DNA from: Marchantia polymorpha subsp. ruderalis
Lineage: Eukaryota; Streptophyta; Marchantiopsida; Marchantiales; Marchantiaceae
Assembly (NCBI GenBank): GCA_037833965.1
Contig: AP031351.1
Span: 26,920,501-26,984,500, forward strand
Direction of reading: 5' to 3'
Length of the DNA: 64,000 nucleotides
The translations under genes and the position numbers were made by a program. The stretch's first letter is position 1. Each line of letters begins with the position of its first letter. Under the pieces are notes generated by a model. That model worked only from the letters and a program-made list of their open reading frames with translations. It did no database searches and was not told the DNA's origin. Below, one piece after another: positions 1-64,000 of the stretch.

Positions 1-495
1 TAGCTCTCACGACAGGCGGATGAGGAATTAATCCGCAGACTGCAATCCGAACGCGGGGAATTGAGAGCGCAGCGTGCGGAGGCCGAATTGCAGTTGGTTG
101 TTGTTGAAGACGATCGCCGGCGGGAGGCAGATCGCACGAAGGAAGAGATGGCGAGGCGAGTCACTCACTGTCTCAGGGGCTACGCCCACTGGGAAGTGGC
201 GGCGCAGGAGAAACTCACACTGCGCGAGTTAGAGCTTCGTGCAGCGGGGTTGTTGACAGGTGACAGTCGGAGTCGGCGGCGAGTTGCGAAGAAGCTAGAC
301 TCTTTTCTGTCGAGATCGCGGGACACCATGGCCACCCTCGAGTCGGAGGTTTCCGCGGTGTTGCGGCGTTTGGGATTGTGCAGTCGAGCTGAAGACTGGC
401 AGGGTAGGGAGTTGGTGCGCGGCAGTCCGTCGCGCAGGAGGCGAAGCACAGGTTCTGCGAATTGTAGTGTAGCGTGGTTCCGTGCAGGCGGTTAG
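1..495 (+). pseudogene. C-terminal part of the element protein (copy A)
   Basis: The frame read from base 4 to the stop at 493-495 encodes a charged, Leu/Arg/Glu-rich helix that should form a coiled coil. It then gives the conserved motif VTHCLRGYAHWEVAAQEK and a tail with LESEVSAVLRRLGL, both also in copies B and C. Bases 1-3 form a TAG stop; alignment with copy B suggests it stands where B has CAG, so the ORF is probably interrupted here. No catalytic domain is visible in this part. Confidence 0.6.
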
Positions 496-531
496 CGTAG
501 TGCAGTGTAGTGTTAGTTAGGACTTAGAAGG

Positions 532-560
532 TATAAAGTAGTTCAAGGCGTCTTGCCTTT
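532..560 (+). promoter_or_regulatory. Conserved TATAAAG plus stem-loop in copy A
   Basis: TATAAAG at 532-538 is followed five bases later by CAAGGC-GTCTT-GCCTTT (544-560), a six-base inverted repeat with one mismatch at the outer pair. The same arrangement occurs downstream of the ORF in copies B, C, D and E. It could be a TATA box, a poly(A)/terminator element or a packaging-type RNA hairpin; the sequence alone does not decide. Confidence 0.5.
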
Positions 561-1504
561 CAATTTTTCAGTTTCGGAAGTGCAGATTAGGAACTCATTT
601 TCTCTGCGTGTTTGTGTCCTTAGTTCTGTCACCACGCAAGAGGAGCTACACCTTGGCGGTCCGCATTGTGTAGCTGAAGGCCTTCGGCTAAATGTTCAGA
701 GCTAGTACATTGGTTAGAGACTTGAGTAGTTCGGATCTACACCTGCGGGTGATTGCCGATGCTAAGAGCCAATGACGAGTTAGATACTTGAACAGTTTCC
801 CCCTTACACCTTCGAGTGATTGTTTCTGATTGTACTCCTTCGGGATTTTTTCCCTGAATGCCAAAGTGAAGTTTTGCTACTTCGTGTAAGCCTTGGTTGT
901 AAATTCAGGTTACGCTGCAGCAGGTGCCTTCAGAGCAACCCCTACAGTATTTCTGGAAATGACAAGTGCTTGAGAATTCAAACTCTTCAATAGACTATTA
1001 TGGTGTGTTACTGGAACGTTTCTCAGTGAGTCCTTCCGTGCGGACTTGTGTTCTCGGCGCGTTTTGTGAGTGTTGTTCACCGCGTGTGAGTGACTTCGAT
1101 TCGAAGTAGGAAGTCCAACCCAGGTTCCCTACGCTAGCAAAAAGCTAGTGGAAGGGTTGTAAAAGCCGGAGTTGGGAGTCACTACCCGCAGCTTCGCTGA
1201 GTACTCGCGAGAGACTTCCCCCTGAAATCTTGAGTAGAGGTCCTAACCGATCTCTGGGTTGTGTTTCTGTAGTTTCAGGTGTGTGTGTGTGTGTGTGTTG
1301 AGTGAACTACGCTGCACTGTGCGACCTCCGAGTGAGCTCCGAGTGAACACTTGCAGTATTTCTGGGAGTGACAGTCGCCTGAGAATTCAAACTCCTCAAT
1401 AGTCTGTTAAATGTGACACTTTGTACCCTGTGTGTTCCTCTGTCCCTGTGGGTTCAACCTTTCTACCACTATATTGCAGTTTTAGCCTTTAGTGGGTTAT
1501 TACA

Positions 1505-2400
1505 ATGTGCGCCAGGCTAAGACCAACAACTCCATCAAATTCTAGATCTATTTGACATTCCAGCGCAAAGATATGGCTTCCGCAAGATCCATGCTCCAAG
1601 GTCAAAGGTGTCATGCGAATACGTATCGCCATACATCCTACATCGCTGACATGCTACTCACAAACACACACATACACATAGGACACGAGAGCGTACACAC
1701 TTAAGTGTACCACAACTAAAAAGTACGGGCTTTCCTCACTGGAAACCCGTTGGTCTGATTACCCTACTGGCAAGAAACCGTCACCTTCACAAAAAAAGTC
1801 AAGCCAAACCCACTCCACACTCGGAGATTACAGGTCGATGCTCACGGGCACTACTCCCAACGCGTTAAGCTTGACTCGAAGAACTGACGTTCTTCGAGTC
1901 TCCTTTGACGCTATACCCTACAACCTGGAACCCTAGGCGTTTACTATTTTTAGTAAAACCAAAAAGTACATTCCAGTTGTCGTGCGAATATGTATCGCCA
2001 TACATCCTACATTGCTGACATGCTACTCACAAACACACACACACATAGGACACGAGAGCATACACACTCAAATGTACCACAACTCGCCCTCCTAGCTGGC
2101 GGTCAGGTCCCTCTGACTTTCAGGTAGCCCTATCTACAACTACATGCTATACACCTTCGTGGGTGCATGAACAAGTAGGCCGGGTGCTATGTTTCCCCAT
2201 CGTTAGTCGCCTATCTGCAATTCATAACATGTGAAGATCAAGTCATCTACCCCTTTGAAGTACATCGAGGACAAACCCATCGTCCAGCCGGAATAACATC
2301 GATAGGCGGAGTCAAGCACGACATGTGCCATCCCCTATAGCACCTATCACACACCAACATACGGGATGCTTGACCAGCTGACCTGTAAGAACTGATGTTG
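1505..2400. repeat. Non-coding repeat-rich stretch with flanking direct repeats
   Basis: No gene is visible. Two direct repeats of about 107 bp (1609-1716 and 1978-2083) differ at only a handful of positions. They flank a 261-bp segment (1717-1977) that has a second copy at 26964-27214. That segment contains a perfect 12-bp inverted repeat (1873-1900: GACTCGAAGAAC, four-base loop, GTTCTTCGAGTC). The rest, 2084-2400, has no recognised feature. Confidence 0.6.
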
Positions 2401-2599
2401 TATGTGTGAACTAGAACTAGAATTAGCCAAGGAGTTAATCATGGTTATGATAGTTATAACTAAATCTAGCTAGTTATGACTAAGTCTAGCTAGTTTAGCT
2501 ATAATGTCTATACTTGGCGGAATAACTAGAGAAGTTCTAGAAGATTTGAGTGAGCACTTCTATTTTGTCTTGTACAAAAGTCTAGATTCCAAGAGAAAA

Positions 2600-2985
2600 A
2601 ACTATTGACTTCATGTTTAGTTTTGATTGGTTTGACTAAAGTAAGGAATACTCCATTGGTTAGACTAAGTCTAATGTTGACTTTCACTTTCCACTTGAGG
2701 ATGAAGAGCATGTGTTTATTACTTGTACTAGATATATTGAGATTCGAGTGGCGCATAAAGTTGATGTCAAGAATTTCTTTTCTCTGCTTCAACTCGAGCC
2801 TTATGATTTATGTTGTTACATTAGAGATATTATTAGTTACCGTTCTAGTGCTTTGGGCACTAGCTAGGGGGTTCTTTTGGTTCTCTCCTAGTTTGGAGTT
2901 GGATTGTTTGTATTGTGTTTTTTAGCCTTTTGACCCTTTGGGTCCCACGGGCTTGATCTATTTACCATTTACCATTTACCACTAA
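2600..2985 (+). mobile_element. LINE-like 3' end
   Basis: The frame from 2672 to the TAG at 2865-2867 reads a short peptide with the pattern LEDEEHVFITC. This resembles the zinc-binding tail (zf-RVT) found after the reverse transcriptase of plant LINEs, where an acidic stretch, a His and a Cys recur. After about 110 non-coding bases it ends in tandem ATTTACC units near 2966-2982, as LINE tails often do. A related tail ends at about 31057. The upstream part is degenerate or absent. Confidence 0.45.
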
Positions 2986-3396
2986 GGAAAGTGAAAGTTC
3001 TAGAAGTTTGAAAGGCACAAATGGCATGTCGCCACCTCAATCTAGGTATTAGTAAACATCTAGAAGGTTTAAGAGGCCAATGGCATGTTGCCACATATTG
3101 ATAACTAGTCAACCTTACTATGGTTTATCTTTGTAAAAATAAGTTAGATAGGAATTACCATTTGTTACTATGGTAAATTTTCAAGTAGTTTATATCGAGA
3201 GGTAGGGAAGAGCCTCTCAAGCAAGTTTGGAGAGTTCATATGTAGAGACTTGTTTCATATATGAAAGAGTGACGATTTTTCAGTACCTTGGAGTGTCAAT
3301 GAGTGTGTGAGTTGGAGTGATACCCTTGAGAGATTGTGTAAGAGGGTGTTTGGGCTATGAGTATAATGCGGAATCCTAGTCTTCTAGAACCATGAT
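2986..3396 (-). other. Presumed 3' non-coding end or LTR of the gypsy element
   Basis: This stretch follows the integrase stop of the minus-strand gypsy element and should hold its 3' untranslated region and perhaps its LTR. A partial tandem duplication lies at about 2998-3092, where a TCTAGAAG...ATGGCATG(T)TGCCAC block occurs twice. I found no matching LTR at the other end of the element, so LTR borders are not assigned. Confidence 0.3.
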
Positions 3397-3611
3397 GAGC
3401 TACCGAAAAGCCATCTGAGTCAGCCCGGAGTTTGCAGACCCACACAGCATGCATCTCAAGCCAGCACGTACTATTGCTAAGCTTGGGTCCATAGTGCCAT
3501 CTACGTTTGGGAGGTGGCATGGCGCACAATTGATCACATGATCCACATGATCCTTCCAAACAACGTCGTCACGACCCTCCAACAGGAAAACTCTAGAAGG
3601 TAACACCTCCA
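3397..3611 (-). pseudogene. Ty3/gypsy integrase C-terminal domain, piece 2
   Basis: Minus-strand reading gives VLPSRVFLLEGRDDVVWKDH followed by NCAPCHLPNVDG, typical of the C-terminal end of plant gypsy polyproteins, then a TAG stop at 3397-3399. It is the continuation of the integrase piece at 15210-15878. When element E (3612-15209) and one target-site copy are removed, the frame runs through without a break (..TILRVLE joined to VLPSRV..). This shows that E inserted into an existing gypsy copy. Confidence 0.8.
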
Positions 3612-4111
3612 TGTAATGACAGATAAATACCAAAATGGAGCATATTGGTAAAGATCCGATCCCACGAGGACAGAAACAACACAAAGAGTACCGATTGTCA
3701 CGTTCTTAACAGTCTATTGAGGAGTTTGAATTCTCAGGCTACTGTCACTCCCAGAAATATTACAGGTGTTCGACTTTGAGGTCACTTGGAGGACACACAA
3801 GGCAGCGTAATACACACAAACACATCAGAAACAAGTAAATGCAAAACTTAGAGGTCGATCAAAACCTCAACTTAAGATTCAAGGGGAAAATTTTCCAAGA
3901 AGTACACTCAGAGGACCTGTAGCTAGCAGCCAATTAAGAACCTGGCACTAGCCAGACGCTATTTCAGACGATTCAAATTGAGGCTCCTACTTCGGATACG
4001 GTACCTTCGTCAAACCGAAGTCACTCTTATGCGGTGAACAACACACTCAACTCACAAAACGCGCAGAGAATACAGAAGTCCAAACTAAGAAAACTAAATT
4101 GAAAAAGAACT

Positions 4112-4140
4112 CCAAGGCTAACGCCTTGGACTACTTTATT
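4112..4140 (-). promoter_or_regulatory. Conserved AATAAAG plus stem-loop in copy E
   Basis: On the minus strand AATAAAG (4140-4134) is followed by CCAAGGC-GTTA-GCCTTGG (4129-4112), a perfect 7-bp stem with a four-base loop. It lies just after the ORF end, as in the other copies. Confidence 0.5.
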
Positions 4141-4141
4141 C

Positions 4142-6429
4142 CTAACTACCAAAAACTGTCATCTGCTGCGGTGCAAGCACCGAACATGTCCTACGCCTTT
4201 GGGGTCGGCAGTTGCCGCCCCCTCTAACCTCCGCTCCAAACCTAATCTTTGCAAAACGCATACTAATTCTACCTCTAACTTTGCTACCGCGTCGCGCGAT
4301 CTGATAAGATACGATTCTAACTTCTTGGACAGCCAACGGTGCCTGCGTCCGCTCTTCTTGATCAACTTGGCATCACGATGTTCAATCTCTCGTAACCGAA
4401 GCGCGTTGTGAGATTTGATCTACCACAGCGTGAACCCGCGCAAACATCGGTCCACACGCGCAGTTAAGGCTTCACGTGTCTCTCCCGATATCTGTTGATT
4501 CTTCCCTTCGGCCTCCGTCAATTTTGCCTCCATCTCGCATAACTGCTCTTCAGTTTGCGACAATTGCATCCTCAACTCGCCACACTGTGTCTCCAATTTC
4601 TCAATTAACTCCAGATCCGCAATCCGCGTAGCTTCGTTCTTAGATATCTTCTTCGTCTTTACCGCCAACTCGGTCTGGTACTCTCACTTTGCTTCCTCCG
4701 CGGCAGCCTGCAATTCATCTACCTTTGAGGACTCAGCGTCTTATGCAGTTCTGCAGGCTTTCAATCTCTTCAGAAGGTCTACGCTGGCGCACTTAGCCCT
4801 CTCCACATCTTCACAAAGACTGTCACCAGCTTGCTCCGCCTTCCGTCGCTTCTCAACTTCTTCAGTCAGCTTCCTCTGGAGTGCCTAGTACTTTGCTTCT
4901 GGCGGCTAACTTCTTTGTTCCTTATCAGCGACCTCAAGAGCCAGTTCTCGCTTAACCCGCATCCGGTTGCGCACTATCTCCACGTAGGATTCACTAAGGT
5001 TGCCCTCGGCGTACTTCTCCCGCTTCCGGTCGAGGTACTGGAGCAACAGTACTACCTGCACACTCAACACATCGACGGCATCCAAGGCTGCTGACTGTGT
5101 CTCTTCTGCTGAGGATTCCTCACCCTTCTCCAATGTGATGGTGTCCGTGGAAATCCGAGGTGAAGTCACCTTCTATGGTTCACTCTCGGCTGCTACCACG
5201 GCTTCCATGGCCTTCGCCGCTACTTCTTCTAACGCCACCGGGTCCTTCTCAGTATGTGAGGACACCGTTAAGACCTCAGCGGCCTCTGCCCGAAGTCCCT
5301 TCCGCTGGGTTCTTTCTACATGAACATCTCTCCGTTTCAAGGGAACGTCCTCAATCAACATGGCTTTCCCTTTATCTCTCCTTAAAGCCTGCGACTTCTC
5401 GACAGAGGTCGACCGACCTTCCTTAGTGCAGGACTTCTTCCTAATCGGCTCATCCTTACTCTTGGCCGCTTTCTCCACCGACCATGTTTCTTGACTAGAA
5501 CAGTCCTTCCTCACTATCCTTCTACTCTCAGGATAGCTATCGTCGTCTAGGACCAGTCTCCTGACCTTCATCTTTGACCGCGCCCTAAAGTAAGGTGTTT
5601 GCATCGCGATGAGAGCGGTGCGCTGTAACCGCTCCTCTTCTACTACAGCCTCGTCAATTCAACGCTTCTTTCTTGGCTGGGAGTCCTGCCGACCTCGAGA
5701 TCGCTTCCTCCTCTGCTGAGGAGAACTCCGTGGTTTGCCTTCCAGGTCCGAATTGACTTCGTTGGCTAACACTACCTCCTCTCCTTCCTGCTCAACATTC
5801 CGTATCGGAAACGCTGTGCTCTCTTCAGCAGTCAACAGGTTCATGCCCCGATAGAAATTGATAAAAAACGGGGATAAGTAACTAAGCGATCCTCCAGAGA
5901 GTAGCCCAATGTGTTGTCGGGTTACAGTCCAAAAAATCTGCGCCCAATGGATACGATCTCCGCGTAGAGCTCTCTTGATGAATCCCACCTGCCAAGTCAT
6001 CATGTAGGTGGGTCGCTGCGGCCAAAGGATTTGCATCAAAGCCATCGCGATGTTCCGCCGCATTCGATCTCGATACCACACTATGCGGTACCTGTTCTTC
6101 CCTTTGCGGGGATGCTTGAATATGTCGACGTAAGCTTTCTCCTCTTCTCTCATCACTCGCGCACTCTTAGCATCGAATGTGAGATCGCCGTCGTCACCTG
6201 CGCTTTGTCCCAAGACCTTCCAGTCCCAGATTTCCCAAGTGTCGGGGTGGCCTCTGTAACTCGGCGGTTTTGGCAATCCATTGTTGTCTCATTCTTGTAT
6301 GATCGCGTCGCTCGTCCAATTCCATCCCCACAATAAGAACTCCATCTTCACCAGAATCAAATCACTACGATAAGCTCGTAAGTCATCATCGGGCACTCGT
6401 AGAGCGAGGAGTTTGATCGGCCGCGCCAT
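4142..6429 (-). pseudogene. Element protein of copy E, disrupted
   Basis: The likely start is ATG at 6429 (MARPIKLLALRVP), aligned with MSKVPQLRVSPLRVP of copy B. The N-terminal domain is recognisable across a stop near 6300: FLLWGWNWT, then YRDRMRRNIAMALMQILWP and TYMMTWQVGF. It continues with an acidic/basic middle (5604-5173), a LQYLDRKREKYAE block (5169-4906), a coiled coil with VDRCLRGFTLW (4668-4420) and a LVCVLQRLGLE tail. Several frameshifts and stops separate these blocks. The order matches B, C and D, so it was one protein. No enzyme signature is visible. The N-terminal part loosely recalls plant transposon-associated domains (Transposase_32 or plant mobile domain); that is inference. 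Confidence 0.7.
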
Positions 6430-8411
6430 CGCTAATTTTTGCTCTTCTCATCCGCGCGCCTTTGTCCCGCGTCGACGTCTCAATGTGTTCATGAAATGCG
6501 TGCAACGAGCACCCAACTCCTTGGGTAATCCCCGCCGTCGCAACGGTCTCCCATGCGTGCGAATTGAAGGTGCCGCCATTCAAATTCTTTCCCTAGCGGC
6601 ACTATCTTTTACAGATCTGGTACCCTTCACCCCTTTCTGACTGTGAAGCCTCGATGTCCTCACGTACACCGGTTGAGTACCCTTTCCCCAAGTACCTGTC
6701 TTGGTACTCAAATGAGGTAGTTTGTGGGGCCTACTTTTTTGTTTTTGTTTAAAAATTAACAAAAACAAAAACATATGTGTGTAGAAGATAGCTATATGAG
6801 TTCGAAAGAGTAGATTTATAGGTGTTCTGATAGGATTAGTTAGAAATTGTCTACGTCCAAAAATCTTCGGATCTTCGCGTCTTCGGCGTAGTCTTTTAGG
6901 ACGCACGAAGAGCTGCGTCTTCGGCGAAGAAATCGGAATCAATTTCAAATCATGCAACGGGACGGACGAGGTTCGCACGCGTCGGGAGTTCTACGAGGCG
7001 CAGGAGAAGGCAATGTTAGGGCTTCAAGGGTAAAGGCAGTATGAGGAGACTGCGCGCCGACATTGCGATATCAAGCAAGAACGATCGAGAGCGAGAGGAA
7101 TTGCAATCAAGCCAACCCGCGATTAGCGAAACGCAAATTGAATACATGGCGCCCAAGAAGAGTGAGAAGGTGAGGAAATTGGTTCCCTTGAAGGTGCCTT
7201 ATGAGGAATTGAGACCCTTCAAACACGAGTTGGGGGAACTGCGGCTTGAATTCCTTCTGTGGAATTGGAATTGCGTCTCAGCGAGTATCTGGAAGGAGGT
7301 TATGGACAAGAGCGCGACCGAGGGCGAGGAGCTCCGCGGTAATTCCATGTTGTGGACCATCGAGCATTGGACGAAAGTAATGGGACCGTGTGCGGGAAGC
7401 GACGGAGACCTTCTATTTGACAAGAATAGCGTAGGACTTACGCGCGTCGAGGAATTCTCTTACGGGCCTCTCTTCGAGAGTGGAAGATAGGGAACAAATG
7501 GATGGAAGAGTGTCGATTATAAGGATCCGAAGAGAAGGGCAATCGCGTTAGGGATCATGCACATTTTACGTCCGGCGCGCACGACTTATGTGACGGCCTG
7601 GCAGGTGAGATTCTTCAAACGCATTTTGAAGGGACAGCGCGTAATTGGGCAAGGATCTTTTACGACCTTGTCTGAGTGAATGCGCCTGGTCGATGGACGG
7701 GATCTATGACCAATCATCTTACCCCCTTTCTGGTGAATTTCTATCGAGGAATGGGATTGCTTACGAGGTAGGAGGAAAAACGATTTCCAAGGGAACAGGA
7801 GAGCTTTTTAGTGGAGTCCAGTGAAGGGACCGAAGACGAGAACCGATCTCCCGCAGTTCCAACACACACTACCGCTCGAGGACCAGTGCAGGTGGACGTG
7901 ATTCCAAGGCAGGAGCAGTCAAAGAGACGAGTGGCAAAGAAAAGGAAGGTCGTAAGTGATGATGAGGAGGAATTGGCACACACGGTAAGAAGGATGTATG
8001 TGGATGTGAGTGGAGCCAGACACCATAGAGCTCGCGCAAGAACAAAGAAGAGGGCGAAACGGAGGATGGTGACAATTGACGTGTCAGATAGCAGTGTGGA
8101 GAAGACGGTGGCACCAATTGTGATCACATCCGAAGTCGCAACTAGCGAGGTAATGCGATCTGTGGAGTTAGGGGTACCTTCGGAGGTGTCAATCGAAGAT
8201 CCGGCAGATATACCGGCAAAGCCTTTGAACGAGGGAACGGAATTGGTACGTCCGATTTCTCTGTCTTCAGAGCGGACACGGTCTGCGCAAGGCGAAGGGA
8301 CACCCCATATGAAGATGAACGAGGATCAAGAGAAGGAGTTTACTTTGAGCGAGGAGATTCTGGAACATGTTGTCGCAAGGATAGGAGGGACGGTGGTGGA
8401 AGCTGTGGGCA

Positions 8412-9549
8412 TGTGGTAACACACTTTTTGTTTTTTTGCGGAATTTAAACAATTTTGAAAAAGAAGTACCGAAGCAGTATCTGTAGTTAGGAAATGGTAC
8501 GTTAAATTGAGGAAATTGAGGAGATCGCGGGTCACGAAGAATCACGGAGTTGGGCGCAACGGCGCCAAACGCCTTCGGCAACATCTCCTTTGCTGAGGTG
8601 TCTTTACCCACGCGCCTCCGGCGCGTAGGGAAGGTACGCTTTTGGCACAGACACCTCCGGAGGAAATTTCGCTGAAGACGTCAGAAGCCGGCAAGAACCT
8701 CTGAATGCTTCCGACCTGGAGTGCGCCGTTGGCGCGGGAGAGAAACCTTCATAACGATCAGGATTCACGGTAGTTCTATTTGGTTAAGGTCTCATTGAAA
8801 AGAGCTCGGGACGCTCGTTCTAACGAGCCCAAGAACGCCTGAGATGGATCAGGGACGAGGAAGTTATGAGCCTCGGTAAACTCGCATCCGGCGATGGGCA
8901 GGTTGGGAAAAGACAAAATAGTCGGAGCGTACGCTCCACCGCGGCGAACTCCAGACCGGCGTACACCTTCGGCGAGTATTACGCCTTCGGCGAACTCGAG
9001 GTCGGAAGCCCTCGGCGATGACGAACTCAGAGCCGGCGGACGATGGCGGCGGGAGAATTCAACGTTCAAGCATGCGAGTGCGCGCAGTGCGGAGGCGTGA
9101 ATTCGAGCATGCGAGGGAGAACCGTTAGGCCGCATAGCCGGCTGCGTAATCAAGTGGGGTTGTACCCACTGCCTACGAAGAGCGTTGTGCGATCTTGATT
9201 TCAGAGAAGAAAAGTCTGCTCTCCACTCTCATTCTCTCATTCTTGATTTTGAGTTTTCCAGCTTCAGAGCTTGAGGCGTGCAGCTCAATCGGGCGGAGAG
9301 ATCTTCAGTGAGTTGGAGAGAGTGGAGGAATCAGTGAGCAGGAAGGAGTGCGTAGCAACCAGGCGCGCGGAGGCGAATTGCGCGAGGATCTTGACGGACC
9401 CTGCAGAGAGTTTGAGAGTAGAGAAATTGAGCGCGCAAGGGAGGAGAGAGCAATTTCAGTTAGTGTCTGAGCGGCCGACGCGCAGCGGCGATTGTGAAAG
9501 ATCGAGCGGGAGGGAAGAGCGTCTGTGTGTGCAAGAGGGAGCGAGAAAT
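8412..9549 (+). other. GC-rich leader of copy B
   Basis: This untranslated leader lies between the 5' terminus and the first ATG of the ORF. It holds scattered short palindromes of the type GCCTTCGGC (8570-8579, 8965-8973, 8982-8991 and relatives such as CCTCCGGAGG). The reverse complement of the matching region is present in copy C at 21716-23093. No promoter could be placed. Confidence 0.55.
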
Positions 9550-12106
9550 ATGTCGAAGGTCCCCCAGCTGCGAGTGTCTCCACTCCGAGTGCCGCAGATC
9601 GGTCTGCGCGCATTCCAGGATGTGTTGACGAAGTTGAAGCTTGATTTCCTCCTGTGGGGATGGAATTGGACGTGTCCGGAGATGGTGTGCGAATATTTGC
9701 GGGAGAGACACCAGCCCGCGCGCGGATTCCGCCTCCATCCAGAGTGGTGGGACATTAGTCACTGGGCGGAGGTATTAGGAAGGTGTGCAGGCGAGGAAGG
9801 ATATCTCCTCTTCGAGGCCGAAAGCGTGAAGGTGTCGAAGGAGGAAGAGAACTCCTACAATGATCTTTTCAAGGTTGGCAGGCATCCCAAGAACGGCTTC
9901 CGGACGCGGGATTACAAAGATCGATTGCGGAGAAATGTCGCGACAGCATTGCTTCAAATATTGCAGCCGACCAAGACCGCCTACATGCATGGTTGGCAAG
10001 TGGGATTTGTGGAGCTAGTGTTGTTAGGAGCTCCGATTCATTGGGCACGGCTCCTGTGGAAGGTGACGCGCCAACATGCGCAAGAAGAGAGAGGAGGGAC
10101 CCTCAATCATCTTTCGCCTTACCTGATCGTGTTCTATCGAGCGATGGGATGTTTGACAGCTTCAGAGCGGGCGCGATTTCCGCTGCTGACCCGGAGTAAT
10201 CCGGGTAGATACTTGCGGGAGGCTGAAGTGGACACAGATCCGGACGAAGCACCTGCCAGTCCAGCTCCGGCTCCGGCAAGAGCAGAAGAAGAGCATCGAC
10301 GTGAGCGCGCACCGCGGAAGCGGAAATGGGATGAGAGGCCAGAAGACAGGCAGCCGGAAGCTCCCGCTGCGCCGACTCGGAGTCGGCCAACCCACGAGCT
10401 TTACAGAAGGTCGAAGCAGAGGGCGCGTAAGTTGGTGTTGCCGACTAGCAGTGCGGAGACCGGGCGTACTCCGGTCCGGCGGAATGTCCTGCCCACGCAG
10501 GAGGAGATAATCGCACAGATTCTGGGGAGGTCGATGAACCCCTCTGCGCACAAGGCGCGGATGCCTTCGGAAGAAGTCAAGCAAACTGAGAGTCGGCCGA
10601 CTACGAGTCGGGCGACTGAAGGTCGGCCAACTGCAGGTCGGCAAGAACAGCGTGTTGAACCGGACAGCAGGCCGGAAGCAGAAGAGAGTTTGGCTGCAGA
10701 GCCAATGACTCTCAAGGAGTCGTCTTCGGAAGAAGACGCTTCTGAGGAAGCGCCTCCAGCGAAGCGACCAAGTGGAGTGAAGACATGCAGAGTGGATCCG
10801 ACTGCCAGTCGGACAACTGCTAGTCGGCCGACTGCGAGTCGGTCAACTGAGAGTTGGCCAGATTCGCCGACTACGAATCGGATAGACCCGGCGACCATTG
10901 TGCGGGCGCCTTCGGCGGACACATCTCCGGCGAAGACACCTTCCGTGCAGATCGCGCCGGAGGAGCAGGTAGTAGAAGTGGGCGGTGCAGGGGCGACAAG
11001 AGTGACTGCGGCGCCGACCCCTTCGAGAACAAGAGATCAAGCCGGAGCGGAGGCTCAGGCAGTGGGATCTCCCACTGCCTTGGATATCTTAGTAGGGAGT
11101 GGAGCGGCAGTCGCGGCGGAAGCTGCCACGCACCACAGTTCCAGGGAGTCGCCAAAAGCTTCTGTGGCGACTGAAATCCTCGAAACAGAGGATGAGACGA
11201 GTTCGGAAGAACAGGAAGCGGACTTTGTGCATGGGACGCCAACAGGGGTACTGTGCGAGCAGATAGTGCCACTCTTGCGATATTTGGATCGCAAGGCAGC
11301 AAAGTACGCGAATCCTAGAAAGCCGTAGTCTTATGTGGAGTTAGTCAAGAACAGGACGAGGACCAAGGTGGCCATTTGGGGCACTAGGTGCCAAGCAGAT
11401 GAAGAATAATGCCCTCCAACAGCACCTGGCGATCACGAAGAGGCTACAACAGGCCCTGCAACAACAGCGTGAGGATGCGGCGATGAAAGCCCAGGAGGAT
11501 GTCGAGCTGCTGCGGGCAAGGATTGAGTTGGAATTGCAGGAAGAGCGGAGACAAAACCGCATTCTGACAGAGGAGCTTGCGCGCCAGACGCGCGCATTAG
11601 AGCAAGGTCAGAGCACGCGCAAAGCGGATGAGGAGTTGTTGCGCAACTTGCAATCCGAGTGCGCGGAATTGAGGGCGCAGCGCGCAGAGGCTGAGGTGCA
11701 GCTGAGAGAGGTGGAAGGCAGCAGCCGGCGCGATGCGGATCGTACGAGAGAGGAGTTGGTGGCGCGGATGACCCACTGTCTCAGAGGTTACACCCACTGG
11801 GAAGTGGCGGCGCAGGAGAAAATCACACTCAGGAAGTTTGAGCTTCGGGCGGCGGCGTTGACGGAGGGTGACAGTCGGAGTCGGCGGGGAGTGGCGAAGA
11901 AATTAGAGGCCTTCTTGTCGGGTGCGCGCGATACTATGGCGCACTTGGAGTCGGAAGTGACCGGGGTCCTTCGGCGGCTGGGGTTGCGCAGCCGAGCGGA
12001 AGACTGGCAGGGTAGGGAGTTAGTGCGCGGCAGTCCGTCGCGCAGAAGGCGCAGTACAGGATCTGCAGAGTGCAGCAGTGTAGCTTGGTTCCGTGCAGGC
12101 ATTTAG
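9550..12106 (+). pseudogene. Element protein of copy B (one stop, one frameshift)
   Basis: The first ATG (9550, MSKVPQLRVSPLRVP) is shared with copy C, so I take it as the start. Residues 1-230 form a conserved Trp-rich domain (FLLWGWNWT, WWDISHWAEVLGRCAGEEGY, RDYKDRLRRNVATALLQIL, YMHGWQVGF, IHWARLLWKVTRQH). Residues 230-520 are Pro/Arg/Glu-rich and low-complexity, with many SRPT-type repeats encoded by a 15-bp minisatellite. The C-terminal part has IVPLLRYLDRKAAKYA, a coiled coil, VARMTHCLRGYTHWEVAAQEK and VLRRLGLRSR. The frame stops at 11326-11328 (TAG where C has CAG), and a 5-bp deletion near 11395 shifts it; it resumes from 11399 to 12106. No RT, integrase, protease or transposase motif is visible. 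A gag-like structural or DNA-binding protein is a guess. Confidence 0.75.
10580..10880 (+). repeat. GACTGCGAGTCGGCC-type minisatellite inside the ORF
   Basis: Imperfect 15-bp units built on GACTxxxAGTCGGCC occur in clusters and encode repeated Ser-Arg-Pro-Thr-(Ala/Thr/Glu) pentapeptides. The same kind of array is in copy C (20390-20700, minus strand) with different unit numbers. This part of the protein therefore changes by repeat slippage and is probably disordered. Confidence 0.7.
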
Positions 12107-12150
12107 AGTAGTAGGTAGTGCAGTGTAGTGTTAGTTAGGACCTTAGAAGG

Positions 12151-12179
12151 TATAAAGTAGTTCAAGGCGTCTTGCCTTG
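12151..12179 (+). promoter_or_regulatory. Conserved TATAAAG plus stem-loop in copy B
   Basis: TATAAAG at 12151-12157 is followed by CAAGGC-GTCTT-GCCTTG (12163-12179), a perfect 6-bp stem. It lies about 45 bases after the ORF stop and is conserved in all five copies. Confidence 0.55.
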
Positions 12180-13134
12180 GGATTCTTCCAGTTTCGGAAG
12201 TACAAATCAGGAACTCACTTTCTCTGCGTGTTTGTGTGTTTAATTCTGGCACCACGCAGAGGAGCTACAGCTTGACGAAGGTAATGCATTTTGTAGCTGA
12301 AGGCCTTCGGCTGAATGTTCAGAGCTAGTATACCGGTTAGAGCCTTGAGTAGTGCGGATCTACACCTGCGGGTGATTGCCGATGCTCAGAGCCGGTTGCG
12401 AGTTAGATACTTGAGCAGTTTCCCCTTACACCTTCGAGTGATTTATCCTGATTGTACTCCTACGGGATGTTTCCCCTGAATGCCAAAGTGAAGTTTTGCT
12501 ACTTCGTGTAAACCTTGGTTGTCAATTCAGGTTACGCTGCAGAAGGCACCCTCGGGGCACACCTCTGTAGTAATTCTGGGAATGACTAGTGCCTGAGGAT
12601 TCAAACTCCTCAAAAGTCTGTTATGGTGTGTGTTACTGGATTGTGTCTTAGTTGAGTTTCTCAGTCGGACCTGTATTCTCTGCGCTTGGTGTGAGTTGAG
12701 GGTGACGTCCACCGCGTATGAGTGACTTCGTTCCGAAGTAGGAAGTCCAATCCGGGTTCCCTGCGCTAGCAGAAACTAGCGGAAGGGTTGTAAAAGCCAG
12801 AGTTGGGAGTCACTACCTGCAGAGCCTCTGAATGTACTCGTGAGAGACTTTCCCCCTGAAATCTTGAGCCGAGGTCCTGACCGACCTCTGAGTGGTGTGT
12901 TTTTTTTCAGTTTCAGGTGTGTGTGTTGAGTGACTTACGCTGCACTGTGCATCCTCCGAGTGACCTCCGAGTTGAGCACTTGCAGTATTTCTGGGAGTGA
13001 CAGTCGCCTGAGAATTCAAACTCTCCAAAAGTCTGTTAAACGTGACACTTTGTACTCTGTGTGTTGCCTCTGTTCCTGTGGGTTCGACCTTTTTACCACC
13101 ATACTGCAGTTTTAGCCTTTGGTGGGTTATTACA
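12180..13134 (+). other. Non-coding tail of copy B with internal duplication
   Basis: The tail has no ORF of note. It contains two related blocks about 410 bp apart (near 12570-12640 and 12980-13050), each with TTCTGGGA(A/G)TGAC, (G)CCTGAG(A/G)ATTCAAACT and AGTCTGTTA. The same pair occurs in copy A (about 945-1005 and 1355-1415). It may derive from an old tandem duplication in the ancestral element. Confidence 0.55.
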
Positions 13135-14451
13135 GGGCATTACACTGCCGACGTCTCCTGTGGAAGAGGTGAGACCCGAAGAAGGAAAGAAGACTTCGGG
13201 CGAAGAGGTGAAGACATTGGAAGTTACATTTCCTGAATTCTTGCAGGATAGTGTAGTACAATTGTTGAAGTACTTGGACGGGAAGAGAAGAAAGTATGTT
13301 GTATCGAAGGAGCCAGGATTCTATGTTCAGATGATCAGGAACAGAACGAAGCTCAAGAGAGCAGATGCAGTAAAGAGGGAGTGGGATTCCGCGACTTCAT
13401 TGGCACGGGAGCGAGCTACAACCTTGTCAACCGAGTGCGCGGCAGTGAAGGCAACATTGCGGGAGCGAAAAGCCCAGCTTCGGGAGAAGGAAACTTAGTG
13501 TGAAGTGCTGCAGCTGAATCTAGAGAAGGAATCAGGACGTTGTGCAGAGTTGGAAGAGACCTTTGGAGGACTTCGTACCTCTAATGAGAATGCCCCGAAG
13601 GTAACAGTGGATTTGATGGCGAGATTGGAGAAATCTAAGGAAGCTTACGATGCATCAGTCAAAAGGGCGGAGAGATTGATCAAGACAGCGGAGAAGCGAG
13701 AAAAGAAGCATGTCGAAGACCTTGCTAAGTTGGAAGCCCGAAGAGCCGAAGAAGCTCGCATCGCCGAAGAACTTCGGGGCAAGCTCGTAGGTACGAAGAC
13801 GGCGGAGGAAGATCTTCGTAGGCAAATCTCTGAGATTGACGCGAAGTACGAAACAGAATTCCGACATGCGGAGGAGCTATCAGCAAGTGTGTCGGCGGAA
13901 AATCAGAAGCATGAAGACGAGTTGAAGGATTGGGCCAAGAAATTGGCAAAGTACAAGTCGGCCAAGTCTTCGGAGGTCGAATGTAGATTAAAGGTTGAAT
14001 CTGACTGTCGACGGTTACAGGAGCAGTTAGGTTAGTCGGAGATGAGATCGGAAGAGTCGCAGAGGAGAATGCAAAAGGCAGAGGATGCCTATCGTCAGCT
14101 GCCATAGGATTCAACCGACGTGTTGAGATTGCGGTTAGAGAAGTGCCTGAACGGGTTCGCGATGTGGGTATTGGATTCGGTGAAGTGGTTGAAACTAGAT
14201 CTGCTCAAGCGATGGCTGATGAGCGCGAAGTCCAGCGGATCCGCAGGACACAAACAGATTGTAGAGTTAGTTAATTCATTTTCAAAGGAATTGAATGAGG
14301 CGCGCCAGAATGTAGAAGTTGAGATTGTAAATGTGTTGCGTAGATTAGGAGTAGAGAGTATTTCAGACGATGCTGTAACCATTACATCGGACGGCACAGC
14401 CCTTGAGGCCGATTCGCCTCAGGCGGTTGATATCCCAGAGTTGTCATTGTG

Positions 14452-14481
14452 AATAAAGAGGCCCAAGGCTCTTTCCTTGGG
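14452..14481 (+). promoter_or_regulatory. AATAAAG plus stem-loop in copy D
   Basis: AATAAAG at 14452-14458 overlaps the stop codon. It is followed by CCCAAGG-CTCTTT-CCTTGGG (14462-14481), a 7-bp stem. Compared with the other copies the stem positions have changed together, so pairing is kept. Confidence 0.5.
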
Positions 14482-15209
14482 GGGCTTTTCTGTCAATTGG
14501 CTTGTCTCAACTGTCATTCTGTCTTTGCTGTGTGTCCTTGTGCTGGTGTGTGATCCAGACATTGAGCATGGCGCGCTCCCGTTTGTTGAAGTTACCGCAT
14601 TAGGAGTTGGGAATATTCAGCCTGGATGTCTTGGGTAGCCTGGGGTTACCGCAGGATTTAAGCAAGTTCGGGTCTGAGTATTCGGGTCAGTGTGTTGAGA
14701 TGTATGCAGTGCGGGGAAGTTTTCCCCCTGAAATAAAAGTGTTAGATCGCTTGCGATTCTTGCAGGTTGTGTTTGGAAAAGGTTCAGGTTCTGAGTACGG
14801 TTTTGCACTACCCTGCGAGTCTTCGGCTCTAGCTTAGTAGTGTCTTCTGGGAGTAGCATTGGCCTAAAAAGTAAAACTTCGCAATAGAATGCTATCTTGT
14901 GACAAATCGTGACTTTTGTGTTTGTTTCTGTCCTCGTGGGATCAGATCTATACCATTATGCTCCATTTTGGTATTTTTCTGTCATTACATAGTTATTCAC
15001 CTGTCCTCATAGGTTCAGACCTCACCGCCCTCTTGAGGGCCAACGCAACGTCTGAGGTTTCCTCTAGAGTACTACCACTACCTCATCTACCCCGTTACGT
15101 TGCTATTCTACTCTAATCTAATTACTTCTACTTTCAAAGGTTAAAACCGACTGCAATTTCCCAACCTTTTATTCTAATTCTGAAAAAACAAAAATACAGG
15201 GCTATCACA

Positions 15210-15878
15210 CTCTAGCACTCGCAAGATTGTGCGTCCCGCCGTCACATCCAATATCGTCGATGCATTCTGCTATAGATAGACGAAGTTTCCCACATGGAAT
15301 CTACGAATCGATGATCAATAACTTTCTTCCCGAATGATTGCATATCGCAATGTATCTCTATGTTGAGCAATCGCAAGATTCTCAAACGCTGTTGGCAAAA
15401 CTCTTTGAAAGAGCTCTGCACGTTAAGAACATACTCTCGCCCACATATTCGGATTATCAAGGTTCACCACCTCGCTAGACTCACGACAAATTGATGTTGG
15501 CAAGTCTGGATCTTGGCCGTACAATAGAAAATATGGTGAGAAGGAAGCCAAGGATGCCTGCTGACTGAACCGATATCCCATGGCCAACCATGGTAACTGA
15601 ATATCCCAATTCCCAAGATGACCTTTCTAGAGGCCATACTTGTGCAACGCCCTCTTCACCGTTTGTACAACACGTTCAGCTAAACCATCCGCCTGTGGAT
15701 GATCTTGCGACGTGGTTCGGTGATTAATCAGCGCCTTGTCACACAAGACCTGAAACTCCGTCCCCTGATCGGTCAACACCTCAGCTGGTGCACCATAGTG
15801 ACTAAGCATCCTTTCAAGGAAGGCATACGTTGTTCCCTCACTCGCCTGAGGTCCACTGGTTCTCGCTCCATCAACCAC
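15210..15878 (-). pseudogene. Ty3/gypsy integrase, piece 1
   Basis: The minus strand reads FLERMLSHYGAPAEVLTDQG, then HPQADGLAERVVQTVKRAL, matching the second catalytic Asp (LTDQGTEF) and the Glu helix (GLAERVVQTVKRAL) of a gypsy integrase core. The piece joins RNase H sequence at about 15870 with no zinc finger and no first catalytic Asp, so an internal deletion removed about a third of the integrase. Further frame breaks follow. The C-terminal end lies at 3397-3611, beyond insertion E. Confidence 0.8.
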
Positions 15879-16393
15879 TTGAGCGGCTGATGATCAGTAA
15901 CAAGGGTGAACTCTGTACCAAACAAGTAACACCTGAAGTGTGTCATAGCCCACACCACTGCCAAGCAGTCTTCCTTGTACGAACTATACCGCGACTCCGC
16001 TGCATTGTTCGAACGACTAGCGTACGCAACCACAAACTCCTTAATGTCATCATCACGCTGCGTCAACATCGCTCCAAGTCCCAACATACTCCTATCAGTG
16101 TGCAAGTGGTATGGACGACCTCTGATAGGTCTCCTCAAGATGGGAGCGGTCACCAACCTGGCCTTGAGTTCAACAAAAGCTCTCTCCTGCTCATCTCCCC
16201 ATTGCCACTCTTGATCTGACTTCAGCAAATGGTTCAAAGGCTTGGCTATAGCACTGAACCCCTTCACATACCTCCGATAGTAGTTCGCCAAATCCATGAA
16301 TGCACAAACTCTACTCACATCCGTGGGACGAGGGATGCGTGCAATAGCCTTCACCTTTGCTTGCTGAAGTCCTAAACCACCTGGGTATATCAT
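15773..16393 (-). pseudogene. Ty3/gypsy RNase H domain
   Basis: The minus-strand frame gives the end of the RT connection (SDQEWQWGDEQERAFVELK) and the RNase H core: HTDRSMLGLGAMLTQ (active Asp), YSSYKEDCLAVVWAMTHFR (active Glu) and LVTDHQPLKWLM (active Asp). The domain is nearly intact but fused by deletion to integrase sequence at its end. The neighbouring RT is in another frame, so the polyprotein is broken. Confidence 0.88.
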
Positions 16394-17010
16394 AGGTATA
16401 TCTCGTGGAAGAACTTACACTTCCCAGGATGTAACCTCAAACCATAAGCCATCAACCGCTCAAACACAATTTGCAAATGTATTTGGTGTTGCTCCACAGT
16501 GTCACTAAACACCAAGATATCATCAATGTAACATCTGACAAAATCCAACCCCGCTAGGATTTTGTCCATAACTCTCTCAAACTCGGCAAGTGCATTCTTC
16601 AACCCTAAGGGTAAGAATCGTCACTTATACAAACAATCCTTGCCGTGGAAGTTGATACCTCAAAACGCCATCTTGGCCTTGTCCTCCTCCCGAATTGGCA
16701 ACTGATGGTATCATGCCCGAAGATCCAAAGTACTAAAAATCCTCGCATGTTTCACCACATCGAAGATCTCCTTAGGTGTAGGCATGGCATACTTATCGGA
16801 CTTCGTCTGCCAATTGATAGAACGGTAATCTCCACACATGCGCCTATTCGTGTAGTTGCCATGTACATACTTCTTCACCGACATGACAGTGGCTGAAGCA
16901 TACTCACCATGCGAGAACTCCACTAATCCAGCCTCCAGTAGGTCCAAAGTCCTACTCCGAATCAAATCCCTCTCCATCTCACTGTATCGTGTATACGTGA
17001 AGAGATTCAA
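16390..17010 (-). pseudogene. Ty3/gypsy reverse transcriptase domain
   Basis: Two minus-strand blocks cover the RT: 17010-16711 (MCGDYRSINWQTKSDKYAMP, then FSTLDLRA) and 16602-16390 (NALAEFERVMDKIL, then FVRCYIDDILVFSDT with the YIDD active site, then HPGKCKFF). A stop and a frame change lie between them at about 16710-16605. The family is clear; the gene is not functional. Confidence 0.88.
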
Positions 17011-17480
17011 CGTGCAGTCTCGTCCTTCTTCACATACAAGTATCTCCGTACGAGAATACTTGACTGCAACACTGCAGCCAAACCGGTGCTAATCCCACCA
17101 AAAAGATCAAGCAAACAAAAACCCTAAGAGGAATACTCCCATGCAATAGGTGTAGTAACAAATGGTGATAGCGTGCTAGAACCACATACTAGCCGGTCAC
17201 CTGAAGCTCTCTCTGCCTCTGCTAGTAAAGAGGCTTCACCCCAAGCCTTCTTCACCAACCTATCAACCTCCAGCTATAGTGCCTGACAAGAACTCCGAAG
17301 TGGAACATCTAAGAGTGAAGGCACCACCGCTGCAAAACTCACAACCTCCTCCACATCCTCACAGACGGGGGTATCGTCGGCTGACATGTTCCCCTCCAAC
17401 AGATTATCGGGCCATGTAAGCACCCCCCTAAAACCCGGAACGGATGCTAGGACCACAGATGAAGATCCAAGAGGTCGGTC
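17011..17480 (-). other. Degenerate protease-RT linker of the gypsy element
   Basis: This lies between the protease and RT blocks of the minus-strand element and has stops in all frames. Short in-frame stretches (for example 17456-17274) have no recognisable domain, as is usual for this linker. Confidence 0.5.
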
Positions 17481-18249
17481 TCAAGAAATAAATCTCACCC
17501 GCAGCTCGCTCAAACGTCCATCGCCAGACTGCCAACCAGGACGATAGGCAGCAGTCTCCATCCAAAAGTCCATCCAAATACCCATCGGATATAACACAAC
17601 TCCACCAACAAGCACATCATATGACTCGGCTGATGTAACCACCGCACGAACTCCAAACTGCGAGCTATCATGAGGGTGATCATGCCTCAACTGCACCGCT
17701 ATGCTCTCCGTGGTCATAAAGTAAGACCTATCGCTGGCGCCACCAAGGAACGTATGGATCTGGAATGGACAAGGTTCCAACTCTGACCTCCAAATACCCA
17801 AACTAATGCATGCCGCCTTGCCCAACATCAAGAGCTGTGCACCAGAATCCAGCAAAACTCTGGCTAGGACATACATCTGTCCGGTAGAACTCACTAAGCG
17901 AAATAAGGCACTCCGGTTGTCCACCATACACACACCAGGGACAATACTCTCACGATCGATGGTTGATTGCGCAAGTAAGGACTCCATCCTTGCCGCTACC
18001 GCGTGCCAAGACGTCTCCTCGATCAATGTAGACGTTTAGGATGGGTCCTCAACCGTATCCACACGTATCTCAGCACTTGTAGCAATGACTCCCCCACGCT
18101 CACACAATGTGGCTGCTACCCTAAATAACTCGAGTCAAATCAATACCAGAGTCCATCAACTTCATGGCTGAAAACAATGGAGATCGCAAGACTGAAGTGG
18201 CCATCCGCATGACTGTACTAGACGACACGTCTGCATTCACAACACATGA
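17481..18249 (-). pseudogene. Ty3/gypsy aspartic protease region
   Basis: The 181-codon frame 18026-17481 contains VLLDSGAQLLMLGKAACISL, the catalytic DSGA motif of a retroviral-type aspartic protease, and a downstream YDVLVGGVVLYPMG. Between 18027 and 18249 the sequence continues the polyprotein with stops. Element C is inserted just upstream at 18250. Removing C and one TGTAA copy joins ..EVLTSCVVNADV.. in an open frame with the gag side. Confidence 0.8.
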
Positions 18250-19098
18250 TGTAATGTAATAACCCACCAAAGGCTAAAACTGCAGTATGGTGGTAAAAAG
18301 ATCGAACCCACAGGGACAGAGGCAACACACAGAGTAAAAAATGTCACGTTTAACAGACTTTTGTAGAGTTTGAATTCTCAGGCGACTGTCACTCCCAGAA
18401 ATACTGCAGTGCTCGACTCGGAGGCTCGACTCGGAGGAGGATCTCGACTCGGAGGATGCTCGGAGGATGCACAGTACAGCGTAGTCACTCAACACACACA
18501 CGCACACCTGAAACTGGCAAAAGCACAACTCGGAGGTCGGTCAGGACCTCCGCTTCGGATTTCAGGGGGAAAGTGTCTCAAAAGTTCACTAAGAGGTTCT
18601 GCAGGTAGTGACTCCCACTCCGGCTTTTACTGCCCTTCCGCCAGGAACTAGCGTAGGGTACCCGGACTGGACCTCCCACTTCGGAACGAAGCCTCTTCAT
18701 ATGCCGTGGACGTCACCCTCGACTCACACCAAACGCAGGGAGTGCATGCCCGACTGAGAACTTAACTAAGACACAATCCAGTAACACACACACTTCACTT
18801 TGGCATTCAGGGGAAACTTCCTGTAGGAGTACAATCAGGATATGTCACTCGAAGGAGTAAGGGGGAACTGTTCAAGTCTCTAACTCGCAGCCGGCTCTAG
18901 GCATCAGAAATCACCCGCAGGTGCAGATCCGCACTACTCAAGTCTCTACTAGCTCTGAACATTCAGCCGAAGGCCTTCAACTACAACATACGGTAACTTC
19001 GCTATGCTGCAGCTTCTCTACGTGGTGCCAGGACCAAAATGCACAAACACGCCAAGAAAGTGAGTTCCTGATCTGTACTTCCGAAACTGGAAGAGTCC

Positions 19099-19127
19099 CA
19101 AGGCAAAACGCCTTGATCTACTTTATA
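19099..19127 (-). promoter_or_regulatory. Conserved TATAAAG plus stem-loop in copy C
   Basis: On the minus strand TATAAAG (19127-19121) is followed by CAAGGC-GTTTT-GCCTTG (19115-19099), a perfect 6-bp stem just after the ORF end. Confidence 0.55.
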
Positions 19128-19159
19128 CCCTCAAAGGTCCTAACTAACACTACGCTATC

Positions 19160-21715
19160 CTATCTACTACTCGCAACACTTGCACGAAACCAAACTATGC
19201 TACTGCACTCTGCAGATCCGGTGCTGCGCCTCCTGCGCGCCGGACTGCCTCGCTCTCTATCTCTACCTTGCCAATCTTCCGACCGGCTGCGCAACCCCAG
19301 ACGTCGGAGGGCTGCAGTCACTTCCGACTCCAAGTGCGCCATAGTGTCGCGCGCACCCGACAAGTAGGATTCTAATTTCCTTGCTACTCGCCGCCGACTC
19401 CGACTGTCACCCTCCGTCAATGCCGCTGCCCGAAGCTCGAACTCCCTGAGTGTGATCTTCTCTTGAGCTGCCACCTCCCAATGGGCGTATCCTTTTAGAC
19501 AGTGAGTCACCCGCGTCGCCAACTCTTCTCGCGTCCGGCAGCTGTCTTCCACCTCTGCTAGCTGCATTTCCGCATCCGCGCGCTGCGCCCTCAAATCCGC
19601 GCACTCGGATTGCAAGTTGCGCAACAACTCCTCATCCTCCTTGCGTTTACTTTGACTTTCTTCTAAGGCGCGCTTCTGGCGCGCAAGCTCTTCTGCTAAG
19701 ATGCGGTTTTGCCTCCGCTCTTCCTGCAATTCCGACTCGATCTTTGCCCGTATTAGCTCGGCATCCGCCTGGTTTTTCGTCGCCGCATCCTCCCTCTGCT
19801 GTTGCAAGGTTTGGTATAGCTTCTGTGTGACCGCCAGGTGTTGTCGGAGGGTAGTGTTCCTATCCTGCAATATTTGGCACCTAGAGGCCCAAGTGGCCAC
19901 CTTGCTCCTCGTCCTGCGCTTGACAGTCTCCACGTAAGACTGCGGTTTTCCGGTACCCGAGTACTTGGATGTCTTGCGATCCAGATATCGCAGGAGTGGA
20001 ACTATCTGCTCGCACAACACCCCTGTTGGCGTTTTCTGCACAGAATCCGCTTCCTGCTCTTCCGAGCTCGTCTCATCCTCCGTTTCGAGGATTTCAGTCG
20101 CCACCGAATCCCTTGGCGACTCCCTGGAACTGTGGCGCGCAGCAGCTTCCGCCGCGACTGCCGCTCCACTACCTGCTAAAATATCCAAGGCAGTGGGGGA
20201 TCCCACTGCTTGAGCCCCTGTTCCGGCTCGATCTTCGGTCTCCGATGGGGTCGACGCCGCAGTGACTTTTGTCACCTTTGCACCGCCCGCTTCTGCTGCC
20301 TGCCCTTCCGGCGCGATCTACGCGGAAGGTGTCTTCGCTAGAGGTGCGTCCGCCGAAGGCGTCCGCACACTGGTCGCCGGCCCTGTCCGTCTCGCAGTCG
20401 GCGAATCTGGCCGACTCTCTGTTGACCGACTCGCAGTCGGCCGACTAGCAGTTGTCCGACTGGCAGTCGGATACACCCTGCGCGTCTTCACTCCACTTGG
20501 CCTCCTTGCTGGCGGCGTTTTCCCAAAAGTGCCTTCCGCCGAAGGCGACCCTCTGAGGGTTGTTGGCTCGTCAGCCAAACTCTCTTCTGCTTCTGGCCTG
20601 CTGTCCGGTTCAACGCGCCGCTCCGTCGGCCTTCCTTCCGTTTGTCGACCTTCAGTCGCCCGACTCGTAGTCGGCCGACCGTCAATCCTTCCATCTTCTT
20701 CCGAAGGCATTGGTGCCTTCTGCGCAGAGGTATTTGTGGACTTCCCCAGAATCTGCGCGATTATATCCTCCTGCGTGGGATTCCGCCGGACCGGAGTACG
20801 CCCGGTCTCCTCAGTACTAGTTGGCATTTTGCGTGCCCTCTGTTTTGGTCGACTGTGAGGCTCGTTGGTTGGCCGACTACGAGTCGGCGCAGCTGGCGCT
20901 TCCGGCTGCCTGTCCTCAGGTCTTTCATCCCACTTCCGCTTCCGCGGAACGCGCTCACTTCGACGTTCTTCTGCTGCTCTTGCTGGGGGCGGAGCCGGAG
21001 GCGGACTGGCAGGTGCCTCGTCCGGATCCGTGTCTACTTCGGCCTCCCGCGAGTATCTACCTGGATAGCTCCGTGTCAGCAGCGGAAACCGTGCCCGCTC
21101 TGAATTTGTCAAACATCCCATCGCCCGATAAAACACAATCAAGTAAGGCGAAAGATGATTGAGGGTTCCTCCTCTCTCTTCTTGCGCATGTTAGCGCGTC
21201 ACCTTCCACAGGAGCCGTGCCCAATGCACTGGAGCTCCTGACAACACTAGCTCCACAAATCCTACCTGCCAACCATGCATGTAAGCGGTCTTGGTCGGCT
21301 GCAATATCTGCAACAATGCAGTCGCGACATTCCTCCGCAATCGATCTTTGTAATCCCGTGTCCGGAAACCGTTCTTGGGATGCCTGGCAACTTTGAAAAG
21401 CTCATTGTAGGAGATTTCTTCCTCCTGGGACACCTTCACGCTATCGGCCTCGAAGAGGAGATACCCTTCCTCGCCGGCACACCTGCCCAACACCTGCGCC
21501 CAATCACAAATGTCCCACCTCTCTTGATGTGGACGGAATCCGCGTGAGGGCTTGTGCCTCTCCTGCAGATACTCGCGCACCATCTCCGGACATGTCAAGT
21601 TCCATCCCCACAGGAGGAAATCGAGCTTCAGCCCCATCAGCACATCTTGAAATGCGCGTAGACCAATCTGCGGCACCCTGAGTGGAGACACTCGCAACTG
21701 GGGGACCTTCGACAT
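19160..21715 (-). pseudogene. Element protein of copy C (two nonsense codons)
   Basis: The start is ATG at 21715 (MSKVPQLRVSPLRVP). One frame runs the whole length but is stopped twice: TAA near 21191 where B has CAA (..LLWKVTR-stop-HAQEERGG..) and TAG near 20318 where B has CAG (..TPSA-stop-IAPEG..). Otherwise it covers the complete protein: N-terminal Trp-rich domain, Pro/Arg-rich middle with SRPT repeats, IVPLLRYLDRKTSKYS, long coiled coil, VTHCLKGYAHWEVAAQEK and LRRLGLRSRSEDWQG. Without the stops it would be about 850 codons. Like B it lacks polymerase, integrase and transposase signatures. Confidence 0.8.
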
Positions 21716-23093
21716 TGTGTTTCCTGCACACACAAACGTTCTCCCTTCCGCTCGCTCTCTCACAATCGCCGCTGAGCGTCGGCCGCTCAAGTACTGACTG
21801 CTGTCTCTCTCTCCTCTCTCGCGCTCAAGTTCGCTACTCGCAAATTCTCTCCAAGGTCTGTCAAGATCCTTGTGCAACTCGTCTCCGCACTCTCCCCTCT
21901 CACTGCAGGTCTCTCCGCCCTTGCGCGAATTCTTGGAAGCTAGAAATCGCAAAATCAAGAATGAGAGAATGAGACTTGAGAGCAGTCTTTTCTTCTCCGA
22001 ATTCAAGATCGTCCAACGTTCTTACTGGTTACAATTTATGCAGCCAGCTATACGGCCTAACGGTTCGCCCTTGCATGCTCGAATTCACGTCTCCGCACTG
22101 CGCGCATTCGCATGCGTGAATGTCGAATTCTCCCGCCGCCACCGTCTTCCGGACTTGAGTTCGCCGCAGTGTATACGTCGGCTATGTTGTCTTTTCCTAA
22201 CCCGTCCATCACCGGATGCGTGTCGCCGCTGGCGTGTTCCTTATCCGTCGGCGCCCTGCTGGAGGCGCACATCCAGTCGGCGCGAATTACGCCGGCGCAT
22301 ATTCGTTCCGCTTGTTTTGTCCGTTATGTCTCGTCCATTGCTGACGGCGCATATCCCGCCGGCGCAAGTCATGCCAGCGCAAATCATGCCAGCGCATCCG
22401 CCTATCGGCACCACGTCGGAGGCGTACATCCGGCCGGCGCTTTCCTTCCGTTGCGTAGCCGCCAAAGGCGCTTCCGACTCTGAGTTGATTTCCTCCCATG
22501 AGCGCGTGATTCCGCCGAAGGCGCATCGCCGAAGGCGTACGGGAGTCCTTTCCGACTGTGAACCCTAGCGCGAACGGCGCATGTCCGGCTACGAGTTTTC
22601 CGATGCTCATAACTTCTTCGTCCCTGATCCATCTCCAACGCTCTTGGGCTCGTTAGGACAAGCGTCCCGAGCTCTTTCCAATGCAACTTCAACCAATTGG
22701 AACTACCGTGTATTTCGATCGTTAGGAAGGTTTCCCTTTCCGCGCTAGCGGCGCATCGCCGAAGGCGCACTCATGGTCGGAAGCCTTCAGAGGTCCGTGC
22801 CATTCTTCTGACGTCTTTAGCAAAATCTCCTCCGGAGGTGTCTGCGCCGGAAGCGTGGCTTCCTTAAACGCTGGGAGCGCGTGAGTAGAGACACCTCAGA
22901 AAAGGAGCTTTTGCCGAAGGCGCCGAAGACATTTGGCGCTGGTACATCCGACTTCGCGATTCTTCGTGACCTCGTGACGATCTCCTCAATCCACTCTATT
23001 TAACGTACCCTTTTCTAACTACAAACACTGCTTCGGTACTAGTTTTCTAAAATTGTTTGAATTCTGCAAAAAAACAAAAAGTGTGTTACCACA
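21716..23093 (-). other. GC-rich leader of copy C
   Basis: Non-coding leader with many GCCGAAGGCG/CGCCTTCGGC units (about 22515-22535, 22750-22760, 22915-22925) and GCCGGCGCA/GCCAGCGCA repeats (22280-22440). It corresponds to 8412-9549 in copy B on the other strand. The open frames here look like by-products of the GC-rich repeats. Confidence 0.55.
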
Positions 23094-23098
23094 TGTAA

Positions 23099-24560
23099 GA
23101 ACCTCAATTCTCACTCAAGTGTCACTAGGCGGTGCATGTCTCATAGATGAACTGTTGCCCTTCTCTGACAACAAAAAGGACTGGGGAAGTCTACTGGGGA
23201 AGTTTAGTCTGACGTCCACCCTCAGTCCTCTGAGGTTCCAACTCCACAATCGCACCACATGGCTCTGAAATGCGAGCACCACCTCTGGTCACTACAACTG
23301 ATGCCTCAACCTGTGCTACACCAGCCAAATAGGAGAAATCCTCTCCCTCGTAAGATGTGGAAGTGCTCGCCCCCAGCCATAGCAGCAAGCCTCTGCTCCA
23401 ACTGCTCAATCCGAGCAGCCATAGCGCTCTCTGTGGCGGAAGTAGCACTCGCTTCGGTACACTCAATGGCACCGGTACCTCTACCACCCCTACCGCTTTT
23501 GCCACCTCGGCCACCGCGGCCTCGTGGAGCATCACCGCCACGACCTCTACCTCCAGATCTCAACTTCGGATGAAGGTCAAAACAACGTTATCGAGGGTGA
23601 CCCGATCGACCACAATGATCACATGTCACCTGTGCCGGCATTGGCCTAGCCTGTGAAGTTTGTCCCTCTCTCTCTTGAGGACAATCCTTCCTCATATGTC
23701 CACCTCCGCATGTCCAACATGATGGTCCCTATGGCTGGCCCGAAAATGAAGGCAGTGGTGGCCGCGCACTAGGCTCTTTGTGACCTGAAGGATGTCGTGG
23801 AGTTCATACACGCACAAGTTCGCTGAGTAGTCCCTAAAACTCGAACTAACCCTAAACCCTAAAACTCAAACTCCTGGAGACTACTCAACTTCTCCATCTT
23901 CACCTCCTAATAGTTCTTCCTCAACCTCTGGAAGAACTCAGGAATGGGGCTAAACAAAGGTACGCCACTAACATCTCCCCTCGTGCTGCCACCAGCAATG
24001 CTAACAATACCGCTGCTAGTACTAGTACCACTTGCGCCAACTGCTTCACTGGTACCCTCGCTGATGTTACTACTTGCACCTCCACTGATGCCGATACTCG
24101 CACCTCCACTTGTACCCACACCACCCTGGGTAATGGATAAGTAGCTTGGAGACCAATGACGTCTTCATGCATCAATCTTTGCAGCATAATCTCTCCCAAA
24201 CTCATGGTAATCGTCCATGGGAGTCCTCTTCAAATGCTGAAATAAATTCTTCCACGCAAAGAAGGGTGTAAACAGCGTGGAGTTACGCAGAAACTGCATA
24301 CCACACCACGGGTCGAACTCCTGAATAAAATCATCGAGCTCGATGGTGCCCACTGCACAAGAGTACCGTCAAAGGCCCTTCACGGCCCCGTACATCCCGT
24401 CCATGTCCCAAATCAATGGGGTTGGAACACTGGACGATATCACCACCAAAGACTCTGTGTGTGCAACACTCTTGTCCTCCTCCGCAACAACTAGCGAGAT
24501 AGGTGAAGGTAGCCGATACCTCAACCCACTCCGCGTAAATCCATTGCGGTCCTCAACATG
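23099..24560 (-). pseudogene. Ty3/gypsy gag with two zinc knuckles
   Basis: The minus strand reads, from the right, a capsid-like block (IQEFDPWCGMQFLRN ... FAWKNLFQHLKRTPMDDYHE), a Gly/Ser-rich linker, then two CCHC zinc knuckles: CWTCGGGHMRKDC (about 23670-23720) and CDHCGRSGHPR.RC (about 23590-23630). An RGG-type GRGGRGGKSGRGGRG segment follows. Several stops and frame changes disrupt it. It is the N-terminal part of the polyprotein now separated from the protease by element C. Confidence 0.8.
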
Positions 24561-26963
24561 ACCACTAGACTGCTCTATGATGACAAAAATTCAATCGGCA
24601 CTAATGCCAGATCTCCACCCAATAATCATGTTCGCACCTGACGTCGTGTCGCACTAAGCTACTCTAGCCCTACTACAAAGGGGTATGGGCAACCTAACCT
24701 ATCATCACCGCAAGAAGATTCTCACAGTCTACTAGTCATCACTCTAGTCTCACCGTGAGAGAAACAAAGATAGGCCGGCCGGTGATTAAGTCCAGCCCCC
24801 TATCGACAGCACACAAGAGTAAAACTACTCCAGAAATCAGCGTCACCTCTACACGGACGTGCACCAGGAAGCAAGACTGGAGAGGATCCAAACACAGGCA
24901 AACATCTAGCAACGACTCTCCAATCAAAAAGATTCATAACACAAAAAAAGACAACACACACGTGACATCGCCTCACGATCCCGATTTGATCTCCATCGCC
25001 ACTGTCACGTTCCGCCTCCAGCGCCTATAATGACATCACGTCCACCAAGTCGCGTAGAGAATCTTCACGCTGGACTGTCACACTCCATGTTAAATTGAAG
25101 ACTATAGTAAGTGAGACCGGATGCAAATTCCGGCCTCTTCAGATGAGATTCTTATAACTCTGAACTCCTAAACTCTTCCCCCCTTCTTTTTTTCACTTTT
25201 TTTTTCTTTTTTTTTAAGAGAGGGAATTATTTTTATACAAGTTGAAAGAGTACATCAGTAAAATAAAATCGTATTGCTCTCAGGGCCTTTCTTCCTATAC
25301 AGTCCTAAGAAAGAAAGTCTACTTGTCCTATTGACAATTTTGAGCTACTGAAAGAATAGCTCTACACAATAATTCTTCTTGCTTCATTTCCTAATGGAAG
25401 GCTTTAACTGAACACCAATGAAGTTCCCCGATGCGGCAGAAGATGGAGCAGATTTTTCTTGTACTGAACTATGTATGACCAACGGTGATGAAATCACGTT
25501 GAGTTTCAATCATTTACATATCCACTTCAAATTTGTTCACAAACTGCATCTGAGAGAGCTCGCTGCGCACCTTTTGGGCCCTCAACCTCTCCGAGCTCAG
25601 TTTATGTACGAAAGTACAACGTGAGCAGTTTCTACATCTACAAGAGGTACCATAATATTCCATCTGCAAGAGATACCATGATTTGGTGCATGTAAATCTC
25701 CTCTACCCTTCAGTGTTCCACCTTTTTCTCCAACTTGGTACCCTTGAAAACCATCTTCCTCCTCTACGAATGGCGGACATAAACTCTCAGCTACCAATTT
25801 TGAGCTGTATGTGATTGACACACAGAATCTGTCAGGTTCACAGATTTGACAATGCTGAGTGACACCCAAAATTAAGTCAAGATTTCTAAGCATGGTGGGT
25901 GACGACTACTTGCTGCTGCTTTAACCCTGAAGTTCACCCTTGCACCACGAGGGGAAAAGACAAACAAATTTTGAGCAAATCACCCCTGAATGAAAGAGAG
26001 GCTTGTGCCTTTCCTATCGTCATATATACACGTGGGGAACCTCAAGGTACAGAACTGAAATCGCAGTTTGGCAGTTTCTACTCACATCTACTATTGAAAG
26101 TGAAATCTCGATTGTCTTGTTTACACTCTAGAAATTCGGGAGACGAATCATCGACTTCAAATCATTTTCTCGATCTGAACTCAGTACTCTTCTCACATCC
26201 GAATTCTGGCTATTAGCGAAAGGAGAGAACGTCATGTACTTTGTGAAGATCTCAGCTGAGGAAAACGTAGAGAGGCCATCAGGTTTGAATGAAATGAAGT
26301 GGAGCCATCCATGAAGAGTCAACTCATCAAATCAAAAACTAAATTAGTCAAAGTTCTCGAAAATGGAACAAGTAAACTAGAATCGTTGAGAGCAATTAAT
26401 CACCAGAAAGAACTAAGTTGATCAATCAGATGGCATTCTAGCATGTCCCTCGTATAGTGGCCGACTCACATGAAAACTAGAAAATAGCTTCCATGCTGGA
26501 AACTAGGTTGATCTGCAGCATTCACCATCAAATCAAAAATGATCATTGCTCCGCCAGGAAGCAATTGTCTCCAGCTGCAAAGCTCACGAACTTCTTCGTT
26601 GTGTGACTAGCCAATCAACTCCTCCAGACAACCACCGAAGATAGGCTCCGGATCCGTATGTCAAGAGCCGACTTTCGGCCAATTCTCCAACCTACGAGCC
26701 AGACCACACTATACCGAATCAAAAATTTGCTGCACATCAAATGGCTCTGGCCCAATTCTCCCTCGACTCCTTGAATCTTCTTCGACCGTCTACTGCAGCA
26801 CCTAGACTTCTGATTCTCCTTCGTCGAGTGATGTGAAATTTGAAATCTTTGATCCTTATTACTCTTCCTAACGATTATCACTTAACACATTCACGATTGT
26901 AATCTTTACCATGGACCTACTGTCGCACATGGAATAGAAAACTAAACCGCAGTTCTTCGAGTG
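24561..26963. other. Gypsy 5' region and unassigned sequence
   Basis: The first 500 bases probably hold the 5' untranslated region of the gypsy element; no LTR pair could be matched. A T-rich run lies at 25185-25220. The rest, to 26963, has only short ORFs (for example 25893-25597, minus) without recognisable domains. Confidence 0.3.
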
Positions 26964-27430
26964 AAAAGTACGGGCTTTCCCCATTGGAAACCCGTCGGTC
27001 TAATTACCCTACCGGCAAGAAACCGTCACCGTCACAAACATAGTCAAGCCAAACTGACTCCACACTCGGAGATTACACGTCGATGCTCACGGGCACTACT
27101 CCCAACGCGCTAAGCTCGACTCGAAGAACTAACGTTCTTCGAGTCTCCTTCGACGCTATACCCTACGACCTGAAACCCCAGGCGACTACTATTTTTAGTA
27201 AAATCAAAAACTACATGACAAAGGCCAAAGTCCGAAGTCTATTAGGCCGAAGTCCAAAGATACTTCAGCCAAAGTCCGAAGACCTTTCGGCCAAAGGCCC
27301 TTTTGCGTCTTTGCGTATCCATACCAGCCACTTCCGACATTCATAACTCATTGATCCCTTATCCATTTCAAAAGTTCTTGGTCTCGTTAGAACCAGTGTG
27401 CCAAGCATTATCTATCGAAACTCTAACTAA
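26964..27430. repeat. Second copy of the 1717-1977 repeat, plus element-leader homology
   Basis: Bases 26964-27214 match 1717-1970 in the same orientation with only scattered differences, including the perfect 12-bp inverted repeat at 27118-27145. The following bases, to about 27430, have several AGTCCGAAG/TCGGCCAAAG units. They then resemble the minus-strand leader of copy C around 22600-22680 (CATAACT...GATCC...TTGG(T/G)CTCGTTAG). This is probably the relic of another relative of the A-E family. Confidence 0.5.
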
Positions 27431-27714
27431 GTCATATCATTATTAAGTGAAAAAGTTATGAGGTATTTACTTCATCAGATCACAACTCATCTAATTCAAC
27501 TTTACAAGCCTACAAGTAAAAACACTAACTTCAAAGAGAGGAAGCTAAATGGATTTCACTACTACTAACTATAGCTCTACCACAGAATCCACTAGTAAAT
27601 CTACTTTGTACTATACTTATCCTAACAGTGTGAAATTACTAGTCTTCTACCTCTCAAACTTCTCGTTTCGGAAAAAAAAGTAAAAACTAAGCACCACATT
27701 AGTCAACAACAAAA
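27431..27714. other. AT-rich stretch before the copia remnant
   Basis: No feature recognised. It may be degraded copia internal sequence, since it leads directly into the RNase H remnant. Confidence 0.25.
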
Positions 27715-28059
27715 GCTGAGTAAATGGCAGCAGCAGAAGCGGCAAAGGAAGCTATTTGGTTGGATAGACTTATCATGGAGATGGGATGAACACAATGCGT
27801 GGTCAATCTTCATTGTGATACCGATAGTGCTTTATATTTGGCTGCGATCCAAGTCATGGATAGCAGAGTGAGGCACATCGACATCAAGTATTACTTTATT
27901 AGACAAACAATGTCTGATAAAACAATTGAGCTAGTCAAGATTGACGGTAAACTCAATCCAGCTGATACGTTGACCAAAGTTATTTCTTTGAAGAGTTTCA
28001 GGCGACATTGTGTTACTATGCAAGTTGTGCATAGTGACCACGAGAGATATGGTTCTTAG
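27690..28059 (+). pseudogene. Ty1/copia RNase H C-terminal remnant
   Basis: The frame reads STTKAE-stop-MAAAEAAKEAIWLD, then VNLHCDTDSALYLAAIQ, RVRHIDIKYYFIRQTM and IELVKIDGKLNPADTLTKV, the hallmark end of copia polyproteins. The Tyr of the usual STTEAEYMA motif is a TAA stop, and a second stop lies at about 27787. Only the last part of the polyprotein is present; integrase and RT are not seen upstream. The 3' LTR follows at 28502. Confidence 0.85.
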
Positions 28060-28501
28060 TTACCTCTGTATATTATAACTCTATCCTCTTATGCTACGGC
28101 TTAGTTTCAATTAGCTCTCGCTTAAAGAGGAACCTTGTGATATGTTTCCGTCTAGATTTTCCTGCGGAGTAATAATATAGGTTAAACAGGTGACTGAAAT
28201 TCCTTGACATGAGTTAATGTGAGATTGTTGAGTTATCTCTGTATATTATTACTTTATCTTGGTCTGAGAGTAATAATATAGGTTAGAGAGGTGACTAAAA
28301 TTCCTTAACATGAGTTAAGATGAGATTGTTGAGTTAACTTTGTATATTATTACTCTATTATGTTATGCCTACGGCTTAGTTTTAGTTCATTCTCGTTTAG
28401 AGAGGGATCTTGAGTAAGAATTTTGTCTAGAATTTTCCGCTGAGTAATAATATAGGTTAGAGAGGTTACAGAGACTTCTTAATGCGAGTTAAGGGGAAGA
28501 T
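28060..28501 (+). repeat. Array of fold-back units at the copia 3' end
   Basis: Three related units (about 28168-28258, 28265-28360, 28438-28501) each begin with AGTAATAATATAGG and carry a polypurine-like GAGTTAA..GAGATTGTTGA segment. The first two close with TATATTATTACT, the inverse of their start. The last unit contains the apparent functional polypurine tract (about 28491-28500) directly before the LTR. They look like repeated copies of the tract/LTR junction. Confidence 0.5.
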
Positions 28502-28774
28502 TGTTGAAGTTAACGTTGGTTAAGAAATTAATTGAGATTTTTTGCAAATCTAGCTATTTATAGCTTAAAGTGGTTGAGTACCTTGGGTATATATACCCTT
28601 AGAATGATAAGAAGACTGTCACTTCAAGCAGTAAACTTTCTCGTGTATTCCTCCGTGGACGTAGCCTCTTAGGATGAACCACGTCATATGTGTGTACTCT
28701 TGTATTTTCTCGTATTGTTTGATTGGTTAAGCGTGTCGATATAATTCTTGTGTTTTGCGTTTACACACATAACA
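28502..28774 (+). mobile_element. Copia 3' LTR
   Basis: A 273-bp segment starts TGTTGAAG right after a purine tract (AAGGGGAAGA) and ends ACATAACA, giving TGTT...AACA terminal inversion. A related LTR lies inverted at about 30437-30662. A TATA-like GGTATATATACC occurs at 28586-28600. Confidence 0.75.
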
Positions 28775-30662
28775 AGATAAAGTAATAATATACAGAGTTA
28801 CCTTAAAATCTCCCCTTAACTCGTGTTAAAGAATCTCGTTAAACACTCTTACCTATATTATTACTGTGCGGAAAGTTCTAGACAGAAATCTAACACAAGT
28901 CACCTCTTTAAACAAGAGTTAACTAGAACTAAATTGTAGCCATAACATGATAGAGTAATAAAATACAAAGGTAATTCAATCAATCAATTTACTGTCAATC
29001 TTAATTGGCTCAATCACTTGCTCAAAATCTTAATCACTTCCGATGCTCCTTTTTGATCATTAATCACATAATGATCAAACTTCTCCACAACCATATACGT
29101 GAACGGAGGTTTCTTCTTGTTAGCACAGAAAGCTAAAAAACTCTTCCATTTTTTCAATAAGCAAATTCTCATTGAAGGAAACATTCAACTTGAAAAAAAA
29201 AATACAAAAAATCCATAGCTTGTAATATTGTTATTCTAAACCGCAAATATCATCGTTCCAGATCCTCTAAACTATTACGTTGTCATCTCAGTATGTCAAA
29301 CATCTATATACAAAATTAATTTCAAAGGCAATTTCCTCCGTTTGGATCATCTTTTAGCTTTCGAAAATGGTTTAGATGCTATAGTTGCGTTGAGAGCTTT
29401 TCAACAATACCCAATTTGCTTATATTTTGACAAAGATTCTTGCGAAGTAAATATAACAAACAAAATATGTACTCATCGTCGTCCATGACCGTCGCCGTCG
29501 TCCATGTTCCAGTCGTCACTATCACCGTCACTGTCTACCATTACTGTTGATTTGCCGTCAACTTTCATCGTCTTCCGTCGTTGTCACCGTTGATTATCGG
29601 ATGTCACCATCAATCATAGATCATCAACTTCGTGTATCCTACCATCATAATTATGAGCCAAACGTGGTTGGCATGGCCGACCGGAGAACTAGAGCTATTT
29701 AAGATAAATTTTCACTTTCAAACTCAATGTCTAGGTTAAATTTTTTGCCAATGAAGAAAGCACCTCGTCTACTTTCCTCGAATAAGACATCTGTTTTTTG
29801 GCATGTATGTTTTTCACGAAAAAACAAATGAACTATCTTCGAGCATCTTGAAATTGAGAATTCCAAACCATTGTGAGTTTTGAAATCTCTCGAACCATAT
29901 CACTGTAAGATTCTTACGAAAGAATTTACATCAGTTTCAATTGAGCAAATGTAGCGTTAGTTTCTACCAAACGATTCATTATTTCAAACACAAAAACAGT
30001 TAGCAAAACCTGTCATTGAAAAAAACCCTTCGCTGTCAAAAACTAAACAATTTCCGTCAATGTCTGAAATCACTTTCGGCTTGTCTCAGAAAACTGTAAG
30101 TAAATTCACCGCGTTCTCTTTCAGCTTTGTCTCCAAAAACCATCAGCGAAACTATCACTGAAACCGTCTGGTCTCAGAACTCATATTTGAATATTTCTTT
30201 GAAAAAATCAGAAAAGTTGCCCTTGTCAAAAACTAACAATTGTTTTTAGAACTTTTCACTGTCAAGAATTTTATCTTGGAATAACCTTTAGTAACAAGAA
30301 TCTGTCACCATCGAAAACGTGTCACCAACATAAACCCGTCAAAGATAGTAAATCAATATTCCGTGTTTGACTTCAATTCCAACAACACAACCTTGTCACA
30401 CGCCAAGTCAAAAACCAGCTGTGATACCATTTCTAAATGTAAAACCTGAGATTCAAGCCAAGCCATCAACACGAGACACAAAAAAATAACGTGATTCAAC
30501 CTCAAGGTCTACATCCACGGAGGAAGAGCATTGTGATATCATACTGTGCGTACTGTCTGGTAATACACAGACCCTGAGTATATATATCCAACATCGGTGA
30601 CCAATCTCAACTATAAATAGCTACTCATGAAATTACTCGTTAAACAAAGTTAATCTCAAAAG
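28775..30662 (-). mobile_element. Degenerate copia relic on the minus strand
   Basis: At the right, 30437-30662 resembles the inverted copia LTR (shared TAGCTATTTATAG, a TATATA run and CTCCGTGGA(C/T)GTAG). Just inside it, TGGTATCACAGC (30429-30418, minus) is one base from the usual initiator-Met tRNA primer-binding site. At the left, 28775-28960 is the inverse of the fold-back region with a TTAAGGGGAGA tract. Near 28990-29010 the minus strand reads VIEPIKIDSKLI, like the end of copia RNase H. The 1.4 kb in between is non-coding. Confidence 0.6.
29016..29150 (-). pseudogene. Short frame resembling a guanylate kinase end
   Basis: The minus strand reads KKPPFTYMVVEKFDHYVIND followed by QKGASEVIKILSK and a stop. 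The pattern FDHYVIND resembles the C-terminal FDyvIvND segment of guanylate kinases. It is only about 40 codons long within the copia relic and could be chance or a captured gene fragment. Confidence 0.2.
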
Positions 30663-30829
30663 CAAATTAATCAAAGAACACATTTATATTCATTAGATCA
30701 AATATTCTTTCAATGAAAACATAGCAAAATATGTTAGAGTTTTACAAATTCATAATGTGTTAAACTGGTTTTTTAAGTTTTCATAAAATTGTAAATATCA
30801 AATTATTAAGAACATATATCTTTTAAAAT

Positions 30830-31057
30830 TATCATAAATTATGATAAATTATAATTTTTACATATCTATTCTTTACTACAACTAGTGTCTTATGATTTTA
30901 GTCTATCATATTAGGGACGTTATTATTCATTGTTCTCATGCTACAGTCAGTAGCTAGGAGAAAATCTTTTAGATTCTTTTCCTGCTGAGTGGATGAATAA
31001 CTTGTAATGTATTTTTTAGACTTTAAGTCTCACGGGCTTGATCTATTTACCATAAAC
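30830..31057 (+). mobile_element. Second LINE-like 3' tail
   Basis: It is similar to 2806-2982: a TTATGATTT..., GTAGCTAGGAG... block, then TCACGGGCTTGATCTATTTACC as the common end. It is strongly truncated and non-coding. Confidence 0.4.
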
Positions 31058-31457
31058 CAATAATTATATGAAAAAATCACAATAAAACAAAAATATGTAT
31101 GTTAAATGACAAAAAGTTGTGTAGTTATTGATCTTCATCATACCGGAGACATTAGAGTAAGATTAGTTTATGAAAACTATTTGAGACATAAAATCTACTC
31201 CTTATCACTAGCTGTTTCAACTAGATTCGAGTGGACATGTCGATATGTGGACACTTCAAGTGAGATGTTGTGTCAAATCTAGAATTGGATATATTTGCAA
31301 AATGTGCATTATTAGGTAGAATATGTAATCATATATGTGAGGGCTGAAAGTAGTGATATACGCCTTTGCATCGTTAGTGTCATACTTCCTTTGACCAATA
31401 GATTTTAGATTGATTTTGATTCAAAATTTTGGATCTAGAATGATGACATGCAAGTGT

Positions 31458-31646
31458 GTCTGAAACTTTAGCTATTAAATTGATCATTTGGCAAATAGCA
31501 GATGTCGAAGATTAAGAAGCGTCTGAAACTATAGTTATTAAATTGATCATTTGGCAAATAGCAGATGTCGAAGATTAAGAAGCGTCTGAAACTATAGTTA
31601 TTAAATTGATCATTTGGCACATAGCACATGTCGAAGATTAAGAAGC
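31458..31646 (+). repeat. 63-bp tandem repeat, three units
   Basis: Units begin at 31458, 31521 and 31584 with GTCTGAAACT and differ at a few positions; units 2 and 3 are the most alike. It is non-coding. Confidence 0.9.
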
Positions 31647-34600
31647 ATCATATGATGAGAGTTATCAAGAACAATGATTTTCAAGATTAATAGCTCATAC
31701 TAGAGCTATAAATGAGATTTGATGTGTTTCTAAACCTAGTAAATGATATTTTAGACATATCTCCATTCAGTTGACTTGAAGAAGCATGAAACGACTTGAA
31801 TGTACATGGATCACCCAGATTAAAACTATGTCTTGTTGTTATAAGATGTTCTTGACTTTATCAAATAATTTGGGCACATTGTGGGTTTTATAGTGAATTA
31901 TAGTGTTATATGAACACATGTGTATTGCATTACATTGTGCTTTGGATCTGCCATCGGGGAAAAATAGATGTTGGTTTTGTTGGAATTTTCTTTGAAATAT
32001 AGAATATTGGATCTCATTGTACTTTTTAATCCACCTTCTAGTACTAAAAAATAAAATAAAAAGTTTGTGTCGAACATTTCCATATTCTATTCCGTTAAAA
32101 AAAACTAAAAGAGAAGAAATAATAAGAGTTGTTTTAGTAGAAGAATTAATAAATTAATATATTAATGCTAGCAAGTCAAAGAGTGACAACCGACTCTGCC
32201 ATCTATTGCTTCTTTCCATATGATGATTAGTTTAATATTTTCTCTCAGGCATGGGCTCGATACATTTGAGAACGTTACTCATGCTTGTCAGGGCTGTTCA
32301 GGAGCCTCCCTAGAGAGAGAGAAATGAAACCTAGCCCTAAAAGACAAGAAGCACTGATCTGAAAGAAACACGAGCGACGACCGTTACCGTGATGATTTTC
32401 AGATGCAGTGACCGACACAGGAGAGAGAAATTGTCGGAACTCCACTCCCCGCCTTTCTCTCGCACTCGATCTTCGATTCTGCTCCCCTTTCGTCTTGGTC
32501 TTCGTGGGAAGTGCTCTTTCATGATTTTCTTACCGCGGTGCTGGTCGGTGCGGGTTGAAGCTCGGAGAATGCTGCCAACGACATTCCGGTGTTTTGACTG
32601 GAACTCTTGTCGACGCGATAAGCAATGATCACGGCCTAAGTGACTGCATTGATTCTCGAAATTGCGGAGAAGAGCGTGAGCCAGCTCAGTTGCTTGCACT
32701 GGACACATATATTCGCGGCCCGTCGATGGGTTTACACCTTGGCAGGACGCGCACTGAAGTCCGGTCTTCGTTGTGAACATGGCGAGAGGCAAGGAGAGAG
32801 AGAGAGAGAGGGAGAGGGAGATGGGGATGATGGTGTTTCATAATTGATGCATTTTCCTGTACGTCAACACGAGGGGGACACGGTTGTGCTCATGGTGGCA
32901 GTTTCTGGCACCCACCCGCACATTGTTCTCGTTCACGGGGTTGTTCTTATGGCCGAAAGCTGCCGATAGATAACCTGTGTCATGAACCGATTATAATATG
33001 GTAAAGTAAGGTAAGGTGCAGTGCACGTTCGTTAGGCTCTTCGCGTTAGATGGTCGTCGAGCGACTACCACGTTCGGACATAGAAAGTGGAGTACATAAA
33101 CACCGCCTCGGACCTATTGACCTATAGCTGCATGAGGGATGAACGAGGGTCTCGCCACTCAATGGCGAGCTCAGGTCGGCGTGCTTTGTTCTGTTGCAGT
33201 GGAGGCCGTTGGCAGAGGCCCAGCCAACTTTGCTGATGACACGGAATGCAGCCAATAGAATGTGAAAGGAGCCGGGGCCCAAGTCGACGGGCAAAATTCA
33301 ACAACTTCTTGGGCAGGTAGAGAGAAGCAGCGGCGAGAGGGCTATCAGGACTCCTTGCCAGGGCGAAAGTTCTCGTAATTATGATGGCATGTCCTCCTAG
33401 AGCGGCCTAAGTCGCTGCGTTGATGGTAGAGGGGAGAGAGAACCCCGACTTCAGCCTGCGAACAACGAATGCAACCTAGCGCAGAGATCACTAGTTAAGA
33501 CTGGCACCCATGGCCCAGTCTCTTGACCTGCATGAGAGTCATCCGGGAGGCGTCGCTAAGGAAAGATCCTAAAGACAGACAGACAGACAGACAGAGAGGG
33601 AGAGAAAGAAGTGATGTTAGCAAAGATGCCGTGAAGCCGCTGATGATTGCAGGTATGGCAGTGGATCCAGCAAAGCCAGAAGTTTCAACGCATGTCCAGT
33701 CATTATGGCCCTTGCCAGCATGTATCAAAGCCTGGTAGTGCTATCCTTGGCCCTAGCAGGCCTGCGTAGAGTAACATAAAACGAAAGAACGGCAATCTGA
33801 TCACAGGCCATGAAACCAGCACACGGGACTCGGCTCATTCGATCTTCAGAGGTCACCGGAATGACTGAGAGTGCAAATCATGTCAATATCCCTGACTACA
33901 TGTAAACCCTAAACCCCTAAACTTCAGTCGTCCAGCAATTCGTCGACACTCAAAGCACAACTGAGACTCACGAAAGAAAAAATCTCCAGAAAGGAAGATG
34001 AGAAAGGACAGGGGAGACAGACCGAGAGCAGGGGCGAGAGAAGAAAGTGAAGAAGCGTGAGAGGGAGGGGAACCACGGACGAGAATAAAATTCAGTTGTA
34101 CTTCAAGGATGAGTCGTACATTTCTCAACATACACTCATTGCCATAAAACATCAGGATTTGGACAGAGCAGTTTCCAACAATCTTACATGGTCGATACCT
34201 ATTCATCGAGTACCTGTTTCCTGTTGCTTAAACAAATTAACCAAAAGAACTACCGAAATGGACACATGTTAGAAGAACAAGTTGATCCATGATCCAAACA
34301 GTATTTCTAGGCAAAGAAGAACTGCCAAATGCATAGTCCTGCTCGTAGAAATTGCATCAATAGCCTAATGATAAGCTCTTCCTTTTGCCTTTACTCTCTC
34401 CATTATTCTTATATTGCTTCTTGATAAGTTACTTCTTGCTATAATTCCAACACTTTATATCTGATTCCTACTTTCATTTCACCACACTTGATCATTCCTC
34501 GTTGCGGCACTTCGTAAATACCTAAATGATTGAGGAACAAGTGGTTGGATTAATTTTATCTGTAACCTCATCCGAAAATAGAATTGTAGAATAAAATGGA

Positions 34601-34765
34601 ATCGTTTCATCACATTGGATTTCTGAGAAAAGTACTTGATGTATCCTTACGGGAAAGAAAAATTCATCTTACCATATGGGATTCACGTAACTGAGCTGCC
34701 ACCCATGTTCCAGTACAAAGATTTTGTAGCTATATACTTGGCGTCTATAGTGGTGGAACTAGTAC

Positions 34766-35165
34766 AATTGGGGAAATTTGCCATTTCAACTTGGAAAAAA
34801 TAAGCCATTTTTTCACTCTCTTCCTTCATTCTCTCGTACTCTTTTGTCTTATTTTTTCATGTTCCGTGCCTTTGTGTACGCAAATAAATCTATTGAATCC
34901 AAAGATGTGATTGAGGTCGTCCAACCTCCAACTTGGGAGAAAATTGCCGTTTCCTTTCCACTCTTCCTTCATTCTTTCTCACTCTGTACTCTTTCCTACT
35001 CTTTTGTGACTTCGAGGATGCAAACAGATCGACTAAACCCGAAGGTGGAACTTAGGTCGGCCGATCTTCAACTTCTGGAAAACTTGTCATTTCATCCCGC
35101 TCTCTTCCTTCATTCTCTCTCACTCTCTCCTTCTTCTTTTCTGTTCCATACCTTCATGTGCGCAT
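34766..35165 (+). repeat. Diverged tandem repeat of about 142 bp, three units
   Basis: Each unit has a short CAACTT..GA(A)AA segment, then TCTTCCTTCATTCT(C/T)TC, then a CTTTT(G)T run. The CTTCCTTCATTC anchors sit at 34820, 34963 and 35104. Confidence 0.6.
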
Positions 35166-36951
35166 ATGTCTATCGCCTAGTGTTCGAATGTTGGTGCACT
35201 TGGCTTGCTGACGAAGTAAAGGGCATGTACGATATTTGAATATGAATTACGATGTGCCGTCAGTGGGTCCCATTGTGTAGCATGAATCGAGTTGGGTCCC
35301 CGGAAAGGTTTTACGCCGGGTACCATCAAGTCATTTTCTTGTATTTGTAGCATACTAAACTCCCATACAAAATATTATGGATTTGAATTGAATCGAATAT
35401 GTATTTTGCAATGAAAGCAAAGAATCGGCTCTCTTTTGGCATCCTTCTCACCAAGACGTTTAAAATCAACAAATTAAATCCATCGAATTTTGTACATTTT
35501 GACATCTTGAAAATCAGGATATTTACATTTGAATAGAAGCTTGTTGATGTAAAATTTCATTGTTATCCTACTTCAACTAATTATAAATCTTCATTCATAA
35601 ATCCTTGTGTATAAATGAAGGAATGTCTCTTGACACGAGTGTAGCCTGGTTATGCTCACATCACAATCACAAATTTCAATCCGATCGTACTCCTTCATAT
35701 CAATTTTTTTCTTAAATTCCTAAACTAAATCGTGACAGTTAACTATACTATTCCATTAACTTGCCACAAGATGAGAAAGTTATGATATGTGAATTATTTA
35801 ACTTCATGCTCCATACAACTAAGTTTTTAAGTAACAAATTGATTACTCAAAACAACTTTTGACCTAAATCCTATTCAAAATAAAGGTGATTAAGATATTA
35901 AAAAAACATATTTTTAGAGATTGTGTGCAATGTCTAATTCCGGTCGAAATATTTGCAATATCTAATTTTTTTCAAATATATCTCTACTTAATCTCATCAA
36001 CATCCAAGGTTCATAGCTAGTTCACAACCAGAAATACGTGATTTGTAATTATTTTCAGCTTAGTGTTGTACATACATCTTAGATCATACTTTCTTTTGGA
36101 TTCTCTCCTTATTACATCCTATCACTTTTCCATCGTTCACTTTTCATCACTCCATTATTGATAGCATGAATCAAGTTAGTTTCAACCTCATCGATGTATC
36201 TCACACATGTGTTGTGTGAAGAGATGTATTTTCTTGAATATAGGACATTTTTTAGAACTAATTCACTTCTTTTCAACTTCTATTGCCCTTATATAATACC
36301 AGTTTGTACTAAAGACTTGATAGTTATTGATCAAAATGTAAGTTAGTTATTGAATGCTGATGATCAATAGTTTGATGTGCAGGAGTACATATGTTGTAGC
36401 AACAACATCTTAAAAAGAGAAGTAAGCATAAAATGTTTCTATCTTTATCATAAGATTGAAATTGTATAGAGTGATGCATGAGCATTTCAACATGTTAAAA
36501 ACACATATATTTATTGTACTTTGTTGAACAAATCACACAATTATTATTCAATCAAAGTATTGTGAACTAATTTTTCTTTAGTGAGTTTGATTTTATATAT
36601 GTATTAGAAATATTAGCTAGCATTAAATAAGAAATACTCAAGTTAATTTTATGAAATATGAGATGTTATTGTTGTTTTAAATATCATTTGATATAGATTT
36701 TTTATATTTTGTTCAGAAATTTTTAAATCTTAATAGTTTGTAAGTTGTAGATGCATAATTTATAATACTATAATTTTGAATTTTTCCACTTGATTTGATT
36801 TGATTTTTCTCTCTTGTGCAAAATTGAATTTTACGTCTTTTGTAACCATTTTTAGCTAGTTAGAACTAAAGTAGAAGTATTTCAAGATGAAGTTGTAATT
36901 ACTTTAAGTTTCATTAGTCATAGTTGCCATGTTAGCGATTCGTGTACAATA

Positions 36952-38876
36952 CACACTCGCTTAAGTCCGCATTTCACAACGCAAAATTCTCGGATCAATT
37001 TTCTCAAAAATGTTCAATATTTTACAAAAAATTGAACAGAGTCATTTGACGGCTATTGTCAATTCACTCCCAAGCTATCACGCACCAGACGGTTTGTAAA
37101 TTGCAGCGGAGGGTGAATAGTGACGCCTTGGCTTGATTTATATGGTCCGATGACAAATATGGCGAAGATTTCAGCTCACTCATATTGACTTCTAAGCTGA
37201 CTGCACTCTCTAAAGACTGAAGGATAACATCACGCTAATCAATATCATCGTCAGTCGAGGTTGGTTCGGCTTTATCATCTTCGAGGATTCGTTGACAGGC
37301 TCCTAAAGAAGGAGTGCACCCATTGCATGTTTGATCTCTTCAAGAAGAGTGTTTTTGAATAGCTTTAAGTCGTCGTTGTCATCAATCAGACAATGCTCAA
37401 TCTCACCTCAAATGTCAATATTGTGCTTGTCACTCAAGATATCACAATTGCTGAGCAAACGAGCAATTTTGTCCACAGTTCCGTCATTGTCGGTGCCAAG
37501 TTCGGTTTTTAGAAATGCAAAAATAATATTTGTCTTTTCAAGCAGTCTCTCAAACTCTCAGCGGAAATTTTGTTCCAGGCAATGTTAGCGAAGTTTGCAG
37601 CATCTAACAGATGTGGAGAACATCCATTAAACATCCATGCAGGGTCTCACTTCAACTTTGATGCAGCTATTGCCAGTTGATACTTCAAACTTTGCAGATT
37701 ATCGTGGTAGGTGATCATTTCGTTGAGCAACAAATACTTGTATCGCTTTTTTAGAGCAGCAATGATGCCCATGTCCATCGGTTGCTTCCACGACGTATTA
37801 TTTGACAGAAAGAACACCACGCAGATATCATTTTGCTCAAGGGCAAATGAGAACTAGGAGCATTATCAAGGATAAAGAGAACTTTATGATCGGTACATTT
37901 GCGAACATATGGTTCAAAAACCTCATCGGACCACTTCTAAACCTCGACACGTCAATCCATGCGTTCTTCTGCTGAAGATACGGAAGAGGCCAGGTGTTTC
38001 CTGAAATACATGCGAAGTCCTTTGCCTTTTCCATCATGGTGATTGATACTTGTTGAGTCCTTGTGGCATTGCAACAAACCACAAAAGTCATGTGGTCTTT
38101 TGCTTTTTTCTGTCTTCGGAGTGTTGACGTATCTTCATTTGACATCAAGATTGTGTAATTTGGAACAAGTTGAAAGAAAAATCTAGTTTGTCCATATTGC
38201 ACACTCAAGCTGGATCATGCTGGTTGATAATTGCACATAACTTATGCAAAGCTCGCTAAGTTTCAAGATTATATTTGTCAACCTAACCGCCTTCACCAAA
38301 CAAGTTTGTGCTGTTTAAACCAAACCGATGACGAAATCTCAAAAACCATACCCAAGAAGCCTTGAACTTATCATCACCTATCTCCATAGCCTCATTAAAT
38401 TGTTTTGCTTTGTGGCAAATGAGATTGGGCAGCAAAACAAGCGACATTTGACATCCAACATCAACACATTCGAACAGCCGTTTCTCAAGCTAAGTAAACA
38501 ATGACTGCGAAATGTGGACTCTTGAGTGGCTTGGTCAACCCTTTGAGCTCGTTTGCAAATCTCATCTTTGCTTGCTTTCAATTTTTGAATAACCTTCTCG
38601 TCGACACCGTATTGACAAGCAATGTTGTGATTAGTCGGCGGTTTGAATTGCTCCAATAAAGTGATAATTTCCATCCTTTAATAGTCATTTTGACGCTGGC
38701 CCTGACCTTTGCGTTTCATCACACGTTGTTCGCTCATGATTGCAAATGAACTCAAAATTGTGTTTACTATGTATTAATTTTATTATTATATGGGGTGTTC
38801 CTAATATTCCTTAGACCCGCATCTCAGTTAAGTCCGCATCAAACTTCCAATATCAAGTTGCGGACTTAAGCGGGTG
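36952..38876 (-). mobile_element. pogo-like (Tc1/mariner) transposon
   Basis: Terminal inverted repeats are CACACTCGCTTAAGTCCGCA at the left (36952-36971) and CACCCGCTTAAGTCCGCA at the right (38876-38859, minus), differing by a 2-bp gap. The element is flanked by TA on both sides (36950-36951 and 38877-38878), the target of this superfamily. An extra TTAAGTCCGCAT lies subterminally at 38828-38839. The 1925-bp element encodes a decayed transposase on the minus strand. Confidence 0.85.
37170..38737 (-). pseudogene. pogo-type transposase, decayed
   Basis: The likely start is ATG at 38737 (MSEQRVMKRKG) with a stop after 19 codons. Next come a CENP-B-like helix-turn-helix (IACQYGVDEKVIQKLK), a second DNA-binding part (FKASWVWFLRFRHRFGL), and then DDE catalytic segments: VCNMDKTRFFF with the first Asp, KAKDHMTFVVCCNAT, and an NAPSH...LPNNTS-type segment around 37840-37780 with the second Asp region. 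Several frameshifts and stops make it non-functional. Confidence 0.8.
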
Positions 38877-38878
38877 TA

Positions 38879-41800
38879 TACTATATTTGGTAGGTAGAGT
38901 AAATGTGTTAGTTGACAACATCATGCTAGCGGCCCTACGCTTGTTAAAGTTTTTAGCCATGTCATCCATCTATTAGGTGTTAAATGGAGGGTGAAAATAA
39001 TGTTTTATCTTTTTTTTATTTGTTGGTAATATCTATATAAGAGAGAGTTGAGAACTATTGTTGATATTTCTCATAGTATAGTACTATGTATTTATTTATT
39101 TGTAAATCCTAGTTACTAAACTCTTTTGGTGATAAATCAATGTCTATTGAGATTTGAAATTTGAAGAAAAATTATTTTTCATTTGGAAATAACTACAATG
39201 TTCCATAAAAGAACTTTCTTTTTTATATTATGAAAAAATAATGTCTACCCTGTTTTTTTCAAAGGTTTGAAACTCAAACATGCGGCTATGTTCACTCTTA
39301 TCAAGCCTCTATATGATATGGGACGTAGTGGAATCAAAAATAGGTGTAAAGAATGTAGAATGAGATGGAACAGCAGATAATCAAATCACTATTTTCATGG
39401 AGAAGCTATATAGAGTATTCATAAGTTTATTGAGTTTTAAATTGTTGAGCCCAATATTATTGAAATTTTTGTCTAAAAGATAAACCTATAATCATTACAT
39501 ACATTCTATCATTTTACTTTTACAAGAACGAGTATGATATGTAGGGCTTTCATATAGAATTGCACAATCAGGAAAATGAATATTTTCCTGCATGAATAAC
39601 TCAAAGCTTGTCAAGTGGTATGAAGAAGGTGCTCATGTATAACACTAAGAAAGATGGGAGGACCGCATCAATCACCCATTTTCCACACACATGTGGATTG
39701 CTCATATTCTTGTCATATAATAAATTATACAACTCGTGAGCGAAATAAGTTGATACTAATATCGATTTAGTCAGATTCATATACTTTTGTCTTCACAATT
39801 AGCAAGTATGTATCGAAATTGACAACATATCTTCCACTTACAGTTTTCCTCGTATTGTTTGTGCATCTCGTCACGACCGTGGCCCACACGCTGAATGTTA
39901 TTACAAATTTCCGCCTACAATCTCGTCAAAAACATGTCGAAGGGTCTTTCTATATCTAGATATAATTCATCATCGGTGACAGCAGGCTACGTGCACCTGT
40001 AGGACTTGGCATGGGGGCGAACAGATTCACGCTGAAGAGAAGGGTCGGAGATTGGATGACGTATGGCCAGGTCAATAAGCAGCGAGAGAACAGCTCGAGG
40101 GCCCAAAGGTTCGGTGGAGCAGAGATGGCAAGCCCAGCCGAGGGGAGGGAGATGGAATCGTAGCAGAGATGGGTGCAGCGACTCTGCATGCTCTTCATCA
40201 CATTACGGAGGCATGATTGCGTGTGAGGAAATTGTGTCTTTCTCGTAGAGTTGGCTTGACCAACGAGGGCGCGGAAGAGGAAGAGGTGACATCAGACGGA
40301 CAGCAAAGCGCTTCCGTTGCGAAGAACGGGAGGGAAACAGGGAGCTTGTCGTGTGCTGCGCTGCTGCTGCTGTTGCTCGTGTTTTTGTGCTCTTTATTTG
40401 TCGAATGCGCTCCGAGAGATGCGAGCCCCGTTCCTCACGAGTCGAAAAAGTCGTTTCCTGGCTTACCATCATTGGAATTTGGACATCCGTCCTTCCCTAC
40501 AGGATGCTCTGGGTTCTAGCTTTTTCCCCAAGATAGCAAAAGCAGTTTCCTCGGCGAAGGAATGTCGCTCGATGGTTGAAATGAGCAGGACGGTACTTTC
40601 ACCACGACGATTACTACGGCTGCTCCTCGCACTACAGGACAGTTTATTACAGAATATTCGACGACTTGCAGTCTTCGTTGAAGCAACCGACTTCAATATA
40701 CATTTCGTGATTTGATTCCTAATCAACTGTACCGAAAGTATGCGATTCCGTTGGAGATTCAGGACGGACGAGAAATCTGAACGCAGCACAAAATAGTTAC
40801 ACGATCAGGCTCTTCATTAAACCCTAACGCTCTGTTGCTGTACACCTAATAGATCGGAAACCGACGACGGGCGCCCAACAAAACTCATTTATTGTTGAAA
40901 AGGTTCGATTCCATTCTTTCGGATGGCCGAAGACAGCGTTCCTGTTGTGGGGCATGAGGCGGACGGGGAGGAGGGTGAGGGGGGATGGGTCTCAGTGGAG
41001 GGGGGGATGGAAGGAGTGAGGGATACAGTCGCCAGGAGTGAGATGCCGGGCCGGGCTTCTGTATGGAAGCAGCTACATGGCCTCTGTTACCTTTCCGAAT
41101 TTGTTTTGTGAATGGCCCTCATTCCTTGAAGTTGACGCAAGGTAAGTTCGGAGAAATAATGGGGGCCTGCACTGTTGGCACTGTTCTATGAAAGGTCGAC
41201 CTTGACGGAAGTTGGTCAATCGAAATTCTCACACTTTGGCACCATTCGGAGCAGCGTGATCTGGGGGAAAGGCCTTGATGCGCGGATTGGCGATTCCGTG
41301 GAGGTCCATCCTCGGGGATCAGTTGCTGCTGCTCCTTGGAAGAAGCGTTCGGTCATGACAGCGAGCCATGGGTCAAACGAGATGAAGTAGATAGACTACC
41401 GCACTGCTGTATGAGCATTTGACATCGAAGTGGTGCACGTTTAGAAGTCGTGGCCGACGAGGAGCCCCACCATGCTGGGCTTTGCGGGGGTTTGACCGAT
41501 GATTGATTTGATGCGAAGAGGGATGGAGACAAAAGCGACATAGCAGTGGAGTCGACTGCAGGGCAGCGCTGCACACATTATGCGTTTCGTGTAAGATTCC
41601 CAGAGCACGATTATTGCCCTCTTTCTTCTCTATTGTACCGATGCAATTCATTCTTTGCGCGGGCCATCATGCACGAGACTTCCCAGTATATTCTCTCTCC
41701 TGCTGGAGGTCGCTGGTTGGCCGCGACACGATCAGATGACATACGATGCATAATCATCTGAATGGACGGGGAACCGGAAGAGCCGCAAATCAATCAATCA

Positions 41801-43300
41801 ATCAATCAAGAGCAAGCCAAATCTCTCCACCTCTCTGCATCCCCCAACAATCCATTCCTTCCAGCGGGAGAGGGGGAGGTGGGGAGGTGGGGTTGGGGGA
41901 TCTCCTGGCTTCTGCACGATATGTTACGACGCCAAGCGTTTGGATCAGAGACCATAATGGGGACGAGGGGTGCGATGGACCGACATTTTCTACCTCTCCA
42001 CAGCATTTTTATTCTCTTCTCGAATGCTTTTCGAGAGTAAACGAAAGTCTACGCCACGGCCACCGACGAAGCCAAGTGGGAGAGCGGAGCAGATCAAAAC
42101 AGAAACACAGCATAGATCCCTCCTCCATCGCCCGTCGATCCGCGCGCAGCCAAGCCATCCCAGCCATTGTGGAAGCCGACGATATTATGGTGATGATGGT
42201 CTCCAACGCACCAGCAACAACCATGTCCCCCTTTACTGTTAATTTACTGTTCGCCATATCACTTGGTCCCCCCCCTGCTCCCCTTTCTTGTCCTAGCAGC
42301 AAGCCATCTATAATACGGTTTGCCAACAAACGAACAGACCTGGAGGGGATGGCTCGGATGGCTGCGATTGGAGAGCAGCAGGGATCTATGTGAGGGCTGG
42401 GTGGAGCACGACTTTCCCCATCCAGCAGTCCGACTACGGTTCGGTACAGATTCCCCAGTAGCCTTCTCTACGTCTCCATGCCTCCATGCGATACGGTACT
42501 AGCACGTCCTGCAGTGGCTACACGTAGCAGGTCAAAATATACCTCCCTTCCAATCTTGCGGGCTGCGTTGCCTCCCTCTCTTTTCTCCTGCAGATGGATA
42601 GAAAGTGATCCTCTCGTCGAATCCACGGGCAGGAGTGGCTAGGGAATTTACTATCCGAGATCAAAGGGATTCGCGAGGCCGTAGGGAGCGAGCGAGCGAG
42701 CGAGCGAGGGAGGTGGTGGGCGGTTCCATCGTGCCGCTCTGGTGCGTCGGCGTCTGATGTCCGTTCGTTGCGCTCGAAGGTCTGCCCAGTGCACATCTCC
42801 TGTTCTGGGGAGGACGGGTCACCCTTCAGATAAGACAGGCGGAGGAGGGCGTTGGGAAGGACTCGGGAATGAGTGGCCTGCGCATGAAGGAACGGGTTCC
42901 GAATCAATGAATCAATGCATCGATGAATCAGTGAATGAATGTATCGATTTTGGATGGACATTGTAGATCTGAATTGAAGTGCACCGGCCGGACGCCGCTC
43001 CACTGCACTAAACTCGCTCTGTCCTGACCGAGTGCGAACCATCCGTCCCGCCCTGCGGGTCCTGCCGCGATCTCGTCGATGCGTAAAGGCACCTCGAGCT
43101 CGCCCTGCGCCAGTGCAGTCCGTGAAGTGAACTTGAAATCCACGCCAAGCGCGAAAATCCACCATTGCTTGATTATGTACCAGGTCGGATGAGGTGCATC
43201 TGAATGAATATCTGGGTCGTTGGCAGATCGCTGATTCCTGGTACTGTACAAGGACGTGTTGACGTCAAGTTCGTGTGGCCAAGTAGTCAAAATCGATAGT
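38879..43300. other. Unassigned intergenic sequence
   Basis: AT-rich to 39950, then more GC-rich. ORFs up to 215 codons (41746-42393 plus, 42518-43165 minus) overlap others on the opposite strand and show no domain, so I do not call them genes. Microsatellites: AATC repeats near 41790-41810 and GAGC repeats near 42688-42708. Confidence 0.35.
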
Positions 43301-45350
43301 ATAGTCAACTAATATACAAACATGAAGACCCCATCGAGCAATACAAGTATGAGTCCAGAGAGGGTAGCCACTTCAATAGTAGTTCAAGTACCGATGAAAT
43401 TGTCTTAATATTGCGGGAGGATTTTCTATTCAGAGTCATCATAATCTCATGAGTTTTAATATGTTCATGTGACATGATTCTCTAATATGGATACAGATTT
43501 TTCCTGGAGATAACCTGCACACTTCTCTAAATATTATACATTTATAGCGTGATGTCTATTGTAATATAGTATGGTATTACTTCACACCACTTTGTATATT
43601 TTAAATATACACTGTAAAGTACTGGTGGATTCTCTCACAATATCTTTCAGAATGTGTCCAAGTGGAATCTCATACCTTTGAGTAAATTCCAAAACGAACG
43701 CTCGTTTGATAACCTCAAAAGAAAAATAATTAATGTATAAATTCAAACCATATAATTTCAAAGCTAAGTAACTTGAATTTGGAAAAAAATTAGTAAGGTG
43801 GATATGCAAAGTACACTCAAATATGCTTGGAAACATTGGTTGATGCGGTTGTATTCAATTATCGAGGAAGATATAGTATCACCCTAAAAATTTGCCTCTA
43901 CAATTTTAATTTGGTATTGCTTACAAAGTATATGTATGACATGATATAATACGAGTAGTAATATCATATTATAATATAGTAGAGTGAAATGCATATCAAT
44001 GTTCCTTCCATTTGAGAAATACATGGACTCTTGAGCCATAACGAACATATCATCTCATATAGCATCATGTTAATATATATTCTTCATCATGTACTTTTTC
44101 TAGATAGCATATTTGGTTACTATAATGCTTATACATGATATAACCAAAAGATCCACTAGCGTGCAAGGCTGCTTGAAAGAAGTTGTTCAAGCTGGGAGTG
44201 ATTATTATCTTTAATAAAAGCAATTGCTTGTCTTTGATGTGTAACATGCTAAAGACTAGAATTGTTTTTTTTGTTGTTGTTACACATGACATCCTTTGCT
44301 ACATAAGAAGAGAGTCTAGAAGTTATAAGTTCGGGTCACAATCATTCCTCATGGAGGCATACCATGACACATAGCGTAAAACCATACGAAAAGTGAATGA
44401 TAACAATTTATTAAAAAATTTGTGGCAAATCTGTTGTTATTTCAAATTTTTAATATATGGTGCTTTCAAAGGATGCATTCTACATGCATTGATAAAGATG
44501 ATAAATGCAATTCTTCATTTCTAACATGATCACGCGTGAGTTCAGACAAGAGGATGGACATAGATTATATTAGTATTAGAGTGGTTGTTCAGACAATTGC
44601 TTTGAAAAGAGGACCTATGAGTCAGAGAGAAACTGTGCAATCGTACATCTTAGGAGCTGATCTGGTTAGGTTTAAAGGAAGGCTAGGTTGTAGATGTTTC
44701 ATGTGGTGGTCGTTGTTCTCACGCGAGACGTTGATGTAATGGGAGTCATTGGACTCACGTTGGAGATGATGTGGAGTTTAGCGCCTATGATTACACCTGA
44801 AAGTATGTTGATCAACATGGGGAACACAGCTTCACTCTTTGGGGCCTTGGAGATGGATTGAGCGTCATGCTAATTTGGATTGTTCTGGTCAATAGTGTGT
44901 CCGGAGTTACCGAGAAAGTTGTAAAGTAGACAACTATCTCTGCCATAGTGTACGATGTACTGCAACGTTGTTTCTCCATGGTCTTACGACTATGGAGTAT
45001 AGCCATGTAGGCTATTCGACTAAAATGAAGATGAGTGAAGTTTGTATTCGTCCCGGTTACCAGAACTCCTCATGACTTTCTTTCATGGACCCTTAAAGCG
45101 TTGGAAAGATAACAACTTGCAACATCAGAGATTGGATCTCTTTCTCTTTCGATCTTAGGCGGGATTCTCTTGTCCTTGATGGCTTTTGGTTTTTACAGCT
45201 AAATTGGGGTTTTACACGGGGTTTGTCAGCCCACTCGCCTCCGTGTTTGATGTCTTTACTTGGCACATACATGTCAGCAAGATGGGATGAGAAATGTCAT
45301 GCCTGGATTCTAAACCTACGTGAGTTCGATTTCATGAGCTGAGAACGCAC
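43301..45350. other. AT-rich stretch without recognised features
   Basis: Short ORFs only, none with a recognisable domain, and no terminal repeats found. Confidence 0.35.
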
Positions 45351-48300
45351 TCTGAGGGGACACTGAGCTAACCTTTCAGATCAATTTTTATCATCATACC
45401 CTAGACGTACCGGTTCATGACCTGGTCGACCTCACCGTATTCTCGGTGGTCACTTTGTGGTGACACAAGCGAAATCGAGATAACTGTACTCTGCGACCGA
45501 CGACGGATAGTAGCTCAGACGACTGAACGGGGACTGACAGGTGAGCAGGCAGACAGGCAGATCTGTACGTTTGTGTGTACGATGGCGAGAGAGGGAGAGA
45601 GAGAGAGAGAGAGCAGGACTGATGTGGTTCATGTACCGTCCGTTGGCCAAAATGAAAGGCAACGAATCAACGGATTGCCGCCAACCCAAAGGAGAAAGAT
45701 GAGTCAGAGCTCAGGTCAGATGTTGGTTACGGGCAGAGTACACAACAGAACAGAACTGAAGCGAGCAGAGCAGAGCAGGAGAGGCGAGTGTGGTGTTCGG
45801 GCTATATTTGGGATGAGGGATGAACTAAGAATCCGTAGCAGCGAATGAATGGGCCGCTAAGTATCGCTCGGTCAGAGATAGAGAGAGGGAGAGAGAGAGA
45901 GAGCTGCTCCATCATACCTGGACTGAACTCAATAGTTACGCAGTGATAGATAAGCTTCCGTTGCTGGGCGTCATGGTTCTGACTGGTCGGTACGTCTCTC
46001 GCTCGACATGATGCTCAGTCTGACTCCAGGCCCAAGGGGGACCTCCTCAAGGCCGGACTGTGGTGGGCTGGGGCTCGTCGCGACCTGCCACGGGCCGACT
46101 GCGGTCACTGGAGGAGCGGGGAAGACTGCCCTGAGGTGCAGCTCGATGAGCGGAGCATGCACAACTGGACGCAAAAGCTAAAGCGCGCCCTGCTGGCGCT
46201 CTGCATCTCGGCCGCTAGTGAGCGAAGAAGCTCTGTTGCGGGGTGTTGCGGGTCAATCGCGTCCCGACGCTTTGCGCTCTCCTGCCCCCCGGCGCACCTT
46301 TTGCTTTTCCCAGTCTCCCCTTTGCCAGTTCGTTCGGGGCCGCTGGATGGCCGCTGGGACTTCTGTTAGTCGCGCTCGTAGGGCAGGGAGGGAGGGAGGA
46401 CGACGACGACGACGACGACGAGAGAGAGAGGTAGCACCAGCCCCAGCCCGAGCACCAGCGAAGCAAGCCAACCAGCGGGCGAAGCCAGCGCCAGCAGCCA
46501 AGCCACCACCGCCCCCCGTCTACCTAAAACCCCTTTTCTCGGAGGATCCTCTGACGATCGGTTGATAGAGAGTATTTCTCGTTCACTGGTACGTCGCGGT
46601 CGGACCGCCCCCCTCCACCATTTCCCCTCTTTGCCGCATTTGTCCAAACGGTCGTGGCAAGCCCCAGGCGCCGTTTTCCATACAGACGGATCGGCGCACC
46701 TGAACGCCCACGTGATCTTGGCCCCGTTCCCGTCACTGAGCTCTCTTTCCCCCCCTCGCGCGGGCATGACTCCGCTGGTTTGATTCCCGTCCGCCCCCGC
46801 ACGGGAAACCCGGCCCCCCCGCGCTGTCCACCCCTTCGCGGGTTCGGACGTGGTCTGTCTTCTTCTTACCGAGTTTCGGAGGCAGACAAACTGCCCCCGC
46901 GAGCCAGCCAGCGCAGTTTCGGAGGCAGACAAAGGAGCCGTGCTTCGGGAAGGCGTAGCAGGGCAGCGACCGCGGCGCACGACCTAATTATACGACGCAG
47001 TCCATGTTACGCAACGACGGACGACCTGCCGGCCCACGTGAACGCGGGAGCGGATGTCGCAACTCCTGGGTCCCGACTAAGCGACGGGATTCCAGCGAGC
47101 TCCGCTTCCATTGCTTTGGGGTGTTCCCACGTGAACGCCCCCGGGCGCCCTCTCTGAGACGCGAGCCGACTCCCCGCCCGCCCGCGCTCTCGGTAATAAG
47201 ACACCGCGGTTAGCGTTGACGTGCCGCTCCCACGTGAAGTGACGTCGCCCTCGCTAATGGATGCGCAGTTGGGTACCTCGCCACCCCCGATGGCGTCCAA
47301 TAACTGCCGTCCGTCCGTCCGTCAAGCTATTTCTGTTCTGGTCTCGTCTCGTCTCCCTCGCCATAACGTCGTCATGGTTGTCACCTCGTCCCTGACGACG
47401 AGGAGAGTCAAATTGGGAGGGAGGGAGGGCGAGAGTAGTTCTTCTTCTGCTGGTGTCTGTTTTGGACGATCTCAGTCGCCAATCAGAGGCGGGGGTGGAA
47501 TGCTGGTGCAGCACAATGAGAATCATTTGCGGATAAGTCGGATCTTCGGCCAACATGAAGCGCTCGAACAGTGCAGCGAAGGAGATCACGTAAGAAATGG
47601 ATTTTACTGCAGGGCGCAGGGATACACACATTTATTCCTCGGGACGGATGGCACGAGGTGACCCGAGGAGGGGCAGACCGTGGAGTCAAAGACCTTGCTG
47701 CACACTCAACCCTATAAATGCACGCCCCCGCTTTTCCTTATCTGTTTCCCATAGATGTGGGGAGGAAGGAACTTGAATTAGGGCGAGTGAAAAGTGGGGC
47801 ATCGCCCGGGGGCTTGCTTTCATCGAGGGGTAATTTGCACTTCTCAGACGTGCATGTGGGTCGAGTCATGGAACATGTGCTGCACATTTCGGTCCAAATA
47901 AATGACGGGGGTGGGGGCAGCGGAACTCTGGAGTCCGGTAACCAGACCTGAAAACGTAGGAGTCAGGCAGGAGGACGAAAGTCATTGAGCAAGGTTAATG
48001 GGGGTTGTAGGTGGATGCACAACCAGATCGTCGAGAGGCTGGCTAGTGGAATCACATGGCCACGGCATGGACCAACGTGACAGAGATGTCATGACCGAAC
48101 AGTGGATGCCTACGCACTCCGATCCGCTTTATCAACAAGCGAGTCATATTTTATCGCGAGATATTCCAACGTTGTTTGCACGATGCAGACAGCGGGAAAA
48201 TGACATGTCCTCCTCTTATCTCCAAATCCGCCCCCTTATTTTATTGAAGAGAAACCCAGATTAAACCGCCAGCACCCCCCGTCGGTTTGGTTTGCACGAC

Positions 48301-49900
48301 CGATGCACAAAAGTTCAGCTCTTTCGGTTCCTCGACACGGCCAGCAACACGTCCAGACCACCTGCTTGCCTGCGAGGCTGCTGCTGCCGCTGCCTGCAGT
48401 CGGCAGGGCTCCCCAACTGTAATTGCTGGCAAGGCGTACGACCGCGGCAATCTGCACTTGCCTTATCTCGTGATCTCAACAAGCCAAGCCCCTCGCCTCG
48501 CCTCGTTCTGGATAAACCAGCACCCGCAATCCGGGAAGAATCAGGAAAATCAAATCTTCGAAGCCGGCCTATCGGTCCCCGGCCGCGAGTCTCCGGCCCT
48601 AAGCGCGGTTTGGTTTGGACACTTGACAGAGAGACGAGGCGGCCTATCTTGAGAGGGGAGGGGAGGCGAGGGGAGGGCCGCTTTTGGCCGAGACCGACTC
48701 TGACGACCGCGTAGCGGGACGGGGCCCGAGGGTCGGCAGGAATTGTCCATTGGTTCCTACATTGTGGGATGTAGACCTGCCTGAGCCGCGATGGAGATCG
48801 AGGGCGGGCTCGAGCCCAACCGCAAGTGCGCGAGGGGCGCTTTCTGACATGGAGTGTCCCTACCGTTACATGTTGTGTAAGCGCAGGAATTCCTTCATAT
48901 AGCTCTTTAAAGGCTCTTACAATTAGCCCAGATTAGCATCATCTGCCACATGACAGTGACGAGTGACGGCACCTTTATTGGGAAGTTTGGCGCAGAACGT
49001 AACGTAAGTTGAGGTGAACCGTGAAGCCCGATCCACGACTCGCCGACGACAAAAGGGCAGGACAGTAACCCGGCTTTTCCCTGAAAGGATCGAGGGCAAA
49101 GCGACACGGCAGATCCATTCTGCATGTCTGAATGCGTCGACTGCCTTTGCAAGAAGCTGCTCGAGCTGTGCAGTACTTACTTCCTTCCTGGATTCCTGCG
49201 CACATACATACATACCTTCTCTCGCAGCCTTCACCCGTTCCTGCGTACCAGCCTGCGAAGGTCGTTCCTTCGTTCGTTATCTTCTTCGGAAAGGTTGTAG
49301 CGAAAAGCGGTGCATGAATGGGCGGGGACGGATGAATGCACGAAGGACGGAAGGACCCGATGACTGTTCTGCTGGGTTGCAGCAAACCGACCACATGAAT
49401 GAATGAGAGGAGTTAGATCCATAAGATCCCCGTTCTGACTCAAACGTCGAGAAAAAGCATAGAAAATTAGCCAAAAGGTGAAGTGCCAGTTGCTGCTCCT
49501 GTACTTTGAAGAGGTTAGCGATCAGCAGGCCTGTGGCATATGGGACTGTTTTCTTGGAAGATGGTCAAAGGCAGTGCAGAGAAATCAAAGCATGTGTGTC
49601 TGTGACTGGTGCGAACACCCTTACGAGCCAGCCAGCCTGTGGTAGCATGTACGTACAGCCATTACAGCTACACCCCATCAGTCCGTTCGACCATCTAATT
49701 CCCCCTGAACTGGTATGCGTTTCGAATCAATCAACTCTTCTTTATGCAAATCCGGACTACGCACTCGCACTGTTGGACCTGTGGCTGATGAATGGTGTGG
49801 CTGATGAATGGTACCAAGATAGCGTAATCCATATGCCTATAAAGAACAATATACTTTGGATTTATAAATTAGCTGCATTCGATATAATCATTGTCGAAAT
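45351..49900. other. GC-rich stretch with promoter-like elements but no supported CDS
   Basis: The sequence is GC-rich with GA, GAC and CCGT microsatellites (about 45590-45614, 46400-46421, 47308-47324). Several ORFs of 100-200 codons are Arg/Pro-rich and overlap on both strands, as expected from composition. G-box motifs and a TATA-like site suggest a promoter region, perhaps of a non-coding or poorly conserved transcript. Confidence 0.3.
46709..47246. promoter_or_regulatory. G-box cluster
   Basis: Four CACGTG hexamers lie at 46709-46714, 47035-47040, 47128-47133 and 47231-47236. All are preceded by CC, and three are followed by AA. A TGACGTC site at 47240-47246 lies next to the last one. 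These are known binding cores for plant bZIP/bHLH factors (G-box, ABRE-like and CRE/TGA types). A TATA-like TATAAAT is found 470 bp downstream at 47713-47719. Confidence 0.4.
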
Positions 49901-52300
49901 ACAGACCTGATTTGCATGTTTTACATGTGTAAATGTAGCCCTTTGGGAAGGCCCCAGTTATACGTAGAAGGAATGATTATGCTTTGGTTCGACGAGATGT
50001 GCTCAACAGGTTTTTGATGGTGAGGGTGAGTTGTCAGATCTACCGACTCGTTTGGCCAAATGTATACGAGCCGTACTTGACCTTCATCATACTCCCGTGT
50101 GTTTAAATCTTCATCCTTTTGAATGGGCATGATCTGGATGTCCAACTTCTCCTGCACCTAGACGGTGAATGAATTTGCGCTGACCCAAAAGCATCTTTAC
50201 GTGACAATTACTGAAAACTGGTAAGAAAGTGTACGAAACATGTCACTTCGAGAACTCCCGAGCAAAAATATGGAACACTTTTCTGGCTGGTATTTAATGA
50301 GGCGTCTTTCGAACCAAGTGCATCTTTTTCGCAAGTCATCGTTGGGAGTGGTGGTTTGACATTGTCATGGCAGTTATATCACCGTTATATCCGTCATGCA
50401 TCTTCTGAAAGATCGTCTGCGCCAGGTCAGAGGGCATCTTCGTTGGGGGCGAAACCCAATTTGCTACAATTTGTTTCCGATTCACAGCATCTTCCTCGTT
50501 ATAAAATATCTGTAGGTCAGCATATTTCCTCGGGACAAAGAGCGAGAGAAGTCTCGTAAAAATTATGAAGACCTGGGCCCCAACTGACCAAATATCGTCC
50601 ACAAGATCAAACCGATGAAGTTCCCGGTAACATCTGAACAAACACACAAGGAAGTATCTGGATTCTCGAGATACTCCCACCCTTCAGGGAGGAGAAGGTC
50701 AGTCCTTAAAAAGAGTAGTCTACGGGAAACTTTTGCACTTGATGGCTGCTACAAAAAGATGTAGTAGTACCGGTACAGTAGTTGAAGTGGCAGATTGCGT
50801 TATTCCCAACGTACTGTGTCTATGGTAAAAAGAAGTCCCTAGCAAAAAGTACAAACTGTTGATTCCGGAAAACAGCGGACATTTTGTGCTGGACGGGGAG
50901 CCCGGAGTTGTCCTTGAATGCCAACTTAGAAAGTCAAAGGTGGGACGTGACTGTCCTGCATGAGTTGCGAAAGAGTGGCAAATATCTTGAGATGAGGAGG
51001 CGGGAGGGGAAGAATGAGAATGTGCTGTGGCTGTTCCTTTGGAGGCAATCTTGGACGTCGCTAGTAAGGGGCCAGATTGTAGGTGCGATCGGACGCGATG
51101 AGATGAGATTGCATTCGCTTCTGCAGTCTTGGGGATGAGGTTTGGCTCAAGCGCAATCACAGCTAAATGATTAGCTCTATCGGGAGATCTAACGAAGCAG
51201 TAATGAAGGGATGAGATTTCGTGAGATTTCGGGGAAATATGTGGCGTTGAATTTCGGTATATTTCGTCTATCACTCCATCCTTACTCGAGGAAACAGGTC
51301 CGCAACTAATGATTACGTTCCAGCTAGGTTTCCGCATCTCATTCTCAGGAACTACCATTTGTTGATAAGTCTTTTGTGGCTAGAACACAGCTAGCGAGCT
51401 CATTGGAGGGAGCGCTAAATTCTCTCTCTATTCCTCCAGCTTACACATCTCCTTTAATAAGAGTTAGGGGAGATGCGTATGGACTTGCCTGTTTGCAAAT
51501 GCCGAAAGCAGCCAGCATGAGAACCAAAGTTGTTCTTTTTTCTTGGTGAACAACAATGGAGTCTGGATTGCCACGGGGTTTTTTATGCATATAAAACTCT
51601 TAGTTTAGCGCGTTATGTTGTTAGGGCGACTGACATGGCCGGCCTTTTTAGGACCTGTAAAGAGCGTCGTATAATCAGGAAGAAGGAAAAAGGGAAGAAC
51701 AGCAATAAAAGAATGCAACACACCTGGCATCTTCTTCAATGTTTCATTCATACGTATAAGCTTGGGTCCTTTATCTCGAGTAGTAATTGTTGTTGTAGGA
51801 TGAGCGAGTAGCAGCGTACACGGAGTGTGTTCATGTGGTTGCGGTGCTGCTGCTTTGCTTGAAGAATGATTATACTTTCTTTCTTGCTTTCCTCCTTTCT
51901 GGACTATCGATGATGGTTCATCATGTCGTTGGCAAAAGTCGGTTCCATGGACGTGACTCTGAACCGTGCTGGCCGTCTGAGCTGTAATTTGGGCCTGCGT
52001 ATTGGTACAACACGATCAGAGCGAGCAATCAATCGCACACTCAATCAGGAGCCTTCGAAAAAAAAGGTAAGACATGCATGATGAAACATCGGGGAGAGTG
52101 ACTCAGAGACTAGCTGAAATGGTGGTGTGGTGCACAGGCAGATGATTCAGACTTTCTTTCCGAAGAAATGCTGCCGCCCTTGCATGTTGGTTGAAAGAAT
52201 TGAAATGGACCACGTGTGCCCAAATCAAGAGGCATGGAATTGTCTAAGGCAAGAATTGAAGAGGAGCTCCGGAGGATTTTCTCGTGCTTCTCACCCATCA
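49901..52300. other. Unassigned stretch with a possible kinase fragment
   Basis: Apart from the kinase-like frame at 50336-50680, no domain is visible. The 212-codon minus-strand ORF at 50720-51358 is Ser-rich and unlike any family I know. Confidence 0.3.
50336..50680 (-). pseudogene. Protein-kinase-like C-lobe fragment
   Basis: The frame reads DLVDDIWSVGAQVFIIFTRL and later QIVANWVSPPTKMPSDLAQT. This is similar to the DxWSxG helix and the following region of Ser/Thr kinases. There is no glycine loop, catalytic loop or DFG nearby, so it is either one exon of an unrecognised gene or a relic. Confidence 0.3.
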
Positions 52301-52537
52301 TACGATATCCATCTATCTTTCTATCTAAAATGTATGTCTTCGATTGATCTCTGATATCCGTGGCCCACCAATCACAAAAGGCAGGCGTCCCCGGCGAACG
52401 AAAGGTCCACCGGACGGGCCATGGCCTACCCCGCGTCGAGCAATTCCCGTCGCTCCTCCGCGCGACGGACGGACTGGCCGCGACTCCGCTCGCTCGCTCG
52501 CTCAGCTCGCAGCGCCGCTCTGCAGAATGGAATGTCC

Positions 52538-53016
52538 CACGTGGGAATGCTCAAGCTCTCACGCTCAGTCGACGCTCAATGTACACGCGTCCGCCTCCGC
52601 CCTCCACGTGTCGCTCGTCGTCTTCCACCTTCTCCTCGGTGGCACGTGGAAGCTCCCGCCATACACGTTAGCGCTTAACGCCGGTCTTGGACATGTTCAT
52701 GCCGTGTGCCGCTCACCACCTCCCGAACCACCACCCCCGGACGGGACTTCTCGCTGTGCCGGACATGCTCAACCACCGTGGTCGCGCGCGCCGCAACTGC
52801 GTTACCGCATCCCTCCCCCCCTCCCCCCCCCAACTTTGGCGGCTAGGCGGCGTCGCATCCCTTTCATATAATCGGCGAAATTCCCGCACTTGCTGACGCG
52901 TCGCTGACGAGCCCTAATTCGTCTCTTTTGCCCTCAGCCCGGGCCGGGCGCGGCAGCCCCCGTATTCCGCCGCGACCCGCCATATTTTTCCCCCGCCCGC
53001 GCACGCCACTATATAA
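52538..53016 (+). promoter_or_regulatory. Promoter region: G-boxes and TATA box
   Basis: CACGTG occurs at 52538-52543, 52605-52610 and 52643-52648, and a TATA box (TATATAA) at 53010-53016 in a GC-rich setting. The TATA box is about 990 bp upstream of the start codon of the small gene at 54006 on the same strand, so it could drive that gene with a long leader. The link is inference. Confidence 0.5.
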
Positions 53017-53039
53017 CCGGGCTTCTGCACATTCCACGT

Positions 53040-54005
53040 ACTCGTCCGTTCTACGCATTCGCGCTGTACACCGCCGCGCCTACTCGCACCCCTCGCCGCC
53101 CTCCCCTAGCGCACGGTAGAAACTCTTTTCACCCTCCGACGGCCGTCCCGTCATTCATTCACTCCTTCCCCCCTTCCGGAAGTAGAAAGGATATGCCCCC
53201 AGGTTCCCCTCAGCATACATGCCCCTGATCGCTTGCTGTTCCAGCATCTTCAGGTCCACCTTTAGCTCCTCCTCTCTGCATCTCTCCGGCCCTGGTCCCG
53301 ACTTGTTTTTCTCCCGCGCTCGATCGCCTCCTCATTCATTCATTCGGTCAGTTCTCCTCGAGTCGGAGCAGTCTTCCGAGCGAGCGCTGAACCGAGAAGT
53401 CACTCTCACCCCTGCCCAGCAGCAGCAGCAGCAGCAGCCAGCGTTAGTCTCGAGGGAGAGACGAGACGGAAAGCAAAGCCGAGAGCGCTCTTTCGCGCGC
53501 AGTCGTTGCGCGGCTCGCAAAGCCCTCGCTGGTACGACGGACGTTCCGCAGCCAGGGGAGGTCTTTCAGACGGAATCTTCTTTGCAATTCGACAGTAGCT
53601 CTGCCCGCGCCGCTGTGCTCGGCCTGTCTTGGCAATCCATCGGATGTATCACCCGAGATGAGGAGGAACTGATGAAGTCCCGTTCTGTAAAGGAGAGGCC
53701 GAGTCTTTCGTCGGAAGAGTAGAGGTTCAAGGAGTGTTGGATTTCTGTTTTTCGTCCGGGTTATAAAGGTAGAGGTCGGCGGTGGGAGAACAGGTTCATC
53801 TTTCAGTTTGGAAGATGGTGGTGCGAATGCGTGTTTCTTCCATTCTGTAATCAGCAGCCGGCCAGAACGGGTCGTACTCGAGGGTAGTAATCGGGGAGCA
53901 AAACGCGCCATTTGAGGTCGTGCAGAGAGCACTTGCCTCAGCGGGTTTTCCCATCTTTTCTCATCGATAGAGCTTGAATTTTTTGGCTCCTGTGAGTTAA
54001 CGAAA
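53040..54005 (+). other. Probable long 5' leader with upstream ORF
   Basis: This lies between the TATA box and the start codon. It contains an open frame from 53219 to 53722 (Ser/Arg-rich, no known domain) that includes a (CAG)7 run at 53417-53437. It is more likely an upstream ORF or leader sequence than a protein of its own. Confidence 0.35.
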
Positions 54006-55002
54006 ATGCGGGCTCCTGCGCCTGCCACCCATGATGCTCCCAAGCAGAAACCCGATGTTTCGTGCTCGTATATTCTGATGGTGAGTGCACTGTTTTCAAA
54101 TGTGGCTCTTTGTGTTTGACGTTCTCCCCTTTAGGGTTGAATAAGGTCTGTGTGCCCAGCAGTCAGCACAAGAAGTCTCGTGACTACTTCAGGTCTAGTG
54201 AAAACACGAGGAATGCTTTTCGCGGCTCCAATGTGTATAAAAACGGCGGGGAGGTTGAAGAATTTCGTGCTTTGTTTCTAGAGATCATGCTACAGGTCTG
54301 TGATGGTTCTTTAAACTTCGTTTTCAGCGAATTGATCATCTGTCTTGGGTTTAACAGGTGCAGCATCTCATAGAACGTTGCCTTCTTCTGTACATGGATC
54401 GAGAAGATTGTGTGAGGGCTCTCGCGAAGTACGCGAGGGTGAAGCCCGTGATTACGAATACTGGTGAGTTTACGTCCTGTACCACTGGATTCGACGGTGG
54501 TGTCTTTTACCCTGTCGTCCTGGATGTTGCTCAGTGTGGTCAGACGCGTCGTCTCTGCCGAATTTGAAAGACCTCGAGAATTACTCAAGTTGGCGGGATT
54601 TGTAATGTAGTCAGCAATGGGTTTGTGAGTCCTGGAATTTCACATCTTTTGAAGCGCGCAAGGGTGGTGGAAATATATCTCGACTTGGGACGTGTGAAGA
54701 TTTGGAACTGAAACTGAAGCTTGTGCTCTGACGTTGCAGTGTGGAAAGAACTAGAGAAGGAAAACAAGGAGTTTTTCTCTGCGTACTCCAAGCACCGAGC
54801 GTCCAGACATGTGCGTGTTTTTAGTCAGGTTCTAGAGGAGGCCACAACTAAGCTTTGTGCCCAAAAGTTGGAGTGCCCTGAAATTCTGAGAGGATCTAGC
54901 GAAGCGCCGCTTCAACCATGTAAGTGCAGTTCGTGGACGGTGCCTAGGACATACAAGTTCGATGCCGTTAGCTTCCAAGTTGGACTGACCATCGCGAAGT
55001 GA
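54006..55002 (+). CDS. Small plant-specific protein, TIGR01589-type family
   Basis: Three coding exons with GT-AG introns: 54006-54080, 54358-54463, 54740-55002; 147 codons. The joined protein reads ..DVSCSYILM, VQHLIERCLLLYMDREDCVR, KYARVKPVITNT, VWKELEKENKEFFSAYSKHR. This matches the domain I know as TIGR01589 (uncharacterised plant-specific), whose members share VQ.LIE.CL, a P.(F/I)T..VW(Q/K).LE.EN.(E/D)FF.AY core and this exon structure. The function is unknown; no signal peptide, membrane segment or catalytic motif is visible. Exon 1 ends in phase 0, exon 2 in phase 1. An alternative donor (CCAT/GTAAGT near 54919) could replace the last 28 codons. Poly(A)-like AATAAA motifs occur near 55822 and 55853. 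The likely promoter is at 53010. Confidence 0.82.
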
Positions 55003-57003
55003 AGTTCTGACGTTTTGGATGTACGTGCAGGCCCCGCTCCAGTGAGCTCGTGATGTGGGAATGGTGAATTGAGGGTATTACGACACATGGCTGTACGTTA
55101 TGCTGAGGACGAGACGAAAAGCCTTCGGAGGAGTAGCGAGCAAAGAACAGCAGCCGCTCTTCCCACTGTAACATTTTGTATATGATGATCCTATTGTTTG
55201 AGAGCGTTCGGACGTGTCGTAACCATTTTACGATCGTATACAAGCGTAGTCCACGCCGAGGCTAGAGAACGCTTCCTCTTTAAGTACAGAATTTAGTAAC
55301 TACAGTTTAACTGGGAGTTTGAGAGTTGTCGTCTAGTGTCACATATCGAGTTTGGCCTGGCAGTGTTGTCTTTTTTGTGGGGGACTTGCCGGCAACCCCT
55401 TGTACAATTTGTATACAGAAAGACATCACAATTTTTTGCCCCGGGTGTCAACTTGCGGGCCTGCGATCATGTAGGAACAGAAGCGGAGACAGTAGGAAAT
55501 GTGGAATATAGCATTATAATGAAAGATTCCATCATTTGTTGACAGAATACTGTCCAAGTGGAAAAGTCCTTTACATTTTGTGTTGAAGCGTATGTATTGT
55601 CCTTTGCATCCGGAATCGGGCGGACAGTCTGCATGTTGGTGGTATTAACAGTTGGGGGAACGTGAAGGAAAGTGTAAAGACTTTAGCAGTTGAGAAAGTG
55701 AGAAACAGTGGACATGAAGGAAGCCAACGTGGAAAAGGAACGAAAAAAAATAATTGAAAATAATTGAGTACCGTGTAAGTCAAAATAGAATTTATGTATG
55801 AGGGAGATAAATAGAAAAAATAAATAAATTGTATGTACAGGGTAGAGGCGGAGAATAAATACGACGTTTTCTAGCAATGAATATGTTAAATGTTGCATAC
55901 TATAATGTAAGCTGTGAACAGGTATGTCTGCGACAGACGATGCACGTGGGAGAAATCAAAGAGTGAAAGACTTGAAGCATCGCTCACTCATGAGGATACG
56001 AAATGCTACGCCAGGTGAAGAAAACGTCTGAGTGTATACAATGGCAGTACGACGTGATCGAAGAAGGATGTGAATAGTCTGAAGATTCCGAGCCTTCGGA
56101 GTTCTGTCTGAATCTGGACGTCCTCGTTGTGCAGACGACAGGAGAGGGAGGGAGAAAGATGGGCCTTAAACCTCACGCATGAGTTAGCTTATCTCGAGAC
56201 AGTAGACCTTAGAGATAGCAACGTGGGGATATGATGGAGTAGCCATATGCCGTAGCCCGAATCGAGTCAGGGTTGATGAATCCTCACGATGAAGAGAATG
56301 AGAATCTGCGAGCAAGCTAACGAGTCTGAGCCCAGAACCACAGCCAAAACTCACAAGGCTTTATTGAATCACACTCATACCCATTCACTCATTCATTCAT
56401 TCATCCGCTCGCCTTGTCGTCAGCAGACCCGCCGATCGATCGAGCCAGACAAAATGTCCGCGGGCTGGCGGGCGGGCCGGCCGAAGGGTCAGGACTAGGG
56501 ACCCTTTTCTACGTCGGAGGCGAGCCAACGTAGAGAAGGGTCCGTCCGTCCATCCATTCCATGGGAAGGAAGGAAGGCGGGCAGACCGACCGACCGACCG
56601 ACAGACCGGCGTTTGTTCTACGGCCATAAACAGAGGCCCGCGAATCCGTCGGAGTGCCGTTGGACTCGTCTCGTTCATCGGCTCGGCAACAGATTCCCGG
56701 GACCCCGGACCACGGACGGACCATAGGCCCCGACCGACCGACAAGAAAAGCGCCTGGCAGAGTACCGAAAGAATTGCGATATGATGTGATTGATACTCGA
56801 GGGGTGGACGCCAGATGCATAACGTATACGGACGGACGGACGCGACGGGATGCGACGGGAGGAGCAACGGGAGGAGAGGGGAGTGCTTCAAAGGTCGACA
56901 CAGACCAAAGGCGCAGAACAAGCCACGAGCTTCGTGGCAAATATGGAAATTGAGATTGTGGATGTTTCATTCATTCGTTCATGCATCTTGATGCTGCTGC
57001 TTC
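55003..57003. other. 3' region between convergent genes
   Basis: It probably contains the 3' UTR of the small gene, then unassigned sequence. Microsatellites: ATTC repeats near 56383-56404 and CGAC repeats near 56586-56602. The 100-170-codon ORFs at 56397-56970 are on both strands and show no domain. Confidence 0.35.
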
Positions 57004-58626
57004 TCAATTGTGGGAGGTGGAGTTGCAGGTGCGTGAACAGAGAGCGCGAATCTCGAGGTCCGTCGCGGTGAGCGAGTCGGGCCAGTCGCGGAAGAGGTTT
57101 GTCTTGGAGCAGAGCAGGCGCAGAGAGCCGTGGACCGACGACTTGACGATGGCGCAGCGCTGGTCGATGCTGCTGCGACAATGCCACAGATAGGACGGCA
57201 CGCAGCTCATGTAGTGGCACCATTTGCAGGTGCGTCGGCTGTCGAGGCCCAGGCCTTTGAACAGCGCCAGCATGGCCGCCGTGTAGCCCAGCACCAGAAA
57301 GCCCAGCGCCAAACTCCAGATGATGATCTGCATTCGCGTGTGCTTCGTGTTGTTGGCGCTCGCGTTGATGATCCTGGCGGATGAGGCCGGCGGAGGCATC
57401 CCGGCCGCTGCGCTGCTCGCTCCTCCTCCTCCTCCCGCCTCCGCTCTCAGCGTGTCGTCGTCATGGATCATGGGGAAGCAGCACCTCTGCTTGATCCATG
57501 CAAACCTCGGCCGCATGAGGAAGATGAACCCCAGCAGCGCTCCGGCCATGAAGCCCCCGATGTGCGCGAAGTTGTCCACATGCGGCATGAGCCCGAAGGT
57601 GAAGGTCAGAGTCGTCGCCAGGACCAGAGCCGCCAGCGATCGGCTCCGGTGGTTGTACGTGGACCAGTTTATGAGAATCTCGGCCACAGTCGCGCCCAAG
57701 AGGCCCATCAGCGCCCCCGAGGCCCCGACGGAGATCTGATTGTGCATGAACAGCGCCGACAGTAGGCTTCCTCCGAAGCCCGCCAGGATGTAGATGATGC
57801 CCACGCGGATTCCTCCGAAGTCCCGTTCGAGTCGAATTCCCAGCGACAGAAGGCCCGTCATGTTGGCGAAGAGGTGGAAGAGGCCCGCATGCAGCCACAC
57901 GCACGAGAGCAAGCGCCATCCCTGGCCTCCTTTGGTTACGAGGTTCGATTCGAGCGCCCCCATGAGCAAGAGCGATCTGTAGGACGGGCCCAGCAGTGGG
58001 TTCTCGCTCAAAGGTTGGAATGAGAGCCGGTTCAGAAACTGCAGCACGCACTTGTCTGGCCTTGCGGAGGTGCCCGGGCAGTTGTTCTCGTACATGGTGA
58101 TGCTGAACATGGTAATGTGGACCAGCACGAAGGTCGGGACTATCCACGGAAGTCTGGGCCGATCCACTCTTCCGAAATACGACACCCCGCGGTGGTGTAG
58201 ATCTCCAGGGAATTCCAATGTCGCCGGTGCATAATTGAAGTGCGCTGGCTGCTGGTGCTGCTTGTACGGGGATGCTTTTCTCGGGGTGATTACTCTGGGA
58301 GGGCTGCCGCCGCAGCCATAGAACTGTGTTGCAGGATGGGGATTCATGACAGGAATTCCCGGGCTCACAAAATTCAGGCCGAACACATGACCGAATGTGG
58401 TACCCGTGGCATTGATCGAGCTTGGATCCATTTTCTCTATCTGCTGCCGCTGCTGCTCATCCTCAGGTTCATGAACCACCACAGCAGGCAATGGAGGTGT
58501 TGACGTCCTCATCGTCGGGGTTTTGGGAGGTGGTGGCGGTGTTAGGGGTGGCGGTGGCGGTGATAATGCCATTTCGATCTCGACTTGGTCTTGAGGATTG
58601 AACAAAAAGTTGAAGTGTATCCGCAT
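57004..58626 (-). CDS. RBL: Rhomboid-like intramembrane serine protease
   Basis: A single open frame of 540 codons. Residues 20-160 are Pro-rich and cytosolic-looking; the first membrane span is about 160-179. The loop motif WLHAGLFHLFANM (245-256), the catalytic GASGALMGLLGA with Ser303, and the catalytic His355 in NFAHIGGFMAG make the Ser-His dyad of rhomboids. Further hydrophobic helices lie at about 273-293, 300-319, 330-348, 357-371 and 433-457. A Cys-rich CKWCHYMSCVPS...WHC near 467-483 is typical of plant RHOMBOID-like proteins of the secretory pathway. It would cut membrane proteins within the bilayer. Two starts are possible: Met1 (58626) or Met19 (58572, MALSPPPPPL); I find Met19 more like the family. 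About 57 residues follow the Cys motif, longer than I expect. No intron is needed, unlike many plant relatives. Confidence 0.92.
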   Translation of the reverse strand: MRIHFNFLFNPQDQVEIEMALSPPPPPLTPPPPPKTPTMRTSTPPLPAVVVHEPEDEQQRQQIEKMDPSSINATGTTFGHVFGLNFVSPGIPVMNPHPATQFYGCGGSPPRVITPRKASPYKQHQQPAHFNYAPATLEFPGDLHHRGVSYFGRVDRPRLPWIVPTFVLVHITMFSITMYENNCPGTSARPDKCVLQFLNRLSFQPLSENPLLGPSYRSLLLMGALESNLVTKGGQGWRLLSCVWLHAGLFHLFANMTGLLSLGIRLERDFGGIRVGIIYILAGFGGSLLSALFMHNQISVGASGALMGLLGATVAEILINWSTYNHRSRSLAALVLATTLTFTFGLMPHVDNFAHIGGFMAGALLGFIFLMRPRFAWIKQRCCFPMIHDDDTLRAEAGGGGGASSAAAGMPPPASSARIINASANNTKHTRMQIIIWSLALGFLVLGYTAAMLALFKGLGLDSRRTCKWCHYMSCVPSYLWHCRSSIDQRCAIVKSSVHGSLRLLCSKTNLFRDWPDSLTATDLEIRALCSRTCNSTSHN

Positions 58627-59826
58627 ATATCTAGCCCAAGAAGAAGAGACTCAAATGAACGTGTCAACCATTCATATCTGTGCACCACTTATAAAACGAT
58701 AGCCATTGGAGACAGCCACTTGTCGAATGAAATCCAGACAGGAGCAGAAAGAGTCTCCCATCGTCCCTCCTCCTGCGCCTTCTTGAGGATATCATGTCTC
58801 TCTCGCTACTCATTGTTACGATGAGGCATGCTCTACTTTCGGTTTCCAGGGAAAGGACCAGCCGTATCAGAAGCACCAGCCATAGCAGTTACAACTATAC
58901 AGTGCCCCACTACACCGGCCTGTACCAACAATGCCTTTCCCTTCGTACGTGCGTGCCCAACAACACGCGACAGTCTTGAACCAAGACTCCTCTTCTTTTC
59001 ATCGTTGGTCCCAGTCCAACCGACTTTTTCTCGTTGGGAACTCGACAAATTCAAACCGGTTTTTTCCAAACGCTCAGGGAGGTTTTACACCGTCGTTCAT
59101 CTTCCTCAGCCTCCCTCCCTGCCGCACCCTCTTGAACAATGCAGGCATACATAGCTTTTGCCTCTTACAGCATGCACGGGGTGTATCGTCTCATGGATCG
59201 AACCTCCCAATTGCGAGATTTATTTATTCAATCTCCCATTTTGTTACAGAATTAACGCTTGAGACACCCGTCCATTCATAGCGCAGCCATAGAGACTGCG
59301 GGGACAGGTGGTACGACATAACTCCAGGCGATGAATGGGATGAAATCTACCGAAAGTCTCTGTTCCTACTTATATTTATTTTTGCTTCACTCACTCGGTC
59401 ACAGACGAAAACCAACTTCGTTCTGTTTCTGAACCTATATCCTGCGGGGACCTGCGTTAAGCGGAATATAGGCCCGGTGGACTGCATTCAACCTCCTGAT
59501 TAAACTTGACCGGAATTGCACATTCTTGCTCCTGGATCCAGGGAAAAGATGATGAAGCGATCGATCCGTACGCTTACGCCTTCTTAGTAAATGTGGATTA
59601 TGTGCCAAGGGGAACCGACTGGCTCACGATTTATGAGAAGAGGATTTCAAATTCGTTCAGCCGTAGGTTTTGCTTGTCTGTACGTATGCAACCAGCGACA
59701 TCCGCTACTCCATTCTTCCCGCCCCTAGCCGGCCTGCGTCAACAGTGAAAGTTGTCGTATTGCATTGTAGTTTACTGTCAATCAAAATCAACGAGAAATC
59801 ACGCACACACGTGCCTTTTGGACACT
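58627..59826. other. Rhomboid promoter region and SNF2 gene 3' region
   Basis: This lies between two minus-strand genes. A TTTTATAAG motif on the minus strand near 58690-58698 could be the TATA box of the rhomboid gene. Short ORFs here show no domain. Confidence 0.35.
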
Positions 59827-62800
59827 TCAAACCTTACAGGCTGCATTGCATAGCTCCTCGTCACTCCCTCGGTTAGGAAGTACGACAGGGAAGCACCAGC
59901 TGGGGTCAGACAGGGAGCGAGATTTCAGGTGTAGCATTCGATCACAATCAGAGTACCGCGAGGTCAAAGCGTACCTTGTTGAGGAATCCGAATCTGGTGA
60001 ATCGGAGGTATTAGCGGGTGCATATCGGCTGCGTAGAAGCTTCAAAATGTTCGCTTCTACAGAATTCTCCACGTAGAGCCTGTACCAATGTAAAGAAACG
60101 TAATGCGCATCTTAACGTCGACGATGAGGAGAGTTTGTATTGAAGTAGGATTCTTTTCAAAGGAATTCTACCTGCACCGTCTAACGAACGTTTGAAGAAG
60201 TTCATAGGACATGCCACACCAATCTTTCCTAAACCTCGAACCCTTCCTATCCTCTCCTCTAGTTCACTAGTAATTGACAAACTGTTTCAATAACAATTTG
60301 CGATTATTCTTCCAGCTGGCCAACACTTTCTCGAGTTTCGCAGAAGATGGAGTGATTGATGCTGAAGTACCTTTTGATGACAACGGGACGCTCCTGGCCC
60401 ATCCTCCAGCAACGGCCTACTGCTTGCTCCTCAAGCTGTGCGTTGTATAGAACGAGTTAGAGGAGGAGTTCATTTTTAAGCTTGCCAGAAAAGCTCACGA
60501 AACGCTGTTGATAGAAGGGACCTCACGGGGACACAAGCAGGCGCGGAGTCAGGAATTTTCTGGTGGGGGGGGGCTGGGGGCTCCCCGCCAGGTATTTCCT
60601 TAGCGCCGCAGGCGCTAAGGAAATACCTGGCGCAATGTTCTCAATCGCGTTTTCAACAATCTGTACCTCACAATCTGTAGACACTTCCTGGGCTTAGGGG
60701 GGGGGGGGGGGGGGGGGGGGGGAGGGGGCACGCCCCCCCCCTGCCCATCCTATAGCTCCGCCCCTGGACACAAGTAGATCTAACCTCTACAACGGGATCG
60801 AGAATTCTATCAGATCGAATAGCAAAGGCTAGCGGGAGATTCTCTCAGTCAAAAACTTATGCAGCTGAAAGTGTTGGGCATTTGCGGACTTACAGCAGGG
60901 TTGAGACACGGTTCCAGCTGATGATGGCAACGGGAGACATTCAGAACAGCACGAATGTTAGACGACATGCTCAAGAAGATAGAGCAAGTATTATGCATGT
61001 TTCAGAACTTAAACGAGAAATGTACGTGGTACAGCTTTGCCGGCACAACGATATGACCTTTCCAGCAAACAATGTTCACACCTCCATGTGCTGATCAATT
61101 ACTTCGTGCCTTAGGATTGGGTTCCTACGGCCATTTTTATGCTTTTTCTTCTTTACCGTTTTCTTAGAAGAAAAGGGAAGACAAGAGGTTTATTGTCTTA
61201 CCATATAAACGTGAGATGCAGCTGTCAAAGTGATGCCAACGGCTCCCGTGCGTATTGACAGTAAAAAAACAGTTGTTGGTGGATCCTGTAAAATAATGCT
61301 CGCTCAGGATGTTGCTTCAGCATCTTAAGAATGAGTTTAGTTAAGTGAATACTGAGGTGCTCAAGGAGTTTCCTACTGGACAATACTGCCAGATCCTGGA
61401 TTAAATTCGAGCAAGGAAATGTTGATAAAGTTCCTGACTTGGATTGGTATTGACAAGCGTGAGATGGGTATGACCTTTTGAAAAGCTTCAATGGCCTGAG
61501 CTCTTTTCTTCATCGGCATATCTCCACTTATAAATCGGTAGGTGATATTCTGCTTCTTGAATTCCACTTTAAGCCATGCTATGGTTTGCATGAACTGACT
61601 AAATATGAGTACCTGCCACATTTCTCACATTGCTCAGGTCGTTTAACACTTCTTGCACAAGGGTCAGTCCGGTACAGAGATCATCCTGTTTTTAGCACCC
61701 ACGGACAGAAATTCCTTGGACTAGCGGGGCAGACAAATCCTCATGAAAGTCTCTTACGTAGTTTCAGGTGCAGTGAAAATTGTTGAGCCTGATGATACAT
61801 AGAACATGTGATTCGTGAATACAATCCATCTGATGTCCAAATCATGATCTGTTAACAAACCTTAGCGCCTGGATTTTCTTCTCTGACTTTATCCAAATCC
61901 GCAAGCAAAGTCTTCAATTTGGAATTCATCTGCACCCCTTTTGCGTTTGCAGCTTCATCTTCCATGAGAGATCCAGTTGACGATGAAGCATTATCGTAAA
62001 GGGATGTCATCATGATTCCCTTCAACTTGGATTGAAAGGTAATCAGCTCGCTTGCTGTGGCAGAACTTCTACAAATAGGACACAAACCTTGTGCGCCCAG
62101 TCCAATGGTCGACATTATACACTCACTGCAGAACCTGCATACAAGTGCCAGAGAAAACCGCGGTGAATGACTAAACCTTGTTTCCTGAACTTCACATTTT
62201 GCAACGACCTCTTCTACCGAGTTCTCTGAAGCAGCCTATTCAGCATGATCGTTTCAAAAGTAATCCACAGCCGCGTTTCCATGGTGGGTGATTATTGCAC
62301 TACTAGCAAGTTCTTCCAATCTGGGATAGAAATTCAGCTGAGACCCAGACGGCAGCCAACTAATCAGCTTACCAGTGGCCACAGGGGGTTTTTGTTGGAC
62401 ATTCCATCAAATCGAAGCAAATTCCACACTCTCCTTCTACATCGTCGACTCCATCGGCTTCAGCTGCTGGTAGTGAGATACTGTTGCTGTGGCCAACATC
62501 CGAACAGCCTCCGCTTGGACTCTGCTCTCGCTTAGTCATGTTGAGGTCGAAATTGGAAACAAATCCACCGCTGCAAAGCCTGACGAGTAAGGTTGGACCA
62601 AGGTTTAGATCTCCACCGGGTCGAGGTTTGTCAGAAAAATGCATCTGTCATCTACTCTGTTTCCAGTCTGGGAAAGCATAACAGTCGGCGCAACAGAAGT
62701 ATCGACAGAATTGTACTGCAAATGAATCTGCAAGTAACCTGGAGACTTCATGAGCACCGATCGTTGACTACCTCGTCGATGCCTAAACATTACAAGAAAA

Positions 62801-64000
62801 GCAGAGTGCAGTTCTGACATGACAATAGGAATGAGACGAACTTCCACGACTGAGCTTAAGCGTGCATCCATCCAGTTCACTTATACACCTTGGCAAACTT
62901 CTTTCTGTCATTAGGCGAAGATTGGGTTTATGTGTGTGTTGTTGACCTAGTCCTACGATGCTAGTGTTAAGAGTTAATCTTCTTCAGTTGATTAGGAAGC
63001 CAGATTGATATCAATTCAGCCGCAAAATGGAGCATACCTCCGGAGAGGTAGTAGGAGTGACATGATTTGAAGGATATTCTTGCTCACGACAGTCGGACCC
63101 CAGCAACGGAATTGCTCAAACTTTGAGATAACTTTCTGGTAGACAGCCGCGTAGGCACTGCGTTCTTCACTGGTAAAGAACACTGGTATGTCTTGCTCAG
63201 TTTTAGGAGGAAGTCTGAGGAGCTCTCTGCCATTGAACTTTTGCTGCTTTGTGTGCCGTATCATCATCTGGTATATGGTGCCCACTTATAACTGGTCATC
63301 CACCATACCATCTGCCCAGTTCCGGTGCACAGCACGGGATCTGGTGCTGTCTGACGCTGATTAAGATATTCAAAACACTTTCTGGGTATACAGCTCCTTG
63401 TCTACCCTCCTTGAATCCAGTTTATGTCGAATTCAAGTTGTCATGCTTGAGTTTAGCAGTCAGACCAAAAGCTCATTGTGATCATTATGTTAAGAGTCGA
63501 ATTAACACCGTACCAGGTTTTGAGATGTCTTACCTCAAATGCATACTACCCGGGAACTTTACAACGCGTTTCTATCAGGCTCTCTCTATGCTCCTTTGGA
63601 GTATTCTTGGTAGTCACACACTCTTACCTTGTTCAGCGTCCACAGAAGAACTGTTTGATCATCACTTTTACACTGCCGCTCATATGGTCGGCCAATCCTC
63701 CTTCGGAAAACCCCTTTATTATCCAAAGGCTCCAGCTTCAGAAATAGAAACTGCGTGACAGGATATCACCTCCGATCAGTCTTCAACTTCAAATCCCAGT
63801 AGTATAAAACTCCAGGTGTGCATTTGAACTGTGAATCAATCGTTCTACAATAATCTTTTGGTTGATACTTGTCCTCTAAACTATTATAGACAGAGACCAA
63901 CATTCGTATGATTTATTACGTATGGACAATTTATGAATCTTCATGAACTTCTGGATCAGTCTACTCTCTTAGCAATTGACGAATGGGAACTCATACCTGA
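59827..64000 (-). CDS. SNF2-family ATPase with RING finger (3' half of gene)
   Basis: Exons on the minus strand: 64000-63997 (end of an exon outside), 63750-63628, 63267-63038, 62579-62373, 62134-61861, 61612-61475, 61285-61202, 60917-60894, 60435-60371, 60079-59827. All junctions are GT-AG and keep the frame. In order they encode the end of helicase lobe 1 (FLFLKLEPLD, MMIRHTKQQ, SLLLPLRRLCSGG) and a C3HC4 RING (CGICFDLMECPTKTPCGHW, FCSECI, CPIC). Lobe 2 follows: VLIFSQF (motif IV), TGAVGITLT (motif V), QAVGRCWRMGQ (motif VI) and a VENSVEANILKLL brace. A RING between the lobes is the layout of RAD5/HLTF/SHPRH proteins, DNA translocases with ubiquitin-ligase activity in DNA-damage tolerance. 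The exact orthologue is not assigned because the N-terminus lies beyond the window. The stop is at 59827-59829. Confidence 0.88.
60538..60766. mobile_element. hAT-type MITE in a SNF2 gene intron
   Basis: A 229-bp element with CAGGCGCGGAG at one end and CTCCGCCCCTG at the other, an imperfect inverted repeat of the CAGGGGCGGAG type, is flanked by a perfect 8-bp duplication GACACAAG (60530-60537 and 60767-60774). Both traits are typical of hAT elements. Inside are a perfect 22-bp inverted repeat with a 3-base loop (60586-60632) and a run of 26 G (60697-60722). It has no ORF, so it is non-autonomous. Confidence 0.85.
60586..60632. repeat. Perfect 22-bp hairpin inside the MITE
   Basis: The arms 60586-60607 and 60611-60632 are exact reverse complements around a GCA loop. 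It could fold as DNA cruciform or as RNA in the unspliced transcript. Confidence 0.9.

What the first reader, a model, noticed from the sequence alone, without database searches (positions are those of the whole stretch)
8412..13134. Unusual element class: one coiled-coil ORF, TGTNR...YNACA ends, 5-bp TSD, no LTRs
Four copies with both ends visible start TGTG(G/A) and end TTACA with 5-bp duplications, which implies a retroviral-type integrase. Yet the 4.7-kb bodies of B and C show no LTR pair, no RT and no integrase. Three explanations fit. They may be solo LTRs of a retroelement whose very long LTR carries a gene; the internal TATAAAG would then be its promoter. They may be non-autonomous Ginger-like DNA transposons, whose ends are described as TGTNR...YNACA. 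Or they may be a new integrase-dependent class moved in trans. The ORF is conserved across at least three diverged subfamilies (B/C, D, E), so it probably matters to the element.
Basis: partly seen in the sequence, partly recalled or inferred. Interest (0 to 1): 0.9.

Follow-up and report, generated by a model that had tools for sequence, protein, structure and literature searches.

The report
Jumping gene with gene-bearing end repeats
The odd 4.7-kilobase elements are leftover end repeats of a plant Ty3/gypsy retrotransposon whose unusually long end repeats each carry a whole conserved protein gene, an arrangement best known from a mouse retrovirus.

Summary
In detail: window 8412-13134 starts TGTGG, ends TTACA and lies between two GGGCA copies. 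It is not a new integrase-dependent class and not Ginger-like; it is a solo LTR of a Ty3/gypsy retrotransposon. In the same genome, units with these ends occur as a pair of 4,870 bp LTRs around a 5,799-bp interior with a tRNA-Asp primer-binding site, gag-protease, an in-frame UAG, RT-RNase H-integrase and a polypurine tract, inside a 5-bp duplication. The window's own subfamily also sits directly behind an integrase and polypurine tract. The 5' terminus occurs 3,255 times; interior junctions 1,182 and 1,385 times.

The unusual part is the LTR. An 851-codon sense ORF fills U3 and ends 33-45 nt before the only TATAAA, so on genomic RNA it would be the last gene, after pol, where env-like genes sit. 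Between subfamilies its N-terminal domain shows strong purifying selection (dN/dS 0.12-0.24; shifted frames 0.92-2.35). No Pfam or PDB relative was found, and ten literature searches showed no plant precedent; the positional analogue is MMTV sag. Expression and function are not shown. Verdict: new variant of a known kind.

The parts
8407..8411 (.). target-site duplication GGGCA, left copy
13135..13139 (.). target-site duplication GGGCA, right copy
8412..13134 (+). solo LTR (B subfamily), 4,723 bp, TGTGG...TTACA
   Evidence: same subfamily found behind integrase and PPT at C7:22141384 minus
9550..11328 (+). U3 ORF, N-terminal domain and middle part, 592 aa, ends at a stop absent from intact relatives
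11399..12106 (+). U3 ORF, C-terminal coiled-coil part, 235 aa, in a different frame from the first part
12151..12156 (+). TATAAA, the only one in this LTR, 45 nt after the ORF; inferred promoter of the element, so U3 = 8412 to about 12180 and R-U5 = about 12180-13134
   Evidence: position; promoter and U3/R/U5 limits inferred
18255..23093 (-). second solo LTR (D subfamily), 4,839 bp, TSD TTACA at 23094-23098 and 18250-18254
19160..21715 (-). U3 ORF of that copy, 89.9% aa identical to the intact 851-aa protein, two in-frame stops
16..1504 (+). 3' part of a related LTR (82.6% to positions 3213-4723 of the first copy), ending TTACA

Best explanation
The unit is a solo LTR of a Ty3/gypsy retrotransposon with gene-carrying giant LTRs. 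The full element is LTR (about 4.7-5.3 kb) - tRNA-Asp primer-binding site - gag-protease - in-frame UAG - RT-RNase H-integrase - polypurine tract - LTR. Its integrase makes the 5-bp duplication, and recombination between the two LTRs leaves the solo unit (solo formation is inferred from structure). Most of U3 is one sense ORF of 851 codons: a conserved 240-aa N-terminal domain, a Pro/Ser/Thr/Arg-rich middle and a probable coiled-coil C-terminus. The ORF ends just before the TATA box that should start the genomic RNA (promoter inferred). On that RNA the ORF is present once, in the 3' U3, downstream of pol and of the PPT, i.e. in the env-like position, while reverse transcription copies it into both LTRs. 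Shown: anatomy, copy number, TSDs, ORF conservation and purifying selection. Inferred: transcription start, expression of the ORF (perhaps from a spliced or subgenomic RNA), and that its product is an accessory factor in the element's replication cycle.
For: LTR pair of 4,870 bp each around a 5,799-bp interior, TSD GGACG; gag, zinc knuckles, protease, RT, RNase H, integrase by Pfam; PBS of 18 nt complementary to this genome's tRNA-Asp end, 19 loci, 3 of 3 checked are Asp; PPT|LTR junction 1,182 and LTR|PBS junction 1,385 times, controls 0; window subfamily behind the same PPT and integrase; E-like LTR followed by PBS-region sequence and gag. ORF: 851 codons, no stop in 4 of 8 near-full-length D-type copies; dN/dS in residues 1-240 of 0.12-0.16 (B-D, 12 pairs), 0.15-0.24 (D-E, 12), 0.14-0.23 (B-E, 9) against 0.92-2.35 in shifted frames, and 0.60-0.84 among three B copies. 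TATAAA once per LTR, 33 nt (D) or 45 nt (B) after the ORF.
Against: No RNA or protein data were available, so expression of the ORF is not shown. A full element with two B-type LTRs was not seen: the B copy behind integrase is interrupted upstream. D-E and B-E synonymous sites are close to saturation, so those ratios are approximate. Within-D and within-E pairs also have low ratios (0.05-0.21 and 0.10-0.19), so the relaxed ratios seen after insertion rest on the B copies only.
Confidence: 0.93

Rival explanations
1. Non-autonomous Ginger-like DNA transposon moved in trans by a retroviral-type integrase.
Against: The same termini bound paired LTRs around gag-pol, with PBS and PPT junctions over a thousand times each. 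I made no search with a Ginger model.
Confidence: 0.01
2. A new integrase-dependent class moved in trans.
For: Isolated units are frequent: about 690 termini remain after subtracting both kinds of interior junction (rough).
Against: Solo LTRs arise in any LTR retrotransposon by LTR-LTR recombination, and tandem LTR-interior-LTR-interior-LTR arrays in this genome show such recombination.
Confidence: 0.02
3. Origin variant of the best explanation: the ORF was an ordinary third gene between pol and the 3' LTR (an env-like or extra ORF) that became part of U3 when the polypurine tract moved upstream of it, rather than a gene captured directly into the LTR.
For: It is in sense, directly after pol; extra ORFs of plant elements are most often between pol and the 3' LTR (PMC7264820, abstract and sections 3-4 read). 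The PPT now starts 24 nt after the pol stop. tRNA-Asp priming is also reported for Diaspora, an Athila relative, whose relatives have env-like ORFs (PMC1142308, passages).
Against: No relative with the ORF outside an LTR was found, and none could be sought in other plants here. No transmembrane-like stretch (highest 19-residue Kyte-Doolittle mean 1.22) and no Pfam match to Athila ORF-1, plant mobile domain or Transposase_28 at E<=10.
Confidence: 0.4
4. The ORF is a passenger without function in the element (for example a host gene fragment caught in the LTR).
For: Many copies are broken, and no known domain is recognised.
Against: Low dN/dS between three subfamilies in the right frame only, and relatives down to 27-44% aa identity in the window itself.
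Confidence: 0.05

Closest known systems
Mouse mammary tumour virus sag (gene in the U3 of the LTR; recalled, sag named in listings)
   Same: A sense gene lying in U3, hence at the 3' end of genomic RNA and present in both LTRs.
   Different: Retrovirus of animals; sag encodes a superantigen. No sequence relation was tested or is claimed.
Plant Ty3/gypsy Athila/Tat-type elements with extra ORFs and large LTRs (Athila, Diaspora, Ogre, Retand)
   Same: Non-chromovirus gag-pol order, 5-bp TSD, tRNA-Asp primer as in Diaspora (PMC1142308 passages), LTRs of up to about 5 kb known (PMC6317226 passages), extra gene downstream of pol.
   Different: The extra ORF lies inside the LTR, after the PPT; published extra ORFs are described in the internal region (PMC7264820). 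The ORF has no Pfam match to the domains named for such ORFs.
[not shown]
   Same: Ty3/gypsy without additional RNase H, in a liverwort; this genome looks like one (inference).
   Different: No sequence comparison was possible; the passages read do not mention genes in LTRs.
Ginger DNA transposons
   Same: TGTNR...YNACA-type ends.
   Different: Here there are LTR pairs, PBS, PPT, gag and RT.

Membership tests
Ty3/gypsy LTR retrotransposon | two LTRs with TG...CA ends inside a short TSD | tested here: met
   one element read at both ends: 4,870-bp LTRs, TSD GGACG; eight same-strand terminus spacings of 10,649-10,671 bp among the first 100 places
Ty3/gypsy LTR retrotransposon | PBS after the 5' LTR and PPT before the 3' LTR | tested here: met
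Ty3/gypsy LTR retrotransposon | domain order gag-protease-RT-RNase H-integrase | tested here: met
Tat lineage | additional (archaeal-type) RNase H | tested here: not met
   [not shown]
Athila lineage | RT/INT phylogenetic position | not tested
   no reference RT set was at hand; tRNA-Asp PBS fits but is not decisive
Plant env-like ORF | sense ORF downstream of pol | tested here: met
   (but after the PPT, inside the LTR)
Plant env-like ORF | transmembrane segment | tested here: not met
   highest 19-residue Kyte-Doolittle mean 1.22
Ginger DNA transposon | no RT, gag or LTR pair; own integrase-type transposase | tested here: not met
LTR-borne gene of the MMTV sag type | ORF inside U3, upstream of the promoter of the same LTR | tested here: met
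   promoter identified only by its TATAAA
LTR-borne gene of the MMTV sag type | ORF expressed from element RNA | not testable with these tools
   no transcript data

The most novel reading that the evidence does not exclude
A lineage of plant Ty3/gypsy elements has made its third gene part of the U3 of the LTR, so that solo LTRs keep a gene copy and the protein could be supplied in trans from very many solo and paired LTRs. The product would be a dedicated, selected accessory protein of a new family (conserved N-terminal domain plus coiled coil), a plant retrotransposon counterpart of MMTV sag in position though not in function.
Probability: 0.35. Interest if true: 0.8.

Novelty: new variant of a known kind. 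Interest (0 to 1): 0.6.

Why it matters
Extra ORFs of plant retrotransposons have been found so heterogeneous that their function was questioned (PMC6317226, passages). Here one is shared by three subfamilies, shows measurable purifying selection, and sits inside the LTR, where LTR-based annotation may treat it as non-coding, or report solo copies as an unknown repeat. Its place makes testable predictions: the gene is doubled at every insertion, survives LTR recombination, and should be expressed from the 3' LTR or by a route of its own. The genome holds thousands of copies, so selection, expression and silencing of an LTR-borne gene can be studied in one plant.

Tried and rejected
Ginger and new-class readings were set aside after the termini were found paired with PBS, PPT and gag-pol; no search with a Ginger model was made. 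Remote homology of the ORF: the window ORFs, the whole 851-aa protein, the window N-terminal domain and seven N-terminal stretches against Pfam (E<=1; E<=10) and PDB sequences gave nothing credible; the best was SKG6, E 0.0017, 17.8 bits against a cut-off of 30, in residues 534-725. A genome search with PF20167, chosen because I recalled a resemblance, found nothing, and its controls rang nowhere, so it shows nothing. Structure prediction of the N-terminal domain from seven window-only rows gave pLDDT 49, so no fold search was run. A 1.5-kb form (positions 3150-4723) first looked like a separate small LTR; it is the conserved 3' part of longer diverged LTRs. A possible long diverged element in the window, from a TGGAG duplication, was dropped because one such 8-mer is expected by chance. 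A splice acceptor in the T-rich start of U3 was considered and dropped: the AG is present in the D copies printed, but 5 of 7 B copies read have GCGG there, and E lacks the tract.

TTTAGGG repeats, nearly all of the listed ones at the end of C7, and nine contigs, one of 5.6 Mb, suggest a Marchantia-like liverwort; this is inference. Ten literature searches were answered and showed no plant LTR-borne conserved gene; the library holds open-licence papers only, so this is weak. I could not search other plant genomes.
Full report
What was checked. Window 8412-13134 starts TGTGGTAACACAC and ends GGGTTATTACA, with GGGCA immediately on both sides. The window is C2:26920501-26984500 of an unnamed nine-contig, 241-Mb genome. 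A second unit lies at 23093-18255 on the minus strand. The 19-nt 5' terminus, with up to 2 mismatches, occurs 3,255 times; the reversed control pattern occurs 6 times. I read ten 20-kb regions, 10 of the 39 non-window hits, plus the window. In these, 33 start-end combinations were compared and 15 have an exact 5-bp duplication; of 15 unit-length pairs 14 do, one of them the same locus seen in two duplicated regions. The one without a duplication is followed by TAAGGAGCCGACAAC, the start of the interior of a full element.

What it is. Integrase (rve) hits lie 608 bp upstream of copies of the terminus, for example C1:383308 with the terminus at C1:382700, and a second terminus lies 10,669 bp away at C1:393369. 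Among the first 100 places listed, eight same-strand spacings are 10,649-10,671 bp (counted by eye). Read in pieces, the C1 element has LTRs of 4,870 bp (393369-388500 and 382700-377831), an interior of 5,799 bp and GGACG on both sides. The 770 LTR bases compared (200 + 570) are identical. After the 5' LTR come 22 nt and then TGGCGCCGCTGCCGGGGA, the complement of this genome's tRNA-Asp(gtc) 3' end plus CCA; 19 loci match the tRNA pattern and 3 of 3 checked are tRNA-Asp. The interior encodes gag with zinc knuckles and an aspartyl protease (945 codons), an in-frame UAG, and RT-RNase H-integrase (946 codons). A polypurine tract GAGGAGGGGGGCA begins 24 nt after the pol stop and abuts the 3' LTR. 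This is a Ty3/gypsy retrotransposon.

Does the window's subfamily belong to it? The C1 pair is of the D subfamily (76-85% to the window copy in the pieces compared). At C7:22141384 an LTR start 92% identical to the window copy follows the same PPT and an integrase ORF; this stretch is 87.6% identical over 2,200 bp to that of the C1 element, the last 200 bp being LTR. An E-like LTR end is followed by TAAGAAGCCGACAAC and a gag reading at 67% aa. So LTRs of all three subfamilies are seen attached to retrotransposon interiors. The B element at C7 is interrupted upstream, and I did not see two paired B LTRs. PPT|LTR junctions number 1,182 and LTR|PBS junctions 1,385 (controls 0). Subtracting both from 3,255 leaves roughly 690 termini for solo or truncated LTRs; the mismatch limits differ between the searches, so this is a rough figure.

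The gene in the LTR. Intact D-type LTRs carry one 851-codon sense ORF, at LTR positions 1360-3915 in the copy translated. TATAAA occurs once in each of six LTRs examined, 33 nt after the stop in D copies and 45 nt after it in B copies (not computed for E). The ORF thus lies in U3, and on RNA started at that TATA it would be the last gene, behind pol and the PPT (inference). Of 8 near-full-length D-type ORFs 4 have no stop; the three near-full-length B-type ones and the window copy are broken. Nei-Gojobori dN/dS in residues 1-240 has medians 0.13 (B-D, 12 pairs), 0.18 (D-E, 12) and 0.20 (B-E, 9), range 0.12-0.24; the same aligned DNA in shifted frames gives 0.92-2.35 (ten of the twelve copies; one E copy and the diverged window copy were left out). 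Among three B copies it is 0.60-0.84, with 0.26-2.08 in shifted frames (few differences). Within-D and within-E pairs stay low (0.05-0.21; 0.10-0.19). The middle and C-terminal parts give 0.31-0.40 and 0.27-0.55 between B and D. Synonymous sites between E and the others are near saturation, so those ratios are approximate. My reading: the protein was selected while elements were active, and the B copies have decayed since insertion. Relatives at 27-44% aa identity occur in the window itself.

What the protein might do. The N-terminal 240 aa are conserved; residues 238-560 are rich in A, T, R, P and S; residues 592-729 lack Pro and Gly, as expected of a coiled coil; there is an RKRK cluster at 258 and no hydrophobic stretch of transmembrane type. 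No Pfam or PDB relative was found. The structure model (pLDDT 49) is unusable beyond suggesting mostly helix. I think an accessory protein acting inside the cell, possibly in the nucleus, is more likely than an envelope; this is inference.

Verdict. What deserves attention is the conserved U3 gene: a new variant of a known kind of element.

Noticed in passing
C1 element interior (L037, L038); c4, c5 and c8 regions (L015, L017, L024): gag-protease and pol are separated by an in-frame UAG followed by CAA-CUA (C1) or CAA-UUA (c4, c5, c8), the leaky-stop context known from tobacco mosaic virus (recalled): 4 of 4 junctions read, three distinct loci since c4 and c5 are duplicates.
   Followed up: partly
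window 7146-8411 and 13140-14100 (+): The window copy is inserted into the ORF of an older, diverged relative (39% and 33% aa identity before and after the insertion).
   Followed up: partly
G000 C2:15.269-15.290 Mb and C4:3.411-3.434 Mb: Tandem LTR-interior-LTR-interior arrays with periods of 10,649 and 10,657 bp, as expected from unequal LTR recombination.
   Followed up: no
G000 C1, about 2.31, 2.71 and 3.07 Mb: The smallest contig carries large near-identical duplications: pairs of termini 4,428 bp apart recur three times, and two fetched 20-kb regions match almost base for base.
   Followed up: no
window 15489-16965 (-): Remnant of another gypsy-type pol, 31-37% aa identical to the C1 element.
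   Followed up: no
window 57004-58626 (-): A 540-aa open frame with a rhomboid domain (PF01694, E 2.4e-34), probably a host gene.
   Followed up: no
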